Shown here one piece after another: positions 1 to 50,744 of a DNA stretch of 50,744 nt. The position numbers and the translations under genes were made by a program. The number at the start of each line of letters is the position of its first letter. Within the stretch, counting starts at the first letter, position 1. Below the pieces are notes generated by a model, which was not told where the DNA came from, searched no databases, and was given only the letters and a program-made list of their open reading frames with translations. The stretch covers positions 1 to 50,744 of the IMG/VR virus record IMGVR_UViG_3300005432_000002; one strand, written 5' to 3'. The DNA comes from a virus.

Positions 1-1065
1 CAGTGGCACGTCGAACCATACCCTCTGATAGGTTTTGGAGTACTTGCTACGCAGTTCCAGTATCTTCTGTAATAGTTTGTCCATACTTGTTATGCTTAGG
101 TTGTTGTAAGTGCATATGAATGTGATAGAATTACGCACAGGTATACGGTCCAGGAATTCCTCCACGTTGTCCATCATGTAGTTGAAATCCAATCCATGTC
201 GTATGTATTCTGCTTTTTCTCCCCATGCATCCACTGACACGAACTGCATCATGTGTTCAACCTTCTTCTCCATGCATATGTTCTGTGCCATGTTGAAGTA
301 CTTCTCCTTCAGTTTTTTATCTGGAGGACACATATTGCTTGTGACGTTAAGGTGCAGGTCATCCTTTGGATGATCCATAATGTATTGAAACACCTTGTAT
401 GTGTTTACATCCATCATGGGCTCTCCGCCAGTCATACGGAAGTGTTTGAGATTCTTGTACAATGTGGGCCACCATTTCCAGAACGCTGTCACGTAGGGAT
501 TGTCCTCACGATTGGGTATTGGACGTCTCCTTCCCTGGAAGTGCTCTGGTGCATTGTGGGGAGGAGATGTGGGATATTGGCCATACCTGTCAATCTCCTT
601 GCCCCACGTTGTTGAGAACTGTGGAGAACAATAACTGCACTTGAAGTTACAAGCGTTGTTAAAGTTTACCTCCACATACCTCGGTGTCCAACGAGTTGTC
701 ATTGGATTCTGTCTAATCTGCTCAAAGTCCTGCATGGCCCATGGTTCACCGGAACGGTAGTGTCTGTCCGACATCTCCCCAGTGTCCTCTAGTTTCCAGC
801 AGTACGAACATCCGTCCGGACGTTCTCCTTGTAGCATCTTGAATCTTTGGTCCAGTTTCTCCACTGTGTTGTGCAGTGCGGCTGGATTCCTCTCTAGTTG
901 CTTTTCATCGATCTTGTGCAGTGGCGGATGATAGCATGAATTGGTCAGTCCTGTTGGCAGGTGCAGTGATGTTTGGTTCCACTTGGCCAGGCACATGGTT
1001 GGAGAAACTTGTTGCAGTTTCTCTTTGGCCTTTAGTGCGTCTGCTTTGTAGTCACTAGTACTCAC
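1..1065 (-). CDS. Radical SAM protein with N-terminal SPASM-like cysteines (partial, C-terminus off window)
   Basis: Open minus-strand frame of 355 visible codons running off the left edge, so the C-terminus is missing. It has the radical SAM signature CX3CX2C (C139, C143, C146, in NACNFKCSYC) that binds the [4Fe-4S] cluster, and a GGEP motif near residue 213 that contacts SAM. Upstream of the core are C25, C44 and a CX2C pair (C86/C89), an arrangement like the N-terminal SPASM-type region of the genes at 13134 and 14336. I chose the GTG at 1065 because AGAGGAG lies 9 bases upstream; the alternative ATG at 1089 has no SD. The start overlaps the end of the preceding gene, suggesting translational coupling. 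Substrate unknown; family call firm, function open. Confidence 0.85.
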   Translation of the reverse strand, partial: MSTSDYKADALKAKEKLQQVSPTMCLAKWNQTSLHLPTGLTNSCYHPPLHKIDEKQLERNPAALHNTVEKLDQRFKMLQGERPDGCSYCWKLEDTGEMSDRHYRSGEPWAMQDFEQIRQNPMTTRWTPRYVEVNFNNACNFKCSYCSPQFSTTWGKEIDRYGQYPTSPPHNAPEHFQGRRRPIPNREDNPYVTAFWKWWPTLYKNLKHFRMTGGEPMMDVNTYKVFQYIMDHPKDDLHLNVTSNMCPPDKKLKEKYFNMAQNICMEKKVEHMMQFVSVDAWGEKAEYIRHGLDFNYMMDNVEEFLDRIPVRNSITFICTYNNLSITSMDKLLQKILELRSKYSKTYQRVWFDVPL

Positions 1066-1951
1066 GGTCTTGCACTCCTCTGTTGACATGTTGTGGCATT
1101 ACGAAACGATAGAACCTGCTGTCTGCCTCGCTGAATTCTGCTATGGGCATGTCAAGTTGCTGTCTTAGACTGTTGCCCCACATCTCTAATTCTCTACTCA
1201 TGTTGGCCGGTTGCACAGATGCATGGAAGTAGTCCGCCATGCCGTTCAGATCACTCACATCGAAGTCATAGTTCTTGTGATCGACCACCGAGTAGAAACT
1301 GCCCATCCTCGCACCCAACATCGCAAACTTGCCGTTCTCCACATCGGCACCAATGGTGCACCATGTGGAAAGTATACGTAAGTTCGTGGGCCATATCCTT
1401 GCGAACTCTCCAGCAGATATAGGCTTGCCTTTGTCTGTACACATTTTGACACCTTCTCTGAATCCTGCCACGAATGCCTGCTGTGGTGTTGCATTTATCA
1501 CTGTGTCCGAATAACAGTTGTGTAGATTCTCGTGTGGCACTCCCCAACAGAAATCTATTTTGTTTTCTTCACTCTCTGCGTTCTCGTGTGTCTTCATGTC
1601 TAGGCAGGTCTGCTTGTCCCAACCTACAAGTCCACCATTTCCATATACCAACCCATTTACATTATTCTTTGCTCGCCATCTATGCACATGTTTCTTGTTT
1701 GTCTTTGTCCAATCCAGTGTCTGCAAAAGGAAACTCTCATCGATTATGTTGTCTCCGTCCACACTTATGAAGAAATCTGTTTCCGCTTTCTCGGCCGCGG
1801 CCTTGTGTGCTGAATCAAATCCCACAACACCGTCCACACGCTTGGCCCATGGCACCTTGTTCTTGAGGTCCGCCCAGTTCTCTTCCTTGTTAGGCTCTTT
1901 AAAACTGATGTAAACAAAATCTAGGTCACTTACTCGGACTTTATCTGCCAT
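1055..1951 (-). CDS. GT-A-like glycosyltransferase or related nucleotide-sugar protein
   Basis: 298 residues. The N-terminal ~80 residues look like the start of a GT-A fold: beta-strand VSDLDFVYISF, then a hydrophobic strand ending in D65-G-D67, which matches the DxD metal/nucleotide-sugar motif (ISVDGDN). The rest is not recognisable beyond resemblance to hypothetical proteins of marine T4-like phages. The start at MADKV is chosen because AAAGGAGG lies 6 bases upstream; an ATG 11 codons earlier has no such site. It overlaps the small upstream gene and the downstream radical SAM gene, so the three are probably co-translated. The sugar donor and acceptor cannot be deduced. Confidence 0.6.
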   Translation of the reverse strand: MADKVRVSDLDFVYISFKEPNKEENWADLKNKVPWAKRVDGVVGFDSAHKAAAEKAETDFFISVDGDNIIDESFLLQTLDWTKTNKKHVHRWRAKNNVNGLVYGNGGLVGWDKQTCLDMKTHENAESEENKIDFCWGVPHENLHNCYSDTVINATPQQAFVAGFREGVKMCTDKGKPISAGEFARIWPTNLRILSTWCTIGADVENGKFAMLGARMGSFYSVVDHKNYDFDVSDLNGMADYFHASVQPANMSRELEMWGNSLRQQLDMPIAEFSEADSRFYRFVMPQHVNRGVQDREY

Positions 1952-2235
1952 GTGTGCCCTCCTTTGTCTATGCCATCTACCCAAAATGGATCTCTGTCTT
2001 TGAAAACGTATCCCAGTTCTGATTTTTCTAGCGTTGGAAACTGTCTGCTAGTTTTTGGTTTTTCCTTCAGTGCAAACGTAGTAGGTGACGTCCATTCGTA
2101 TGCGTACTCACCATTCTTGATCACATCCAATTTTTGCTCCAATGTGACCACTATGCTTTGTCCTTTTATGGTCACTGTATGCACTTTCTTTTTCGGCGAT
2201 TGCAATTTATTAAATGCTTCAAAAAATCCTGGCAT
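1930..2235 (-). CDS. Hypothetical phage protein, 101 aa
   Basis: Small protein with no family I recognise. It contains alternating hydrophobic segments (VHTVTIKGQSIVVTLEQ) that suggest a small beta-rich fold, several Lys residues and a Trp-containing C-terminus. AGGAG lies 6 bases before the ATG. It overlaps the upstream glycosyltransferase-like gene by 17 bases and the downstream DxD protein by 22 bases, so it sits inside a tightly packed operon. No signal peptide or membrane segment is visible. Its reality rests on the SD, the overlap pattern and lack of an alternative frame. Confidence 0.6.
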   Translation of the reverse strand: MPGFFEAFNKLQSPKKKVHTVTIKGQSIVVTLEQKLDVIKNGEYAYEWTSPTTFALKEKPKTSRQFPTLEKSELGYVFKDRDPFWVDGIDKGGHTWQIKSE

Positions 2236-3019
2236 CTAGTTCTCCTGGTATTTGCTTATCATGGTAATGTACAATCCTATCCTGTTTGTGTCCGCCTATG
2301 TACAAGGCATCACCTACTTTAATTGGAAAGAGATAATTGTTGTTGTCAAACCCTGTGTTTATATTGTTGATATGCTGTTTGTTGTGCATAAACTGAAACC
2401 ATTTGAAGTTGACTTTCTGTAATTGCAGAGGATCCTGTAATTTATTGGCCAATGCATACACAACATCAGTTGTAGGTTGTTCGTCATGGCAGGCGATCAG
2501 TACATTGTTTTTGACTGTCTGCCAATTTTTAATAATAGTTTCGCATATGTCATAAAATTTTTTTGCCTTTACGCTTTTTCTAAAGTAGTGTAACCCGTTG
2601 TATACGTCAGGTAATTGGTTCCTAGCAAATAATTTCCTATAAAAACTGTTCTCCACAACATCATCTCTGTAATTTCTGCAGTTGTAAGAAAACACCTGGT
2701 CATGTTGACACAATTGATTCCACCACCAATCTGTATTTTGTGTGAACAGCATGTCTGCTTCAAGTTTTATAGTATGTGTGAAAGGTGTTAACCTAAATGC
2801 TTTGTACTCATTACTCAATTTCCATTCTTCATTGACACTTGCATCTTGCTTTAACACTCTCACGTGATCAAAAAGTTCGTCATCAACTTCCTTATTTGTT
2901 ACCAGACATATACTGTTATGTTCGTTGTGCTTCTTTATACTTTCTGCAAGTCTTTTGCTTAACTCAACGTAGTCTGTTGTGGAGTTATTGAGTGCAAACC
3001 ACATGAATCCTTTATCCAT
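2219..3019 (-). CDS. GT-A-like glycosyltransferase-related protein
   Basis: 266 residues with the layout of small phage GT-A proteins: an N-terminal strand (KGFMWFALNN), a helix, a strand ending SICLVTNKE, then IKLEADMLF, where E87-A-D89 occupies the position of the DxD motif. Aromatic-rich segments (NTDWWWNQL, KWFQFMH) follow, as in acceptor-binding halves of these enzymes. The first DxD residue is Glu, so metal binding may be altered. AAGGAG lies upstream of the ATG. It overlaps the gene at 3012-3764 by 8 bases. Likely partner of that protein in glycan modification; donor and acceptor unknown. Confidence 0.55.
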   Translation of the reverse strand: MDKGFMWFALNNSTTDYVELSKRLAESIKKHNEHNSICLVTNKEVDDELFDHVRVLKQDASVNEEWKLSNEYKAFRLTPFTHTIKLEADMLFTQNTDWWWNQLCQHDQVFSYNCRNYRDDVVENSFYRKLFARNQLPDVYNGLHYFRKSVKAKKFYDICETIIKNWQTVKNNVLIACHDEQPTTDVVYALANKLQDPLQLQKVNFKWFQFMHNKQHINNINTGFDNNNYLFPIKVGDALYIGGHKQDRIVHYHDKQIPGELDARIF

Positions 3020-3764
3020 TACACCACTCCTTGTCCATGATGTGTAAATCTTGTCCAGATGTGAAATTTACTTTGTCATCATATTTGAATATTACACCGT
3101 CATCATCACTGTCAATTACATCAACAGAATCGGCCAACATCGGCATGGCTGTTTTTATAAAGTTTCCAACTTTCATTTGATGCATGGCAATGGCGAATGC
3201 ATAATCATTCCTAAAGTTTGGATATCTTATCCTGTACAGGTTTCTGTAATGAATATAGTTGTTTTGAACATGCGTTATCATGTCGAATACTGCACGTGTG
3301 TTTTTGCATTTACGAAACAAAGTGACTGTTGCCCATACTAATTTCAGTGTTGCTTCGTCTGTGCCTTTAATACTGTCCTGTCCTGTGAGATCATGTACTT
3401 TGTCATGCAACATTATTTCAAAGTTAGTTTTTGTCAATTCCAAAAGCACCGATGAAAAAACAAAATAATCACAGTCCATTAATATAGTAATGTCATAGGG
3501 GGAGTGGTCATAGGCCATACTTCTTTCCTTGTTGTACCAGGCAACACTATTTCCCCTGTAAGGCCTTGTGTTGGTTGTAGAATTTTCAATCAACTTGTAA
3601 TTGATCATGCCCATTGGCTTCATTTCTTTGTACGTTTCCATATTGGTCACGATAGTGATTTCTAGATTTAGATGTTTACGTATTTGGTGTACACAACGCT
3701 CTGCCAACTTGTGATATTTTACTTCGGGGGTGTCGAAACAATACAATAATACGCCAGTTGTCAT
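3012..3764 (-). CDS. GT-A-like glycosyltransferase-related protein with DxD
   Basis: 250 residues. The N-terminus begins with strand GVLLYCFDT, a helix with Lys/Arg, and EITIVTNME, followed by YDITILMDCDYFV, where D97-C-D99 is a good DxD motif at the end of a hydrophobic strand. This is the usual nucleotide-diphospho-sugar transferase core. The Tyr/Asn-rich middle may bind the acceptor. An SD-like AAGAGAT precedes the ATG. The start overlaps the upstream unknown gene by 4 bases and the end overlaps the next glycosyltransferase-like gene, so the operon order is unknown gene, this protein, 2219-3019. Exact activity not determinable. Confidence 0.6.
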   Translation of the reverse strand: MTTGVLLYCFDTPEVKYHKLAERCVHQIRKHLNLEITIVTNMETYKEMKPMGMINYKLIENSTTNTRPYRGNSVAWYNKERSMAYDHSPYDITILMDCDYFVFSSVLLELTKTNFEIMLHDKVHDLTGQDSIKGTDEATLKLVWATVTLFRKCKNTRAVFDMITHVQNNYIHYRNLYRIRYPNFRNDYAFAIAMHQMKVGNFIKTAMPMLADSVDVIDSDDDGVIFKYDDKVNFTSGQDLHIMDKEWCNG

Positions 3765-4081
3765 TTAGATCTCTTGTTAGCGAGATCCTCGTGTAGTAGA
3801 TGATAAGCGTTTAATGTCTCCTGGTTTCTTTCTATCAATTTTTCAAGAAAAACTTGTGGTTCTTTTATGTGACAGGGATTGTCGTTTACATCTAAAACAT
3901 AGAACTCGTCTTTGATTTGTTTAAGTGTGCTTACCAGATTAATGGTATCGGCATCCGCACTGAACAGTCTCTCGTTGTATGCGATTATCTGTCTAGATCG
4001 CAATTTCTCAAGAGCGTTCTTTTTTGCTTGGGCTACCTCGAAGTTGAGGTCAGCGTGTTGTTTAAGATTGCCAATATCCAT
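3761..4081 (-). CDS. Hypothetical helical protein, 106 aa
   Basis: Mostly helical, charged protein: FEVAQAKKNALEKLRSR and FLEKLIERNQETLNAYHLL look amphipathic, perhaps a coiled coil. No family recognised. It is the first gene of the left-hand operon and is preceded by a strong sigma70-like promoter whose -10 box ends 6 bases before the ATG, with no Shine-Dalgarno sequence, so the transcript is predicted to be leaderless. It overlaps the next gene by 4 bases (ATGA). Could be a fibre-assembly helper because of its place beside virion genes, but nothing in its sequence shows this. Confidence 0.6.
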   Translation of the reverse strand: MDIGNLKQHADLNFEVAQAKKNALEKLRSRQIIAYNERLFSADADTINLVSTLKQIKDEFYVLDVNDNPCHIKEPQVFLEKLIERNQETLNAYHLLHEDLANKRSK

Positions 4082-4087
4082 AACTGA

Positions 4088-4116
4088 ATTATACAGTTAA
4101 TTATTTTGGCCGTCAA
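4088..4116 (-). promoter_or_regulatory. Sigma70-like promoter, TTGACG-17-TATAAT
   Basis: On the minus strand TTGACG (4116-4111), a 17-base spacer and a perfect TATAAT (4093-4088). The predicted start point, about 7 bases after the -10 box, coincides with the A of the ATG at 4081. It would drive the left operon (4081 down to 1). This is a host-type promoter, expected for early phage genes, unlike the NATAAATA boxes of the virion genes. Confidence 0.7.
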
Positions 4117-4156
4117 TTGGTAAAGGAAGAATTGGTCCTGCGAATAGTTATTATTA

Positions 4157-5143
4157 TTAGGCTGTTGTGTTACTTGCGATCGCACTCGCTGAGATGGACG
4201 CCACACTTGCTAGACCCTGTGCTGTTGTTGGGTTGACTGTGTGTAGTGCAAAGTCAGTCTGTCCAATGAAGTTTGCGTACTGGTCAACACCTGATGTGTT
4301 ACCACTTGTGAATTCACTGTCTCCGGAGTCTGCATCAGTCAATGTCATCTTGACAGTGACTATCGTGTCGTTTCCGTACGTTCCGTTGTTGACTTTTGCC
4401 TCACCTTTGAGTGTCATTGAAGTGTAAGTTCCTGATGACTGTGTAAGTAGGAATATTGTTGAGTAACCTGTTCCAAGGTCTGCCACGCCGTTCGCAAAAC
4501 CATCTGTGGATAGTGTCTCACCTGATCCTGATCTTGTTGACGTTGCCGAACCTATGTCGAAGTTGCCCATCGCTGTGATCATTTCATCAACTGATCCATC
4601 TTTTGATGTTGCTGAACCACCACCGTTACCAGTTCTTGTAAGTTTGACTCTGATCCTACCACCTGCGTTGAAGAAGTGTCTTAGGTTGTCGCCACTTGCA
4701 AAAGTTACTGTAAATTCTACTGTGTGTGATCCTGTCCATCTTGTTGATGACTGAGCACTTTGTAATTCCGATGACTCTGCAACCGCTGTTGCCGATGGAC
4801 ATCCTGCCGCTACTGCCGCCGCTAATGATGCCAAGTCTGCTTCTACAGCCGCTTTTATCTTGATCGTGTCACCTGATGTGACCTGTGTTCTTGCTGTTAC
4901 TGAAACGTTTGTGTGATTGGCTATGTTGTCCATAGCAGTCAATAAACTATTCCAGTGTGCCGCTGTGATTGTTGTATCTCCGCCGGACACAACTGGGATA
5001 TGCGTTTGCCCTAAACCGTAAAGTCCGTCAGCGCCTGAGCCACCTGTTCCTGCAAAGTGGTTGTATCCAAATGGACTTGATGAACTATTGACGAACGTGT
5101 TGTATTCGTCGTCTAAAATTTTATCCCCTGCCGCGTATGCCAT
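4157..5143 (-). CDS. Virion structural protein (tail or fibre associated)
   Basis: 328 residues, rich in Ser, Thr, Gly and Ala with short beta-prone segments, few Cys and no signal peptide, typical of T4-like marine virion proteins. The N-terminus (MAYAAGDKILDDEYNTFV) followed by a Gly-rich loop and HWNSLLTAMDNIANH resembles structural proteins of marine T4-like phages annotated only as virion proteins. It lies 4 bases downstream of the larger fibre gene and a GATAAATA late-promoter-like box sits about 50 bases before its ATG; AGGAA lies 12 bases upstream. After its stop there are 75 bases holding the promoter of the next operon. Precise virion location unknown. Confidence 0.7.
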   Translation of the reverse strand: MAYAAGDKILDDEYNTFVNSSSSPFGYNHFAGTGGSGADGLYGLGQTHIPVVSGGDTTITAAHWNSLLTAMDNIANHTNVSVTARTQVTSGDTIKIKAAVEADLASLAAAVAAGCPSATAVAESSELQSAQSSTRWTGSHTVEFTVTFASGDNLRHFFNAGGRIRVKLTRTGNGGGSATSKDGSVDEMITAMGNFDIGSATSTRSGSGETLSTDGFANGVADLGTGYSTIFLLTQSSGTYTSMTLKGEAKVNNGTYGNDTIVTVKMTLTDADSGDSEFTSGNTSGVDQYANFIGQTDFALHTVNPTTAQGLASVASISASAIASNTTA

Positions 5144-5147
5144 ACTT

Positions 5148-6773
5148 TTATTTAATTCCTATTACACACTCAGTTAATTGTGTGCCTTCGTTATATTTAT
5201 CCTTGATTAGACGTCCCAACACATTAAAAGCAGTACACTCGCTTAAATTGGCCACCCTTGCTTCGCCGTTTCCTGCAGAAACTACACGGTCACCTGCTTT
5301 ACCAGTGCCTTTTAATTTAACAAACACTCTCCCTTTTAGTGCTACCATTGGGTGTGTGTCGTTATTTCCGGCCTCTGCATTCATCAAAAATGCTGGTGAA
5401 TCAGATATGACCCCAAATACTGCATCTGAAAGTTCATCGTTGCATTTTGTTATCTCTGCAGAACCTCCTAGAATGACTACTTCTCCAATCGCCAATGGAC
5501 CATCGGATTCGTACCTCTCAGCCAAATCCGCGTATTGTGCCGCTGTGGCTGTCGCATGTACCACGTTCGCTCTAATATCTACCAACGTTGGGGCAGACAT
5601 CTCTGTGCCACCAACATCTGATGATTTGAATGCTGTCCAGGCTCCGCCTGAATTGCCATAAATTGTTGTGCCGTCATCTGCAAACGTTTCGTCCCATACC
5701 CAAAACAGATCTTGTTCTGTGGCTGTTGATGCATCGCCTCTGTTTACTTTGATTCCTGAATAACTAGGCATGCCTGAGTTGGATGACACATTTCTGTTTA
5801 ATTCTATAATGTTGTCTTCAACAGTCAGAGTTGATGTGTTGCTTGTGATGGAATCACCATCCACTGTTAGGCTACCGTGTATTCTTACATCACCACTGTC
5901 ACCTTGCATAGTCAATACTGTTTTTGTTGCACCACCGTCATTTACTGTGAATGCTATGTTTCCGTCCTGTGTAACATTGGCAATAGTGAAGTTATCACCC
6001 GACATGGTCATGGTGATGTCACTACCTGCACCAATCCTTAGACCGTTGTCATTTAATATTTCCAAATGACCCGACGTCGAATCGTTTCCGTCTGATCTTA
6101 AGAAGTTTGCAACCGCAACTCCGCCAAGTGCGTCTGAGTCTGTTGCTGTACCTCTGAACTTCGCACTTGATACTGTGCTTGAAAGTTGAACACCCTGTGC
6201 CACTGATGCGAAACCTGCCGCTATCAAGGCCGCCGCATTGGTTTCACTCGAATCTGGAGTGAACGCAAGGTTGGATACTATACCAACCACTGTGTCTTGG
6301 GTCACAAGTTTTAATATTGATCTAAACACACCTGTGTTGTCTTTCACAGTTTCTGTCACAACCTGTGTCACGCCCGATCCTGCAATCGTAGTTGGTCCAA
6401 TCAGTGTGAATGCTGTACCGTCGTAACAGTACAACTGACTGTTTGCTGTGTCAAACCAAAGATCGCCTTTGACAGCATTTGATGGTGCAGTGGCCGAATT
6501 GGTCGGTGAACCAACCGGTTTGAATTTTGTACCATCGTAAACGTTTATCTGTTTGTTGGTTTGATCGAACCAAAGTTGTCCTTGTATCTTGTTTGAAGGT
6601 GCAGATGTGTTGTTAAAATTCTCTAATAGTTTGATAAGGTTCTCATTCAGTTTCTCACCAAAACCTGCGTAACCTTTTCCAAATAGTGTGAGGTCCGTTG
6701 TGGCCGTATCAATGGTTCCATCTGCTAGAGTCACCAATAGGGTACCGAATGTGTTGTTAATCTTATACGCCAT
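5148..6773 (-). CDS. Tail fibre-like protein, paralogue of the gene at 18821-20038
   Basis: 541 residues. The first ~300 residues align by eye with the 405-residue protein at 18821-20038: shared GKGYAG(F/Y)GE, LLENF, IQGQL(W/Y)(F/Y)D, GDLW(F/I)D, FLRSD and VNDGGAT blocks. The C-terminal ~240 residues are unrelated. They include a region around YADLAERYESDGPL and GEVVILGG that resembles a C-terminal domain common in tail fibres of T4-like and other phages. The layout (anchor and shaft shared, tip different) suggests two fibres using one attachment site. CATAAATA lies 7 bases before the ATG and there is no SD. Receptor unknown. Confidence 0.75.
   Translation of the reverse strand: MAYKINNTFGTLLVTLADGTIDTATTDLTLFGKGYAGFGEKLNENLIKLLENFNNTSAPSNKIQGQLWFDQTNKQINVYDGTKFKPVGSPTNSATAPSNAVKGDLWFDTANSQLYCYDGTAFTLIGPTTIAGSGVTQVVTETVKDNTGVFRSILKLVTQDTVVGIVSNLAFTPDSSETNAAALIAAGFASVAQGVQLSSTVSSAKFRGTATDSDALGGVAVANFLRSDGNDSTSGHLEILNDNGLRIGAGSDITMTMSGDNFTIANVTQDGNIAFTVNDGGATKTVLTMQGDSGDVRIHGSLTVDGDSITSNTSTLTVEDNIIELNRNVSSNSGMPSYSGIKVNRGDASTATEQDLFWVWDETFADDGTTIYGNSGGAWTAFKSSDVGGTEMSAPTLVDIRANVVHATATAAQYADLAERYESDGPLAIGEVVILGGSAEITKCNDELSDAVFGVISDSPAFLMNAEAGNNDTHPMVALKGRVFVKLKGTGKAGDRVVSAGNGEARVANLSECTAFNVLGRLIKDKYNEGTQLTECVIGIK
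5194..5201 (-). promoter_or_regulatory. T4-type late promoter box (GATAAATA)
   Basis: GATAAATA on the minus strand, inside the end of the fibre gene and about 50 bases before the ATG at 5143. It matches the NATAAATA form reported for T4-like cyanophage late promoters. It would give the 328-residue virion gene its own late transcript. Confidence 0.45.
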
Positions 6774-6780
6774 GTACGGA

Positions 6781-6788
6781 TATTTATG
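6781..6788 (-). promoter_or_regulatory. Late promoter box (CATAAATA) abutting the fibre start
   Basis: CATAAATA on the minus strand, followed by 7 bases and the ATG at 6773; no SD between them. It overlaps the stop codon of the upstream oxygenase gene. Transcription would start at or next to the ATG, so this would separate late expression of the fibre from the accessory island. Confidence 0.5.
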
Positions 6789-7665
6789 CTTCGATTAAAG
6801 GCTTTGTGTACCTGCTAAATTTAGTGTAAAAGTGCCCATCTATCGGTTTTCCGTAATTTGGGTCTGCTTTGAGCAGATGAAATGTCAATCCAATCTTCCA
6901 TTTGATCTTGTCAATATTATAATTGCTTGAACCGTGGATAGCACACGAATCTTGTACAATGGCATTGCCTGGACTCCAAGCAAACGTGTTTTCTATGCTT
7001 ATCCCTTCGTATGCCGAAAGTGATACATTTTCACTCACATGTTTTTGGAACCATTCTTGAGGAATCGCTCCATATTTTACATTTTCAACACCATATTCTT
7101 CGTATGGTCTTTCTCGCAACACGTTGCTGTAACTAGGAAAATATTTGTTTTGCCTTCCCTTCTGGAATTGTGTGCCTCGGCTTTTGTAACGCTGTTCACA
7201 GATATAATAGAATAGTTCTACATCATCTGACATGGCTATGGGTATGATTATGTCCTTGTATGGCTTGTAACCTTGAATGTGAGTCACGCAATCTGTGTGC
7301 AACTGATATGGAGATACTATTTTGAAAAACTGATCACCAACATTTATGGGATCGTCACTCACATCGCTGTAATATGTAAAGTCACCGAATTGTTTTTGCA
7401 ATTTGCTGTGTGTGATTTCTCTTACAAGTTCATATCTACTAGGATGATTTATATGTAAGATCTTGTTGTTAATGTTTTCTCCGTTTTCTTCATACTCTTG
7501 ATTGAAAAAATTTAACAAGGCAGATATTTCGCCTTCGTCGATGAAATTTTCAATCATGTAGGATGGTTCATCTTCATTTTCAAAAAATCTTATATCTGGG
7601 TCATGTATTATGTCCTTGTCTGGGGGAAGTACACTAGCCGGGTTGGATTTGTAAAATTTAGGCAT
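6784..7665 (-). CDS. 2OG/Fe(II) oxygenase-like protein (tandem paralogue 1)
   Basis: 293 residues with a 2-oxoglutarate/Fe(II) oxygenase metal triad: H123-T-D125 and distal H244 (AIHGSSNY). Lys257, before the strand IGLTFHLL, stands where most family members have the Arg that binds the 2OG carboxylate; Lys is known in FIH-like enzymes. Blocks GY.PYKD, RERPYEEY, W(S/T)PG.AIV.DS and IHG..NY are shared with the next gene, so the two are tandem duplicates. The ATG at 7665 overlaps the preceding stop by 8 bases (ATGCCTAA), a junction seen again at 9547; the long upstream extension of the frame lies inside that gene. Probable role: hydroxylation of a small molecule, glycan or lipid. Confidence 0.7.
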   Translation of the reverse strand: MPKFYKSNPASVLPPDKDIIHDPDIRFFENEDEPSYMIENFIDEGEISALLNFFNQEYEENGENINNKILHINHPSRYELVREITHSKLQKQFGDFTYYSDVSDDPINVGDQFFKIVSPYQLHTDCVTHIQGYKPYKDIIIPIAMSDDVELFYYICEQRYKSRGTQFQKGRQNKYFPSYSNVLRERPYEEYGVENVKYGAIPQEWFQKHVSENVSLSAYEGISIENTFAWSPGNAIVQDSCAIHGSSNYNIDKIKWKIGLTFHLLKADPNYGKPIDGHFYTKFSRYTKPLIEA

Positions 7666-8569
7666 CTTCCTCCATTCTTGGATCTGCCTTGCATTCGCTG
7701 AACCCTTGCATCTGGGGGAAAACACTGAATACTGTAGAAGGCTTGTATTCAGGGATATTTTTAAACAGTCTGAGTGTGATGCCTAGTTTATACTTGCCAC
7801 CTTTAATTTTGTAGTTTGTTGCACCGTGTATCATAGAACTGTCTGTAACAATGGCTCTGCCAGGTGTCCATGGCAACATTTTATTAAGACTGAAGCCTTG
7901 AAGCATTTCGTAATTATAAATTTCACCAAAGTATTCATCATACCAGTCTTTAGATATCATCTTGTCAGGATCAGATTCATAGTTTTTAAAAAACTTATAT
8001 TCTCCATATGGCTTCTCTCTCATGATATCTGAATAAAGAGCAAACATATTATCAATGTGTTTATATTTGAAATGGCATCCTCTTCCGTACCAACGTTGAT
8101 TAAATGTGTAGTATGGCGAATCTACACCGCCCTCCATTTCTAAAGGAATCAAAACATCTTTGTATGGCACATAGCCAGGTATGTGAATCAATGAATCTGT
8201 GTGAGGAGCAAAAATTCCTTGTTGCCAAAAATAAAAATCAGAACTTTGTTTTTGTTTATCGTTATTGATATCACTGTAACTGAACCATTTGCCAAATTGT
8301 TCATTAAGTTTTGGAATTAATATTTCTCTCAATTCAGGATAGTTCAGAGGATATACCAAAAAGAAATGGCTTTTATTCAACTGAACAACTTCGCTTGTTA
8401 CCCTATCATAATAAAATTTTTTACAATATTCTATTTCAAAGTCGTCTAGAAAATCTATTTGGTATGGCTGTTCTTCTGGAATAAATCCTTCGAACGATTT
8501 GTCATCTGGATTGTGTACCAGGTCTTTACCATAAACTCCTAGTTGTTTTGCTTTATGTACGTGAGTCAT
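7658..8569 (-). CDS. 2OG/Fe(II) oxygenase-like protein (tandem paralogue 2)
   Basis: 303 residues. The metal triad is H123-T-D125 and H248 (MIHGATNY), at nearly the same positions as in the neighbouring paralogue, and the cofactor-binding basic residue again appears to be Lys (K259 or K261). The N-terminus (KDLVHNPDDKSFEGF) matches the paralogue's KDIIHDPDIRFFE. TGGAGATGT before the ATG provides the SD. It overlaps the upstream oxygenase gene by 17 bases and the downstream one by 8. Function inferred only at family level: an oxidative step on an unknown substrate. Confidence 0.7.
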   Translation of the reverse strand: MTHVHKAKQLGVYGKDLVHNPDDKSFEGFIPEEQPYQIDFLDDFEIEYCKKFYYDRVTSEVVQLNKSHFFLVYPLNYPELREILIPKLNEQFGKWFSYSDINNDKQKQSSDFYFWQQGIFAPHTDSLIHIPGYVPYKDVLIPLEMEGGVDSPYYTFNQRWYGRGCHFKYKHIDNMFALYSDIMREKPYGEYKFFKNYESDPDKMISKDWYDEYFGEIYNYEMLQGFSLNKMLPWTPGRAIVTDSSMIHGATNYKIKGGKYKLGITLRLFKNIPEYKPSTVFSVFPQMQGFSECKADPRMEEDA

Positions 8570-9083
8570 ACATCTCCAATAGTTCTTTTATTGATTGTGT
8601 AAAGGACATCTGAAAACTATACCTATCATGATTTGTTTCATTAAATGCATTATGTAATGTGTCCGTGGTTGCTAATAAAGATTTTTTTGAATAAAGATGC
8701 GTGTGTGCTACGTTTTTATTCTCGTCGTAAAATTCTAACCTAGTTTCCTGGGGCATGTCGTCTGGAGCCAACAAGGTAAGCAAAACACAATTTCTGTGCT
8801 TTGTATGGTGAGCGTCTATGTGTGGTGCCATATCTGTATTTGGCTTCAACCTTATGAAATTCATTGTTGCTGGAGCACACATAAGTTTTGTAATAATCTC
8901 TTTGGCTTCTAACATTTCCTTTGATACAGTCAATTGATCGTCATAGGTACTGCATACCTCATAGTTTGTTTTTTGTTTGCTCAGTATAGATTTGTGATAT
9001 TTGAAAGTATTTGCTTTAGCCTGTTGCAAAAGTTTTGCCCTAAGGTTAGCGTCAAACTCAAAGTCTAATTCATGGCAATACAT
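8553..9083 (-). CDS. 2OG/Fe(II) oxygenase (Asp/Asn-hydroxylase or prolyl-4-hydroxylase type)
   Basis: 176 residues forming one double-stranded beta-helix unit. The triad is H88-I-D90 and H144 (TLHNAF), and R154 follows ten residues later for 2OG binding; NCVLLTLLAP between them is the usual core strand. The size is that of minimal phage oxygenases. TTGGAGATATAAA precedes the ATG. Overlaps with both neighbours (19 and 17 bases) place it in the coupled island. The likely substrate class (peptide side chain or small molecule) cannot be decided. Confidence 0.75.
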   Translation of the reverse strand: MYCHELDFEFDANLRAKLLQQAKANTFKYHKSILSKQKTNYEVCSTYDDQLTVSKEMLEAKEIITKLMCAPATMNFIRLKPNTDMAPHIDAHHTKHRNCVLLTLLAPDDMPQETRLEFYDENKNVAHTHLYSKKSLLATTDTLHNAFNETNHDRYSFQMSFTQSIKELLEMYDSRT

Positions 9084-9547
9084 TTTATATCTCCAAAAGG
9101 TACGTCATGAATGCCCATATGAAAAACAATTCTTTCTTTTGTTGGTGCTTTGACACCATGGGCAACTTTTGTATTAATTACAGTCATATTGTTGTACAGC
9201 ACTTCTGTGCCATCGGCAAAATATAGTTCTCCTGTCATTTCTGTCATTGGTATTACAACAGAACATTTGCTCAACACATCTGTGTGTAACGGAAGTTCTC
9301 CCCCGGGCAATACACGAAAGAAATTACAACGCCATTCTTGAGGGCGTATACCAAGGTAATTCCATATTTTTTTAATTTCTCTTAACAAAGGCCTATCAAA
9401 ACTTTTTATTTCTTGTACGAAAAATTTGTTGTTTTCCCAACTCATATATTCTTTATACAAATCGTTACTGTCTTCCCATTGATTGTTCATATAACTTTTG
9501 AGCAACAACTCGTTCACAGGATAATTTGTTTCTATGTAATTAAGCAT
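9065..9547 (-). CDS. 2OG/Fe(II) oxygenase (small, Asp/Asn-hydroxylase-like)
   Basis: 160 residues. H88-T-D90 (LPLHTDVL), distal H130 (VAHGV) and R139 make a complete metal and 2OG site; the strand SVVIPMTEMTGELYF between them fits the family core. The ATG at 9547 is chosen because CAGGAGGATCTTG precedes it and it overlaps the previous stop by 8 bases (ATGCTTAA), like the junction at 7665. A TTG one codon earlier is less likely. Short and single-domain, it may act with the neighbouring oxygenases. Confidence 0.75.
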   Translation of the reverse strand: MLNYIETNYPVNELLLKSYMNNQWEDSNDLYKEYMSWENNKFFVQEIKSFDRPLLREIKKIWNYLGIRPQEWRCNFFRVLPGGELPLHTDVLSKCSVVIPMTEMTGELYFADGTEVLYNNMTVINTKVAHGVKAPTKERIVFHMGIHDVPFGDIKCIAMN

Positions 9548-10364
9548 CAAGATCCTCCTGTCCTAAGAAAGATATTATAATGTGTGCTCTCGTTGTTTTG
9601 CCTTTGTTCCATGCACTATGTTTCAAACCTTGGTTAAGAAACCAACATTCTCCAGGGGCCATTGTTTGTTCGTGTTTTACACCATTTTTATCTATGACAT
9701 GGAAGCCGCACCCTTCATTTGTTGTCAGTGGTATGTGATATCTCACACTGTAATCTGTATTGTAGTCTATGTGATCACCAATATATGCACCTGGATCCAT
9801 CACAGCAATTCTGGCCCTTGTGTGCTCGGCTTTGAAACTGTTCAGCACTTCTTCTATGTATGTGCCCTTTACCCAATCTTTGACTTTGTTATAATGTCTT
9901 TCATCCAATCTTTTTTTTGGAATTTTTTTGTCATAGACTCTGTCTTCCATTTCAGGATTGTATTCAGTGAGTGCTATTTGCTTGTATGGAGATCCATTTA
10001 CTTCAAACTTGCCTTCTTTATCTTTTACTATGTAATTCTCATACGGTTTGACATAATTCCTATAATCCCAGGCCATACGTTTGTTTCCTAGTGCTTTCGT
10101 AATCTGACTGTCGTTTTTGTATAATTCGGATTCGGCCACATCGTTGTTCACTAAAAATTCGTAGGCATCTTCTATGCTTGTAAATTTTAATCCAAATGCT
10201 TTTTGCAATTTTGATGTCTTTCCTCCAACAAGGTCGCCATACCCTTCCTTTACTTTTAGATCATCTTCCTGTACAGGCATTTTCCTCACTATCTCATTAA
10301 TGCGTTCCACATCAAATGTGTAGGGTAATTTCTTGAATGCAGGTAATTGATCTCTCTTTAACAT
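9540..10364 (-). CDS. 2OG/Fe(II) oxygenase, aspartyl/asparaginyl beta-hydroxylase-like
   Basis: 274 residues. A C-terminal oxygenase domain holds H198-I-D200 (GDHIDYNTDYSVRYHIPL), H249 (LKHSAWN) and R259, with GECWFLNQG between them; this is close to the aspartyl/asparaginyl beta-hydroxylase pattern. The N-terminal ~150 residues are charged and unidentified and may position the substrate. The ATG at 10364 overlaps the previous stop by 7 bases (ATGTTAA); ATG 10376 and GTG 10394 upstream are possible. Family members hydroxylate Asp or Asn in proteins, so a virion or host protein substrate is possible. Confidence 0.75.
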   Translation of the reverse strand: MLKRDQLPAFKKLPYTFDVERINEIVRKMPVQEDDLKVKEGYGDLVGGKTSKLQKAFGLKFTSIEDAYEFLVNNDVAESELYKNDSQITKALGNKRMAWDYRNYVKPYENYIVKDKEGKFEVNGSPYKQIALTEYNPEMEDRVYDKKIPKKRLDERHYNKVKDWVKGTYIEEVLNSFKAEHTRARIAVMDPGAYIGDHIDYNTDYSVRYHIPLTTNEGCGFHVIDKNGVKHEQTMAPGECWFLNQGLKHSAWNKGKTTRAHIIISFLGQEDLDA

Positions 10365-10891
10365 AATTCTGTACATGCCTTGTATTGCCAACACTCGTCG
10401 AATTTAGGATCGCACACAGCCACCTTGTCTTCCAGCATTTGCCATTTTGTCCCTGTCTTCTCGCCAATGTTCTCTATAAGTTTTTTCAGATGCCTGGGAG
10501 ATCTGCATCTGCTTATAAACGCTTTTTTGTAACCTAATTCTTTTGCCATCTCTAATTGTTGCCGTACCATCTCGCACACATGATCGTCACCTATTACTTT
10601 GGACGTCCTACGCATGTCGGCAGATTCGTAGTATCGATTCAGTATTCTTACTTCGCCTTTGTCGAAATATTCTTCTCTGTGTATAATGCTTGAGAATCCA
10701 ACTATCTCATCTTTGCGTTCGTAGATACTTATTGCCTCTAGATTCAACCAGTCTATATCTTTGTAGTTGTCGGCCAATCTATCTGATTCGTTAAACTTGT
10801 ATTCTTTCAGTTTCCTTAAAACGTCTGTCCTTTCGTGCGGAAGAAACGTAGTGGACTGAGCAGGTTTATGGCTGTCTAAAGGTTTCAACAT
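10358..10891 (-). CDS. GNAT-like acetyltransferase (tentative)
   Basis: 177 residues. The pattern of strand KDEIVGFSSIIHRE, strand GEVRILNRYYES and helix EMVRQQLEMAKELGYKKAFISRC resembles a GNAT fold (central strands, acetyl-CoA-binding helix, then a strand). The canonical Q/RxxGxG/A loop is not clear, so catalysis is unproven. The start at MLKPLDSH is chosen for the AAGGAG 10 bases upstream; a longer frame starts in the previous gene. It overlaps the previous gene by 26 bases. Alternative: a structural fold relative without activity. Confidence 0.45.
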   Translation of the reverse strand: MLKPLDSHKPAQSTTFLPHERTDVLRKLKEYKFNESDRLADNYKDIDWLNLEAISIYERKDEIVGFSSIIHREEYFDKGEVRILNRYYESADMRRTSKVIGDDHVCEMVRQQLEMAKELGYKKAFISRCRSPRHLKKLIENIGEKTGTKWQMLEDKVAVCDPKFDECWQYKACTELC

Positions 10892-11456
10892 GATTCCAAA
10901 ACTCCTTTTTCTTTTTGCCATGCACCAATAGATGCACTCTCTCTTCATCAGAATTGTTCTCGACATAATGTTCGTAGTGTATGTTCAACACCAATGGCAT
11001 TCCGGGCACATAGTCTACTTGTTTGTTATTCAACACAAACTTGTTGCCTTTTGGATAACTCAAACAGATGTTCAAAGGTTCCAACCAATTGCGTTCAGGC
11101 ACATCTATGTGTTTTGTTATATAACCTTTAGGTTTAATCACAAGAAATCTTACATCGTCTATTCTTGCATATGGCAAACTCTTAACCCATTCTATTGTAC
11201 GAGGACACCTGTCTCCGATGTCTGTGATTTCGGGCCTCTTTTTTCTTCTATCGTATTCCCAGTGACTGTTCGTTTTGTCTGAATCAAAGCCATAGAGTGT
11301 GACCGCACACCAATCTTTGTGTCCATCTTCTGGCCTGTGTACCACCAACCTATCTTTGATCAACTCGTATTCTGTCAGAATCTGTTTCACAGGAACGTCA
11401 AAGTTCATGTGTACGTACTCTACACTGCTATCTCTAGTAAACTCTTGAGTATTCAT
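10866..11456 (-). CDS. 2OG/Fe(II) oxygenase-like protein
   Basis: 196 residues with H116-I-D118 (ITKHIDVPERNW), probable distal H163 (NIHYEHYVEN) and R173. The spacing is right for a minimal double-stranded beta-helix oxygenase. The strand EPLNICLSYPKG lies between the halves. AAGG is 6 bases before the chosen ATG; the longer frame starting at 11480 has no ATG support from an SD. It overlaps the desaturase gene by 23 bases. Substrate unknown. Confidence 0.7.
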   Translation of the reverse strand: MNTQEFTRDSSVEYVHMNFDVPVKQILTEYELIKDRLVVHRPEDGHKDWCAVTLYGFDSDKTNSHWEYDRRKKRPEITDIGDRCPRTIEWVKSLPYARIDDVRFLVIKPKGYITKHIDVPERNWLEPLNICLSYPKGNKFVLNNKQVDYVPGMPLVLNIHYEHYVENNSDEERVHLLVHGKKKKEFWNHVETFRQP

Positions 11457-12000
11457 GATGATCCTTGTGGTTGCCTTCAAATGGTGCTACCAAATTTATT
11501 AGAAATCTGTTTGCAGGACCTTTTGCATCGTGTCCGTAGAAATTCAATATGCCAAATCCCACATAGGAGAGTATAAACAACATTGCATTTACGATCACAG
11601 CGTTCCAGCCAAAAAATATTGGCGTCACCATCCAATGCGTGAAAATTAAGTGCTTTCCGTATTTGTGGAAGAACATCACTCTTGGATTTTTTATCAAGTC
11701 TATCATGTATTTCCGCGGTATGTTCTTGACCTTCCATAAACTGAAAAGTATCACATACCAAGGATGGTTTTTTGGACTGTGTGGGTCCTTGTCTGTGTCT
11801 GCATAAGCGTGGTGTATTCTATGAACACCTGCCCAGGTCAATGCACTCCTACCACCGCATAACAATCCAAAATACAGAAGTACGATTTCTGCCAATGGAC
11901 TGGCTTTGTAATCACCGTGTGAGAAGTATCTGTGGTATCCGTAGGTTATTCCTAGTGCCGCCACTACCCAATAAGTCATATATCCGTACAATAGTATCAT
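11434..12000 (-). CDS. Fatty-acid (acyl) desaturase, short form
   Basis: 188 residues, a membrane di-iron desaturase of the delta-9 type. All histidine boxes are present: H23RYFSH28, H60RIHH64 and H178KDHH182, plus NFYGH before the last box. Hydrophobic segments near residues 1-20, 38-50, 118-150 and 158-175 would cross the membrane. It ends six residues after the third box and starts just before the first, so it is much shorter than usual bacterial relatives (about 250-380). The ATG has no SD; TATAAATA lies 6 bases upstream. Desaturases occur in other marine T4-like phages. Inferred role: altering host membrane lipids or an acyl group on a surface glycan. Confidence 0.85.
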   Translation of the reverse strand: MILLYGYMTYWVVAALGITYGYHRYFSHGDYKASPLAEIVLLYFGLLCGGRSALTWAGVHRIHHAYADTDKDPHSPKNHPWYVILFSLWKVKNIPRKYMIDLIKNPRVMFFHKYGKHLIFTHWMVTPIFFGWNAVIVNAMLFILSYVGFGILNFYGHDAKGPANRFLINLVAPFEGNHKDHHEYSRVY

Positions 12001-12698
12001 TTGAAATATTTATAGTCCTCCCAGTCATGCGGTTTATTTGCATGATTTGTAAAATGCACAAATTTAATATCTGGATGGAATTCGCCTCCAAGATATATGT
12101 AATCGTTTCCGGTTAGTTTTCTGTATTTCATTGTTGTTGCAGTTTGCCATTTGGCCATGTCGCGTCCGCCTATAACGACCTCGTCACTGCACCAACGTGT
12201 GACCCAACTTTTAGGAGTAAGTTTCAGTTCCAGTCTTTCTTTCACAGAATCTTCTACAAAATACTGTTCTCCGTTGATCGGTCCTTTGGTCACTCCGTTA
12301 TCTATGTAGTGCCTTTGCCATTTAAGATGATCTTTCATAAACTTGTCGTATATGTATTTGCAGTCTTTGGGATAATACTTGAAGAATCCGCCATTCAAGT
12401 TGTAGCCTTCCCTTAATGTGTCCCTCCACCATCCTGGTATTGACACGAATTCGCCTTTCTTTACAGGAAATTCAAAAAGTTCTTTGTAGTCATTTATAAG
12501 CAACACATCGATATCCATAACCACTACCGGCTCATCAATGTCCATGTTCATCACAGACATCTTGTTCCATTGCATCAATATATCTTTTTGTATTGGTTCA
12601 TGTATCCAGTGAAAATCGTATTCTGGTAGTTTGTCCTGTAGATATTGCTCATACTCTGGACCATACCTATCTCCTATCCTGACTGCAAATATTTTCAT
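11997..12698 (-). CDS. GT-A-like glycosyltransferase-related protein with DxD
   Basis: 233 residues. KIFAVRIGDRYGPEYEQYL, then PVVVMDIDVLLIND with D62-I-D64, is the N-terminal half of a GT-A fold. NLNGGFFKYYP and DWEDYKYF resemble acceptor-side motifs in glycosyltransferase-like phage proteins, and the layout is similar to the protein at 16807-17397. It overlaps the upstream oxygenase by 4 bases (ATGA) and the desaturase by 4 bases. Sugar donor and target are unknown. Confidence 0.6.
   Translation of the reverse strand: MKIFAVRIGDRYGPEYEQYLQDKLPEYDFHWIHEPIQKDILMQWNKMSVMNMDIDEPVVVMDIDVLLINDYKELFEFPVKKGEFVSIPGWWRDTLREGYNLNGGFFKYYPKDCKYIYDKFMKDHLKWQRHYIDNGVTKGPINGEQYFVEDSVKERLELKLTPKSWVTRWCSDEVVIGGRDMAKWQTATTMKYRKLTGNDYIYLGGEFHPDIKFVHFTNHANKPHDWEDYKYFK
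12007..12014 (-). promoter_or_regulatory. TATAAATA box 6 bases before the desaturase ATG
   Basis: A perfect TATAAATA on the minus strand, within the last codons of the upstream glycosyltransferase-like gene (Tyr-Lys-Tyr). Six bases separate it from the ATG at 12000 and no SD is present. It may be a late promoter giving a leaderless desaturase transcript, or a chance product of coding sequence. Confidence 0.35.
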
Positions 12699-13150
12699 AC
12701 CTTGTATCTAATCTCCTTCGCCACAGTATCGAAATCCTTGTCTTCCACAGAAAATCTTAAGATAATTCTTTCTTCGTTTGATTTCTTCACGCTGTGTACT
12801 CGTTGCACGTCGATAAGTGCCTGTGTGTATTGATGATCTTGTCCGTCAATTGTTATCGGTGATGCGTTATCTGACAAAACAAAACACACTGCACATTTGG
12901 CTGTGTTTGTGTCAACGTGTGGCTCTACATAGAAATCCTCACCAATAAAGTACCATCTGGTCTTGCCTTTTATGTTCAAATCTTTCATTATTTTCTTTAT
13001 TCTAGCATTTTCATAATATGATATCAACCATTTACCGGCCTCCTGTGTCTTTGGACCTCCGTGCAGTTCCGCGGTCTCTCTGGCCTTTTCTGCATCGATC
13101 AAGAGAGCATTCCGATTGATAGGGTAATCCAACTTAACTATACTGGGCAT
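12695..13150 (-). CDS. 2OG/Fe(II) oxygenase, minimal single-domain
   Basis: 151 residues with H78-V-D80 (VEPHVDTNTAKC), H119 (RVHSV) and R128 (EERIILRF). The core strand CAVCFVLS fits the family. AAAGGAGTATT stands before the ATG. It overlaps the upstream radical SAM gene by 17 bases and the next gene by 4. Complete active site, so probably catalytic. A partnership with the radical SAM enzyme is inferred only from gene order. Confidence 0.75.
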   Translation of the reverse strand: MPSIVKLDYPINRNALLIDAEKARETAELHGGPKTQEAGKWLISYYENARIKKIMKDLNIKGKTRWYFIGEDFYVEPHVDTNTAKCAVCFVLSDNASPITIDGQDHQYTQALIDVQRVHSVKKSNEERIILRFSVEDKDFDTVAKEIRYKV

Positions 13151-14345
13151 AATACTCCTTTATCTCTAGCAGTTCAGGTACAAGCGACTCTATTTTGAAT
13201 CCCCTTTTCTGGTTCAAGAAGTCAACCCATTGGAAAACACGATCTTTATTTTTTAAAAAATAAGTTTTATCTTCTAATGTTTCATGAGAGATCCAGGACC
13301 ACAAGGACTCCTTTCTGTCTACTTTTGGGTTATTCGCACACCATATAGATTCTGCATGTTTCTTGTTGAAACGGTCTAACATGTGTTGTGGGATCATTGC
13401 CGGACTAACATACAGGGGTGTAGTTGCTGTCAATATGTTGATACGGCCAACACTTTTCATTTGTGTGAAATATTTTATCGCGTCTTCTATATTAAAAAAA
13501 TTATAAATCGAAAGAGTGATAATAATATCCAATTTCCTGTTAGTTGTGCTATGATATTTGTTAATTTTTGCCACGACATCATCAAACTCCGTGCTTCGTA
13601 TCCAATTGTACTGCTTTCCTATACCGTCTATGCTTACCCCCAGATGCAATTTTTTGATATCTTTTATCAGATCAAGGATTTGGTCACTCATCATGGACAA
13701 ATTTGTAATTAAATTTATTTGACATTCTAACTTTTCTTTTTTGATTTTTTCAAGCAACTTCAAGTTTCTTTTGTCCGCAAAAGGTTCTCCACCTTTCAAC
13801 ATAAGTTGTTCAACAGTTGGTACTATTTGTAAAATTTTATCATAGTCTTCGTCGGTCATGCTGTAATTGTTTTTTGCAAACCTAGTACCTTCTTCTCGGA
13901 ATCCTAGTCCTTGTTCGACTGCTTCTTTGTCGATGGCCATCCATTTACTGCTGAACTTTGATCCACAAGTCACACACGAGGCATTACAGGCGTTGCTTGG
14001 CGTGAACTCTAGGTACTTGACATCATACTTGTCGTTTCTGAAGTTGTCATCGCTCCATGGTAGCCGTTCCCCCATGAAATCTACTAGGGCCGGCTTTCCT
14101 TTTTCTCGATTTCTTTCACAATTATAACAAGGTGAGGGCCATTTTCCTTTTTTGAATTCATCTCTGATCAATCCCTGAGATTCACCATTAATAAAATCTG
14201 TTAGACTTTTTTCTTTAGAGATGTGTCCTAGGCTTACGTGTGGTGCTCCACAGCATGTCACCATGTTTCCGTCGGGATTGATTGTTACCCCGGAAAACGG
14301 AAACTTACAGATTGTTGGCTTCCTTTTGTTGTATTCTATTTCCAA
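13134..14345 (-). CDS. Radical SAM protein with N-terminal SPASM-like domain
   Basis: 403 residues. The radical SAM core has C120-X3-C124-X2-C127 and GGEP at 185-188. Unusually, the auxiliary-cluster cysteines precede the core: C13, C31-C32, C73 and C76. SPASM or twitch regions are normally C-terminal. The start is a TTG: the frame is closed by TAA just upstream and AAGGAG lies 8 bases before the TTG. It overlaps the upstream paralogue's stop by 10 bases. SPASM proteins often act on peptides or aminoglycoside-like molecules, so peptide or sugar modification is possible but unproven. Confidence 0.85.
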   Translation of the reverse strand: MEIEYNKRKPTICKFPFSGVTINPDGNMVTCCGAPHVSLGHISKEKSLTDFINGESQGLIRDEFKKGKWPSPCYNCERNREKGKPALVDFMGERLPWSDDNFRNDKYDVKYLEFTPSNACNASCVTCGSKFSSKWMAIDKEAVEQGLGFREEGTRFAKNNYSMTDEDYDKILQIVPTVEQLMLKGGEPFADKRNLKLLEKIKKEKLECQINLITNLSMMSDQILDLIKDIKKLHLGVSIDGIGKQYNWIRSTEFDDVVAKINKYHSTTNRKLDIIITLSIYNFFNIEDAIKYFTQMKSVGRINILTATTPLYVSPAMIPQHMLDRFNKKHAESIWCANNPKVDRKESLWSWISHETLEDKTYFLKNKDRVFQWVDFLNQKRGFKIESLVPELLEIKEYYAQYS

Positions 14346-15493
14346 TTCACCGTCTCCTTATGCCATAATTTTTTCCAGTTAATTTTGCGATTTCTACTTA
14401 ATATTTCTAAGTAATCATTGATGCGTGTTTTAGTCTCCTTTTTAGCATGTAACTTTAGTTCAGCAAAAAAATTCTTGTCCGAGTCCTTAAAATTTTTATA
14501 CATTTGTATGATTTTATTTTTTGCACTCTGGTTGAGGTTCCTTACCGACAGTACATTCCAGTCAGGATTGTCTTTTTCTGAGGTCTCCATGACGTACGAA
14601 AATGTGGACATTTCAAGATTAAAATTTTTTTTGTAATAATCTTTTATTTTTTCTAATTCAAATACATTTAACAGTTGTACTGTCAATGTTAACTTCATAA
14701 TATATCTGTGATATTGCATTAGATTGTTTTCAAACTGGTCCACGTCTATAGGGTGCCTAATGAATCCTAGTTTATCACCATAATGATCACACGAGACCAG
14801 TAATTGCACATTCTTATATCTCTCCACTAGATCTTCTAAACAATATTTGTTCCATTTTAAATTAGTCAAATTTGTTTCTATTTCGATAGATATTTCTTCT
14901 GCATGTTGTCGTGGCATGTCTTCTAAAAAAAACTTCCAAAATTTTGGAATAGCAAAAGGTTCGCCGCCAGTGACAGATATTGTTCCTATGTGTCGTGCAT
15001 TTTTTATTAAATCTTTTTTAAAAAGTTCAAAGTTGCTGTATGAGACTCCCGGAAATGTTCCCCAGGTGTCTGTTGTGTATCCAACTTGTTTTAATTCTTT
15101 TTGCCTTGTTGTGGAATTGTACGGTATACACATAATACATGATAGATTGCAATGGTTACCAAAGTTCCTTATACGTAAGTTAATTTTTTCTACTTTGCTT
15201 GGTTGTCTTTCTTCTATAAGTTTTGTTCTCACAGAATGTCCAACTTTTTGTTCCTGTTGATAGCAGATCTCACACGAATCTATCCTCTCACCTGCCAACA
15301 TTTTTTCTCTTATTTTATTCATTCCCGCTGATAAGAAAAACTCTATAGGACCTACGTTTTTCCAGTTTGCCTTATCGCCAAAAAATTTTTTGGATTTGTA
15401 ATGATCTGCCCAGCAACATAGATCGTATATGCCAGTGTTGTTGCTGTACACTGTGTCAAAAGGCAATGGACAGTAAGAGTCTTTTACTTCCAT
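14336..15493 (-). CDS. Radical SAM protein with N-terminal SPASM-like domain (paralogue)
   Basis: 385 residues. The core has C115-X3-C119-X2-C122 (HCNLSCIMC) and TGGEP near 175-179. N-terminal cysteines are C8, C26-C27, C74 and C77, with the same C-x17-CC spacing as the neighbour at 13134. The start at MEVKDSYC is chosen because GAGGAA precedes it and it overlaps the nitroreductase stop by 10 bases; the longer frame lies wholly in that gene. Order nitroreductase, this enzyme, second radical SAM, oxygenase suggests a redox pathway. Substrate unknown. Confidence 0.85.
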   Translation of the reverse strand: MEVKDSYCPLPFDTVYSNNTGIYDLCCWADHYKSKKFFGDKANWKNVGPIEFFLSAGMNKIREKMLAGERIDSCEICYQQEQKVGHSVRTKLIEERQPSKVEKINLRIRNFGNHCNLSCIMCIPYNSTTRQKELKQVGYTTDTWGTFPGVSYSNFELFKKDLIKNARHIGTISVTGGEPFAIPKFWKFFLEDMPRQHAEEISIEIETNLTNLKWNKYCLEDLVERYKNVQLLVSCDHYGDKLGFIRHPIDVDQFENNLMQYHRYIMKLTLTVQLLNVFELEKIKDYYKKNFNLEMSTFSYVMETSEKDNPDWNVLSVRNLNQSAKNKIIQMYKNFKDSDKNFFAELKLHAKKETKTRINDYLEILSRNRKINWKKLWHKETVNWK

Positions 15494-16203
15494 GTCACAA
15501 TTTCCTCTATATCCGGTTTCAACGGATTTTTGTAATAAGGCATCTCCCCATCTTTGTACCCTATCCCCAAGAGAAACGCAACATTTTTCCATCCTTTTCT
15601 TAACGGTGCAAGTATATTTGTGAACTGTGTTTCAGAATAATAGTAGCATTTACAGAAACTAGCATGTAGTCCTTGTTCTGCCGCCAATAAAGTAGTGCCG
15701 TGTCCATGCATAGACGCCGCAATGATCCAGTCGTCATTGTCCTTGTAATCTATCAAAAGCCTTTTGTAATTTTTTTCCATTTGCTTTTTTGTTGGAAAGC
15801 CTGGAACCTGATAGTAAACCAATAGATATGGTGCAGTTACCTGTTCATTGAATGCGAAACCCTGTTGCTTTGCGGACCTTTGCCTGTTCTCGTAAGATGG
15901 ATCTTCACGCATTGTTTCCCTTTGACTCTTCCATTTGTTGTATATGTCTTTTTGCTTTTCAAGAGGATAATTTACAAATTCTCTTTTTTGATATCCTGTC
16001 ACTGTCTGTAAAGCAACAGTTTCTTTTTCATCTTTGTGTTCAGGACCATACACATCGATGTTGTAGGCCCACATGTTGTTTTTGTGCGGCACTAGATGAT
16101 GTGCATCTTCTAAAATTTTATCTATTTTTTCACGTCCAGGATCATCTGCTTTGAAGTGATGTATGTTCTCCCTGAACTTCATAAGTTTTTTTAATTCTGT
16201 CAT
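15484..16203 (-). CDS. Nitroreductase-like flavoprotein
   Basis: 239 residues. The N-terminus (LMKFRENIHHFKADDPGREKIDKILEDAHHLVPHKNN, read here as several short motifs) follows the nitroreductase pattern of an Arg-rich FMN-phosphate site, then a helix, then a small-residue stretch. The middle has a long charged insertion, and DWIIAASMHGHGTTLLAAEQGL matches the helix that packs on the flavin. C-terminal GWKNVAFLLGIGYK fits the family's end strand. Usual length is about 200-230. It is coupled by overlap to the downstream radical SAM gene and to the methyltransferase upstream (ATGA). The oxidised or reduced substrate is unknown. Confidence 0.65.
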   Translation of the reverse strand: MTELKKLMKFRENIHHFKADDPGREKIDKILEDAHHLVPHKNNMWAYNIDVYGPEHKDEKETVALQTVTGYQKREFVNYPLEKQKDIYNKWKSQRETMREDPSYENRQRSAKQQGFAFNEQVTAPYLLVYYQVPGFPTKKQMEKNYKRLLIDYKDNDDWIIAASMHGHGTTLLAAEQGLHASFCKCYYYSETQFTNILAPLRKGWKNVAFLLGIGYKDGEMPYYKNPLKPDIEEIVTWK

Positions 16204-16844
16204 TTTTTTGTTCCTATGATCATAAATCTTTTATACTTGCCCATGTCCTTTTCGAACGATCTAATGTTATTTAATAGTGGATCATACTGTTGCACGAACA
16301 CCTCGAGGTTTTCAACACAATTGACATGTTGTGGAACTTCGACATAATCGTTACTTTGCAAAACAAACAATGTATTCTGAGGTGCATTTGAAATTGTATC
16401 TGTGATAATGCTCTGTTCCATGTGTTCACAACTTGTATTGATCACTATACTGAAACTTTTTTCTGATATATTTAGGTCCTTGATGTCTTTCTCAACAAAC
16501 TCAACACTTGGAAACAACATCCTGCCCACCTGTCCGGCGTATGGATCAAAATCATATGAATAGATATTCCTAATGGGTTTTAAAGAAAAATGATCTGACA
16601 CTATCTTGGCCATCAAACCATACCAACCTCCTAGGATTGCAATGTCTATGCTGTCTTTTGTTTTCATTTTGAAGTGATAAGGGTATTGATTCAAGCAATC
16701 GATCAACCAAGTCTTACAATCAAACTGATTTTGATTGAAACAGTCCAAGACGTCTATAAGTCTGCCTGGAAATTTATTGGCTATCTTCTTGATATTTTTA
16801 TAGATATCAATTATTTGCTGGTTGTACTTGTTCATACTTGCCAT
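16200..16844 (-). CDS. Class I SAM-dependent methyltransferase-like protein
   Basis: 214 residues. Motif I is IAILGGWYG (around G72), followed by IYSYDFDPYA, where the acidic residue after the second strand would bind the ribose of SAM, and by VEKDIKDL and FSIVINTSCEHM as motifs II and III. The start at MASMNKY is uncertain: no SD is visible, and an ATG at 16835 or the frame's upstream start could be used. It overlaps the glycosyltransferase-like gene by 38 bases. Small-molecule or glycan O-methylation is a reasonable guess. Confidence 0.6.
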   Translation of the reverse strand: MASMNKYNQQIIDIYKNIKKIANKFPGRLIDVLDCFNQNQFDCKTWLIDCLNQYPYHFKMKTKDSIDIAILGGWYGLMAKIVSDHFSLKPIRNIYSYDFDPYAGQVGRMLFPSVEFVEKDIKDLNISEKSFSIVINTSCEHMEQSIITDTISNAPQNTLFVLQSNDYVEVPQHVNCVENLEVFVQQYDPLLNNIRSFEKDMGKYKRFMIIGTKK

Positions 16845-17397
16845 TATACAACACAATAGCACTATTATCAATGTTTTCTAACCAACTGGTAATATTATTT
16901 GTCTTGATAAGTTGGTAATCTACCTCTTCGTTGTATATGAATCTATCTATTCCTGAATAAAGCCTCAAATACATGTCTCTGTGCTTCATAAACTTTTCAA
17001 ATACATGTGAATGATTGCTCCAACGCATGATACTGGAATTCACCATGGTGTTTTGTGTGATCCTGAATACGTAATCGTCCTTTACACCTTTCCAAGGAGT
17101 GCTATCTATGAGAGAAAAGTTTTGAAAGTCTTCACACAAGAAATCAATGTTGGAATTTATTTTGATGTCTAGATCAAAGAAAAGACTATCGCCTTTGTTT
17201 TCTAGCAGAGCGAGTTTGTGCCAGACACCACGCAGGTATGAATATTTTACAGGTAAATCATAATCATATTCGGGTGTGTCGGTGTAACAAACAAATTTGT
17301 GAGGCACAGTTAGATTTTTTGCTATCGACTCTTTCAGTTCCTCGACAAAATGCCTAGGGTATTTGTCTCCCCATCTAACGCAATATACTGTTAACAT
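16807..17397 (-). CDS. GT-A-like glycosyltransferase-related protein with DxD
   Basis: 196 residues. VYCVRWGDKYPRHFVEEL starts the fold, FVCYTDTPE is the second strand, LRGVWHKLALLEN is a helix typical of this phage group, and DSLFFDLDIKI carries D75-L-D77. The set is a convincing short GT-A core. The ATG abuts the previous gene's stop with 1-base overlap; no clear SD. It may work with the methyltransferase that overlaps its 3' end, giving a methylated sugar; this is inference. Confidence 0.6.
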   Translation of the reverse strand: MLTVYCVRWGDKYPRHFVEELKESIAKNLTVPHKFVCYTDTPEYDYDLPVKYSYLRGVWHKLALLENKGDSLFFDLDIKINSNIDFLCEDFQNFSLIDSTPWKGVKDDYVFRITQNTMVNSSIMRWSNHSHVFEKFMKHRDMYLRLYSGIDRFIYNEEVDYQLIKTNNITSWLENIDNSAIVLYNGKYEQVQPANN

Positions 17398-17873
17398 TAT
17401 TTGTTTTGTTTTTGTACAATGTCCGTATAGGCCAACAACACCTCAAGTGGCGTTTTTGCCTGACGAATTTTCTTCTTGTCTTCGTTTCCGTTGTAGTCCT
17501 TAACTATATCTTTGTCAAAAACTTTCAGTTTCAGGTTGAACAGTTGCTCAGCATGTTCTTTTTCACTGTAATTCAATACAAAGTCGATAACACTATCGAA
17601 ACTACGCATTGGACTGTCTTCCATTTTGATTTTCATTCTCGCATCAACTACCCTGTTCAATTGATTCAATGCTTGTTTGTTTCTGGCAACAGTTGAATCT
17701 GCTATTTTGGCCAACGGATACTCCTCAACAAGATCTCTGAAATCATTGTGTGTCATGTCGACTGGCAGGTAATGATTGATTGCACGTTTGCCATCTTGAT
17801 ATATGACCTCTACTGTCGTGTTGTCAGGATCCGTGTAGTATGCTTCTATTATCTTTCCTGAAAATATTGCCAT
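17397..17873 (-). CDS. Hypothetical phage protein, 158 aa
   Basis: No family recognised. The N-terminal third is beta-like (IIEAYYTDPDNTTVEVIYQ), the middle is helical and charged, and the C-terminus is Lys-rich. No membrane or export signal. AGGAG lies 8 bases before the ATG. It is the last gene upstream of the accessory island and follows the 311-residue virion protein by 11 bases, so it may be an assembly helper or a virion component. That is positional inference only. Confidence 0.6.
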   Translation of the reverse strand: MAIFSGKIIEAYYTDPDNTTVEVIYQDGKRAINHYLPVDMTHNDFRDLVEEYPLAKIADSTVARNKQALNQLNRVVDARMKIKMEDSPMRSFDSVIDFVLNYSEKEHAEQLFNLKLKVFDKDIVKDYNGNEDKKKIRQAKTPLEVLLAYTDIVQKQNK

Positions 17874-17884
17874 TTTTATTTCTC

Positions 17885-18820
17885 CTATGATTTCTGTATT
17901 TTAAACGAATATGTGTTAACTGTCGACGGTGTTCCGTCTGGAAATTCCTGTGCTCGGTAATCACTGCCACTGACAAATCTGGTTTGATAATTTCCACTTC
18001 CACCAGTCAATTGTGTGTTAACAATGGCTGATCCTCTCAAATTACCAATACTGCCATCAATGTTATATGAAATTTGGTTTCCGGCTGAGTTGTTGACCAC
18101 ATGATGCCTAATGTATTCTTGCATTAATGCACCTATATTTGCTGTGGAATACTGTTGTAGGTCATTATTTGAATCTATTTGCAATGGAGGATTGAATGTT
18201 CCAAGCACTCCGTCTATACGATGTAGATAATAGTTGGTAATCGTCTGTGGTTGATCCAATGCTTCACCTATGGCATCTGCCGAATACAATGATGTGTCTG
18301 CCCTTGTGTCTGTAAACACTGGTGTAGACGAAACTAATGTGGATCCTGTCACGGAATCTGATGTTGCAATATGATATGTTCCTGCCTGGTCCGATGTTGT
18401 TGTGGCCGCCGCCAAAAGATTGATTGCTGGAAGTATAAAAGTGTCAACAAAATCTGTTTCCGTCATTGCCCTGATTTGAGTTCCTGTCCAGTACACTGGA
18501 AATGTTTTGCCTGTGTCTGATGTTGTTACGTTTGCGGTCTGTGCCGCTTGTGTAATCCTCTGGTATGATACTGTGACAACGCTTGGCTCTGCAGTTGTTG
18601 CCTCACTGGGGAAACTGCCTGATGCCGTTGATGCCGCACCTGCCTGCAATCTGGTGTCATCTATCGAAGTTAGATTTCCACCTGACCCTGCCACTGTCAA
18701 TACTCTCGATGGATTCAATGAATAATAGTAAACTGCTAAGGAATAAAGATTGTTTAAATCAGTTGTTTTTGCCTGTTGGAGTTGGGATCCATTGTATAAT
18801 AGGGGTACTCTGACAGTCAT
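17885..18820 (-). CDS. Virion structural protein (baseplate/fibre region)
   Basis: 311 residues, rich in Ser, Thr, Ala and Gln, beta-prone, no Cys cluster. The N-terminus MTVRVPLLYNGSQLQQ and a Gly/Ser-rich C-terminal part ending NTYSFKIQKS resemble virion proteins of marine T4-like phages. AGGAGCGTAG precedes the ATG, which abuts the fibre gene stop with no gap. Its position after gp6, the giant protein and the fibre suggests a distal baseplate or fibre part. A gp8 or gp9 equivalent is possible, but I cannot show it. Confidence 0.65.
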   Translation of the reverse strand: MTVRVPLLYNGSQLQQAKTTDLNNLYSLAVYYYSLNPSRVLTVAGSGGNLTSIDDTRLQAGAASTASGSFPSEATTAEPSVVTVSYQRITQAAQTANVTTSDTGKTFPVYWTGTQIRAMTETDFVDTFILPAINLLAAATTTSDQAGTYHIATSDSVTGSTLVSSTPVFTDTRADTSLYSADAIGEALDQPQTITNYYLHRIDGVLGTFNPPLQIDSNNDLQQYSTANIGALMQEYIRHHVVNNSAGNQISYNIDGSIGNLRGSAIVNTQLTGGSGNYQTRFVSGSDYRAQEFPDGTPSTVNTYSFKIQKS

Positions 18821-20038
18821 CTACGCTCCTGCGCCGTTGATGGTCTTTAATACGCTCCCTGAACTACTTAAAATTTGTAGTGATGTTGGTGTAGCCATCA
18901 TGGCCGCTGTTACAGTGCCAGAATCACCTGTTGTTACAACCGATCCTGTTACGTTAGGAATAGTGATTGTTCTGTCGGCTGTTGGATTTGCAACTGTTAA
19001 AGTTGTTTCGAATCCATCATCGGTAGAACCTTCAAAAATAATTGTGCCATTCTGAGTGATCTCTATGCCTGATGTTGTAACTGCACCAGTTATTGGGCCA
19101 GTGAACGCTGTGGCATTTACAGTGCCCGACACATCAAGTTTAGTAGAAGGTGATGTTGTGCCTATACCTATTCTTGATTCAGCACCATCTATTGTCATTA
19201 CCGTAGTTGTTGCGCCACCATCGTTGACTTTGAATGTGATATCAGTATTTTGTATTGTGTTTGCCACATTTATTCCTGAGCCATCCACTGTTATTGACAA
19301 GTCGTTGTCAGCACCAACGGTCATACCAGAATCTGTTACAATACCTATTGTGCCTGTTGTGGTGTCATTGGCATCTGATCTCAGGAAAGACGCCGCAGAA
19401 ATGCCACCAAGTTTGTCGGCATCTGTTGATGTTCCGTGTAATTTAATCCCAGACGGTGATGTTGTTAATGTGATTCCTTTGAACACTGTTGGAAAACCTG
19501 CGATTGTGGTCTGTGGTGTGAATTCCGTATCTGAAACAATGGCAATTAAAGTGCCATCACTGTACCATTTCGTAATTGGTTGGCTGGCAGTAGTCGAATC
19601 TGTTACATTTTCAAAAATAAAACCATTGAGTGATCCTGTTGAAGCAGGGGGACCTACTAAAACACTCTGAGAGCCATCATAGTAATACAGTTGTCCTGTA
19701 TCCGAGTCAATCCAAAGGTCACCTTGTTGAATCGCTGTTGGCTGTGTGGACTGATAGGGTACGTTACCTCCCGCTGGAACAAAAGCAGTTCCTGTGTATA
19801 CCTTTAACCTGTTCCCTGCCGAGTCATAGTACAGTTGTCCTTGTATAGGTTTTGTTGGTGCCGTTGGACCCGAAAAATTTTCTAATAGGTGTAAGAAATT
19901 TTCTGCTATCAGTTCTCCATAACCTGCGTAGCCTTTTCCGATAAAACTTAAATCTGTTTGTGTGTTTACAACACCATCTTGCACTATGTACTGGTTTGGT
20001 GATGCAGAACTGTTAGTCTTGTTTACTGTATATGCCAT
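18821..20038 (-). CDS. Tail fibre-like protein, paralogue of the gene at 5148-6773
   Basis: 405 residues. Residues ~1-300 parallel the 541-residue fibre (GKGYAGYGE, LLENF, IQGQLYYD, GDLWIDSDTGQLYYYDG, VNDGGATTTVMTI). The C-terminus is short and different (SGTVTAAMMATP, then a Ser/Gly-rich end), lacking the YADLAERY domain. AGGATACTAATAG precedes the ATG. It lies 3 bases after the 241-residue virion gene. Likely a baseplate-attached short fibre or connector; paralogy suggests modular tip exchange. Confidence 0.7.
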   Translation of the reverse strand: MAYTVNKTNSSASPNQYIVQDGVVNTQTDLSFIGKGYAGYGELIAENFLHLLENFSGPTAPTKPIQGQLYYDSAGNRLKVYTGTAFVPAGGNVPYQSTQPTAIQQGDLWIDSDTGQLYYYDGSQSVLVGPPASTGSLNGFIFENVTDSTTASQPITKWYSDGTLIAIVSDTEFTPQTTIAGFPTVFKGITLTTSPSGIKLHGTSTDADKLGGISAASFLRSDANDTTTGTIGIVTDSGMTVGADNDLSITVDGSGINVANTIQNTDITFKVNDGGATTTVMTIDGAESRIGIGTTSPSTKLDVSGTVNATAFTGPITGAVTTSGIEITQNGTIIFEGSTDDGFETTLTVANPTADRTITIPNVTGSVVTTGDSGTVTAAMMATPTSLQILSSSGSVLKTINGAGA

Positions 20039-20041
20039 CTA

Positions 20042-20767
20042 TTAGTATCCTGTGTTACCGCCTGAAGTTGTACCACTAACTGTGTTAGAAGTTGTCAAGT
20101 TAGTTGAACTTGTTTCAGTAAATGTAGTTAAACTTTGAATTCTAAGTGTGTAATCGATCTGGATTAATCTGTTCAACGACTTCTGAACCGGGTGGAATAC
20201 AACGTGTGTCAATAATTTGTTTGTGCCACCATTCTCAGAACCTTCCCATGATTTCAAACCTAGTTCATCGAACACATAGTCACCATTGAAATTTGTTGTG
20301 TTGTCAAATGACTCCTGTCCTGTTGGCTCACCATAATCAAGTGTGCAAGTGCAAACTATATCTGTGTACTTGTTTCCTGTGGTGTGTCTCACTTCCATCT
20401 TGTTTCTTGATGTGTCTTTGTTGGTTGTTGAGTTGTCATCTATAACTTTGTAATATGTCTGATTGTAAAGTGTTGAATTTGTTCCTGTCGTGTTAGGAGT
20501 AAGATATGTGATAATACCTGTTGGGTCTACACTTGTTCCACCGTTTCCAAATGCCATCTCATGTATGAAGCCTGTCGATTTGTTTGCTAATGAATTTGCC
20601 ATTGCCTGAGACATGTTTTCGTAGTGTATTGCGTTTCTTTTATCAACAATCACTTCGCCCGTTTCAGGATCGAAAATCTTTATGTGTCCCTGCATCATCA
20701 CTCCTGTGTGATCTTGCGGCTTCTTATGCTCTTCTTGTGCTTCTGTAGGTTTGTTGTCCTGTGTCAT
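20042..20767 (-). CDS. Virion structural protein
   Basis: 241 residues. The N-terminus is charged and likely disordered (MTQDNKPTEAQEEHKKPQ); the rest is beta-rich with many Thr, Asn and Gly, and GHIKIFDPETGEVIVDKRNAIHYENM is the most distinctive segment. The C-terminus is a Thr/Ser tail. Resembles structural proteins of marine T4-like phages. No SD is visible; AATAAATA lies 6 bases before the ATG, overlapping the stop of the giant gene. Position suggests a tail or fibre component. Confidence 0.65.
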   Translation of the reverse strand: MTQDNKPTEAQEEHKKPQDHTGVMMQGHIKIFDPETGEVIVDKRNAIHYENMSQAMANSLANKSTGFIHEMAFGNGGTSVDPTGIITYLTPNTTGTNSTLYNQTYYKVIDDNSTTNKDTSRNKMEVRHTTGNKYTDIVCTCTLDYGEPTGQESFDNTTNFNGDYVFDELGLKSWEGSENGGTNKLLTHVVFHPVQKSLNRLIQIDYTLRIQSLTTFTETSSTNLTTSNTVSGTTSGGNTGY

Positions 20768-20773
20768 CTAGTG

Positions 20774-20781
20774 TATTTATT
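20774..20781 (-). promoter_or_regulatory. Late promoter-like box (AATAAATA)
   Basis: AATAAATA on the minus strand, overlapping the stop codon of the giant gene, then 6 bases to the ATG at 20767 with no SD. Matches NATAAATA. It could restart late transcription after the 12.7-kb gene. Confidence 0.4.
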
Positions 20782-23700
20782 CAGGTGAGTTTGTCGGCTC
20801 GTCCGCTATGAATTTAGCCTGTTGAGTGGTAGACCCTTGTAGACCTTTACCATCAGCAGGATTACCATCGGCCGGTGTAGTCCATACCTGTCCTCTCTTG
20901 TGTAGTATTTTGATCTGTGTGGAAATAGCCGGTACACTGCTCAAAGTAACCGATGGTGTACTTCCGTCCACAGAATAGTTAATAGTTGACCCGTCCTCAC
21001 TCTCGTATAACAATCGTTGGCCACCAATGAATATGTCTACGTCGGGTTTCCCCGTATGCTGAGATACGGACGGGACCTGTGATATCGTGAACGTTGCTGT
21101 ACTTCCGTCACTAATGAAAGTGTTGGTGTACACAGTGTCCACATAAGGTATGGTTTGAGTACCAGACGCATCTACCACTTTAGCGCCTGATCCATGGTCC
21201 TTAATTCCTGTTCCAAGTGTGCCACGTTGTAATTGACCTAACGTGTTTCCTGACTTGGTAAAATATTCAATTCTTTCTTTATCAACGAATACCACTCCTG
21301 GTATTATTGTTGACACTGTTGATCCATCTAGGCCAACCACCGGTTGTGGATTAGCCAATGCCGAACCGTTTGCGACTTTGATTTCTGTGTCATCTGTCGC
21401 CAATGTCTCTACAAGTTCTGTTGTGTGTGCCTTGCTTATTCTCTTATAGAATGTTCTGTTCATCATGTCTTTGAAAATTCTATAACCAACAGCATCGGCA
21501 ATAGTTGGAAGAGCAAAGTATAGAATGTCTAATCTATCTGCCTGTGTCATTGTTCTTCCAATCACAGTGATTGTATTTCCTGATAAAGTGAAATCATGAT
21601 TTTGTACCAGACTTTGTCCATTCAGCCAAACATACATGTATGTTGAATTTGATGGAGTAAAGTAAGTTTTATACACACCATCTGATCTTCCTTCTAGTAC
21701 TTCTCTTCTCAGGTTCATACCAATTGCATTATTGAACGTTGTCACTGCCATCTTATCGTTGATATTAAGAGTGTATCCATCTGATGCGATCTGTGATGTG
21801 TTAAGCACCAACCTGTTACTTTCATCAATGCTATAATGATGATCGACGAGAGTGGTTATACTGATCATTTGATCTGCTGTTGGTACCTTACCTGATACGA
21901 AATTTATATTTTGATTGACGAGATCGACCGTGTAATCTGTTGTCAATGTTTTTATAGATCCATTTACATGAACTTCAACTTGATCTGCTGATGTAATTGT
22001 TTTGGCCGGATCCACCGTTGAGTCATCTAATAATCCGTTGGTCACTCCATAAGTGTATGTGCTTCCGTCACCATTGTAGTAAGTGGTGTCTGGCGCTCTC
22101 AACATTTTGCCATTTACTTCCACCAATGTCAGTCCTGTAAACGGTCGAATTGCTCCTGGTGGGTAAGTCAGCACATGAGTAGTTGAACCATCATAGGTTA
22201 TCTCCTCATTCCTCATCCTCATATGGCTTCTTCCTGTGAATGTGTCTGTTCCCCTCATGAATCCTGCTACCTGTATGAATGCTCCTGATGAAGGTGCCGA
22301 GTTGAAAGTCAAAACCAAAGTGTTTCCAATTTTAGTTGTTGAAAGATCTCCAAACTCAGGTGTAGTGGTTGTTGTTGTAAAAGCAGTTGTAGGTACACCG
22401 TCTATGGTGACGTACAACTCTGCTAGAGTTGAATCTAAATTGAAATCTTCTCTTGACGAAGAAGTAAACTGTGTTGTGGAACCATCTCCAGAAAACTGAT
22501 CTAAAACTGCAAAATCTCTTCCTGATATTGCAAAAGTTTTTGTGGCAATCACACTGAGTGGATCTGGTGCAGTGGTAAATGTTATTGTTTTTGCACCAAC
22601 ATCAACTGTGTAATCGGTAGTTAATTTTTTCACCACACCATCAACCGACACTGTAATCGAACCAATTGTCCCAGGATGGTCACCTATGCCGAAAGTTGTT
22701 GTGGTTCCATCTCCTCTGTAAATTCTATCTGAAATGTAAGGTGCGCCTGAAGTAGGAGTGGTGTAAACTTTGATATCCAATGTGTCGAATATCTGTCCTG
22801 GAACAACTTCTTCTGGTGCATAACTTGTTGTAGAAGATATAAATTCGTCACCATCGACATTAATGTCGCTTGGTGCTGAACCAAGTGCTGAGCCGTAAAG
22901 TCCATCTTTTGTGAATAATCCACCTTTTACAATTGAATCTAGTGTTCTGTCATCTGTTGGTGTCAACACTCCATCGTCATCTGCCGGAATGAACTCTACT
23001 AAGGCATTTGCATTTTGGCTTTCACTCAATACAAAAGTGGTTGTGCTTCCATCTCCTGTGAACACATCAGAAAGTTTTCTACGTGTACTATCATTCTCTG
23101 AAACGTACACATGATATACCTCACCCGAAGCAGGTGCAGTGTCGAAAGTGTAGGATTTGGTTGTACCGTCAGCCAGGAATGGTACTGTTCTTGACAGTCC
23201 ATAGTTATCCCATGGATAATCATACCATGCGGAGTTATCCCATCCTTGACTTTGATTAAACAATAATCCTGTTACCATTGTACCACCATAGTCAACACCC
23301 GACATAACCTGTGAAAGTTCGTTGCCTGGCATTCCCGAAGTTGGTGTATAGAAACCTAATATTCTGTCAGCGGCTGTAAGTCCTGACTCATCACCATAGT
23401 ATTTGTACATACTGTTAATGCCGTCATCGAAATCCGTAGTTGATGTGAATTCATTTGTAACTTTGTATAGTTGATTCTCGTATCTCAATAATGTGCCGTA
23501 TTTGTATGTTGTATTAGCCGCCCAGTGTACCACAGTAGATGAACTAGATATCCTGTCAAATTTTATCGTTGTATCAAAATCTCTTACCAAATCATTGTTT
23601 AGGTTCACATACGCCTTGGCAACGTCTGTTGGTGTTGAACCATCTGCAAGTCCGCCTGTGATTGTTATGGTAGGAGTTGTGGAATATCCAAAGCCAACAC

Positions 23701-26700
23701 CAGTGACAGTTATGCCTGTAACTTTGCCACCGTCGATTGTTGCGGTTGCGGTTGCTGATACGCTGTCATCGCCTGTTATCGTTACTGTGGGTACCCTGAC
23801 ATAGCCTGAACCACCATGATATACAGTTATTGATTTCGCATGTTTCTTGTGATAGTCGTACCATAGTTGCCATGGATACTGTGTAAGTTTATCAGTGTCA
23901 GTTTGAACATTCAATCTTCTAATCTTGCTAACGGAAGCGTCGTAGAAAGGTGGATTGTCAAAGTCTGTGATCACACCATCGTGTTGTTCAGGTGCATTGT
24001 ATCCTAGTTTGTATTCACGTAGTTTAGTATGGAACGGTTTGACTTCATTTATGTAGTCTTCGATCCAACTGTCAGTGCCTGTGGTATATGTTTTCCTTTG
24101 GCTGAAAGTCCTAACTTTGTTGACGGCTGTGATGAAACTTGTTTTGAACATCCAATCAACATACGATTGTTCAGATAACACTCTTCGTAATCCTGTAAAG
24201 AACAATGTGTTGTATTCCACAGCGAGATCATTTATGAATAAGTCATCTCTCAATGCTGTCAATATTTTTCTTGTTTCTTCAACCGGTTCTTGGTCAAAAG
24301 TGTTGTCATCGAAATTATCTCCACCTGCAAATCCTGTTCCGTCTTGCGTGTAGTCATAGAGTTTGGTTGACAATCTGATTGTACCGTTTTCAGTACCAAC
24401 ATTGGTCCATCCTGTTGCAGTCTTCATAAACAGTTTCCAACCACCCGTGTCTGCGTTTGTTACTTTCACGTGTTTGCCAATGGCCATATCTAATGTGTCT
24501 AACTCGTATTGGAAAGTAACCTGTTTGTCAATAGGTGTATTTTCATCATGTATCATTTCATGCACGTCAGGATCAGTGCCATACCAGTCAGTGTAACTCC
24601 AGTATCGTGATGTGTTGTAAGTTTGGATTCTAGTTCTGTTCCACGAAGTGCCATCCCATTGGTATATAGACCAATAGTTGTTTGCAGTTTCGTCCGCTTT
24701 TACCAGATAATTCACAGTGCCTGATATGTCGGCAGTGTTGATGTAACTTAGATCTGCGTATGTGTCTACTGTCGCATCGAACTCACCACTTGCTGTTGTC
24801 GGTTCAGGTTCTTTTGAATCTAGGTTCCCTAATTTAATCAATCCAGACAATTGGTTTTTCTTGAGCACTGTATTTGCATAATCTATCAATTCTTTGAGAG
24901 CGGTGTATCTGTCAAGATACCAACTTTGCCTTGGTCTAATTCTGTTTCCATATCTTTGATTCAAAGGTAAATCGATATCAGGAACGGCATCGCCGGCTGT
25001 ATTTTTTCCTACTAGAGAATCCCACCAACCTTGTTCTATCTGAGTGCTTGGTCTAAAGTCCGGATCTCCTTCACGTACAAGTTTCCACACACTGTGGCCC
25101 TGCCCATCAAAATTATTTGTTCTTACATCAACATTTAACACAATAGAATCATTTATTAGATCATTGACACCATATATGTAAAACTTATTGGTATCTGTTA
25201 TTGCAAAATGCTTGATATCCACCGCTTTAGGATCTTTTATTGCATTAGAAACAAAAGCAGATGTATTCTTTCTTTGAACCACAGTATTCCGAGGTATTGA
25301 TGATCTGTTTTTTACCCAGTAATAGAAGTAACTTACAAACGTATCAATCTTGGAATTGTAAATTTGTGTTTGCGTGAAATCTGTATTAGCAATACCTGTG
25401 ACTTCATTGGCAAGTCCTTGTTGTGTACCTGATAGATCATTCCATTCGTCTGGTGTTAAAGTTGATTCTGTCCACTCATATATGTCAATGCTGGAACCTG
25501 GAAAAATCTTACCCCAGTTGTTGTATTTGTATTCTTGATCGTCCTGTTCATACCATATCCATTTGACCGTAGACAGGTCCCACCAAACTTCTCCAATGTG
25601 ATTTTCTGCCCATGGTGTTTTTGTGTTAGCATTATTGCCTGTGTTGTACACAGCCGGATCCCATGGTGACTTGATGTTTATTTCTCTATCCGCGACTCCA
25701 AGGATTCTCCCTTTGACTGGATCATAAAGATCATAGTAATCTCTTATTTGTTTAGTGCTGTTGTTGAAATCAAAAACCTGTCCAAGTTTTTCAATATCTA
25801 TTAATGCAGTTTCTGTTGTGATGTTCTTCCACGCATATTCATTTTCAACTGTACAATCATACCCATACACTGTTCCATCGTTGGTCAAGTTTGGATTGCC
25901 TTCGTCAAATGGTGCACCAACAAACACGTTATTATCGATTATGCACACACCTTTTCCAAAGTCATCGAAAGATGAAACTTCGTCTGATATCAACTTGTCA
26001 TCTAAAACAAATTTAGTGTTGTACACTGTTGCTGTGTAGGCCGCCCCCGATCCGGCATTGGTGTCTACAATTCTTGTATCTTGTAGGTCGAATGTAGTTT
26101 CACCTGAGTCGAATTTCATTTCTCTGGAGTTTGAAGATTTCTCTGCACCAATTATAAGTCTTGTTCCCGCTTGGTTTATCGAAAGTGCTGAACCAAATTT
26201 TCCTTCTGATACTTCATCTGGTTCATTAATCGTTTGATCCAAAGTGTAAGTGTTTGTAGAACCGTCCCTGTTCCATTTGTAGATGTAAACCGCACCCCTA
26301 TCAGGTGAATCTGTTAAATCCAACCCAGGTGCACCAATTACAAGCGTTGTTCCATCTTTGCTCATTGCTATGGAATCACCAAATTTTGTATTCAAAGTAG
26401 ATCCATCTAATGGCACACCTGTAAGTGTTTGTGCTAGTGCAAAAGAGTTCTGTGTGCTACCATCGTCGCTTTGCGATGTTCTTATGAATATTTCTACCTT
26501 ACCTGCCTGTCCTGGAGCCAATGAACTCACAGCAAGTATGTCCGCATTATCGTTTGCTTCTAATCTATGACCGAACCTGTGACCTTCGCCTGCAGATGGA
26601 GCCTCTAACGTGTAGTCTAAAGTCCATGTGTCGTATGTACTTCCGTCAGCACCAATTCCCCATGTGTAAACATAAACTCTTCCATTATCGCCTGCGTGTC

Positions 26701-29700
26701 CCGGAGCGGAAACAAACAAGTATTTTGTTGCCGTGTCTCTTTTTGAAAGCACTCCAGGTTCAGATATCTTGTGTGCCCATCCAAAATTTAGATTCTCATT
26801 AGATGATGACCCGTCTGTTGGTGGATTGACTGTTCCTAGTAAGCCATATTTGAAAGTTGCTGGATCCCAAACAAAAGTTTTAACCAGTCCAGAATCAATC
26901 TGTCTTGTGCTTCCATCAGAATCTACGGTATTTGTATAAGGTGCACCCGCCACAACAAAGTTCTCATCAGTACTGATCGATAACGATTCTCCAAGCCTGC
27001 TGGTGTTGTCGTCGTTGTCGGTCATTGTCACTGTGGACTGCACCGAATATGTCGTGCCTGCTGAATGACTTGATCTAAACAGGAAGTGTAGTTCTCCCTG
27101 GCCTTTTCCCGGCGCAGATATTACTGCTGACCTACCATCATTTCTTGCAACGATCTTGTGTCCAAACTCTTGATTTGACGTTGCCGAATCTGGTGTCAGT
27201 ATACGTAACTGTGTATAGGGATCTTGTTTTTCGTATACACGCCATAAGCCTGAACTGTCAGCATCGGTGTATGCCTTATCGCCCTGCACTGCTAGTGAAT
27301 CATTTTTATCTCTGAATACACTGTAATTTAATCTATCATTTACATTATCCATCGAAGACATCCTTACAGAAATAAATTTGTAGATGTTTCCGTAACTGTC
27401 TGCTGTGGAACCGTCTACCAACGTTGGTATAAACGATATGTTATCATCATATTCTATCTCAACTGTCTTGTGGTCAGGTGTGCTTTGTACTTTGAAAACT
27501 CTATTCAAAGATGTTGCTTCACTGTTTGAGATTGCAAAATAATCTGCTTCTTGGCTTGGTGTGCCTGCGGACAATCCATGAGAGTCTGTGAAGGCAATTC
27601 TCAACTGTGTGCCACCTTCTGACGTGCTTAGGTTAGCAATCTTAAAGTTTGCATTCGTTAGTCTGAATACGTCCCAATCTTTGTTCTCTTTGTTTGCAAC
27701 CCATATCAAATCATTGTTTGTGATTGCATTCACATCCAAATTCAATAGGTCTTCGATGTTAAATGCTGTGTGCTGAACCTGTTGCAACTGCGGATAGCCT
27801 GCAGTCTTGAATATCTGTGCAGTATCTTTATCTACACTTTCTTTGGTATAATCCAATCTTGAAAACGTCGAACTGGCTGTGTATTCCACAGGTTTACTGT
27901 AAAGGTCATCTTTCGTTACTGCAAGTGACCTCCCGTACTGTTTGGTCTCAGATCCATTGTCCAACAACTCTATGCTTTGTGGATTTCCGTTCACCGCTGA
28001 ATCTTGTAATGTAATCTGTATGCTTTCCTTACTGTCAACATTTCCAAACTCTCCGGTACGAACCATCCATTCAGGATAAAGGTCTAATGTAATGTCGGAA
28101 TCTTCATATTTTGCCTTTAATAATTTGTCAATTGCATTCAATGTACCTTTTTGTCTGATGTACCCTTGATAGAACTTGTACTGTGATACATCATTCACAA
28201 ACAAGTTTTCTAGATAATCTCTAGATTGATATCCTGTAAGTCTCTGTGCCAATTGCTCTTGTGATTCATCAAAATTGTTAGATTCTAGATCATAAAAAGT
28301 ATTGAACTGAGAAATCTTGTAGTCAAAGTTTGGAATCAATTGAGGCGCTGGTTTTTGACTCTTCAATGTCCAGTAGTCTGAAACAAATTCATTTCCTGAA
28401 TTGTGATTGACATTAGCCACATAAAACTTGGCTTGATATTCTATCGAGTCCCCAATTCTGTAGTCCGTGCCTGTGGTCCAACGTGTTACCTGTGCCGCAT
28501 CAAAAATAAATCCTGGTGCATAGTAATCACCATTCCAGTTGCCCGTTTTCCAACCCACTAATTTTAATCTGGCCTGTCTGAATCCTGTGTATGCCTCGTA
28601 GATTATGTCTGAAAACACAGTGCTGTTATCAAATAATAAAATATGTTCTTTCTGGACTGTGTTCAAAGCAACATTGTATAGTCCGACATCTTCGGATTTA
28701 ATCGATAGATCAAAAGTTTTTCCAATACGCTTGGTACTGAACTCCCGTATATCTATCTTTCTACCTCCGGCATCTAGCAATGAATAATCGCCTGCAAGGT
28801 TTCTTAATTTACCCACAACAGTGTTGCTGGTGTCTAATTCAAATCCGTCCGCGGCAGGTGATACTGTGATTGCAGATCCGGGTGCCCATGTTTGTGTGGT
28901 CCAAAATAAAAATTCACGTACAGCGTTGCCCCAATTCAACACCTCTTTTATCTCGTTTGAATACTTGTTGAATTTGAATCCTTGTGTTTCTAGATAGTTG
29001 CCATAACCGAAAAGGAAATCTGCAACATCTTGTATTGTGTCAAACACGTAGCCATATGGTATAGTCTGCACAGTTTCCTGGAAGTTCGAATATTTTTTGA
29101 CAACAGTGGAACCTCCCGCCTGGACTTTTCCATGGTTTGTCCCTTTTACGGGATAATTGAATCTAAAGTAAGGCTTTGTTGTTGAATAACCTAAAATTTT
29201 GTAACCACCAACGTCAGTCACTGTTGATCCGTCCGTTGATGTTGTTGTGTCTGTGTTCTTTTCTATCAAAACACCTGAATATTCAAAACTTTCGACTGGG
29301 TTTGAGGTTCTAAATAGAATTTTGTAGTTCTCGTCTGGTATAAATTTAGAGCCAGATGTTGAACCTGGTGATACAGAGTCTGTAAGAACTTTTAAATTTT
29401 CCTTGTCCGTGAATCCACCTAACTTGTACGCTAGTTGCACATTCAATTTTTTCATCTTATCATAGTAGAAAGTTTTAGGATCTAAATTTTTTCCTATCAA
29501 ATGATTAACAACAAAAACCTGATACCCTGCTGTTTGGTATCTAGTTGTGATGCCGGTATTATTGTCAGTCGATGTTTCTAGGTAATACTTGGCAGTGTTC
29601 AAAACAGTCCTAATTCCAGTATCAGAATAAATCTCATTGCCTGACACGTTTGTTGAGATCCTTGATGTGTCAAAGAATTTAGAGAAAAATTTTGCTGGTT

Positions 29701-32700
29701 TTGTTATTGCCAAAGTCTTGACAACAGTGAAAGGATAAGAACTAGATCTTCTCCATGCTGTCTCCGCCGGCGCCTGATCACCAAACTTCCAGGTTCGTGC
29801 TCGTCCGGGAACATCAAGATTGCTGATCAAACCTATTGCTAATGGGTCTAACAAGTTTCCTGATGCATCTACAGGAATGTAAGTTCTAATGCTTGGTTTG
29901 CCATACCTGCCTGGTTCCGTCGCTATTGCATTCCATAGTATGTCATTACCCGCTGTGTACGGAGCAACACCGTAAGTGTCGTCCCAAGTGCTTGGTTTTT
30001 CAGAGTGTCCCAACATCTCCCATGGTCTGGTGTGTGGTGAATCCGTGTCATAAAAATATTTGTAGATACCTCTCCAGTAGCCTGGCAGTTTATTTTGGTT
30101 GAGCCTGTCTGTGCTGTTTGCATAATTGTATGTAAACGGTGATCCTTCTGAAAATACTGTGTTGTTGATATATTGCACATTGTTACGTCCTGCCCAGTTG
30201 TAAAAATCTGGACCCATTATATCATCTATTTCACTGAAACTGTACTCAGTTGAGGTGAATGCACTAGGCATCACTTCCGACACATCCAATAATGTGTTAT
30301 CATATTCTACTTTACAGTTGTTGTAAATTCTTTTCTCTAACTCTAAAATCAAATCATCTCGTTCATCGCCGTAGGCTTTTATTATAGAACCGTCGTGTCT
30401 TCTGATAGCATTTGTAGTTGTGATGTATGTGTTATCGCTGAAAAGTTCTGGTTTGAACTTAGGATACATTCCAAGTTTAGTTGGACTAGATGGCAAATAA
30501 CTTCCAGTGGTGTCACTGTAATCTTTGATTTTTAATATATCTCCAACGGCAACAGTTGTTGAAAGTGTGATACTGTCATCTTCAGTGCTGAATGTATATT
30601 CTGATCCATGAACCAGTTGCACATCATTTTTGTAAACGTAAACTGCTCTGTTGCTCAATGTTGTTAAGTTGTGTTGTGAATCTAGGGCAAATTCTTTTTG
30701 AGATGTTCCCTGCACTGTGATTGTTCTTGTTGAAACATTTTCACCCCAACCAATCATATCGTCGTAATAGAAAGGAAAACTGCTGTTCTTGCCTAGGTTA
30801 ATCGCTGATATTATTTCGTCAACTCTGTCAGCAGGCACGCCTTCGTACGCTGAACCTGTTGCATGTGTCAAGAAAGAATTGTACCATTTTTCGTACTCTC
30901 GGTTAACATAATCAATGGCCGTAATTGCATTTGCCTCTTGGTCCGTCAAATTGAATATCGCAGGTACCAAGGACGCTTCGTGTTGTACGATGGTACCACC
31001 GTTGAGTCTGCTGTCAGGCTTGTCCCTGAGGTTTGTTACTCCGGGAATTGCACCAGTGACATCTGTATTCTTTTCTAAAATATCCGTTGTGTGTTTCAAA
31101 ATCTGACCATAAGTGAAAGTGCCAACTGTTGAATTCAGTGCATTGATAGATAAATTTTCAGGCACCTCGTAAATTCCTTTGCCGGCAACCTTGTTAGCAC
31201 TGCTGTAACCAGCAATCCTAATTTGATCATTCACTTTCAATTCATCCACAAATCTCACATATTTGTTCGTGGAACCATCTACTAGTGTGTAATCTGTTGT
31301 AAGTGATTTTTGAACACCGTTTACACTTACGGAAATTTCGAGATCGGTAAGTGATGCCGAATTTTCATAGAAGTCTATTGGAAAAAGTCTCTTCTCGGTA
31401 GCATCAACAATAGCCGTCCTTATGACACGCTGTTTAGATTCACTTGTACGTTTTATCCATGCACTTTTATTATTGTGAGATTGCAAACTTGTTGTGTAGT
31501 GTAGATGACCTTCTGCTTGATCCTTGGTTTTTGTCGTACCATCTTGCTGATATGTAAATGTTCCTGCTGTGTGATCCGACTCGAATACAATATCTCCAAC
31601 ATTGTTAATTGTGTTGTATTTTACTTTGATGCCAAGCACAGTGTCCGTTGTCGCTGTATCTGAAGTCGCGTATGCAAAAATCTTTGCACCTGTGAACGTT
31701 GAGTTTGGATAGGTTGTTGCATCATCAAACAGCACGTGGTTGTTGTCGTAAAGATTGAACAAAGGCTGTTGGTTTAATTTTGTTTTCTGTTGTGTTGCCA
31801 CCCATAGTGTACTTGCTTCATCGTAGTAATACGAATTTCCTTTATTTTCGGTGCCTTGTTTCACAAAAATGTTTTCTTTATCTTGCGCCGTACCATTTAC
31901 CTCTTCTGTCAGTGTCAATGACAACACTGATGAATCACCAGCATCCACAAAGTTTGCAACGTATATTTTATTTCTTACCAATGGATCTGTGTCAGCAGAG
32001 AAAACCACACGCATACCGTCCGTGATTGCCACGCCGTCGATTATGTAACCAAATGTTCCAGAAACGTTACTCATCGCATCTTTCTGTGTTGTGTCAAACA
32101 AGTCCACAGGTGTCTTTGCAACTGTTCCTGAATTGTATAACGCAAGTCCTGAATCGAATTCTATAATCGGTCTTTTGGCACGAGCAGTTTCGTCTAATGC
32201 TGTTGTTGTTCCGTTGATAGCATTGGCTCTTTCTATCACAGACCTATGGAACCATCTGTTGTATCTAGTCCATGCATTCAAATCCCTAGAATCTCTCTTG
32301 ATTGTGATGTAGTCCTTGTCCACCGGAACACCATCGTCTGCATAACTTTCGGGTGTTGCCAGGTTTGACACATCAGTAATTGTTATTGCATCTCCTACAC
32401 CTTCAACATAATATTCTTTTCCTTGATAAGCACTGGCCACTTTGCTTGAAGTGAATTTGATCTTCATGCCGTTTGACAGTTGTAGGTTACGCAATTTGTA
32501 ATTTTTCGTTCCTACTATATCATCCTCTACATCAATATTTGTAGTACTTGCAACAGTGTGAATGTTTATCAGTCCGTACATGTTCTCATGATTTCCACAC
32601 TGATAATACAACTTGTTTGGTGCATTGTTTGGAATAACAAACGTGACTGTTCCTTCACTGGCTCCATTATTTGTAACACCTGATGTGTACAAAGTCGAAG

Positions 32701-33433
32701 ACGAACCATCCGATGCCACTTGATCCTTTCTTGGTTCTGTCATTATGTAGAACGGATGTCCTTTTGCGTTCACTTTGAATTTGTATGTGTTGCCCCTGTA
32801 AAGTATAAGTTCTGAATTCCTCTCATTGCCTAGATGTGGGAAATGCCAGGCTTTGCCAGAACTTCCGTCGTCCGGCAATGCTTTCACATCGTATTCTGCT
32901 TCCGCACCTGTGCCGGCAGAGTCTATTTCTATGCAGTCAGGTCCGTTACTCAACCAATAGTATTCCCTGTAATTGATCAATTTGTCTAAATCTACTGCTG
33001 GGTTCCAACTGTAAACATTGCCTTTGTTGAGCCTGTCGTGGTTGTTTACCTTTCCTCCTAGGTACTTGATCTGATTAAGATAATCATCGTATGTGCCTGT
33101 GAACTTTACTTGGTCTTCTGGGTTGACTGAAGTTGTGTCTTTGTCTGTATAAGTTACAGCAGGTTCTAGTTGATAGGTATATCTATCAGCACTTGTGGCA
33201 GTCAGATATCTGTCAGTCACTTTTCTTGTGTATGCGTCTTGTCTGCCTACAAATCCGTCCAATCTCTCCAACGAACCTTTTTGCACCAACGGATCCAAAG
33301 TGCTTGACAGGAATCTTTGGTTTGAATCAGTTCTGTAGAATGAGGGTAGATGTTGAACAGTTCTTCTGTATTCGTTGTTGCCCTGTTTTACAACTTCTTC
33401 GTTTGTTGTTGAGTTAGTAGGTGTGTCAGCCAT
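20777..33433 (-). CDS. Giant virion protein (4218 aa): cupredoxin-like domain, FG-GAP-like propeller, beta repeats
   Basis: Follows gp6 directly (AGGATATTA before ATG, 1-base overlap), the place of gp7 in T4, but about four times longer. Residues 205-290 form a cupredoxin-like domain: GHPFY with H226, then YYQCGNHENM with C279, H282 and M285, the ligand set of a type-1 copper site. Residues ~2085-2515 carry at least five FG-GAP-like blades (FGHKI, LGESLSI, FGDSIAMS, FGSALSI, FGKGV, each followed by a V/IGAP-type strand). From ~3420 to the end are repeated beta modules of the type V.V(D/N)G...LTTDYTV...ITF; earlier copies occur near 31240-31330. DGST recurs throughout. No signal peptide. Probably a baseplate wedge or long fibre that contacts the host. 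Copper binding unproven. Confidence 0.8.
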   Translation of the reverse strand: MADTPTNSTTNEEVVKQGNNEYRRTVQHLPSFYRTDSNQRFLSSTLDPLVQKGSLERLDGFVGRQDAYTRKVTDRYLTATSADRYTYQLEPAVTYTDKDTTSVNPEDQVKFTGTYDDYLNQIKYLGGKVNNHDRLNKGNVYSWNPAVDLDKLINYREYYWLSNGPDCIEIDSAGTGAEAEYDVKALPDDGSSGKAWHFPHLGNERNSELILYRGNTYKFKVNAKGHPFYIMTEPRKDQVASDGSSSTLYTSGVTNNGASEGTVTFVIPNNAPNKLYYQCGNHENMYGLINIHTVASTTNIDVEDDIVGTKNYKLRNLQLSNGMKIKFTSSKVASAYQGKEYYVEGVGDAITITDVSNLATPESYADDGVPVDKDYITIKRDSRDLNAWTRYNRWFHRSVIERANAINGTTTALDETARAKRPIIEFDSGLALYNSGTVAKTPVDLFDTTQKDAMSNVSGTFGYIIDGVAITDGMRVVFSADTDPLVRNKIYVANFVDAGDSSVLSLTLTEEVNGTAQDKENIFVKQGTENKGNSYYYDEASTLWVATQQKTKLNQQPLFNLYDNNHVLFDDATTYPNSTFTGAKIFAYATSDTATTDTVLGIKVKYNTINNVGDIVFESDHTAGTFTYQQDGTTKTKDQAEGHLHYTTSLQSHNNKSAWIKRTSESKQRVIRTAIVDATEKRLFPIDFYENSASLTDLEISVSVNGVQKSLTTDYTLVDGSTNKYVRFVDELKVNDQIRIAGYSSANKVAGKGIYEVPENLSINALNSTVGTFTYGQILKHTTDILEKNTDVTGAIPGVTNLRDKPDSRLNGGTIVQHEASLVPAIFNLTDQEANAITAIDYVNREYEKWYNSFLTHATGSAYEGVPADRVDEIISAINLGKNSSFPFYYDDMIGWGENVSTRTITVQGTSQKEFALDSQHNLTTLSNRAVYVYKNDVQLVHGSEYTFSTEDDSITLSTTVAVGDILKIKDYSDTTGSYLPSSPTKLGMYPKFKPELFSDNTYITTTNAIRRHDGSIIKAYGDERDDLILELEKRIYNNCKVEYDNTLLDVSEVMPSAFTSTEYSFSEIDDIMGPDFYNWAGRNNVQYINNTVFSEGSPFTYNYANSTDRLNQNKLPGYWRGIYKYFYDTDSPHTRPWEMLGHSEKPSTWDDTYGVAPYTAGNDILWNAIATEPGRYGKPSIRTYIPVDASGNLLDPLAIGLISNLDVPGRARTWKFGDQAPAETAWRRSSSYPFTVVKTLAITKPAKFFSKFFDTSRISTNVSGNEIYSDTGIRTVLNTAKYYLETSTDNNTGITTRYQTAGYQVFVVNHLIGKNLDPKTFYYDKMKKLNVQLAYKLGGFTDKENLKVLTDSVSPGSTSGSKFIPDENYKILFRTSNPVESFEYSGVLIEKNTDTTTSTDGSTVTDVGGYKILGYSTTKPYFRFNYPVKGTNHGKVQAGGSTVVKKYSNFQETVQTIPYGYVFDTIQDVADFLFGYGNYLETQGFKFNKYSNEIKEVLNWGNAVREFLFWTTQTWAPGSAITVSPAADGFELDTSNTVVGKLRNLAGDYSLLDAGGRKIDIREFSTKRIGKTFDLSIKSEDVGLYNVALNTVQKEHILLFDNSTVFSDIIYEAYTGFRQARLKLVGWKTGNWNGDYYAPGFIFDAAQVTRWTTGTDYRIGDSIEYQAKFYVANVNHNSGNEFVSDYWTLKSQKPAPQLIPNFDYKISQFNTFYDLESNNFDESQEQLAQRLTGYQSRDYLENLFVNDVSQYKFYQGYIRQKGTLNAIDKLLKAKYEDSDITLDLYPEWMVRTGEFGNVDSKESIQITLQDSAVNGNPQSIELLDNGSETKQYGRSLAVTKDDLYSKPVEYTASSTFSRLDYTKESVDKDTAQIFKTAGYPQLQQVQHTAFNIEDLLNLDVNAITNNDLIWVANKENKDWDVFRLTNANFKIANLSTSEGGTQLRIAFTDSHGLSAGTPSQEADYFAISNSEATSLNRVFKVQSTPDHKTVEIEYDDNISFIPTLVDGSTADSYGNIYKFISVRMSSMDNVNDRLNYSVFRDKNDSLAVQGDKAYTDADSSGLWRVYEKQDPYTQLRILTPDSATSNQEFGHKIVARNDGRSAVISAPGKGQGELHFLFRSSHSAGTTYSVQSTVTMTDNDDNTSRLGESLSISTDENFVVAGAPYTNTVDSDGSTRQIDSGLVKTFVWDPATFKYGLLGTVNPPTDGSSSNENLNFGWAHKISEPGVLSKRDTATKYLFVSAPGHAGDNGRVYVYTWGIGADGSTYDTWTLDYTLEAPSAGEGHRFGHRLEANDNADILAVSSLAPGQAGKVEIFIRTSQSDDGSTQNSFALAQTLTGVPLDGSTLNTKFGDSIAMSKDGTTLVIGAPGLDLTDSPDRGAVYIYKWNRDGSTNTYTLDQTINEPDEVSEGKFGSALSINQAGTRLIIGAEKSSNSREMKFDSGETTFDLQDTRIVDTNAGSGAAYTATVYNTKFVLDDKLISDEVSSFDDFGKGVCIIDNNVFVGAPFDEGNPNLTNDGTVYGYDCTVENEYAWKNITTETALIDIEKLGQVFDFNNSTKQIRDYYDLYDPVKGRILGVADREINIKSPWDPAVYNTGNNANTKTPWAENHIGEVWWDLSTVKWIWYEQDDQEYKYNNWGKIFPGSSIDIYEWTESTLTPDEWNDLSGTQQGLANEVTGIANTDFTQTQIYNSKIDTFVSYFYYWVKNRSSIPRNTVVQRKNTSAFVSNAIKDPKAVDIKHFAITDTNKFYIYGVNDLINDSIVLNVDVRTNNFDGQGHSVWKLVREGDPDFRPSTQIEQGWWDSLVGKNTAGDAVPDIDLPLNQRYGNRIRPRQSWYLDRYTALKELIDYANTVLKKNQLSGLIKLGNLDSKEPEPTTASGEFDATVDTYADLSYINTADISGTVNYLVKADETANNYWSIYQWDGTSWNRTRIQTYNTSRYWSYTDWYGTDPDVHEMIHDENTPIDKQVTFQYELDTLDMAIGKHVKVTNADTGGWKLFMKTATGWTNVGTENGTIRLSTKLYDYTQDGTGFAGGDNFDDNTFDQEPVEETRKILTALRDDLFINDLAVEYNTLFFTGLRRVLSEQSYVDWMFKTSFITAVNKVRTFSQRKTYTTGTDSWIEDYINEVKPFHTKLREYKLGYNAPEQHDGVITDFDNPPFYDASVSKIRRLNVQTDTDKLTQYPWQLWYDYHKKHAKSITVYHGGSGYVRVPTVTITGDDSVSATATATIDGGKVTGITVTGVGFGYSTTPTITITGGLADGSTPTDVAKAYVNLNNDLVRDFDTTIKFDRISSSSTVVHWAANTTYKYGTLLRYENQLYKVTNEFTSTTDFDDGINSMYKYYGDESGLTAADRILGFYTPTSGMPGNELSQVMSGVDYGGTMVTGLLFNQSQGWDNSAWYDYPWDNYGLSRTVPFLADGTTKSYTFDTAPASGEVYHVYVSENDSTRRKLSDVFTGDGSTTTFVLSESQNANALVEFIPADDDGVLTPTDDRTLDSIVKGGLFTKDGLYGSALGSAPSDINVDGDEFISSTTSYAPEEVVPGQIFDTLDIKVYTTPTSGAPYISDRIYRGDGTTTTFGIGDHPGTIGSITVSVDGVVKKLTTDYTVDVGAKTITFTTAPDPLSVIATKTFAISGRDFAVLDQFSGDGSTTQFTSSSREDFNLDSTLAELYVTIDGVPTTAFTTTTTTPEFGDLSTTKIGNTLVLTFNSAPSSGAFIQVAGFMRGTDTFTGRSHMRMRNEEITYDGSTTHVLTYPPGAIRPFTGLTLVEVNGKMLRAPDTTYYNGDGSTYTYGVTNGLLDDSTVDPAKTITSADQVEVHVNGSIKTLTTDYTVDLVNQNINFVSGKVPTADQMISITTLVDHHYSIDESNRLVLNTSQIASDGYTLNINDKMAVTTFNNAIGMNLRREVLEGRSDGVYKTYFTPSNSTYMYVWLNGQSLVQNHDFTLSGNTITVIGRTMTQADRLDILYFALPTIADAVGYRIFKDMMNRTFYKRISKAHTTELVETLATDDTEIKVANGSALANPQPVVGLDGSTVSTIIPGVVFVDKERIEYFTKSGNTLGQLQRGTLGTGIKDHGSGAKVVDASGTQTIPYVDTVYTNTFISDGSTATFTISQVPSVSQHTGKPDVDIFIGGQRLLYESEDGSTINYSVDGSTPSVTLSSVPAISTQIKILHKRGQVWTTPADGNPADGKGLQGSTTQQAKFIADEPTNSPE

Positions 33434-36400
33434 TAATATCCTGCCCCACTACTGCCAGTTGATGAACTGGAACCTGTTGTAGTAGAGCCTGATACTGCTG
33501 ATCCTGTTGTGGTGTTCGACGTGGCAGTTGATGTTGATGTTACAACAGTGCCAGATGCCTCCAATTGGTTGGCTCCTAGTGCTGTTATAATCGACACATC
33601 ATCAACGGTGGCCCCACTGATGAAAATTTCGTCTGCCGCCGAATTGATCTGAAACAGAGAACCAAAAACTTGTCCTTGTTCATTAGGCACTATCACTACT
33701 GTAAGCAAGTCTGGTGCCAACTGATTGTGTATATACGCGGCTAATTCTGTAAAGTAAAATGCATCTCCAAAGTCCCAATTATCCAACGCAAAAAATTCAT
33801 TGATTGCGGCTATAACCCTTGTCTTGATCACTGCGTCAGATACTTTAGTTTGTGAGTTCTTCACAACTTTGAAAGTTGCCTGCAGTTGTTCTTCTGCATT
33901 TTTGCCAAATAAAATTTTGTATTTTACCGGATGGTATATTATTTGGTCGGACAACGATTTCAAAGGATTCAAAATTCCTGAATAGTTTATTCTCAACTGA
34001 TCTGATGTTGATGCAGAAGGTTTTGTTCCGCCGTCCTGTAACCAAATCCTAAATCTGTTATCATATGTTCGTTCTAGCAAGTATGTGTCAACAATGTTAG
34101 ACACGCTAGGATCTATTCTTGTTTCTTGTCCTGCATGATGCTTGTATTGGAAGTCTATGGAACTTCTACCTTTCCTTGCATAATAATCTGTTGTTGTTGC
34201 CATAGTGTTTGTTGAAAGTGTGTATTTCTTAATAACATCCTCACTGGTATCATAAAAATAAAATAATTGTCCATCAGTGTAAGTGGCAGTGTTTAGGTCT
34301 ATATCTGTTTCGTTTTGTGTCACAACAAAATTTGTTGCGGCATACGGTCTGAATCTTTCGATACTGTCATAAGATAGATATTTTTCATAAAAAACAAATT
34401 TTGTCGATTCCGCTGTGCTAGGTTCTATGAATATGTCGAACAGTTCCGGATTGTCAACAACACCGTCATCATCATCATCGAGGAATCCAACCTTCACTTT
34501 TCTGTTATCTTGATATCCATCTGCCTCTTTTACAGTGTCAACAACTTGCCACAGCAACGGATATCCTATTGCGTTTCCTGTTGAAACAATGCTATTTGTT
34601 TTTAAAATTTTTACTGTGTCTTTGACTGTCTTACCAGTTTTATAATCGTAGATTTTTTCATCTAGATCGAAGTGAAACTTGTTCTGTGATTCTGATTCAA
34701 AAATGTATTCTAGTGATCTGTAATGCACAGTATAGGTGTTTCCGTCATTTGTAAATTTAAACCAATGACTAGCATCTTTATTTGTGCCGGAAGTGTTTCC
34801 TTGATTGGTAAGGCTGAATGCTGTGCTAGAACTTAAATTTGTTGATGTGATAACTTTCCATGACTGAGACTCAATATCGTATCTTAGACCAAATTCTTCA
34901 AACGCTTCGATTCTGTCGATAATGTCTGCTTCAAGAGTTGCCGAAAACGAGGTTGTAAAAGTTGGTATAACAACACTCACAACTGATCCATTTGGAATAA
35001 TACCATTCAGTGTTATTGGACCTAAACCTGATGATAGATTTCCTGTTCCGGAGTTGCTTCCGTCTCCCACTACACCTGATATCTTTGCCCACTGTCTATC
35101 TTCTGCGTTTTCTGTGCCGGCCGTAACTAATTTGTTGTTTAAAAATTCTCTGGTGTCTGGAGATGTAAATTTAACTAATGCTCCTGTTTTTACATATTTC
35201 AAATTTGATGTTGCAGAATCACCCACTGCCAATGCACCACCTGACGTGAAATATCCAGTGTTTGTATTTGTTGTTGTGGTAGTCGAGTTCCATGTTGCTG
35301 TCAATGATGACAGGTCCTGCGTACTATATTTTTCATAATAGAAATGTCGAGAATATGCAGTTTTTAATTTTGCTTCTATACTTGTATTGAGCGTAGATTG
35401 AATATCGCTTCTGTTATTAAAACTGAAAGTGAATGAAGGATTGCTTTCTTCTCTATACAATATTCCGTCCTCTGCAAACACATTCACGTTTGAATACGCA
35501 CCTGTTGGATCTAGTATTTCTTTTGCCCTGCTGATTCCTGATGCTGATCTGTTCACTGATCTTGTTTTGACTATCTCTTGCGATGCACTCAAAGGTACCA
35601 CTTGGTAGTCCTCTGCTGTGATCATTCTGTCCTGAGAGTAGTATACCTGTCCTGCTTTTTCCCTAATAGAAGCATTAGACTCTGTTGCTGAAGCATTGTA
35701 TATTGAACCTTTAAGACTCATTGTGATTGTTAGACTTTGATTGGCCCCGTTTGCGTCAACATATGGAACATCTATTTGAATGTTCTGCATGTCAGCAGGT
35801 TGTAAGGCGTACTTGGCATTGTCACTGACTCTGTAGTATGCTCTGAAAGATCCTAGAGGTAAGTTTGAAAAGTTTCCGTCTCCAAAAACAAGATCTACTG
35901 TGTCATTGTTTTTAGTGACAACATTGTAAATGTCTCTAACACTTTTTGATAATGAATTGTAGATTGCATTGTTTCCCGTAAGTGAAGGGACCTTTGTCCA
36001 TTCCTGTTCAATCTGCCCAAATTGGTCTATTCCATACAGCCACACATCTGAATCATTGATGTTCTCAACTGAAATAGATTTCACATAATTTGTCACTGCA
36101 TTGTTTACTGTGAAATCATCATTCCGTAAAGTGCCCTGTTTGAATAAGAAGAAAAATCCTGTGCTGTTTGAACTGTCACCAGAACCGTCGTTTCTGTAAA
36201 CATACGTCAGGCCTGTGCCCTCTATTGGTGCAGTCTCATAGATTGATTCACTGTCACTAATTGCAGACGATACAATCTCAAAATCCCTGGCAATACCACC
36301 TACAGTTTTTGAAAAATTAAAAATAGGCAATCCATTTTGATTGGATGCAAATGTGTACAATTCTGTGTCAACTCCTCCAATGGTATCTTTGTCTCTGGGT

Positions 36401-36915
36401 TTGCCAAAAATTTGTCCAGTTTGATTCGCCGCATTCATTATCGCCGTGAACTGTTCTCTGTAATTAGAATTTGCTGAATCGTTCCATATTATAGTTGAGT
36501 TTGCAAGATTTGTGCCTGTTGAATCTCTCACATCTTGTGTTGTTGATATTGCATCAATCTTCAGAAGTCCAGTTGCGGGTTTGTTTCTTTTGGCGTTGTA
36601 ATTTATAAGTCTTGCTAATCTTAAAACAGAGTTTCTTCTCTCTGCTGTCTCTAGGAAATTTTCTCTTGCATTGAGGTCAACTCTGAAACTTAAAGCCTGT
36701 GCGATGTAGGCAATAAGATCTATAAGTGCAACATACTCAGAACTCTCTACAAAATCATTGAAATCATCTGGATAGTTCTCCTGTAGATATGCTACCATTG
36801 TTCTTCTCAATGTTTCAAAATCGTATGATTTGAAATCTGCCTGTTGGAAAGCCTGGTAGATCTTTCTCCAATCTTCCGCTACAAGTAATCTGTTCTGTCT
36901 ATCTGTTGTGGCCAT
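33433..36915 (-). CDS. 6: Baseplate wedge protein gp6
   Basis: 1160 residues. The N-terminus (LLVAEDWRKIYQAFQQADF, YPDDFNDFVESSEYVALIDL, AYIAQALSFRVDLNARENFL) is the conserved gp6 core found in T4-like phages, where gp6 dimers form the inner ring of the baseplate. The C-terminal third includes IAAINEFFALDNWDFGDAFY and AYIHNQLAPDLLTVVIVP, also typical. The last ~60 residues are a Ser/Thr/Gly tail. Larger than T4 gp6 (660). It follows gp25 by 42 bases, with TATAAATA in the gap and no SD. Confidence 0.9.
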   Translation of the reverse strand: MATTDRQNRLLVAEDWRKIYQAFQQADFKSYDFETLRRTMVAYLQENYPDDFNDFVESSEYVALIDLIAYIAQALSFRVDLNARENFLETAERRNSVLRLARLINYNAKRNKPATGLLKIDAISTTQDVRDSTGTNLANSTIIWNDSANSNYREQFTAIMNAANQTGQIFGKPRDKDTIGGVDTELYTFASNQNGLPIFNFSKTVGGIARDFEIVSSAISDSESIYETAPIEGTGLTYVYRNDGSGDSSNSTGFFFLFKQGTLRNDDFTVNNAVTNYVKSISVENINDSDVWLYGIDQFGQIEQEWTKVPSLTGNNAIYNSLSKSVRDIYNVVTKNNDTVDLVFGDGNFSNLPLGSFRAYYRVSDNAKYALQPADMQNIQIDVPYVDANGANQSLTITMSLKGSIYNASATESNASIREKAGQVYYSQDRMITAEDYQVVPLSASQEIVKTRSVNRSASGISRAKEILDPTGAYSNVNVFAEDGILYREESNPSFTFSFNNRSDIQSTLNTSIEAKLKTAYSRHFYYEKYSTQDLSSLTATWNSTTTTTNTNTGYFTSGGALAVGDSATSNLKYVKTGALVKFTSPDTREFLNNKLVTAGTENAEDRQWAKISGVVGDGSNSGTGNLSSGLGPITLNGIIPNGSVVSVVIPTFTTSFSATLEADIIDRIEAFEEFGLRYDIESQSWKVITSTNLSSSTAFSLTNQGNTSGTNKDASHWFKFTNDGNTYTVHYRSLEYIFESESQNKFHFDLDEKIYDYKTGKTVKDTVKILKTNSIVSTGNAIGYPLLWQVVDTVKEADGYQDNRKVKVGFLDDDDDGVVDNPELFDIFIEPSTAESTKFVFYEKYLSYDSIERFRPYAATNFVVTQNETDIDLNTATYTDGQLFYFYDTSEDVIKKYTLSTNTMATTTDYYARKGRSSIDFQYKHHAGQETRIDPSVSNIVDTYLLERTYDNRFRIWLQDGGTKPSASTSDQLRINYSGILNPLKSLSDQIIYHPVKYKILFGKNAEEQLQATFKVVKNSQTKVSDAVIKTRVIAAINEFFALDNWDFGDAFYFTELAAYIHNQLAPDLLTVVIVPNEQGQVFGSLFQINSAADEIFISGATVDDVSIITALGANQLEASGTVVTSTSTATSNTTTGSAVSGSTTTGSSSSTGSSGAGY

Positions 36916-36929
36916 TGTAATTACAATGG

Positions 36930-36937
36930 TATTTATA
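36930..36937 (-). promoter_or_regulatory. T4-type late promoter (TATAAATA) of gp6
   Basis: Perfect TATAAATA in the 42-base gap between gp25 and gp6, 14 bases before the gp6 ATG. The predicted start leaves a leader of about 8 bases without an SD. Late expression of a baseplate gene fits gp55 control. Confidence 0.65.
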
Positions 36938-36957
36938 TGTTAGGAAATGTGCGTATA

Positions 36958-37374
36958 TTAAGATAGACGCAATAGTGCGTTCTCATCGAAATTGAATCGT
37001 AGTTTCTCTGTGATGTTTAATGGCACATAAGTGATAGTGGCCTGTATTGCAATGCCTTTGTCCGCTTCTGAGACCAGTATATCCTCTGTGGATAGTCTTG
37101 GATCAGCGTTGAGATTCGCTGTGATGTCATCTATGATTGCTTCTTTCAATTGCTCGGTAAATGGCTCAAATATGGCGTCATATATTATCGTGCCAAATTC
37201 AGGGTTTTCAACACGTTCGCCCTTTCTCACACTCAATCTGTTGATCAGGTCCTGTTTCGCCACTTCGAAGTCGTAAATTTTGAAGTTCTGCTTGTCAGCA
37301 CGTGAACTGAAACCTTTGAACGTAACAGATTTGTTAGATGTGTTGTTTGCTGATCCTCCGTCTCCGTATGCCAT
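36958..37374 (-). CDS. 25: Baseplate wedge protein gp25
   Basis: 138 residues. FEVAKQDLINRLSVRKGERVENPEFGTIIYDAIFEPF is the gp25/lysozyme-like wedge core with its E..NPEFG segment, followed by EAIIDDITANLNADPR. In contractile systems this protein joins the wedge to the sheath end and the gp6 homologues. The N-terminus (~25 residues, Gly/Asn/Ser-rich) is an extension compared with T4 (132 residues). TAGGAG precedes the ATG, which overlaps the gp5 stop by 1 base. Confidence 0.9.
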   Translation of the reverse strand: MAYGDGGSANNTSNKSVTFKGFSSRADKQNFKIYDFEVAKQDLINRLSVRKGERVENPEFGTIIYDAIFEPFTEQLKEAIIDDITANLNADPRLSTEDILVSEADKGIAIQATITYVPLNITEKLRFNFDENALLRLS

Positions 37375-39809
37375 TAATTCAATCTCCTAAATGTCACATC
37401 AACCTTGCTGTAATCTACAGCGTAGTATCCTGTGTCTGTTAAGTGCCGTGCCCATGGCACTTCCTGTGCCATAACTCCCATGTACCTGCCCGGCAACTGC
37501 TTGTATTTAAACGAATAGACATTGACACCCGCGGGTGACTGTCCTATGAGTCTTATGTCTTCCTTTAGCCTCATGTCGCTGAACTTGAATCCACCACCTG
37601 AGAAGAATTTGCCAACCGAACTAGCAATACTGCCAATTTTTAGTCCAACGTTTGTTCCCACGTTTTGCCAGAAAGATTGTCCTCCCAGTTGGGCATCTCT
37701 GGCATTGAACAGACCAGTTTTTGTGGCAAGGCTCTTGACTTGGCTCATGCCAACAACCTGTCCTCCGATCACACTAGAATATGTCTGCGTGATGCTGTTT
37801 AGATTTGCTATCGTTCCTTCGATGTTGCCAGCAGATAAATCTTTAGTCAATCCTTTCACGTCATTCAAGGATTTATTGGCAAGATTTAATTGGTCCAATC
37901 CTGTCTTGCCTAGTGTGAATAATTCTCCCGTGGAGTTGACAAACACATTGTCTTTGAACAGTTCTGTGCTGGATCCAGTGTATTTCTCTACCACCTGTGA
38001 GGCCAACGTTGATGTAAAATCTTTTGTTTTCTTATATAGATCTGTGGTCTTCACAAGTTTTACTTTTTCCGATATACTGTCTTTGAGTTCGAACGGTAGG
38101 TCTATTCTTTTTGTTATTCCATATATGTCATTGTATTTTGTTCCAAACTCTGTGAGAAGTTTTTTTGCTTTTGCACCATCTTTGCTGTTTCCCATTTTCT
38201 GTTTCAGGTATTCTAGTGCGTCAGCCTGGTACTGTGCATCACGTATGGCACTGTTCTTGCTGATCCTGTTCTGCATGTTGACAAATTCTGCTGTGCCTGG
38301 AGTCCGTGACAGTTTGCTCCATTGCTTTTTATCGTCCGAATCGATTGGTATCAATCCATCACTGCCTATCACACTGGCCCTGAACATAGGTTCGTGCGTG
38401 ACAAGTCTATGAACAGTCGTCTTGGTATCCCTGGTGAATTTTTCTAGCGGCTTGATTCCTTTCTGTGTGAGTTCAACATCTCCTTCATCTCGCAACTGCA
38501 TTCCTACTTTGTCTTTGGTCAACCAACTTGGTCCCCATGCACTGCTTGGCGCTGTTGAATTGAAGTGGACCTGTGCACCTGCCAAATGTATCTGTCCTCC
38601 TGCACCGTGCAGTTGTGTTCCACTTGTGAATGATGTTATGCCATCCCTGGCGTAATCCCTTATGGATCCTTTCTGTGAACTGTTGAGTATTCCTTTGTCA
38701 CCTATGTTGAGCATTGTGTCTGCGGAATGTATCATCTCGTTAGCCGAACTGACTCTCAACTGACCATTGGCATGGATGTTCACGTTTGAATCGGAGTGCA
38801 AATTGAAGTCTCCCTCGGTCCTCATGTTGATTCCACCTATGCCCGAATACAGATCTATCCTTCCGTTCGACTGCATCTCTATCCAAGCGTTTCCAGACGC
38901 ATTGGCTATGTATATGGAACCGTCTGTGTCATGCATCAATATCTGGTGCCCGGATGCGGTACGCAATCTCGTCAGTTGGTTGTTGCCTCTGATGTCACCG
39001 TCATCCATTACAAAACTGTGCCCTGGAACCCTGTCCGGACGTACGGATGATCCTTCCAATCCATAGTTTATTGACCGGGAGTCCGGTCTCACTCTACCCG
39101 GTGTGCTGATACCAAAAACTTGGCTGGGGGTCTCCCTACGTGCCGAGGATGTTGTGGTTCCCCTCACGTTGTCTGATATAAGTCCCTGCTCCAACAGTTG
39201 CTCGGCCAGTATGTCATTGACCGGGTACTTCCATTTATCCATTGTCTCAAGTGTTTCACCGTCTGCATACATCCTCATGTTTTTCTCTCCGGCCGGTACA
39301 AAATCCGTGCCGTATATTTCTTTTTTGGTTTGAGAGAAATCCACTCCGCCTGCACCTACCCTAGAATCTTGTGTGGCACCATGCCCTGGTATCTGTTGAT
39401 TCACTAAAGGTTTCTGCACACAGCCTATCCAGAATGCCGAACTGGCACCCCTCTCGCCTTTGGCAAATATAACCAATACCTCTGTGTCTATGTCGGGTGG
39501 CACCGCCCACATACCATAACTGTGCTGTGTCTCCTTGTAATCATAGGGATCAGTTTTTGAAACTGCTTCTATGCTCTTGGCACCGTAGAACGGTGACAGG
39601 TACTGACACCAGATCACCTGATTGGCAGTTGGCTTGGTGGTGTTTGTGAGGGCGGGTATGTTCACTCCCAGTCTACCCATCTTCAATGGATCGATCGCGT
39701 ATTTCACTGTGCCCACGTACGGACCACTGTCGGTGTCCTGAAATTTCTTGTTGAAGTCCTTCTGGTTGTCGTGTGTGTCTGTGAATCCTGATGAATAATT
39801 GTATGTCAT
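37374..39809 (-). CDS. 5: Baseplate hub/spike protein gp5 with C-terminal S74-type domain
   Basis: 811 residues. The first ~150 residues are the gp5 OB-fold (PYVGTVKYAIDPLKMGRLGV, MWAVPPDIDTEVLVIFAKG, FWIGCV). The middle, ~290-430, is a beta-helix spike like VgrG/gp5-C (GSIYIANASGN, GRIDLYSGIGGINM, HSDSNVNIHANG). Residues 744-811 begin SDMRLKEDI, the self-cleaving intramolecular chaperone (peptidase S74) motif. No T4-lysozyme domain is visible, so peptidoglycan cutting must lie elsewhere or be absent. No SD; TATAAATT lies 9 bases before the ATG. It neighbours the hub-like gene and gp25 as in related phages. Confidence 0.85.
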   Translation of the reverse strand: MTYNYSSGFTDTHDNQKDFNKKFQDTDSGPYVGTVKYAIDPLKMGRLGVNIPALTNTTKPTANQVIWCQYLSPFYGAKSIEAVSKTDPYDYKETQHSYGMWAVPPDIDTEVLVIFAKGERGASSAFWIGCVQKPLVNQQIPGHGATQDSRVGAGGVDFSQTKKEIYGTDFVPAGEKNMRMYADGETLETMDKWKYPVNDILAEQLLEQGLISDNVRGTTTSSARRETPSQVFGISTPGRVRPDSRSINYGLEGSSVRPDRVPGHSFVMDDGDIRGNNQLTRLRTASGHQILMHDTDGSIYIANASGNAWIEMQSNGRIDLYSGIGGINMRTEGDFNLHSDSNVNIHANGQLRVSSANEMIHSADTMLNIGDKGILNSSQKGSIRDYARDGITSFTSGTQLHGAGGQIHLAGAQVHFNSTAPSSAWGPSWLTKDKVGMQLRDEGDVELTQKGIKPLEKFTRDTKTTVHRLVTHEPMFRASVIGSDGLIPIDSDDKKQWSKLSRTPGTAEFVNMQNRISKNSAIRDAQYQADALEYLKQKMGNSKDGAKAKKLLTEFGTKYNDIYGITKRIDLPFELKDSISEKVKLVKTTDLYKKTKDFTSTLASQVVEKYTGSSTELFKDNVFVNSTGELFTLGKTGLDQLNLANKSLNDVKGLTKDLSAGNIEGTIANLNSITQTYSSVIGGQVVGMSQVKSLATKTGLFNARDAQLGGQSFWQNVGTNVGLKIGSIASSVGKFFSGGGFKFSDMRLKEDIRLIGQSPAGVNVYSFKYKQLPGRYMGVMAQEVPWARHLTDTGYYAVDYSKVDVTFRRLN

Positions 39810-39818
39810 ATTTTATTA

Positions 39819-39826
39819 AATTTATA
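39819..39826 (-). promoter_or_regulatory. Degenerate late promoter box (TATAAATT) before gp5
   Basis: TATAAATT on the minus strand, one base off TATAAATA, ending 9 bases before the gp5 ATG. No SD lies in between (AATAAAAT only). It overlaps the stop region of the hub-like gene. Weak alone, but the placement repeats at other SD-less starts. Confidence 0.3.
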
Positions 39827-42185
39827 TAGTAGGTATTCCTAAGTCCTTGTAATCTTTTATGTTATTCCATCTTTCGTTTTTCCGTTTTTCCTTCTCGGCA
39901 TCCTTTAAAATGTTGTCAATACTCTGGTTGGAGAACTGCACCATCTCTGGATCTATTCCTGCACCCTGTTGGTTGTTGAATCTACTACAGAACAGAGTCT
40001 GTTCGAATGTCCCCTGATTGAACGAGCTCTCTATCTTGTTGACCTGATACAGTCCATTGAAAAATATGTTCTCGTCACGATATTTTGCTTTGTTGGTAAA
40101 TGTTGTGCCTTCCAGTTCGTCTATGTCATCGGGAATCCTGTAATTTATGTTTATAATAGGCACGTACTGATCTGCGTTGAAGTTCTCGTTGTCGTAATCG
40201 TATGGTCCTTCACCACCAAACTTGGTGCTATTTCTCAAATTCTTTATAGGCATGTATGTGTCCTGGCACAGGTATGCGGGATCTCCCAGTATCTGCAATT
40301 CGATCTTGGCCATGTCAGCCACCGGATTGGTGAGATAGTCGTAGAACTCCTGTGGCTTCTTGGACTTTTCATCGCCCTTGAGTAGGCTCCTACCTCGCAG
40401 AGATGATGGGTAAGTCCGCAACGGCATCAGTTCCTCTGGGTAGTCTTCCCTTCCGATCGCTCCCTTACGCTTGGTGGCGTCGAATGTGATCTGTCCTGTG
40501 TTGGCTTCATCATCTCCCCTTACATTCCTCATGTAGTACGCTGTTTTGTAGTACATTCTCAAATTACGTACATCTATGTTGTCTCCTGTGTATATGTAAT
40601 TGTATTCCTTATGAACCCTAGAACTCCAATCTATCTTGCCTATGGATATTCCCGGTTTCAGGAATTTTGCCACGTGTAACTTGACCTGCACCGCTTGGTA
40701 TATGATTTTCTTTGGATGCATTTTCGTGATCTTGTCAAAACGCTTGGTGTCTGTTCTCACACTGGTCTTGATTTTGAACCAATTCACGAATTGATTCTTG
40801 TCCACTATCGCTTGAATCTGCTTGCCATCCTTCTTTGTGAATAGTTCGGCCACTTTAACAGGATCTTTCAGCGTGGCATCATCCACTTGTCCTGTTCCCT
40901 TGAGATATGCCGTCCAGAAATTCTCCGCAAGGTCCTGGTATCCCGTGCCGGCCCTGATGGCGTCCTCGAAAAATTTCACCAGAGATATCTGCATGTCTGC
41001 ACTGCCTTCGATCTTTTTGACTTTTGGATTGCCGGTCTCAACTGAATCGTTGGTTCCCACAGAATCCGTCCCTAATTTTATTTCTGTGTCAATTTCCTGG
41101 CCGTACCTGTTTGTGAATTTTAAGGTCTCACCCACACTGCCGGTCAGGTTGGTCTTTTGTTGGCCACGATAGGTGAGTCCTGCCTCCCTCACCTCGTCTG
41201 TGATGTCAAACACATATTCATCCGCATACTGCCTCTGTCCTTCTTTGATCTCATCCGTCATCTGTTGTTTCAGCACACTTTGTACATTTGCTACCCATTC
41301 GTCGATGTCTTTTGCGAACACGGGCACCAGTGTTCTGGAAAACTTGAATCTGTCATCGTAGGCCAATTCTGGATAAGGCGTGGCGACCATGGAATACTTT
41401 GTTCCGGATTGATCCACGTCAAATTCCACCCTGGATATAAGCACAGGTATCTTCCGCACGTGTCCTGGCTGTGAGGCAACCGGTTTGCCATGCTCGTCGA
41501 ACCCCTTGAAATCTATGGTCAACAGCAAAGGTGCGTCCTGGTAATCCTTGTACCCGTTCAGTGCCGTGGTCGCCCTGACCTTTTCTATGAAAGAACAACC
41601 ATATGGTTCATGTATCTCAAACTCCATCTTTGTGAACTGTCCCAGGCCACGTTCCGTGTTTGGTCCTGCCGTGGACACTATGTTCACGTTTTCTATGAAT
41701 ATGTCATGTCCCCTCAGCAAAATCCTGATGCTGTCGTTGTACTCTTCATCAAATGCCTTTTGCCTCTGTATTGTAGTTGCATCATACTCTGGATCCTGAC
41801 CGCCAGTGTCTTTCACTTCGGTGGTTCCACTAAAATTAGCATCTCCAATTCCGCCAGTCCTCGCTATAATATCATGCGGAGGATTTTTTAGATATTTGTG
41901 TGTGTTGAGTTCCTCTTCATTTATTCCACTCAGCGTGAATATATAGTTGTAGGTTGCATACCTGTGCAACACGTTTGGTCTGATGTTGGAATCTTTTTCA
42001 CCTGACTTGTTGGCGTTGTTATCTTCGTAATCATTAAGGTTGGTGGCCTTGATGAAACTAGTCTCGAGCCCTTTGTAGTCGTTGTTGTCGACACGTCCTA
42101 TAGTATTTTTGTTGTTTTTGAATGCGGCATCAACCAATTGTTTAGGTGGCATTCTAGATGTTCTTCCTTTTACAACTTTAGCCAT
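39822..42185 (-). CDS. Baseplate hub-like virion protein
   Basis: 787 residues. It sits between gp53 and gp5, where marine T4-like phages carry a large hub-associated protein; a gp27-like role (gp5 docking) is likely by position only. YNYIFTLSGINEEELNTHKYL and SFNQGTFEQTLFCSRFNNQQG are notable segments. Several beta-strands alternate with charged regions, and the C-terminus is highly charged (KDAEKEKRKNERW). AGGAG precedes the ATG. It is separated from gp53 by 1 base. Confidence 0.65.
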   Translation of the reverse strand: MAKVVKGRTSRMPPKQLVDAAFKNNKNTIGRVDNNDYKGLETSFIKATNLNDYEDNNANKSGEKDSNIRPNVLHRYATYNYIFTLSGINEEELNTHKYLKNPPHDIIARTGGIGDANFSGTTEVKDTGGQDPEYDATTIQRQKAFDEEYNDSIRILLRGHDIFIENVNIVSTAGPNTERGLGQFTKMEFEIHEPYGCSFIEKVRATTALNGYKDYQDAPLLLTIDFKGFDEHGKPVASQPGHVRKIPVLISRVEFDVDQSGTKYSMVATPYPELAYDDRFKFSRTLVPVFAKDIDEWVANVQSVLKQQMTDEIKEGQRQYADEYVFDITDEVREAGLTYRGQQKTNLTGSVGETLKFTNRYGQEIDTEIKLGTDSVGTNDSVETGNPKVKKIEGSADMQISLVKFFEDAIRAGTGYQDLAENFWTAYLKGTGQVDDATLKDPVKVAELFTKKDGKQIQAIVDKNQFVNWFKIKTSVRTDTKRFDKITKMHPKKIIYQAVQVKLHVAKFLKPGISIGKIDWSSRVHKEYNYIYTGDNIDVRNLRMYYKTAYYMRNVRGDDEANTGQITFDATKRKGAIGREDYPEELMPLRTYPSSLRGRSLLKGDEKSKKPQEFYDYLTNPVADMAKIELQILGDPAYLCQDTYMPIKNLRNSTKFGGEGPYDYDNENFNADQYVPIININYRIPDDIDELEGTTFTNKAKYRDENIFFNGLYQVNKIESSFNQGTFEQTLFCSRFNNQQGAGIDPEMVQFSNQSIDNILKDAEKEKRKNERWNNIKDYKDLGIPTI

Positions 42186-42186
42186 A

Positions 42187-42486
42187 CTACACTCCTAAAT
42201 CTTTAGAAACATTTGCTGGCTTTGGTAACTGTATGGTCACTCCTGGTTTGAAGTCATATATGGGGTCTTCGATCTGATCTGGGTTACGCTGTGCGAACAC
42301 CCACCAAAGCCTCGGTGAGCCATAAAGGTCAAATGCCAACAGGTCGGGCCTGTACGCATATGTTCTTTCAATGGTGTAACTTTGATCGTCTTGTTCTGCT
42401 GTCAATGTCCTCGGTACCAGTGTGCCCAGGTTGATGGCGTTCTGGGGTGTGTTGAAATATGGTGATGTGGATGAATACTTGGCCAT
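42187..42486 (-). CDS. 53: Baseplate wedge protein gp53
   Basis: 99 residues. YAYRPDLLAFDLYGSPRLWW, then VFAQRNPDQIEDPIYDF and GVTIQLP, is the conserved gp53 pattern (Tyr-Gly-Ser/Trp-Trp-Val, ending in a LysM-like strand). gp53 closes the wedge around gp6/gp25 in T4. It is shorter than T4 gp53 (196), as appears usual in marine relatives. AGGAT before the ATG; overlaps the gp48 stop by 1 base. Confidence 0.8.
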   Translation of the reverse strand: MAKYSSTSPYFNTPQNAINLGTLVPRTLTAEQDDQSYTIERTYAYRPDLLAFDLYGSPRLWWVFAQRNPDQIEDPIYDFKPGVTIQLPKPANVSKDLGV

Positions 42487-43316
42487 TAGATGAATCCTAC
42501 CTCGTTGGCTCCTTTGCCGTTCAACTCACCGTTGACGAATTTCTTCATTGAGAACTCCTTGATTGATTCTCTCGAGTAGACAGGAGTTATCAGTACCGAA
42601 ATGTTTGACAGGGTTGGTGCCCAAGATTGGTCTGTTTCCAATGCCGGGAGGCCCAGTAGTTTCTCTCTGGTTCTGGCAGAAGTATAGTCTGATTCATTCT
42701 GCCTAGTAGATATGTAGTCTATGCCTGGTCTCAGTTCAACGTTGAACGAATTTATCACAACAGGTATCTTGTGGAACATGTGATCACCGTAACCAAACAA
42801 GTGCATGATCGGTGGTGGATTCCCCTTGAGGTTGTCTGTGTCCTTTCCGAAAAACATTTTTGTTGCACTACGTAGGAAATTCACTGTGGCTACCCAGTGC
42901 TTGGCGTCATCGGAGTTCTGTACTGGAAATTCTCCAATGATGTTCATCTGGTCGACCTGTGAATTCTGATACGCCTGAGCAGGATAATTGTTATGGGTCA
43001 CTGCCAGTGGATTGTAGTTTGCAGAATGCTGTATCACAACCGCTGGAGTCAATGGCCAAAATATTCCCCTAGATTCGGCCAGGGGTTTCAGTAATTCATT
43101 GTTATCGAAATCAAAGAATCCTTCCAGGGGTGATCCCTGTGGCACCTGTAATCTCACACGCCAGTCTGTTTTGTCCTGTCTGCCAGACCATTTTGCCTGA
43201 GCTCGCGTTAGTCTGAGATCCCTGTTAATACCAGAACCTGATAGCCTTGCGAGGGTTCGGTTAAAGAATCCTGTCGCTACGTTCTTTACTGCTGTTCCTA
43301 TTGCTTTTAATGGCAT
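42486..43316 (-). CDS. 48: Baseplate tail-tube cap protein gp48 (probable)
   Basis: 276 residues, first gene of the late minus-strand baseplate operon. WRVRLQVPQGSPLEGFFDF and PLTPAVVIQHSANYNPL, NFLRSATKMFFGKDTD and FNVELRPGIDYIST resemble tail-tube-cap proteins of T4-like phages, and gene order (next gp53, then the hub) agrees. The N-terminus is basic. AAAGGAA lies 17 bases upstream and TATAAATA about 46 bases upstream. gp54 is the alternative assignment; the placement favours gp48. Confidence 0.65.
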   Translation of the reverse strand: MPLKAIGTAVKNVATGFFNRTLARLSGSGINRDLRLTRAQAKWSGRQDKTDWRVRLQVPQGSPLEGFFDFDNNELLKPLAESRGIFWPLTPAVVIQHSANYNPLAVTHNNYPAQAYQNSQVDQMNIIGEFPVQNSDDAKHWVATVNFLRSATKMFFGKDTDNLKGNPPPIMHLFGYGDHMFHKIPVVINSFNVELRPGIDYISTRQNESDYTSARTREKLLGLPALETDQSWAPTLSNISVLITPVYSRESIKEFSMKKFVNGELNGKGANEVGFI

Positions 43317-43361
43317 CTTTACTGGTTGATTTCCTTTTCAAAATTTTGTATACTTTAACTA

Positions 43362-43369
43362 TATTTATA
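43362..43369 (-). promoter_or_regulatory. T4-type late promoter (TATAAATA) of the baseplate operon
   Basis: Perfect TATAAATA in the 143-base divergent gap between gp48 and gp55, about 46 bases before the gp48 ATG. The leader contains AAAGGAA. It would drive gp48, gp53, the hub-like gene and gp5 late in infection, using the gp55 encoded across the gap. No terminator-like hairpin is visible in the gap. Confidence 0.7.
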
Positions 43370-43459
43370 GGCATTATTTTAGGCGCACTTAATTACCCAC
43401 ACGGCACGATTTAACAGACCTGTTTGTGGTCACTTTTACACTAACAATATTGGAGAAAC

Positions 43460-44440
43460 ATGAAGAGAGTAAAATACCTAAACAACCGAGATCTGCTCAT
43501 ACAGATACACGCCAGCAAGAACACATATTGCTCATATGTGAATACAGAGGATTCACAGTACGATATCATAGTGCCAAATCTCAAGAAAATAAATGTGAGG
43601 ACCATAGCAGAAGCGAAAAAGAACAGGGCCAAGAGATTGACACAAGAAGCGTGGGAACAGGCCAAAGCGGCAGGAATAAAGAAAATAAAACTTGCAGACT
43701 ACACAGTATCGCCAAGGAAAATTGATAAAACAGATCTGGTGTTCAGGGTAATGATGTTTGACCACATACCCATGGACAGCGAAAGAAAAAAGAATCCAAA
43801 ACAGACAGCAGACCATCACAGCAAAGTGAACTTTCCGCCATTTCAACACTTCAGGGTTGACAGCAAGAACAAACCCAAATGTGTAGGCAAAAGCCATTGG
43901 GTTGGTGGAATGGACAACGGACATTTCTCAGCGGATCACGGAAAAATGACGAACCAACTGGCATTGATGTACATGAAGTTGTGTGAGAGGTATGGTACCA
44001 GAGCAAACTGGAGAGGCTACACGTACAATGACGAAATGCAATCACAGGCACTGATGCAGTTGAGTCAGATTGGTTTACAGTTTGACGAATCAAAATCGGA
44101 CAACCCATTTGCATATTACACAGCGGCAATAACGAACAGTTTCACAAGAATACTGAACATTGAAAAGAAAAATCAAGCAATAAGGGATGACCTTTTAGAA
44201 TTCAACAACATGATGCCAAGTTTCACAAGACAGAACGAGAATGAAACAGGTACAGCCAGTTACAAGAAAAGAATAAAATCTGCACATGGCGAAGGTAAAA
44301 TTGTTAACAAGACAGGTATAAAAAAATTAAACAAGATATACAAGAAAAAAGGTACACTCGACTCAGAAGACTTTAAAGAGGTAAACTACAAGAAAGTAGA
44401 CATGACCGATCACAAACCAATAATTAAAAAGAAATGGTAA
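43460..44440 (+). CDS. 55: Late-transcription sigma factor gp55-like, with N-terminal extension
   Basis: 326 residues. The region YNDEMQSQALMQLSQIGLQF, then SDNPFAYYTAAITNSFTRIL and NIEKKNQAIRDDLLE (~185-260), is the sigma region 2 core of gp55, which lets host RNA polymerase read TATAAATA promoters. T4 gp55 is only 185 residues; here ~180 residues precede the core, with a basic segment (EAKKNRAKRLTQEAWEQAK). The C-terminus is basic (IIKKKW) and lacks the hydrophobic/acidic clamp-binding tail known in T4. GGAG is 5 bases before the ATG. It is followed after 3 bases by gp47, as in related phages. Confidence 0.85.
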   Translation: MKRVKYLNNRDLLIQIHASKNTYCSYVNTEDSQYDIIVPNLKKINVRTIAEAKKNRAKRLTQEAWEQAKAAGIKKIKLADYTVSPRKIDKTDLVFRVMMFDHIPMDSERKKNPKQTADHHSKVNFPPFQHFRVDSKNKPKCVGKSHWVGGMDNGHFSADHGKMTNQLALMYMKLCERYGTRANWRGYTYNDEMQSQALMQLSQIGLQFDESKSDNPFAYYTAAITNSFTRILNIEKKNQAIRDDLLEFNNMMPSFTRQNENETGTASYKKRIKSAHGEGKIVNKTGIKKLNKIYKKKGTLDSEDFKEVNYKKVDMTDHKPIIKKKW

Positions 44441-44443
44441 CCT

Positions 44444-45463
44444 ATGTTTTTTAAAAAAGTTGCTTGTTTCACTGACATACACTTTGGAATGAAGGGCAAC
44501 AGTCGTGTACACAACGACGACTGTGAAGCGTTCATTTATTGGTTCATAGAACAAGCCAAAGCACATGGTTGCGAAACCTGTATATTTCTAGGGGATTGGC
44601 ACCACCACAGAGCAAGTACAAACGTGTCCACAATGAACTACACTGTATCAAATATGGAAAGATTAGGTGCGGCATTTGAAAAAGTTTATGTGATAATGGG
44701 CAATCACGATTTGTTTTACAGAGAAAAAAGAGAAATCAACTCAATGGAATTCATAAGAAATATCCCAAACATACATCTTGTCAACGAATGGATAGTGGAA
44801 GATGACGTTGCAATCATACCGTGGATAGTTGGAGATGAATGGAAAAAAATCCAAAAAATGAAACAAAAATATGTGTTCGGACATTTTGAACTTCCATATT
44901 TCAAAATGAATGCAATGGTGGAAATGCCTGATGTAGGAGGAATACAGACAGATCATTTTGCAAACTGCGGACAAGTTTTTTCAGGACACTTCCATAAAAG
45001 GCAAGTAATGAAGAATGTCACATACATGGGCAACGCATTTCCACACAATTATGCAGATGCTTGGGATGATGATCGAGGCATGATGGTGATAGAAATGGGT
45101 GGCAAACCAAAATACATAAACTGGCCAGACATGCCGAGATATATTACAATCAAAGTTTCCGAACTATTAGAAGATCCTGACAAATATCTCAAGCCAAAAA
45201 TGTATGTGAGAGTAACCTTAGATATTAAGATTTCATATGAGGAGGCGAATTTTGTCAGAGAAACATTTATAGAAAAATACCAATTGAGAGAACTACAACT
45301 TATACCGGAACAAGTAGACAATGCACAACAACCAACTGTTGAAGTGCAAAAGTTTGACAGTGTAGATCAAATTGTTATAAAACAATTACAAGGAGTAGAT
45401 TCTGAAACATATGACAAAAATATATTAACAGCAATCTATAATGATTTGGATGTCCAGAATTAG
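44444..45463 (+). CDS. 47: Recombination nuclease subunit gp47 (Mre11/SbcD-like)
   Basis: 339 residues. All calcineurin-like phosphoesterase motifs are present: D11-I-H13, G50-D-W-H53, G86-NHD and GHFH (181-184), which bind two metal ions. With gp46 it forms the nuclease that makes single-stranded ends for recombination and helps degrade host DNA. Length equals T4 gp47 (339). The C-terminal third is the capping and gp46-binding region. It follows gp55 by 3 bases and is overlapped by a small gene at its end. Confidence 0.95.
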   Translation: MFFKKVACFTDIHFGMKGNSRVHNDDCEAFIYWFIEQAKAHGCETCIFLGDWHHHRASTNVSTMNYTVSNMERLGAAFEKVYVIMGNHDLFYREKREINSMEFIRNIPNIHLVNEWIVEDDVAIIPWIVGDEWKKIQKMKQKYVFGHFELPYFKMNAMVEMPDVGGIQTDHFANCGQVFSGHFHKRQVMKNVTYMGNAFPHNYADAWDDDRGMMVIEMGGKPKYINWPDMPRYITIKVSELLEDPDKYLKPKMYVRVTLDIKISYEEANFVRETFIEKYQLRELQLIPEQVDNAQQPTVEVQKFDSVDQIVIKQLQGVDSETYDKNILTAIYNDLDVQN

Positions 45464-45614
45464 TAAAAAGAAATTGATAAAAGTTTTAAAAGGTGATCTT
45501 GAGCAACCTGTCACAAAACAGTCACTCTTGGATCAACTTGCAAAACCTGTAACACAGGAAGAATGGCTACGAGGCTACAACGAATGGAAGAAGAAACAAC
45601 TTGCTAACGATTAA
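45441..45614 (+). CDS. Small protein between gp47 and gp46, 57 aa
   Basis: An open frame from ATG 45441 (or ATG 45450, 54 codons) to TAA 45614. It overlaps the gp47 end by 23 bases and the gp46 start by 14. The product is basic and helical: ISKKKLIKVLKGDLEQPVTK and PVTQEEWLRGYNEWKKKQ. Without this gene the gap between gp47 and gp46 would be 137 bases, long for this genome. T4 also has small genes between 47 and 46. No SD is strong. Function unknown. Confidence 0.6.
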   Translation: MIWMSRISKKKLIKVLKGDLEQPVTKQSLLDQLAKPVTQEEWLRGYNEWKKKQLAND

Positions 45615-47376
45615 AGAACTTACAGTCAAAAATTTCATGAGCGTGGGAAACCAGGCCCAAGCAATAAATTTTGCCAACAAAAATTTAGTATTGGTTATTG
45701 GTGAAAATTTAGATCTGGGCGGCGACGATGCAGGTGCTAGGAATGGTACTGGTAAGACAACAATCATCAATGCACTGTCATATGTGTTCTTTGGCGAAGC
45801 ACTAACAAATATTAGAAGAGACAATCTTGTCAATAAGACCAACGAAAAAGGAATGTTGGTCAGTGTTAAATTTGTAAAAAATAATGTTGAGTACACAATT
45901 GAACGTGGAAGGAAACCACAAATATTCAAATTCTATGCAAACAACATAGAACAAAATGTTGAAAGCAACGAAGCACAAGGTGAGAACAGAGAAACACAGA
46001 TAGAGATAAACAAGTTGATGGGTATGACCCATGCAATGTTTAAAAACATAATTGCATTGAACACATACACACAACCATTCTTATCAACTAAAGCAAATGA
46101 GCAAAGGGAAATTATTGAGCAGTTGCTTGGTATTACTTTGCTTTCACAAAAAGCAGATTTGCTAAAAGAAAAACAAAAAGCAACCAAACAGATGTTGACT
46201 GAAGAAAAATTAAAAATAGACGCCAGAGTTGCATCTAATGAAAAGATCACAGAATCAATTGAGAGTTTGAAGATAAGATCAAGTGCTTGGCAAACACAGA
46301 AAGAAGAAGATTCAAAAAGTTTCGCAGAAGCGATAGCAGAATTAGAAAAAGTAGATATAAAAAAAGAACTGGATGCCCACAAACGTCTACAAAAACACAA
46401 CGAGAATTACATAAAATTATTGAGTTTACAGAAAGAAAAAGCATATCATGAAGATTCGTTTACCAAAGCAAAAAGCACTGTAGAAAAAACTGAAAGCGAT
46501 CTGGAGTACGCGGCACAACAAAAATGTCCAACTTGTGAACAAGAATTAAAGGACGATAAGCACACCCATCTCGTGGACAAACTTAAAGCAACACTAACGG
46601 AAGCAAAAGAATACAGTTCAAAACTTGAATCTGATCTTGCAAAAATACAACAGGACATAGATACAATAGGTGACCTAGGCCATATGCCAGATACGTATTA
46701 TGATACCATGGACGAAGCATACAATCACAAAGGTTCTTTGAAAGACCTCAACAGACAACTAGAGCAAAACGAGAAGAAGCAAGATCCATATGCAGAACAG
46801 GTTGAGGAATTAACAAAAACAGCAATACAAAAGATTGATTTTGAGAAAGCAAACGAACTGGAGGACCTGCACAGACACCAAGACTTCTTGTACAAATTGT
46901 TGACCGCAAAAGACTCGTTCATAAGAACAAGGATAATAGAACAGAACTTAACATACCTGAACCAACGTCTAGCATACTTCCTGGGCAAGGTGAAATTGCC
47001 ACACACTGTAACTTTCCAATCTGACCTGAGTGTGCGTATTGAAGAACTGGGCCGAGAATTAGACTTTGACAATTTAAGCAGAGGTGAAAGAAACAGATTG
47101 ATATTGAGTCTGAGTTGGGCGTTCAGAGATGTATGGGAAAGCCTTTATCAACAGATCAACTTGCTGTTCATAGACGAACTTGTGGACGCAGGTATGGACA
47201 TATCAGGTGTTGAAAGTTCTATGGCTGTGCTGAAAGACATGAGCAGAACGCAACAGAAAAACATATTCTTAATATCACACAAAGACGAACTTATCAGCAG
47301 AGTAAACTCAGTCTTAAAAGTTACTAAAGAAAACGGCTTTACGAACTACGCAAATGATGTTGATATTGTAATCTAA
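45601..47376 (+). CDS. 46: Recombination nuclease subunit gp46 (Rad50/SbcC-like ATPase)
   Basis: 591 residues. Walker A is GARNGTGKTT (~45-54) with a short acidic insertion before it; the zinc-hook C309-P-T-C312 sits between two long coiled coils; the ABC signature is LSRGERNRL (~492-500) and Walker B is LLFIDEL (~521-527), with LISHKDE as H-loop. The start is a TTG, placed so the protein begins LTIKELTVKNFMS, matching the family N-terminus; no in-frame ATG precedes it. Forms a complex with gp47. Its stop overlaps the stop of the convergent gene by 4 bases, with no terminator visible. Confidence 0.95.
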   Translation: MLTIKELTVKNFMSVGNQAQAINFANKNLVLVIGENLDLGGDDAGARNGTGKTTIINALSYVFFGEALTNIRRDNLVNKTNEKGMLVSVKFVKNNVEYTIERGRKPQIFKFYANNIEQNVESNEAQGENRETQIEINKLMGMTHAMFKNIIALNTYTQPFLSTKANEQREIIEQLLGITLLSQKADLLKEKQKATKQMLTEEKLKIDARVASNEKITESIESLKIRSSAWQTQKEEDSKSFAEAIAELEKVDIKKELDAHKRLQKHNENYIKLLSLQKEKAYHEDSFTKAKSTVEKTESDLEYAAQQKCPTCEQELKDDKHTHLVDKLKATLTEAKEYSSKLESDLAKIQQDIDTIGDLGHMPDTYYDTMDEAYNHKGSLKDLNRQLEQNEKKQDPYAEQVEELTKTAIQKIDFEKANELEDLHRHQDFLYKLLTAKDSFIRTRIIEQNLTYLNQRLAYFLGKVKLPHTVTFQSDLSVRIEELGRELDFDNLSRGERNRLILSLSWAFRDVWESLYQQINLLFIDELVDAGMDISGVESSMAVLKDMSRTQQKNIFLISHKDELISRVNSVLKVTKENGFTNYANDVDIVI

Positions 47377-48182
47377 TACTGTTCTAGTATTTTCGCCACA
47401 CCAACATTTTTTCCATCCTGTTTTGCCACATGTATAAAATTGGTGCTGTCTAAATTCAATTTGTCACATATCTCGTTATAGTGGTTTATGTGTGTTGCCC
47501 ATGGATAATCAACGTGAATGTTATCAAAAATGTAATCTGCACAATTTATTACGTTTTGATTGATCCAGTTGGTGTTATGATTTCTCACAGTAATTGGGTC
47601 AATTGTCTTTTGTTTTGAAAGTCTTATGCCAAACTTGTTCCATTCAAATCCTGATTTTGTTATACTGAATGCAATACTTTTAATGTTAGGATGAGATATA
47701 TCTAAACCAAAATTTTTTGTTGCAGTGTACCAAGCGGCATCTATGTGTATTTCAATATTTTTACTCTCACATGTCTTTGTAAAATCATCCCAATCTGGCC
47801 TAGTGTTTCCAAAATTGTAATTAGGCAAAGATACCAAAACAATGCTGTTAGGCTGTAACTGATCAATAGGGGTACCTTTCATTCCAAAAAGCGAATAATA
47901 GGAGTACTCGTTTTCAAGAACTTGGTATGTTTTTTCCCTGGAAATAAAATTGTTTATAAAATCTGTGCAACCGTAAGTCAAATCTGTTTTGAGATCTTGG
48001 GTGTTTGTAACTGTGTTCAGTTTACTATCTAAAAACCATTCCTTTGCTTTGTTCTTGATCTCTCCTGCAGAAACTATTTTGCTGTTCACTGAGTTGAACC
48101 AATCACTTTTAATTTGTGTAATTTTTTTGTCATTGAAATGAAAAAGTTTTTCTGTAAGTGATTCTTTACGAATATCTGGCAT
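47373..48182 (-). CDS. PLP-dependent enzyme-like protein (fold-type I aminotransferase core, shortened)
   Basis: 269 residues. SIVLVSLPNYNFGNTRPDW, then IEIHIDAAWY with D148 (would pair with the pyridine nitrogen of PLP), then IAFSITKSGFEWNKFGIRL with K176 as likely Schiff-base lysine and R187 nearby, follows aminotransferase large-domain order. The usual length is 350-450, so the small C-terminal domain is shortened. The ATG at 48182 is preceded by GGGAGG; the longer frame begins in the previous gene. Coupled to the 2OG gene upstream. Alternatively a dead homologue. Call moderately supported. Confidence 0.5.
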   Translation of the reverse strand: MPDIRKESLTEKLFHFNDKKITQIKSDWFNSVNSKIVSAGEIKNKAKEWFLDSKLNTVTNTQDLKTDLTYGCTDFINNFISREKTYQVLENEYSYYSLFGMKGTPIDQLQPNSIVLVSLPNYNFGNTRPDWDDFTKTCESKNIEIHIDAAWYTATKNFGLDISHPNIKSIAFSITKSGFEWNKFGIRLSKQKTIDPITVRNHNTNWINQNVINCADYIFDNIHVDYPWATHINHYNEICDKLNLDSTNFIHVAKQDGKNVGVAKILEQY

Positions 48183-48711
48183 AAAGACTGATCCTCCCAT
48201 CCTGTGTTACTTCATCTACTCCATGAACACTGTGTTCGTTGTTTAACAATGCATATCCTTTATTTTTTTCAAAATCAAATGTGTGCAACTTTTTTTTATT
48301 TTTTCCATAAAGGCTAGTGCCAACACTATTGTTAGATAGATAGATCTGCAGATGCAGTTTGATTGTTGGATCATCAACGTGAGGTGTCAAGGAATAACCT
48401 TTACCGTCAATCCACACATCAAGCGAACTGAATTTTAGATCTATGTTAAATTTTTTCTTTAGGGCCTGAGTTATCTTAGAATTCATAAAAAAAATTTTAA
48501 GTTTCTTCATGTCTATATCATCATCTCTCAACTTAACACGATTTGAATCTTTTTGTTTTTCCAATTTTTCAAAACTTTTTTTATTATCCAACGTCAAGTT
48601 GAAACTATTACCAAAAAAATTATTATATTCTTGGTAAACTAAACCGTCTAAATTTACCAAAGGTGTATTTTCTATTGACAAAACCACTTCTTGTGTGCTT
48701 AAATTAAACAT
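48166..48711 (-). CDS. 2OG/Fe(II) oxygenase, prolyl-hydroxylase-like
   Basis: 181 residues. H111-V-D113 (LTPHVDDPTIKL), H163 (SVHGV) and R173 complete the metal and 2OG site; LHLQIYLSN and GTSLYG are core strands. The start has no SD; a sigma70-like promoter with TATAAT ends 10 bases upstream, so the transcript would have almost no leader. It overlaps the PLP-like gene by 17 bases. Lys/Asn-rich and more AT-rich than the island oxygenases, so perhaps separately acquired. Confidence 0.75.
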   Translation of the reverse strand: MFNLSTQEVVLSIENTPLVNLDGLVYQEYNNFFGNSFNLTLDNKKSFEKLEKQKDSNRVKLRDDDIDMKKLKIFFMNSKITQALKKKFNIDLKFSSLDVWIDGKGYSLTPHVDDPTIKLHLQIYLSNNSVGTSLYGKNKKKLHTFDFEKNKGYALLNNEHSVHGVDEVTQDGRISLYARYS

Positions 48712-48720
48712 ATGTTAATT

Positions 48721-48749
48721 AATTATATCGTACGAACATAGGAAGGACA
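48721..48749 (-). promoter_or_regulatory. Sigma70-like promoter, TTGTCC-17-TATAAT
   Basis: On the minus strand TTGTCC (48749-48744), 17-base spacer, TATAAT (48726-48721); the ATG at 48711 begins 10 bases after the -10 box. It lies in the 44-base divergent gap shared with the small plus-strand gene, whose SD overlaps the -35 box. Likely drives the oxygenase and PLP-like pair. Confidence 0.55.
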
Positions 48750-48755
48750 ATTAAT

Positions 48756-48947
48756 ATGTCACAAACACATGAATCGATCATGACAGAGATTCAAACTTAC
48801 TCTGAAGAGAACAGCAAGTTCACAGAGAAAGGCGTTAAGGCTTCGGCTACTAGAGCCAGAAAAGCATTAGCAAATCTTTCTAAATTGATCAAAGCAAGAA
48901 GAAAAGAAATTCAGGAAGTTAAGAACGCGGCAAAAACTGCGGCGTAA
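48756..48947 (+). CDS. Small basic helical protein, histone H1-like composition
   Basis: 63 residues. The C-terminal half (KASATRARKALANLSKLIKA, then RRKEIQEVKNAAKTAA) is Lys/Ala/Arg-rich, an amphipathic helix that may bind nucleic acid. Similar short proteins occur in T4-like cyanophages. AGGAAGGAC precedes the ATG by 8 bases. It is a single-gene transcript between a divergent promoter region and a strong intrinsic terminator. Role unknown; perhaps host or phage DNA binding. Confidence 0.75.
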   Translation: MSQTHESIMTEIQTYSEENSKFTEKGVKASATRARKALANLSKLIKARRKEIQEVKNAAKTAA

Positions 48948-48973
48948 TTAATATTGAATTGCAATTCTTAGAA

Positions 48974-49004
48974 CCCTCGGCTTTTACTAGTCGGGGGTTT
49001 TTTA
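48974..49004 (+). terminator. Intrinsic (rho-independent) terminator
   Basis: Stem CCCTCGGC (48974-48981) with GTCGGGGG (48990-48997), eight pairs of which two are G-T, loop of 8 bases, then six T. It ends the 63-residue gene transcript. The T-run overlaps the stop codon (49002-49004) of the convergent radical SAM gene. On the minus strand no T-run follows, so it works in one direction. Confidence 0.85.
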
Positions 49005-49874
49005 TTTGCACGTTCCACACATTGTAAGACAAGTGGGTATGTAATTTTTTTGTTTGATTGTGCTCAGTATATCTACTGAAGTGTGTTCTGTCTTTTCCAA
49101 ATAACAACAAGGTGTAAGTCTACCCAAGGCACTTAGAAAAAGACTTTTCAATGCTAAATGCATACAGTCCTTTGTCTGCACTGTGTTGTTTTCAACACCG
49201 AGAGTGTTCTTGTGCAGTATACCATCTTTCCTTTCCCATTGTTTGCGATGTCCTGACCATGGTTCTATTTTTACAGGCTCTCCTGTTCTATAGTCAAATG
49301 CCTTTTTATGATATCTTGCATTTTTAATAAATTCGAATCTTCGAAATCCAAGTTTGGCGGACATCCTCATACAGTCCTTAATTTGGTGTTCGTTGTGTTT
49401 GAACGGAATAAACTGCCAAACTGCTTTTCCGCCTGCTTGTATAAATGAGGTTGCGTTACCGATAACCTTTTTCCAATTGGTACCTTGTCTGTAAATGCTG
49501 TGAGTGTCTTCTAATCCATCCAAAGCAAACCAAACTTCCAAATCGGGTAGTCTATCCGGAAGTTCTTTCCACCATTTTTTTGTCCGTAAACTGCCGTTGG
49601 TCTGTAATTGGACCGATACTCCGGCCTTTGCCAATACATCTATATGCTTGTCAATTAGTTTACCTGCACAAGGATCACCATAAACTCCGCATAGTTGCAC
49701 AGTCTCCAAAGACGGCAACTTTGCTATTGTGTCGGACAACTTATCAACCGGCAGGTCCGTGACCTTCACACCGCTGAGTCCATAGCCGAAATTGTTACGT
49801 CCACATCCACTGCACCATGCGTTGCATCTAGTGGATGGTTCAACGTGTAACCATTTAATATCTTGTAGATGCAT
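49002..49874 (-). CDS. Radical SAM/SPASM-type protein
   Basis: 290 residues. C17-X3-C21-X2-C24 (RCNAWCSGC) is the radical SAM cluster site. The C-terminal part has further cysteines: KDCMH, TPCCYLE and CLTMCGTCK, in SPASM-like order, so here the auxiliary cluster region is at the usual C-terminal end, unlike the three other radical SAM proteins of the window. SAM-binding strands (VQLCGVYGDP, VQLQTNGS, LEVWFALDG) are visible. The start immediately follows the GIY-YIG gene stop. Possible peptide modification; substrate unknown. Confidence 0.85.
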   Translation of the reverse strand: MHLQDIKWLHVEPSTRCNAWCSGCGRNNFGYGLSGVKVTDLPVDKLSDTIAKLPSLETVQLCGVYGDPCAGKLIDKHIDVLAKAGVSVQLQTNGSLRTKKWWKELPDRLPDLEVWFALDGLEDTHSIYRQGTNWKKVIGNATSFIQAGGKAVWQFIPFKHNEHQIKDCMRMSAKLGFRRFEFIKNARYHKKAFDYRTGEPVKIEPWSGHRKQWERKDGILHKNTLGVENNTVQTKDCMHLALKSLFLSALGRLTPCCYLEKTEHTSVDILSTIKQKNYIPTCLTMCGTCK

Positions 49875-50279
49875 TTATTTCAATATGCCTTTACCGTGTA
49901 CCCTTACACGTATATGCCCATTGTAGTAATCGTTTGTTTCTAGCACCTTACGTGCAAACTGCTCACGTGCCTCAACGTAAGATAGTTCTGCTTTGGACTT
50001 GCAGAAAAAAAGTATTTCTCTCTTGAACTTGTCCTTGCCTAGTTTATTAACATCCATAGTGAGATCATCACTTGACCCGTAATAGTCTTGCCAATCAGAA
50101 TTAACCTTGTATCTACGCTTGTTCTTTCTGCCTTTCAGTGGTGGTCTGGATCTTTTAAATCTAGCAAGTTTCTTACCTACGTACATCCTACCGTTGGTTG
50201 TATTTGTAATAAGGTACACAAATCCCACAACGTTTTCTGGCATATTGGTAATTTCATTTCCTTGATAAGTCCAATGCAT
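49875..50279 (-). CDS. GIY-YIG family endonuclease (homing/Seg-like)
   Basis: 134 residues. GFVYLITNTTNGRMYVGKKL contains the GIY (here FVY) and YIG (here YVG) elements; Arg residues in ARFKRSRPP, and Glu and Asn in SYVEAREQFARKV and NDYYNGH match the rest of the active site. The segment MHWTYQGNEIT then MPENVVGF fits the N-terminus of related phage nucleases, so I start at 50279 (50285 also possible); no SD. Free-standing nucleases of this kind move between phage genomes. Adjacent to the candidate structured RNA. Confidence 0.75.
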   Translation of the reverse strand: MHWTYQGNEITNMPENVVGFVYLITNTTNGRMYVGKKLARFKRSRPPLKGRKNKRRYKVNSDWQDYYGSSDDLTMDVNKLGKDKFKREILFFCKSKAELSYVEAREQFARKVLETNDYYNGHIRVRVHGKGILK

Positions 50280-50303
50280 AGCCATATTTAAAGCCAAAAA
50301 GAT

Positions 50304-50330
50304 TGACCTACAAAGAAAACTCATATAAAC
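50304..50330 (+). promoter_or_regulatory. Promoter-like sequence (TTGACC-15-TATAAA)
   Basis: TTGACC (50304-50309) and TATAAA (50325-50330) on the plus strand with a 15-base spacer, shorter than ideal. It would start transcription near 50338, just where the gene-free hairpin-rich stretch begins. Suggestive only. Confidence 0.3.
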
Positions 50331-50337
50331 ATATGCG

Positions 50338-50744
50338 ATAGGCACATCTCAATTTCAATCAGGCAAACATAGCATCGCAACCAGTGAGCAAGGAAATGCG
50401 GCAGAAATGCGACAGGTGAATCCTTAGATGCAGACAGCAAAAAATGATGAGGCTCCTAGAAAAAGATAGACCTCAGATTTACCAAGAACCATTATACAGG
50501 GGTTTGGTAGATTCGCGTTGTAATGAATGAGCAAACGGGTACAGCACAACCGCCCGACGCAAGTAGCGATGTATAGTGACTGTGAACTCACCACAGAGTT
50601 TAGTCAGTTCGGCTAGAGATAGCCGAATTGTGACTGCTCATCTACCACAGAGAACGCATACTGCGTTCAAGTTTTTTACAACTGCGTAAGTTAAAAAAAG
50701 AAACGAGCGTAAGCGAAGTTTCAGATGGCGTAAGCCGTCTCTGA
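50338..50744 (+). ncRNA. Candidate structured RNA (gene-free, hairpin-rich, truncated by window edge)
   Basis: No convincing open frame on either strand. Plus-strand hairpins: TGAGG/CCTCA with inner CTA/TAG (50448-50475); an 11-pair stem capped by GAGA (50605-50630); GAACGCA/TGCGTTC (50652-50668); a T6/A7 stem with AACT/AGTT top (50672-50699); GAAAC/GTTTC enclosing GC-GTAA-GC (50700-50722); and TCAGATGGC-GTAA-GCC with TCT/TCTGA (50721-50744). GAGA and GTAA are GNRA tetraloops when read on the plus strand, not on the minus, which fixes orientation. No tRNA, tmRNA or known riboswitch recognised. Right end open. Confidence 0.45.
50576..50652 (+). repeat. Imperfect direct repeat, two 23-base copies 54 bases apart
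   Basis: Copies at 50576-50598 and 50630-50652 share GTGACTG at the start and ACCACAGAG at the end; the middle seven bases differ. Each copy is followed by a strong hairpin. In the first copy CTGTG/CACAG can form a stem whose loop (AACT) complements the following AGTT, a possible pseudoknot. Part of the candidate RNA. Confidence 0.6.

Follow-up and report, generated by a model that had tools for sequence, protein, structure and literature searches.

Among the closest described counterparts of the present locus is the host recognition cluster (HRC) of pelagimyophages, a hypervariable island of the structural region that is flanked by conserved virion genes and holds glycosyltransferases, tail fibres and cassettes of radical SAM genes (Zaragoza-Solas et al., 2020; PMC7029224). 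The radical SAM cassettes differ between two HRC genomes, and the passages of that paper concerned with them do not describe the modules reported here (PMC7029224). In mycobacteriophages, glycans are found on structural proteins (Freeman et al., 2023, cited in PMC12619734). These are other phages, however, with capsid and tail-tube substrates, and the relevant part of the citing article reports no set of 2OG, desaturase or radical SAM enzymes (PMC12619734). For radical SAM proteins of the kind found here, NCBIfam provides the family NF033640 (N_Twi_rSAM), which has no assigned function and whose definition does not include a five-gene phage array.

The locus described here belongs to a marine virus infecting bacteria and was analysed in a stretch of 50,744 nt (the window). 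As in the HRC, a variable, fibre-bearing island lies in the structural region; between g93 and g75, two fibre genes behind that of the baseplate wedge, it occurs in two states. Its radical SAM proteins score over the family cut-off, and its putative glycosyltransferases are recognized only by a DxD motif and synteny. Unlike the HRC, its backbone is tied by the baseplate gene to Rak2/Atu_ph07-type jumbo phages, and two exchangeable modules stand against a defined alternative and are followed by a conserved five-radical-SAM array. Homologues of both modules are carried by the Pelagibacter phage Mosig EXVC030M (MT647606), in the island Mosig_00070-00098, which its genome announcement does not discuss. 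There, a g93-like fibre is accompanied by homologues of g92 (55%), g91, g90, g84, g89 and g88, a carbamoyltransferase and a radical SAM gene; a PF05118 gene, a desaturase, a TauD-type gene and another PF05118 gene then fill the space as far as the tail fibres. The Mosig island differs in having the module 1 enzymes on the opposite strand and an extra aminotransferase, FMN reductase and peroxiredoxin. Moreover, its proteins are about 21-55% identical to those of the window, and its backbone is that of a kyanovirus.

The island was counted at 15 ORFs (6784-17397, minus strand; ORF list of the window), one more than a preliminary description of this DNA had given. Its account of coupled, overlapping genes between two fibre genes was borne out: if the longest ORFs are taken, neighbouring genes overlap by 4 to 109 bases at every one of the 14 internal junctions, and g93 and g75 lie on either side. 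Its boundaries do not match the natural unit, to which the virion protein g92 and the small gene g91 also belong. Every tested island gene has a pS of 0.65-0.88 against a pN of 0.08-0.32, dN/dS is 0.02-0.15 where dS could be computed, and the catalytic motifs of the enzymes are intact. These values point to strong purifying selection, not chance.

Table 1. Features of the island and its surroundings, with positions in the window
Feature	Coordinates	Strand	Evidence or remark
g68, first of five tandem N_Twi radical SAM genes	1..1089	-	cut by window end
g73-g69: small protein, GT-like g72, g71, g70, g69	1055..4081	-	conserved lead-in to array
g74, putative virion protein	4157..5143	-	heads conserved radical-SAM locus
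g75, tail fibre with Peptidase_G2-like region	5148..6773	-	
g76, Fe/2OG dioxygenase, module 2 end	6784..7725	-	AlphaFold pLDDT 66.5
g77, 2OG dioxygenase relative of g76	7658..8569	-	aligns with g76 family; replaced by other genes in relatives
g78, PF05118-type 2OG enzyme, variable position	8553..9083	-	4.5e-5
g79, small 2OG-like protein, module 2	9065..9550	-	HxD kept 5/5, motif only
g80, PF05118 Asp/Arg hydroxylase-like 2OG enzyme, module 2	9540..10394	-	2.3e-15
g81, conserved module 2 protein	10358..10966	-	
g82, PF05118 Asp/Arg hydroxylase-like 2OG enzyme, module 2	10866..11480	-	6.6e-13
g83, acyl-CoA-type fatty acid desaturase, module 2	11434..12000	-	three His boxes
g84, GT-A-like, module 1	11997..12698	-	invariant DxD; homologue Mosig_00092
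g85, small 2OG-like ORF, insert	12695..13150	-	HxD motif only; no Pfam match
g86, N_Twi radical SAM enzyme, accessory insert	13134..14345	-	NF033640 224 bits
g87, N_Twi radical SAM enzyme, accessory insert	14336..15592	-	NF033640 226 bits
g88, nitroreductase-fold flavoprotein, module 1	15484..16203	-	
g89, SAM methyltransferase-like, module 1	16200..16871	-	Pfam sub-threshold, 0.005
g90, GT-A-like, module 1	16807..17397	-	invariant DxD; no Pfam match
g91, small conserved g92 partner	17397..17873	-	synteny
g92, putative virion adhesin/tip protein, module 1 anchor	17885..18820	-	
g93, tail fibre	18821..20038	-	
g101, baseplate wedge protein, lineage marker	33433..36915	-	PHROG baseplate wedge 6e-292
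T4-type late promoter -10 box TATAAATA	36930..36937	-	upstream of baseplate wedge gene

Module 1 consists of the putative adhesin g92, g91, two GT-A-like genes, a methyltransferase and a nitroreductase. Among 50,697 phage records the sole match to g92 is Mosig_00097 (55% identity), and a profile search of the PDB with g92 gave no useful match; g91 is a possible assembly factor. The nitroreductase label of g88 gains from a profile match to PDB 5j6c at 1e-5, but its Pfam score is below threshold (19.8 against 23.5 bits). Similarly, g89 is a homologue of the Mosig methyltransferase but falls below the Pfam cut-off (17.9 against 27 bits). The GT-A labels of g84 and g90 draw on the conserved DxD and on synteny; g84, whose AlphaFold model has a pLDDT of 35, has neither a Pfam nor a PDB profile match. 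A comparison of the two GT-like families with hhalign, from shallow alignments, gave no informative result.

Module 2 is made up of a desaturase, two PF05118 hydroxylases and further 2OG enzymes. The desaturase label held: g83 matches PF00487 in Pfam at 1.5e-7 and acyl-CoA desaturase structures by profile at 1e-11, with similarity over the whole length, and at 188 aa it is shorter than SCD1. Multiple 2OG oxygenases were also confirmed, but in place of the six first proposed there are up to seven candidates, five of them supported beyond a motif. The PF05118 cut-off is passed by three (g80, g82 and g78), the 50 best Foldseek matches shown for the g76 model are all Fe/2OG enzymes, and g79 and g85 are assigned by motif alone. 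PDB profile searches with g76, g77 and g82 returned nothing useful, nor was hhalign between the two PF05118 families, again from shallow alignments, informative. g82 is 87-89% identical across state A. A GNAT/acetyltransferase label for g81 found no support, with one of six members matching at an E value of 0.09.

The two radical SAM enzymes were recovered as described, both exceeding the NF033640 cut-off of 170 bits with CxxxCxxC and GGEP intact. They carry an N-terminal SPASM/twitch-like domain, and the invariant cysteines of the N_Twi proteins, including those of the N-terminal twitch, are present in 8/8. A relative of g87 occurs in just one other state-A record, at a different position, and g86 is absent from the other state-A records; on this distribution the pair is accessory to the island. 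To the left of the island and mostly outside the window lies a more conserved array of five radical SAM genes, four of which lie beyond the window and were found in IMGVR_UViG_3300026258_000271. Exactly five genes are present in 63 of 80 loci, and the four members tested all exceed the cut-off. The array locus also holds a fibre, g74, GT-like genes, an SGNH hydrolase and a carbamoyltransferase; no earlier description of such an array was found. A scan of bacterial genomes gave five contigs from unrelated MAGs with several adjacent radical SAM copies, which look like binned phage contigs. One of these MAGs is the only one of 289 alphaproteobacterial genomes in which the family exceeds the cut-off.

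Further comparison of relatives revealed that the g93-g75 interval holds either the island (state A) or an alternative block (state B), with a second fibre, a Gly-rich/Hint adhesin, a 2OG hydroxylase, an SDR and a small ORF. In state B, too, an adhesin gene comes paired with enzymes, here an SDR and a PF05118 hydroxylase. g92 and the C-terminus of g93 change together, a switch that the tree places once, at 100/100 support; in most state-B relatives g93 carries a chaperone-type (IMC/G2-like) domain at its C-terminus, which is missing from the state-A fibre of the window. The swap thus arose once and was then inherited. Repeated horizontal back-and-forth of the island inside the lineage was not seen, state A being one clade.

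All 55 g92 loci with at least 8 kb of downstream sequence have a GT-A-like gene downstream, on the same strand in 34 and on the opposite strand in 21; a methyltransferase is found in 51 and a radical SAM gene in 43. Among g92 loci with upstream sequence, 47 lack the backbone genes g94/g95 and 41 of these 47 keep the GT-like gene, while a few g92 genes have no adjacent GT genes (L156). Module 2 is intact in carriers without g92 and without the backbone genes, and its occurrence without module 1 rules out a single 14-gene pathway. Of the one coupled pathway block in the preliminary description, a coupled redox and sugar set stands, but as two independently mobile modules plus the variable inserts x3-x9, x11, x12, g77, g78 and g85-g87. 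Both modules keep their content and largely their order across distant phage backgrounds. Because the genes move as blocks, the idea that each comes and goes singly is contradicted.

The gene array from g101 to g74 is gap-free, with intergenic gaps of 12 bp or less, and the island lies within a late operon that starts with a T4-type late promoter ahead of the gene for the baseplate wedge. Of 68 relatives, 40 carry the -10 box TATAAATA at exactly -22 of g101, where 0.004 would be expected per 60 bp; counted over all of the window it is no more frequent than chance predicts, and its significance comes only from this fixed site. Another copy, before 12000, was discounted because it falls within the coding sequence of g84 and is missing from the same gene boundary in most of the other state-A records. 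Among the best 25 of 89 records matching g101, the nearest named relatives are Phosso, Atu_ph07, SCTP-2 and Rak2-type jumbo phages, and neither Mosig nor cyanophages appear in these 25. A pelagimyophage with a Kyanoviridae backbone is therefore not supported, the baseplate wedge being nearest to jumbo phages. The group has more than 500 baseplate-gene relatives in IMG/VR.

The exchange of enzyme sets with a particular fibre suggests decoration of receptor-binding proteins or of the surface they bind. The best reading is late adhesin decoration, with remodelling of the host surface as a close rival: the island would be a set of exchangeable tailoring modules in a late baseplate/fibre operon, matched to the neighbouring adhesin and decorating adhesins, a proposal to which we give slightly less than an even chance. 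In its favour are the late promoter and gap-free array, the joint swap of g92 and the g93 C-terminus, the linkage of g92 to a GT-A-like gene across backgrounds, the intact module 2 of other carriers, the adhesin-hydroxylase pairing of state B, the Mosig homologues and the low dN/dS; the g92 genes without neighbouring GT genes speak against it. Module 1 enzymes, joined in many carriers by a radical SAM enzyme, a carbamoyltransferase and an aminotransferase, would build and transfer an unusual modified sugar, and module 2, with its desaturase and two to four 2OG hydroxylases, would make or oxidize an acyl- or amide-type group. The product would be attached late in infection to new adhesins or fibres, chiefly g92 and its partners, where it could change receptor binding or shield the tip. 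The five-radical-SAM array, with g74, the GT-like genes, the SGNH hydrolase and the carbamoyltransferase, may be a better conserved version of this arrangement. A surface-modification pathway, as first suggested, thus remains the best class of explanation, but with two modules in place of one pathway and a putative substrate.

Were the enzymes to hide the host receptor that the adhesin recognizes, receptor and enzyme would have to match and a linkage to the adhesin would also follow, which counts against adhesin decoration. The enzymes would in that case alter the LPS, lipid or glycan of the infected cell, preventing further binding by the adhesin of this phage or by its competitors, for superinfection exclusion or progeny release; this is a tentative but serious possibility, held to be somewhat less probable than adhesin decoration. 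The PF05118 family also includes lipid hydroxylases. Together with these enzymes the acyl-CoA-type desaturase suits lipid chemistry and, being of the membrane-lipid type, is better matched to a host lipid than to a protein of the virion. The phage also carries nucleotide-sugar genes elsewhere (GDP-mannose-dehydratase-like, PIG-L, epimerase, DegT and GT1), which favour this reading and adhesin decoration alike, and host-surface remodelling is proposed, in the HRC passages considered, for the glycosyltransferases of the equivalent pelagimyophage island (PMC7029224). However, the two PF05118 proteins scanned (g78 and g80) gave no LpxO/OlsC-type NCBIfam match up to 0.05, and g82 and g84 had no close relatives in 289 alphaproteobacterial genomes, in a search run without a positive control. 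A late virion operon may be compatible with action on the host surface, but it is late for exclusion.

Radical SAM enzymes with a SPASM/twitch-like domain, 2OG enzymes and a nitroreductase co-occur in RiPP-like clusters, and the island combines all three, which had given it a flavour of peptide natural products. A small-molecule or peptide product of this kind is nevertheless improbable: the suggestive radical SAM genes are accessory, the ORF list showed no sign of a precursor peptide, a transporter or a recognition element, RiPP maturase models match far below cut-off, and the constant linkage to virion proteins would be left unexplained. It is just as doubtful that unrelated auxiliary genes merely gather at a hypervariable spot beside the fibres. 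Variable inserts do occur there, but strong constraint and the retention of content and largely of order by two modules across distant backgrounds already largely contradict such a collection.

The host range of phages is usually attributed to the sequence of their fibres alone. It is conceivable, though rather unlikely, that the oxidative assembly lines of abundant marine phages (five radical SAM enzymes plus swappable 2OG, desaturase and GT modules) build a new post-translational decoration of receptor-binding proteins that is exchanged along with the adhesin and so changes the host range. As the same modules occur in the cultured SAR11 phage Mosig, the question is testable now. If adhesins or their receptors are tailored by co-inherited modules, the host range of ocean phages and their control of co-infection would depend on chemistry that a comparison of fibre sequences overlooks.

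The tailoring-enzyme island, which lies between the fibre genes g93 and g75, is composed of 15 ORFs that overlap at every internal junction. A preliminary description had counted fourteen genes, nearly all overlapping. Its radical SAM, desaturase and 2OG labels hold, the nitroreductase and methyltransferase labels are plausible but weak, the two GT-A labels are based on an invariant DxD, and the GNAT label is unsupported. Strong purifying selection was found on every island gene tested, with synonymous sites near saturation.

The window, a virus record of 50,744 bases, matches a stretch of the 138,715-base contig IMGVR_UViG_3300026258_000271 with 100% identity along its full length; the sequence left of the window edge was taken from this contig (contig position = window position + 47,567; g54-g106 follow our own ORF numbering on this contig). 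The phage encodes a T4-type late sigma factor, SbcCD and a contractile-tail baseplate. The closest baseplate wedge proteins to its own are those of Sinorhizobium phage Phosso, Agrobacterium phage Atu_ph07, Salicola phage SCTP-2 and Rak2-type jumbo phages (35-44%), so a pelagimyophage backbone is not supported. Two adjoining paralogous genes of about 340 aa at locus L014 appear amidinotransferase-like by eye, with no supporting family match. Scanning IMG/VR with the baseplate gene gave 526 relatives, 80 of which were kept. In 40 of 68 relatives the motif TATAAATA sits exactly at position -22 relative to the baseplate wedge gene, versus an expectation of 0.004 per 60 bases. The largest gap between genes from there to g74 is at most 12 bases. 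This promoter and gap layout places the island in a predicted late operon, where it would be co-expressed late with the fibres.

Searches with g92 (a putative virion adhesin) and with the desaturase delimited two separable units, module 1 and module 2. In module 1, a GT-A-like gene of the g90/g84 type follows g92 in all 55 loci that have 8 kb or more of downstream sequence, and 46 of these loci carry two such genes; they also contain a g89-type methyltransferase (51), radical SAM (43), nitroreductase (21) and carbamoyltransferase (18), although many of these loci share ancestry and are thus not independent. The first GT-like gene shares the strand of g92 in 34 loci and lies on the other strand in 21, therefore the association survives rearrangement. 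Moreover, among the 58 g92 loci whose upstream sequence exceeds 4 kb, 47 are missing the window backbone genes g94/g95, and the GT-like gene is still there in 41 of these 47. In module 2, 19 of 20 uncut loci (desaturase identity at least 67%) keep the desaturase, g82, g81, g80 and g79 together, among them ten with neither g92 nor the window's backbone genes; the remaining locus has four of the five. At one locus (L389) module 2 adjoins genes like those of Pelagibacter phage Mosig, and its g79 and g80 are still 82% identical to the copies in state A (the window's state, described below), which argues for transfer between phage lineages. Other phages (L394, L398) carry the desaturase/PF05118 module next to different radical SAM arrays.

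Comparison of 16 related contigs spanning the fibre region and 80 loci around g94 revealed two alternative states. State A is found in the window, in five of the 16 contigs and in three more cases among the g94 loci, two of them on other contigs. Its core is g92, g91, g90, g89, g88, g84, g83, g82, g81, g80, g79 and g76, and its inserts vary: among these are g85 and the window radical SAM genes g86, missing from all five other records, and g87, with a 41% relative at a different position in one of them. In state B, found in ten of the 16 contigs and most other close loci, the place of the island is taken by a second fibre and a glycine-rich adhesin whose C-terminus is Hint-like, along with a PF05118 hydroxylase, an SDR and a small ORF. 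This adhesin (x15) is possibly self-processing. The g93 fibre varies with state: in state A it has about 405 residues, lacks a C-terminal chaperone-type domain and is followed by g92, whereas most state-B copies have this domain and two have a different long C-terminus. State A forms a single clade on both the baseplate tree (100/100; one change) and the g94 tree (92/91). Therefore the block was exchanged once and later inherited with changes to internal inserts only. In a third state, observed at two loci, g92-g91 is accompanied by genes of the g84/g90 type on the other strand, by another radical SAM, by a QueC-like PP-loop ATPase and by either a methyltransferase or an unidentified gene; the state-B second fibre follows.

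Coordinates of the island and of related features
Feature	Sequence	Position	Remark
Tailoring-enzyme island	window	6784-17397	minus strand
Five-radical-SAM array	IMGVR_UViG_3300026258_000271 (L015)	40909-48656	window part 1-1089 (left end); rest outside
Alternative oxidase gene	L015	5459-6136	PF01786, 9e-79
Amidinotransferase-like gene pair	L014	3667-5704	
g57 carbamoyltransferase	L014	18747-19958	403 aa
Glycine-rich adhesin x15	L115	17897-19318	and relatives
Third state	L161	13422-17795	
Third state	L163	14172-18045	

Left of the island, and for the most part beyond the window, the order g75, g74, g73, g72, g71, (g70) and g69 leads into a tandem run of five N_Twi radical SAM genes (g68, g66, g65, g63, g62), then g61, SGNH-like by eye with no Pfam match, and the NodU/CmcH-type carbamoyltransferase g57. 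Its order of a virion protein, a small protein, GT-like genes and then tailoring enzymes is also the layout of the island, and the array is better conserved. A search with g65 gave 80 loci: 63 have exactly five radical SAM genes, nine have six or seven, and eight have three or four, several of these being cut by contig ends. The set, with g62 and g63 in swapped order, is retained in relatives of about 50% identity whose contigs reach 354 kb. The array also contains an alternative oxidase gene, which among related loci is found only in the window phage and one near-identical contig. Here g57 is shorter than its relatives (about 487-490 aa) by about 85 residues at the N-terminus, perhaps because its start is broken or the assembly is wrong. 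Five MAG contigs (L215-L219), labelled Betaproteobacteria, Pelagibacter, Verrucomicrobia, Rickettsiales and Flavobacterium, carry the phage-type set and therefore appear to be phage sequence binned with bacterial genomes. The cultured Vibrio phage K566 (255 kb; L214) has three neighbouring radical SAM genes without functional annotation.

The sole g92 match among 50,697 phage records was in Pelagibacter phage Mosig EXVC030M (54.6% over full length). This region shares homologues of g93, g91, g90, g84, g89 and g88, together with a carbamoyltransferase and three radical-SAM-type genes annotated as MoaA-like. Further along, beside tail fibres, Mosig encodes a PF05118 enzyme, a desaturase (34%), a TauD-type enzyme, an N-acetyltransferase and a PF05118 enzyme. 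Its genome announcement does not discuss the island around the g92 homologue. Pelagimyophages are known to have variable fibre islands that include GTs and radical SAM cassettes, so the window island can be regarded as a variant of these. For the two-module structure, the defined alternative state, the inter-lineage transfer and the five-radical-SAM array, no description was found in the open-access journal papers searched.

Beyond the observed anatomy, linkage, exchange, position and constraint of the island, we infer a nature and destination for its product. The main rival reading is that the enzymes remodel the host surface which the adhesin itself recognises. It predicts the same enzyme-adhesin linkage, the desaturase fits it well, and it has been proposed for the GTs of pelagimyophage islands (PMC7029224). 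Also present in the phage are genes for a GDP-mannose-dehydratase-like enzyme, a PIG-L deacetylase, an epimerase, a DegT aminotransferase and a group 1 glycosyltransferase, consistent with special-sugar synthesis under either reading. Decoration of the phage adhesins by the island enzymes is favoured because these genes sit in the putative late virion operon, are exchanged along with one particular set of adhesins and remain linked to g92 despite rearrangements.
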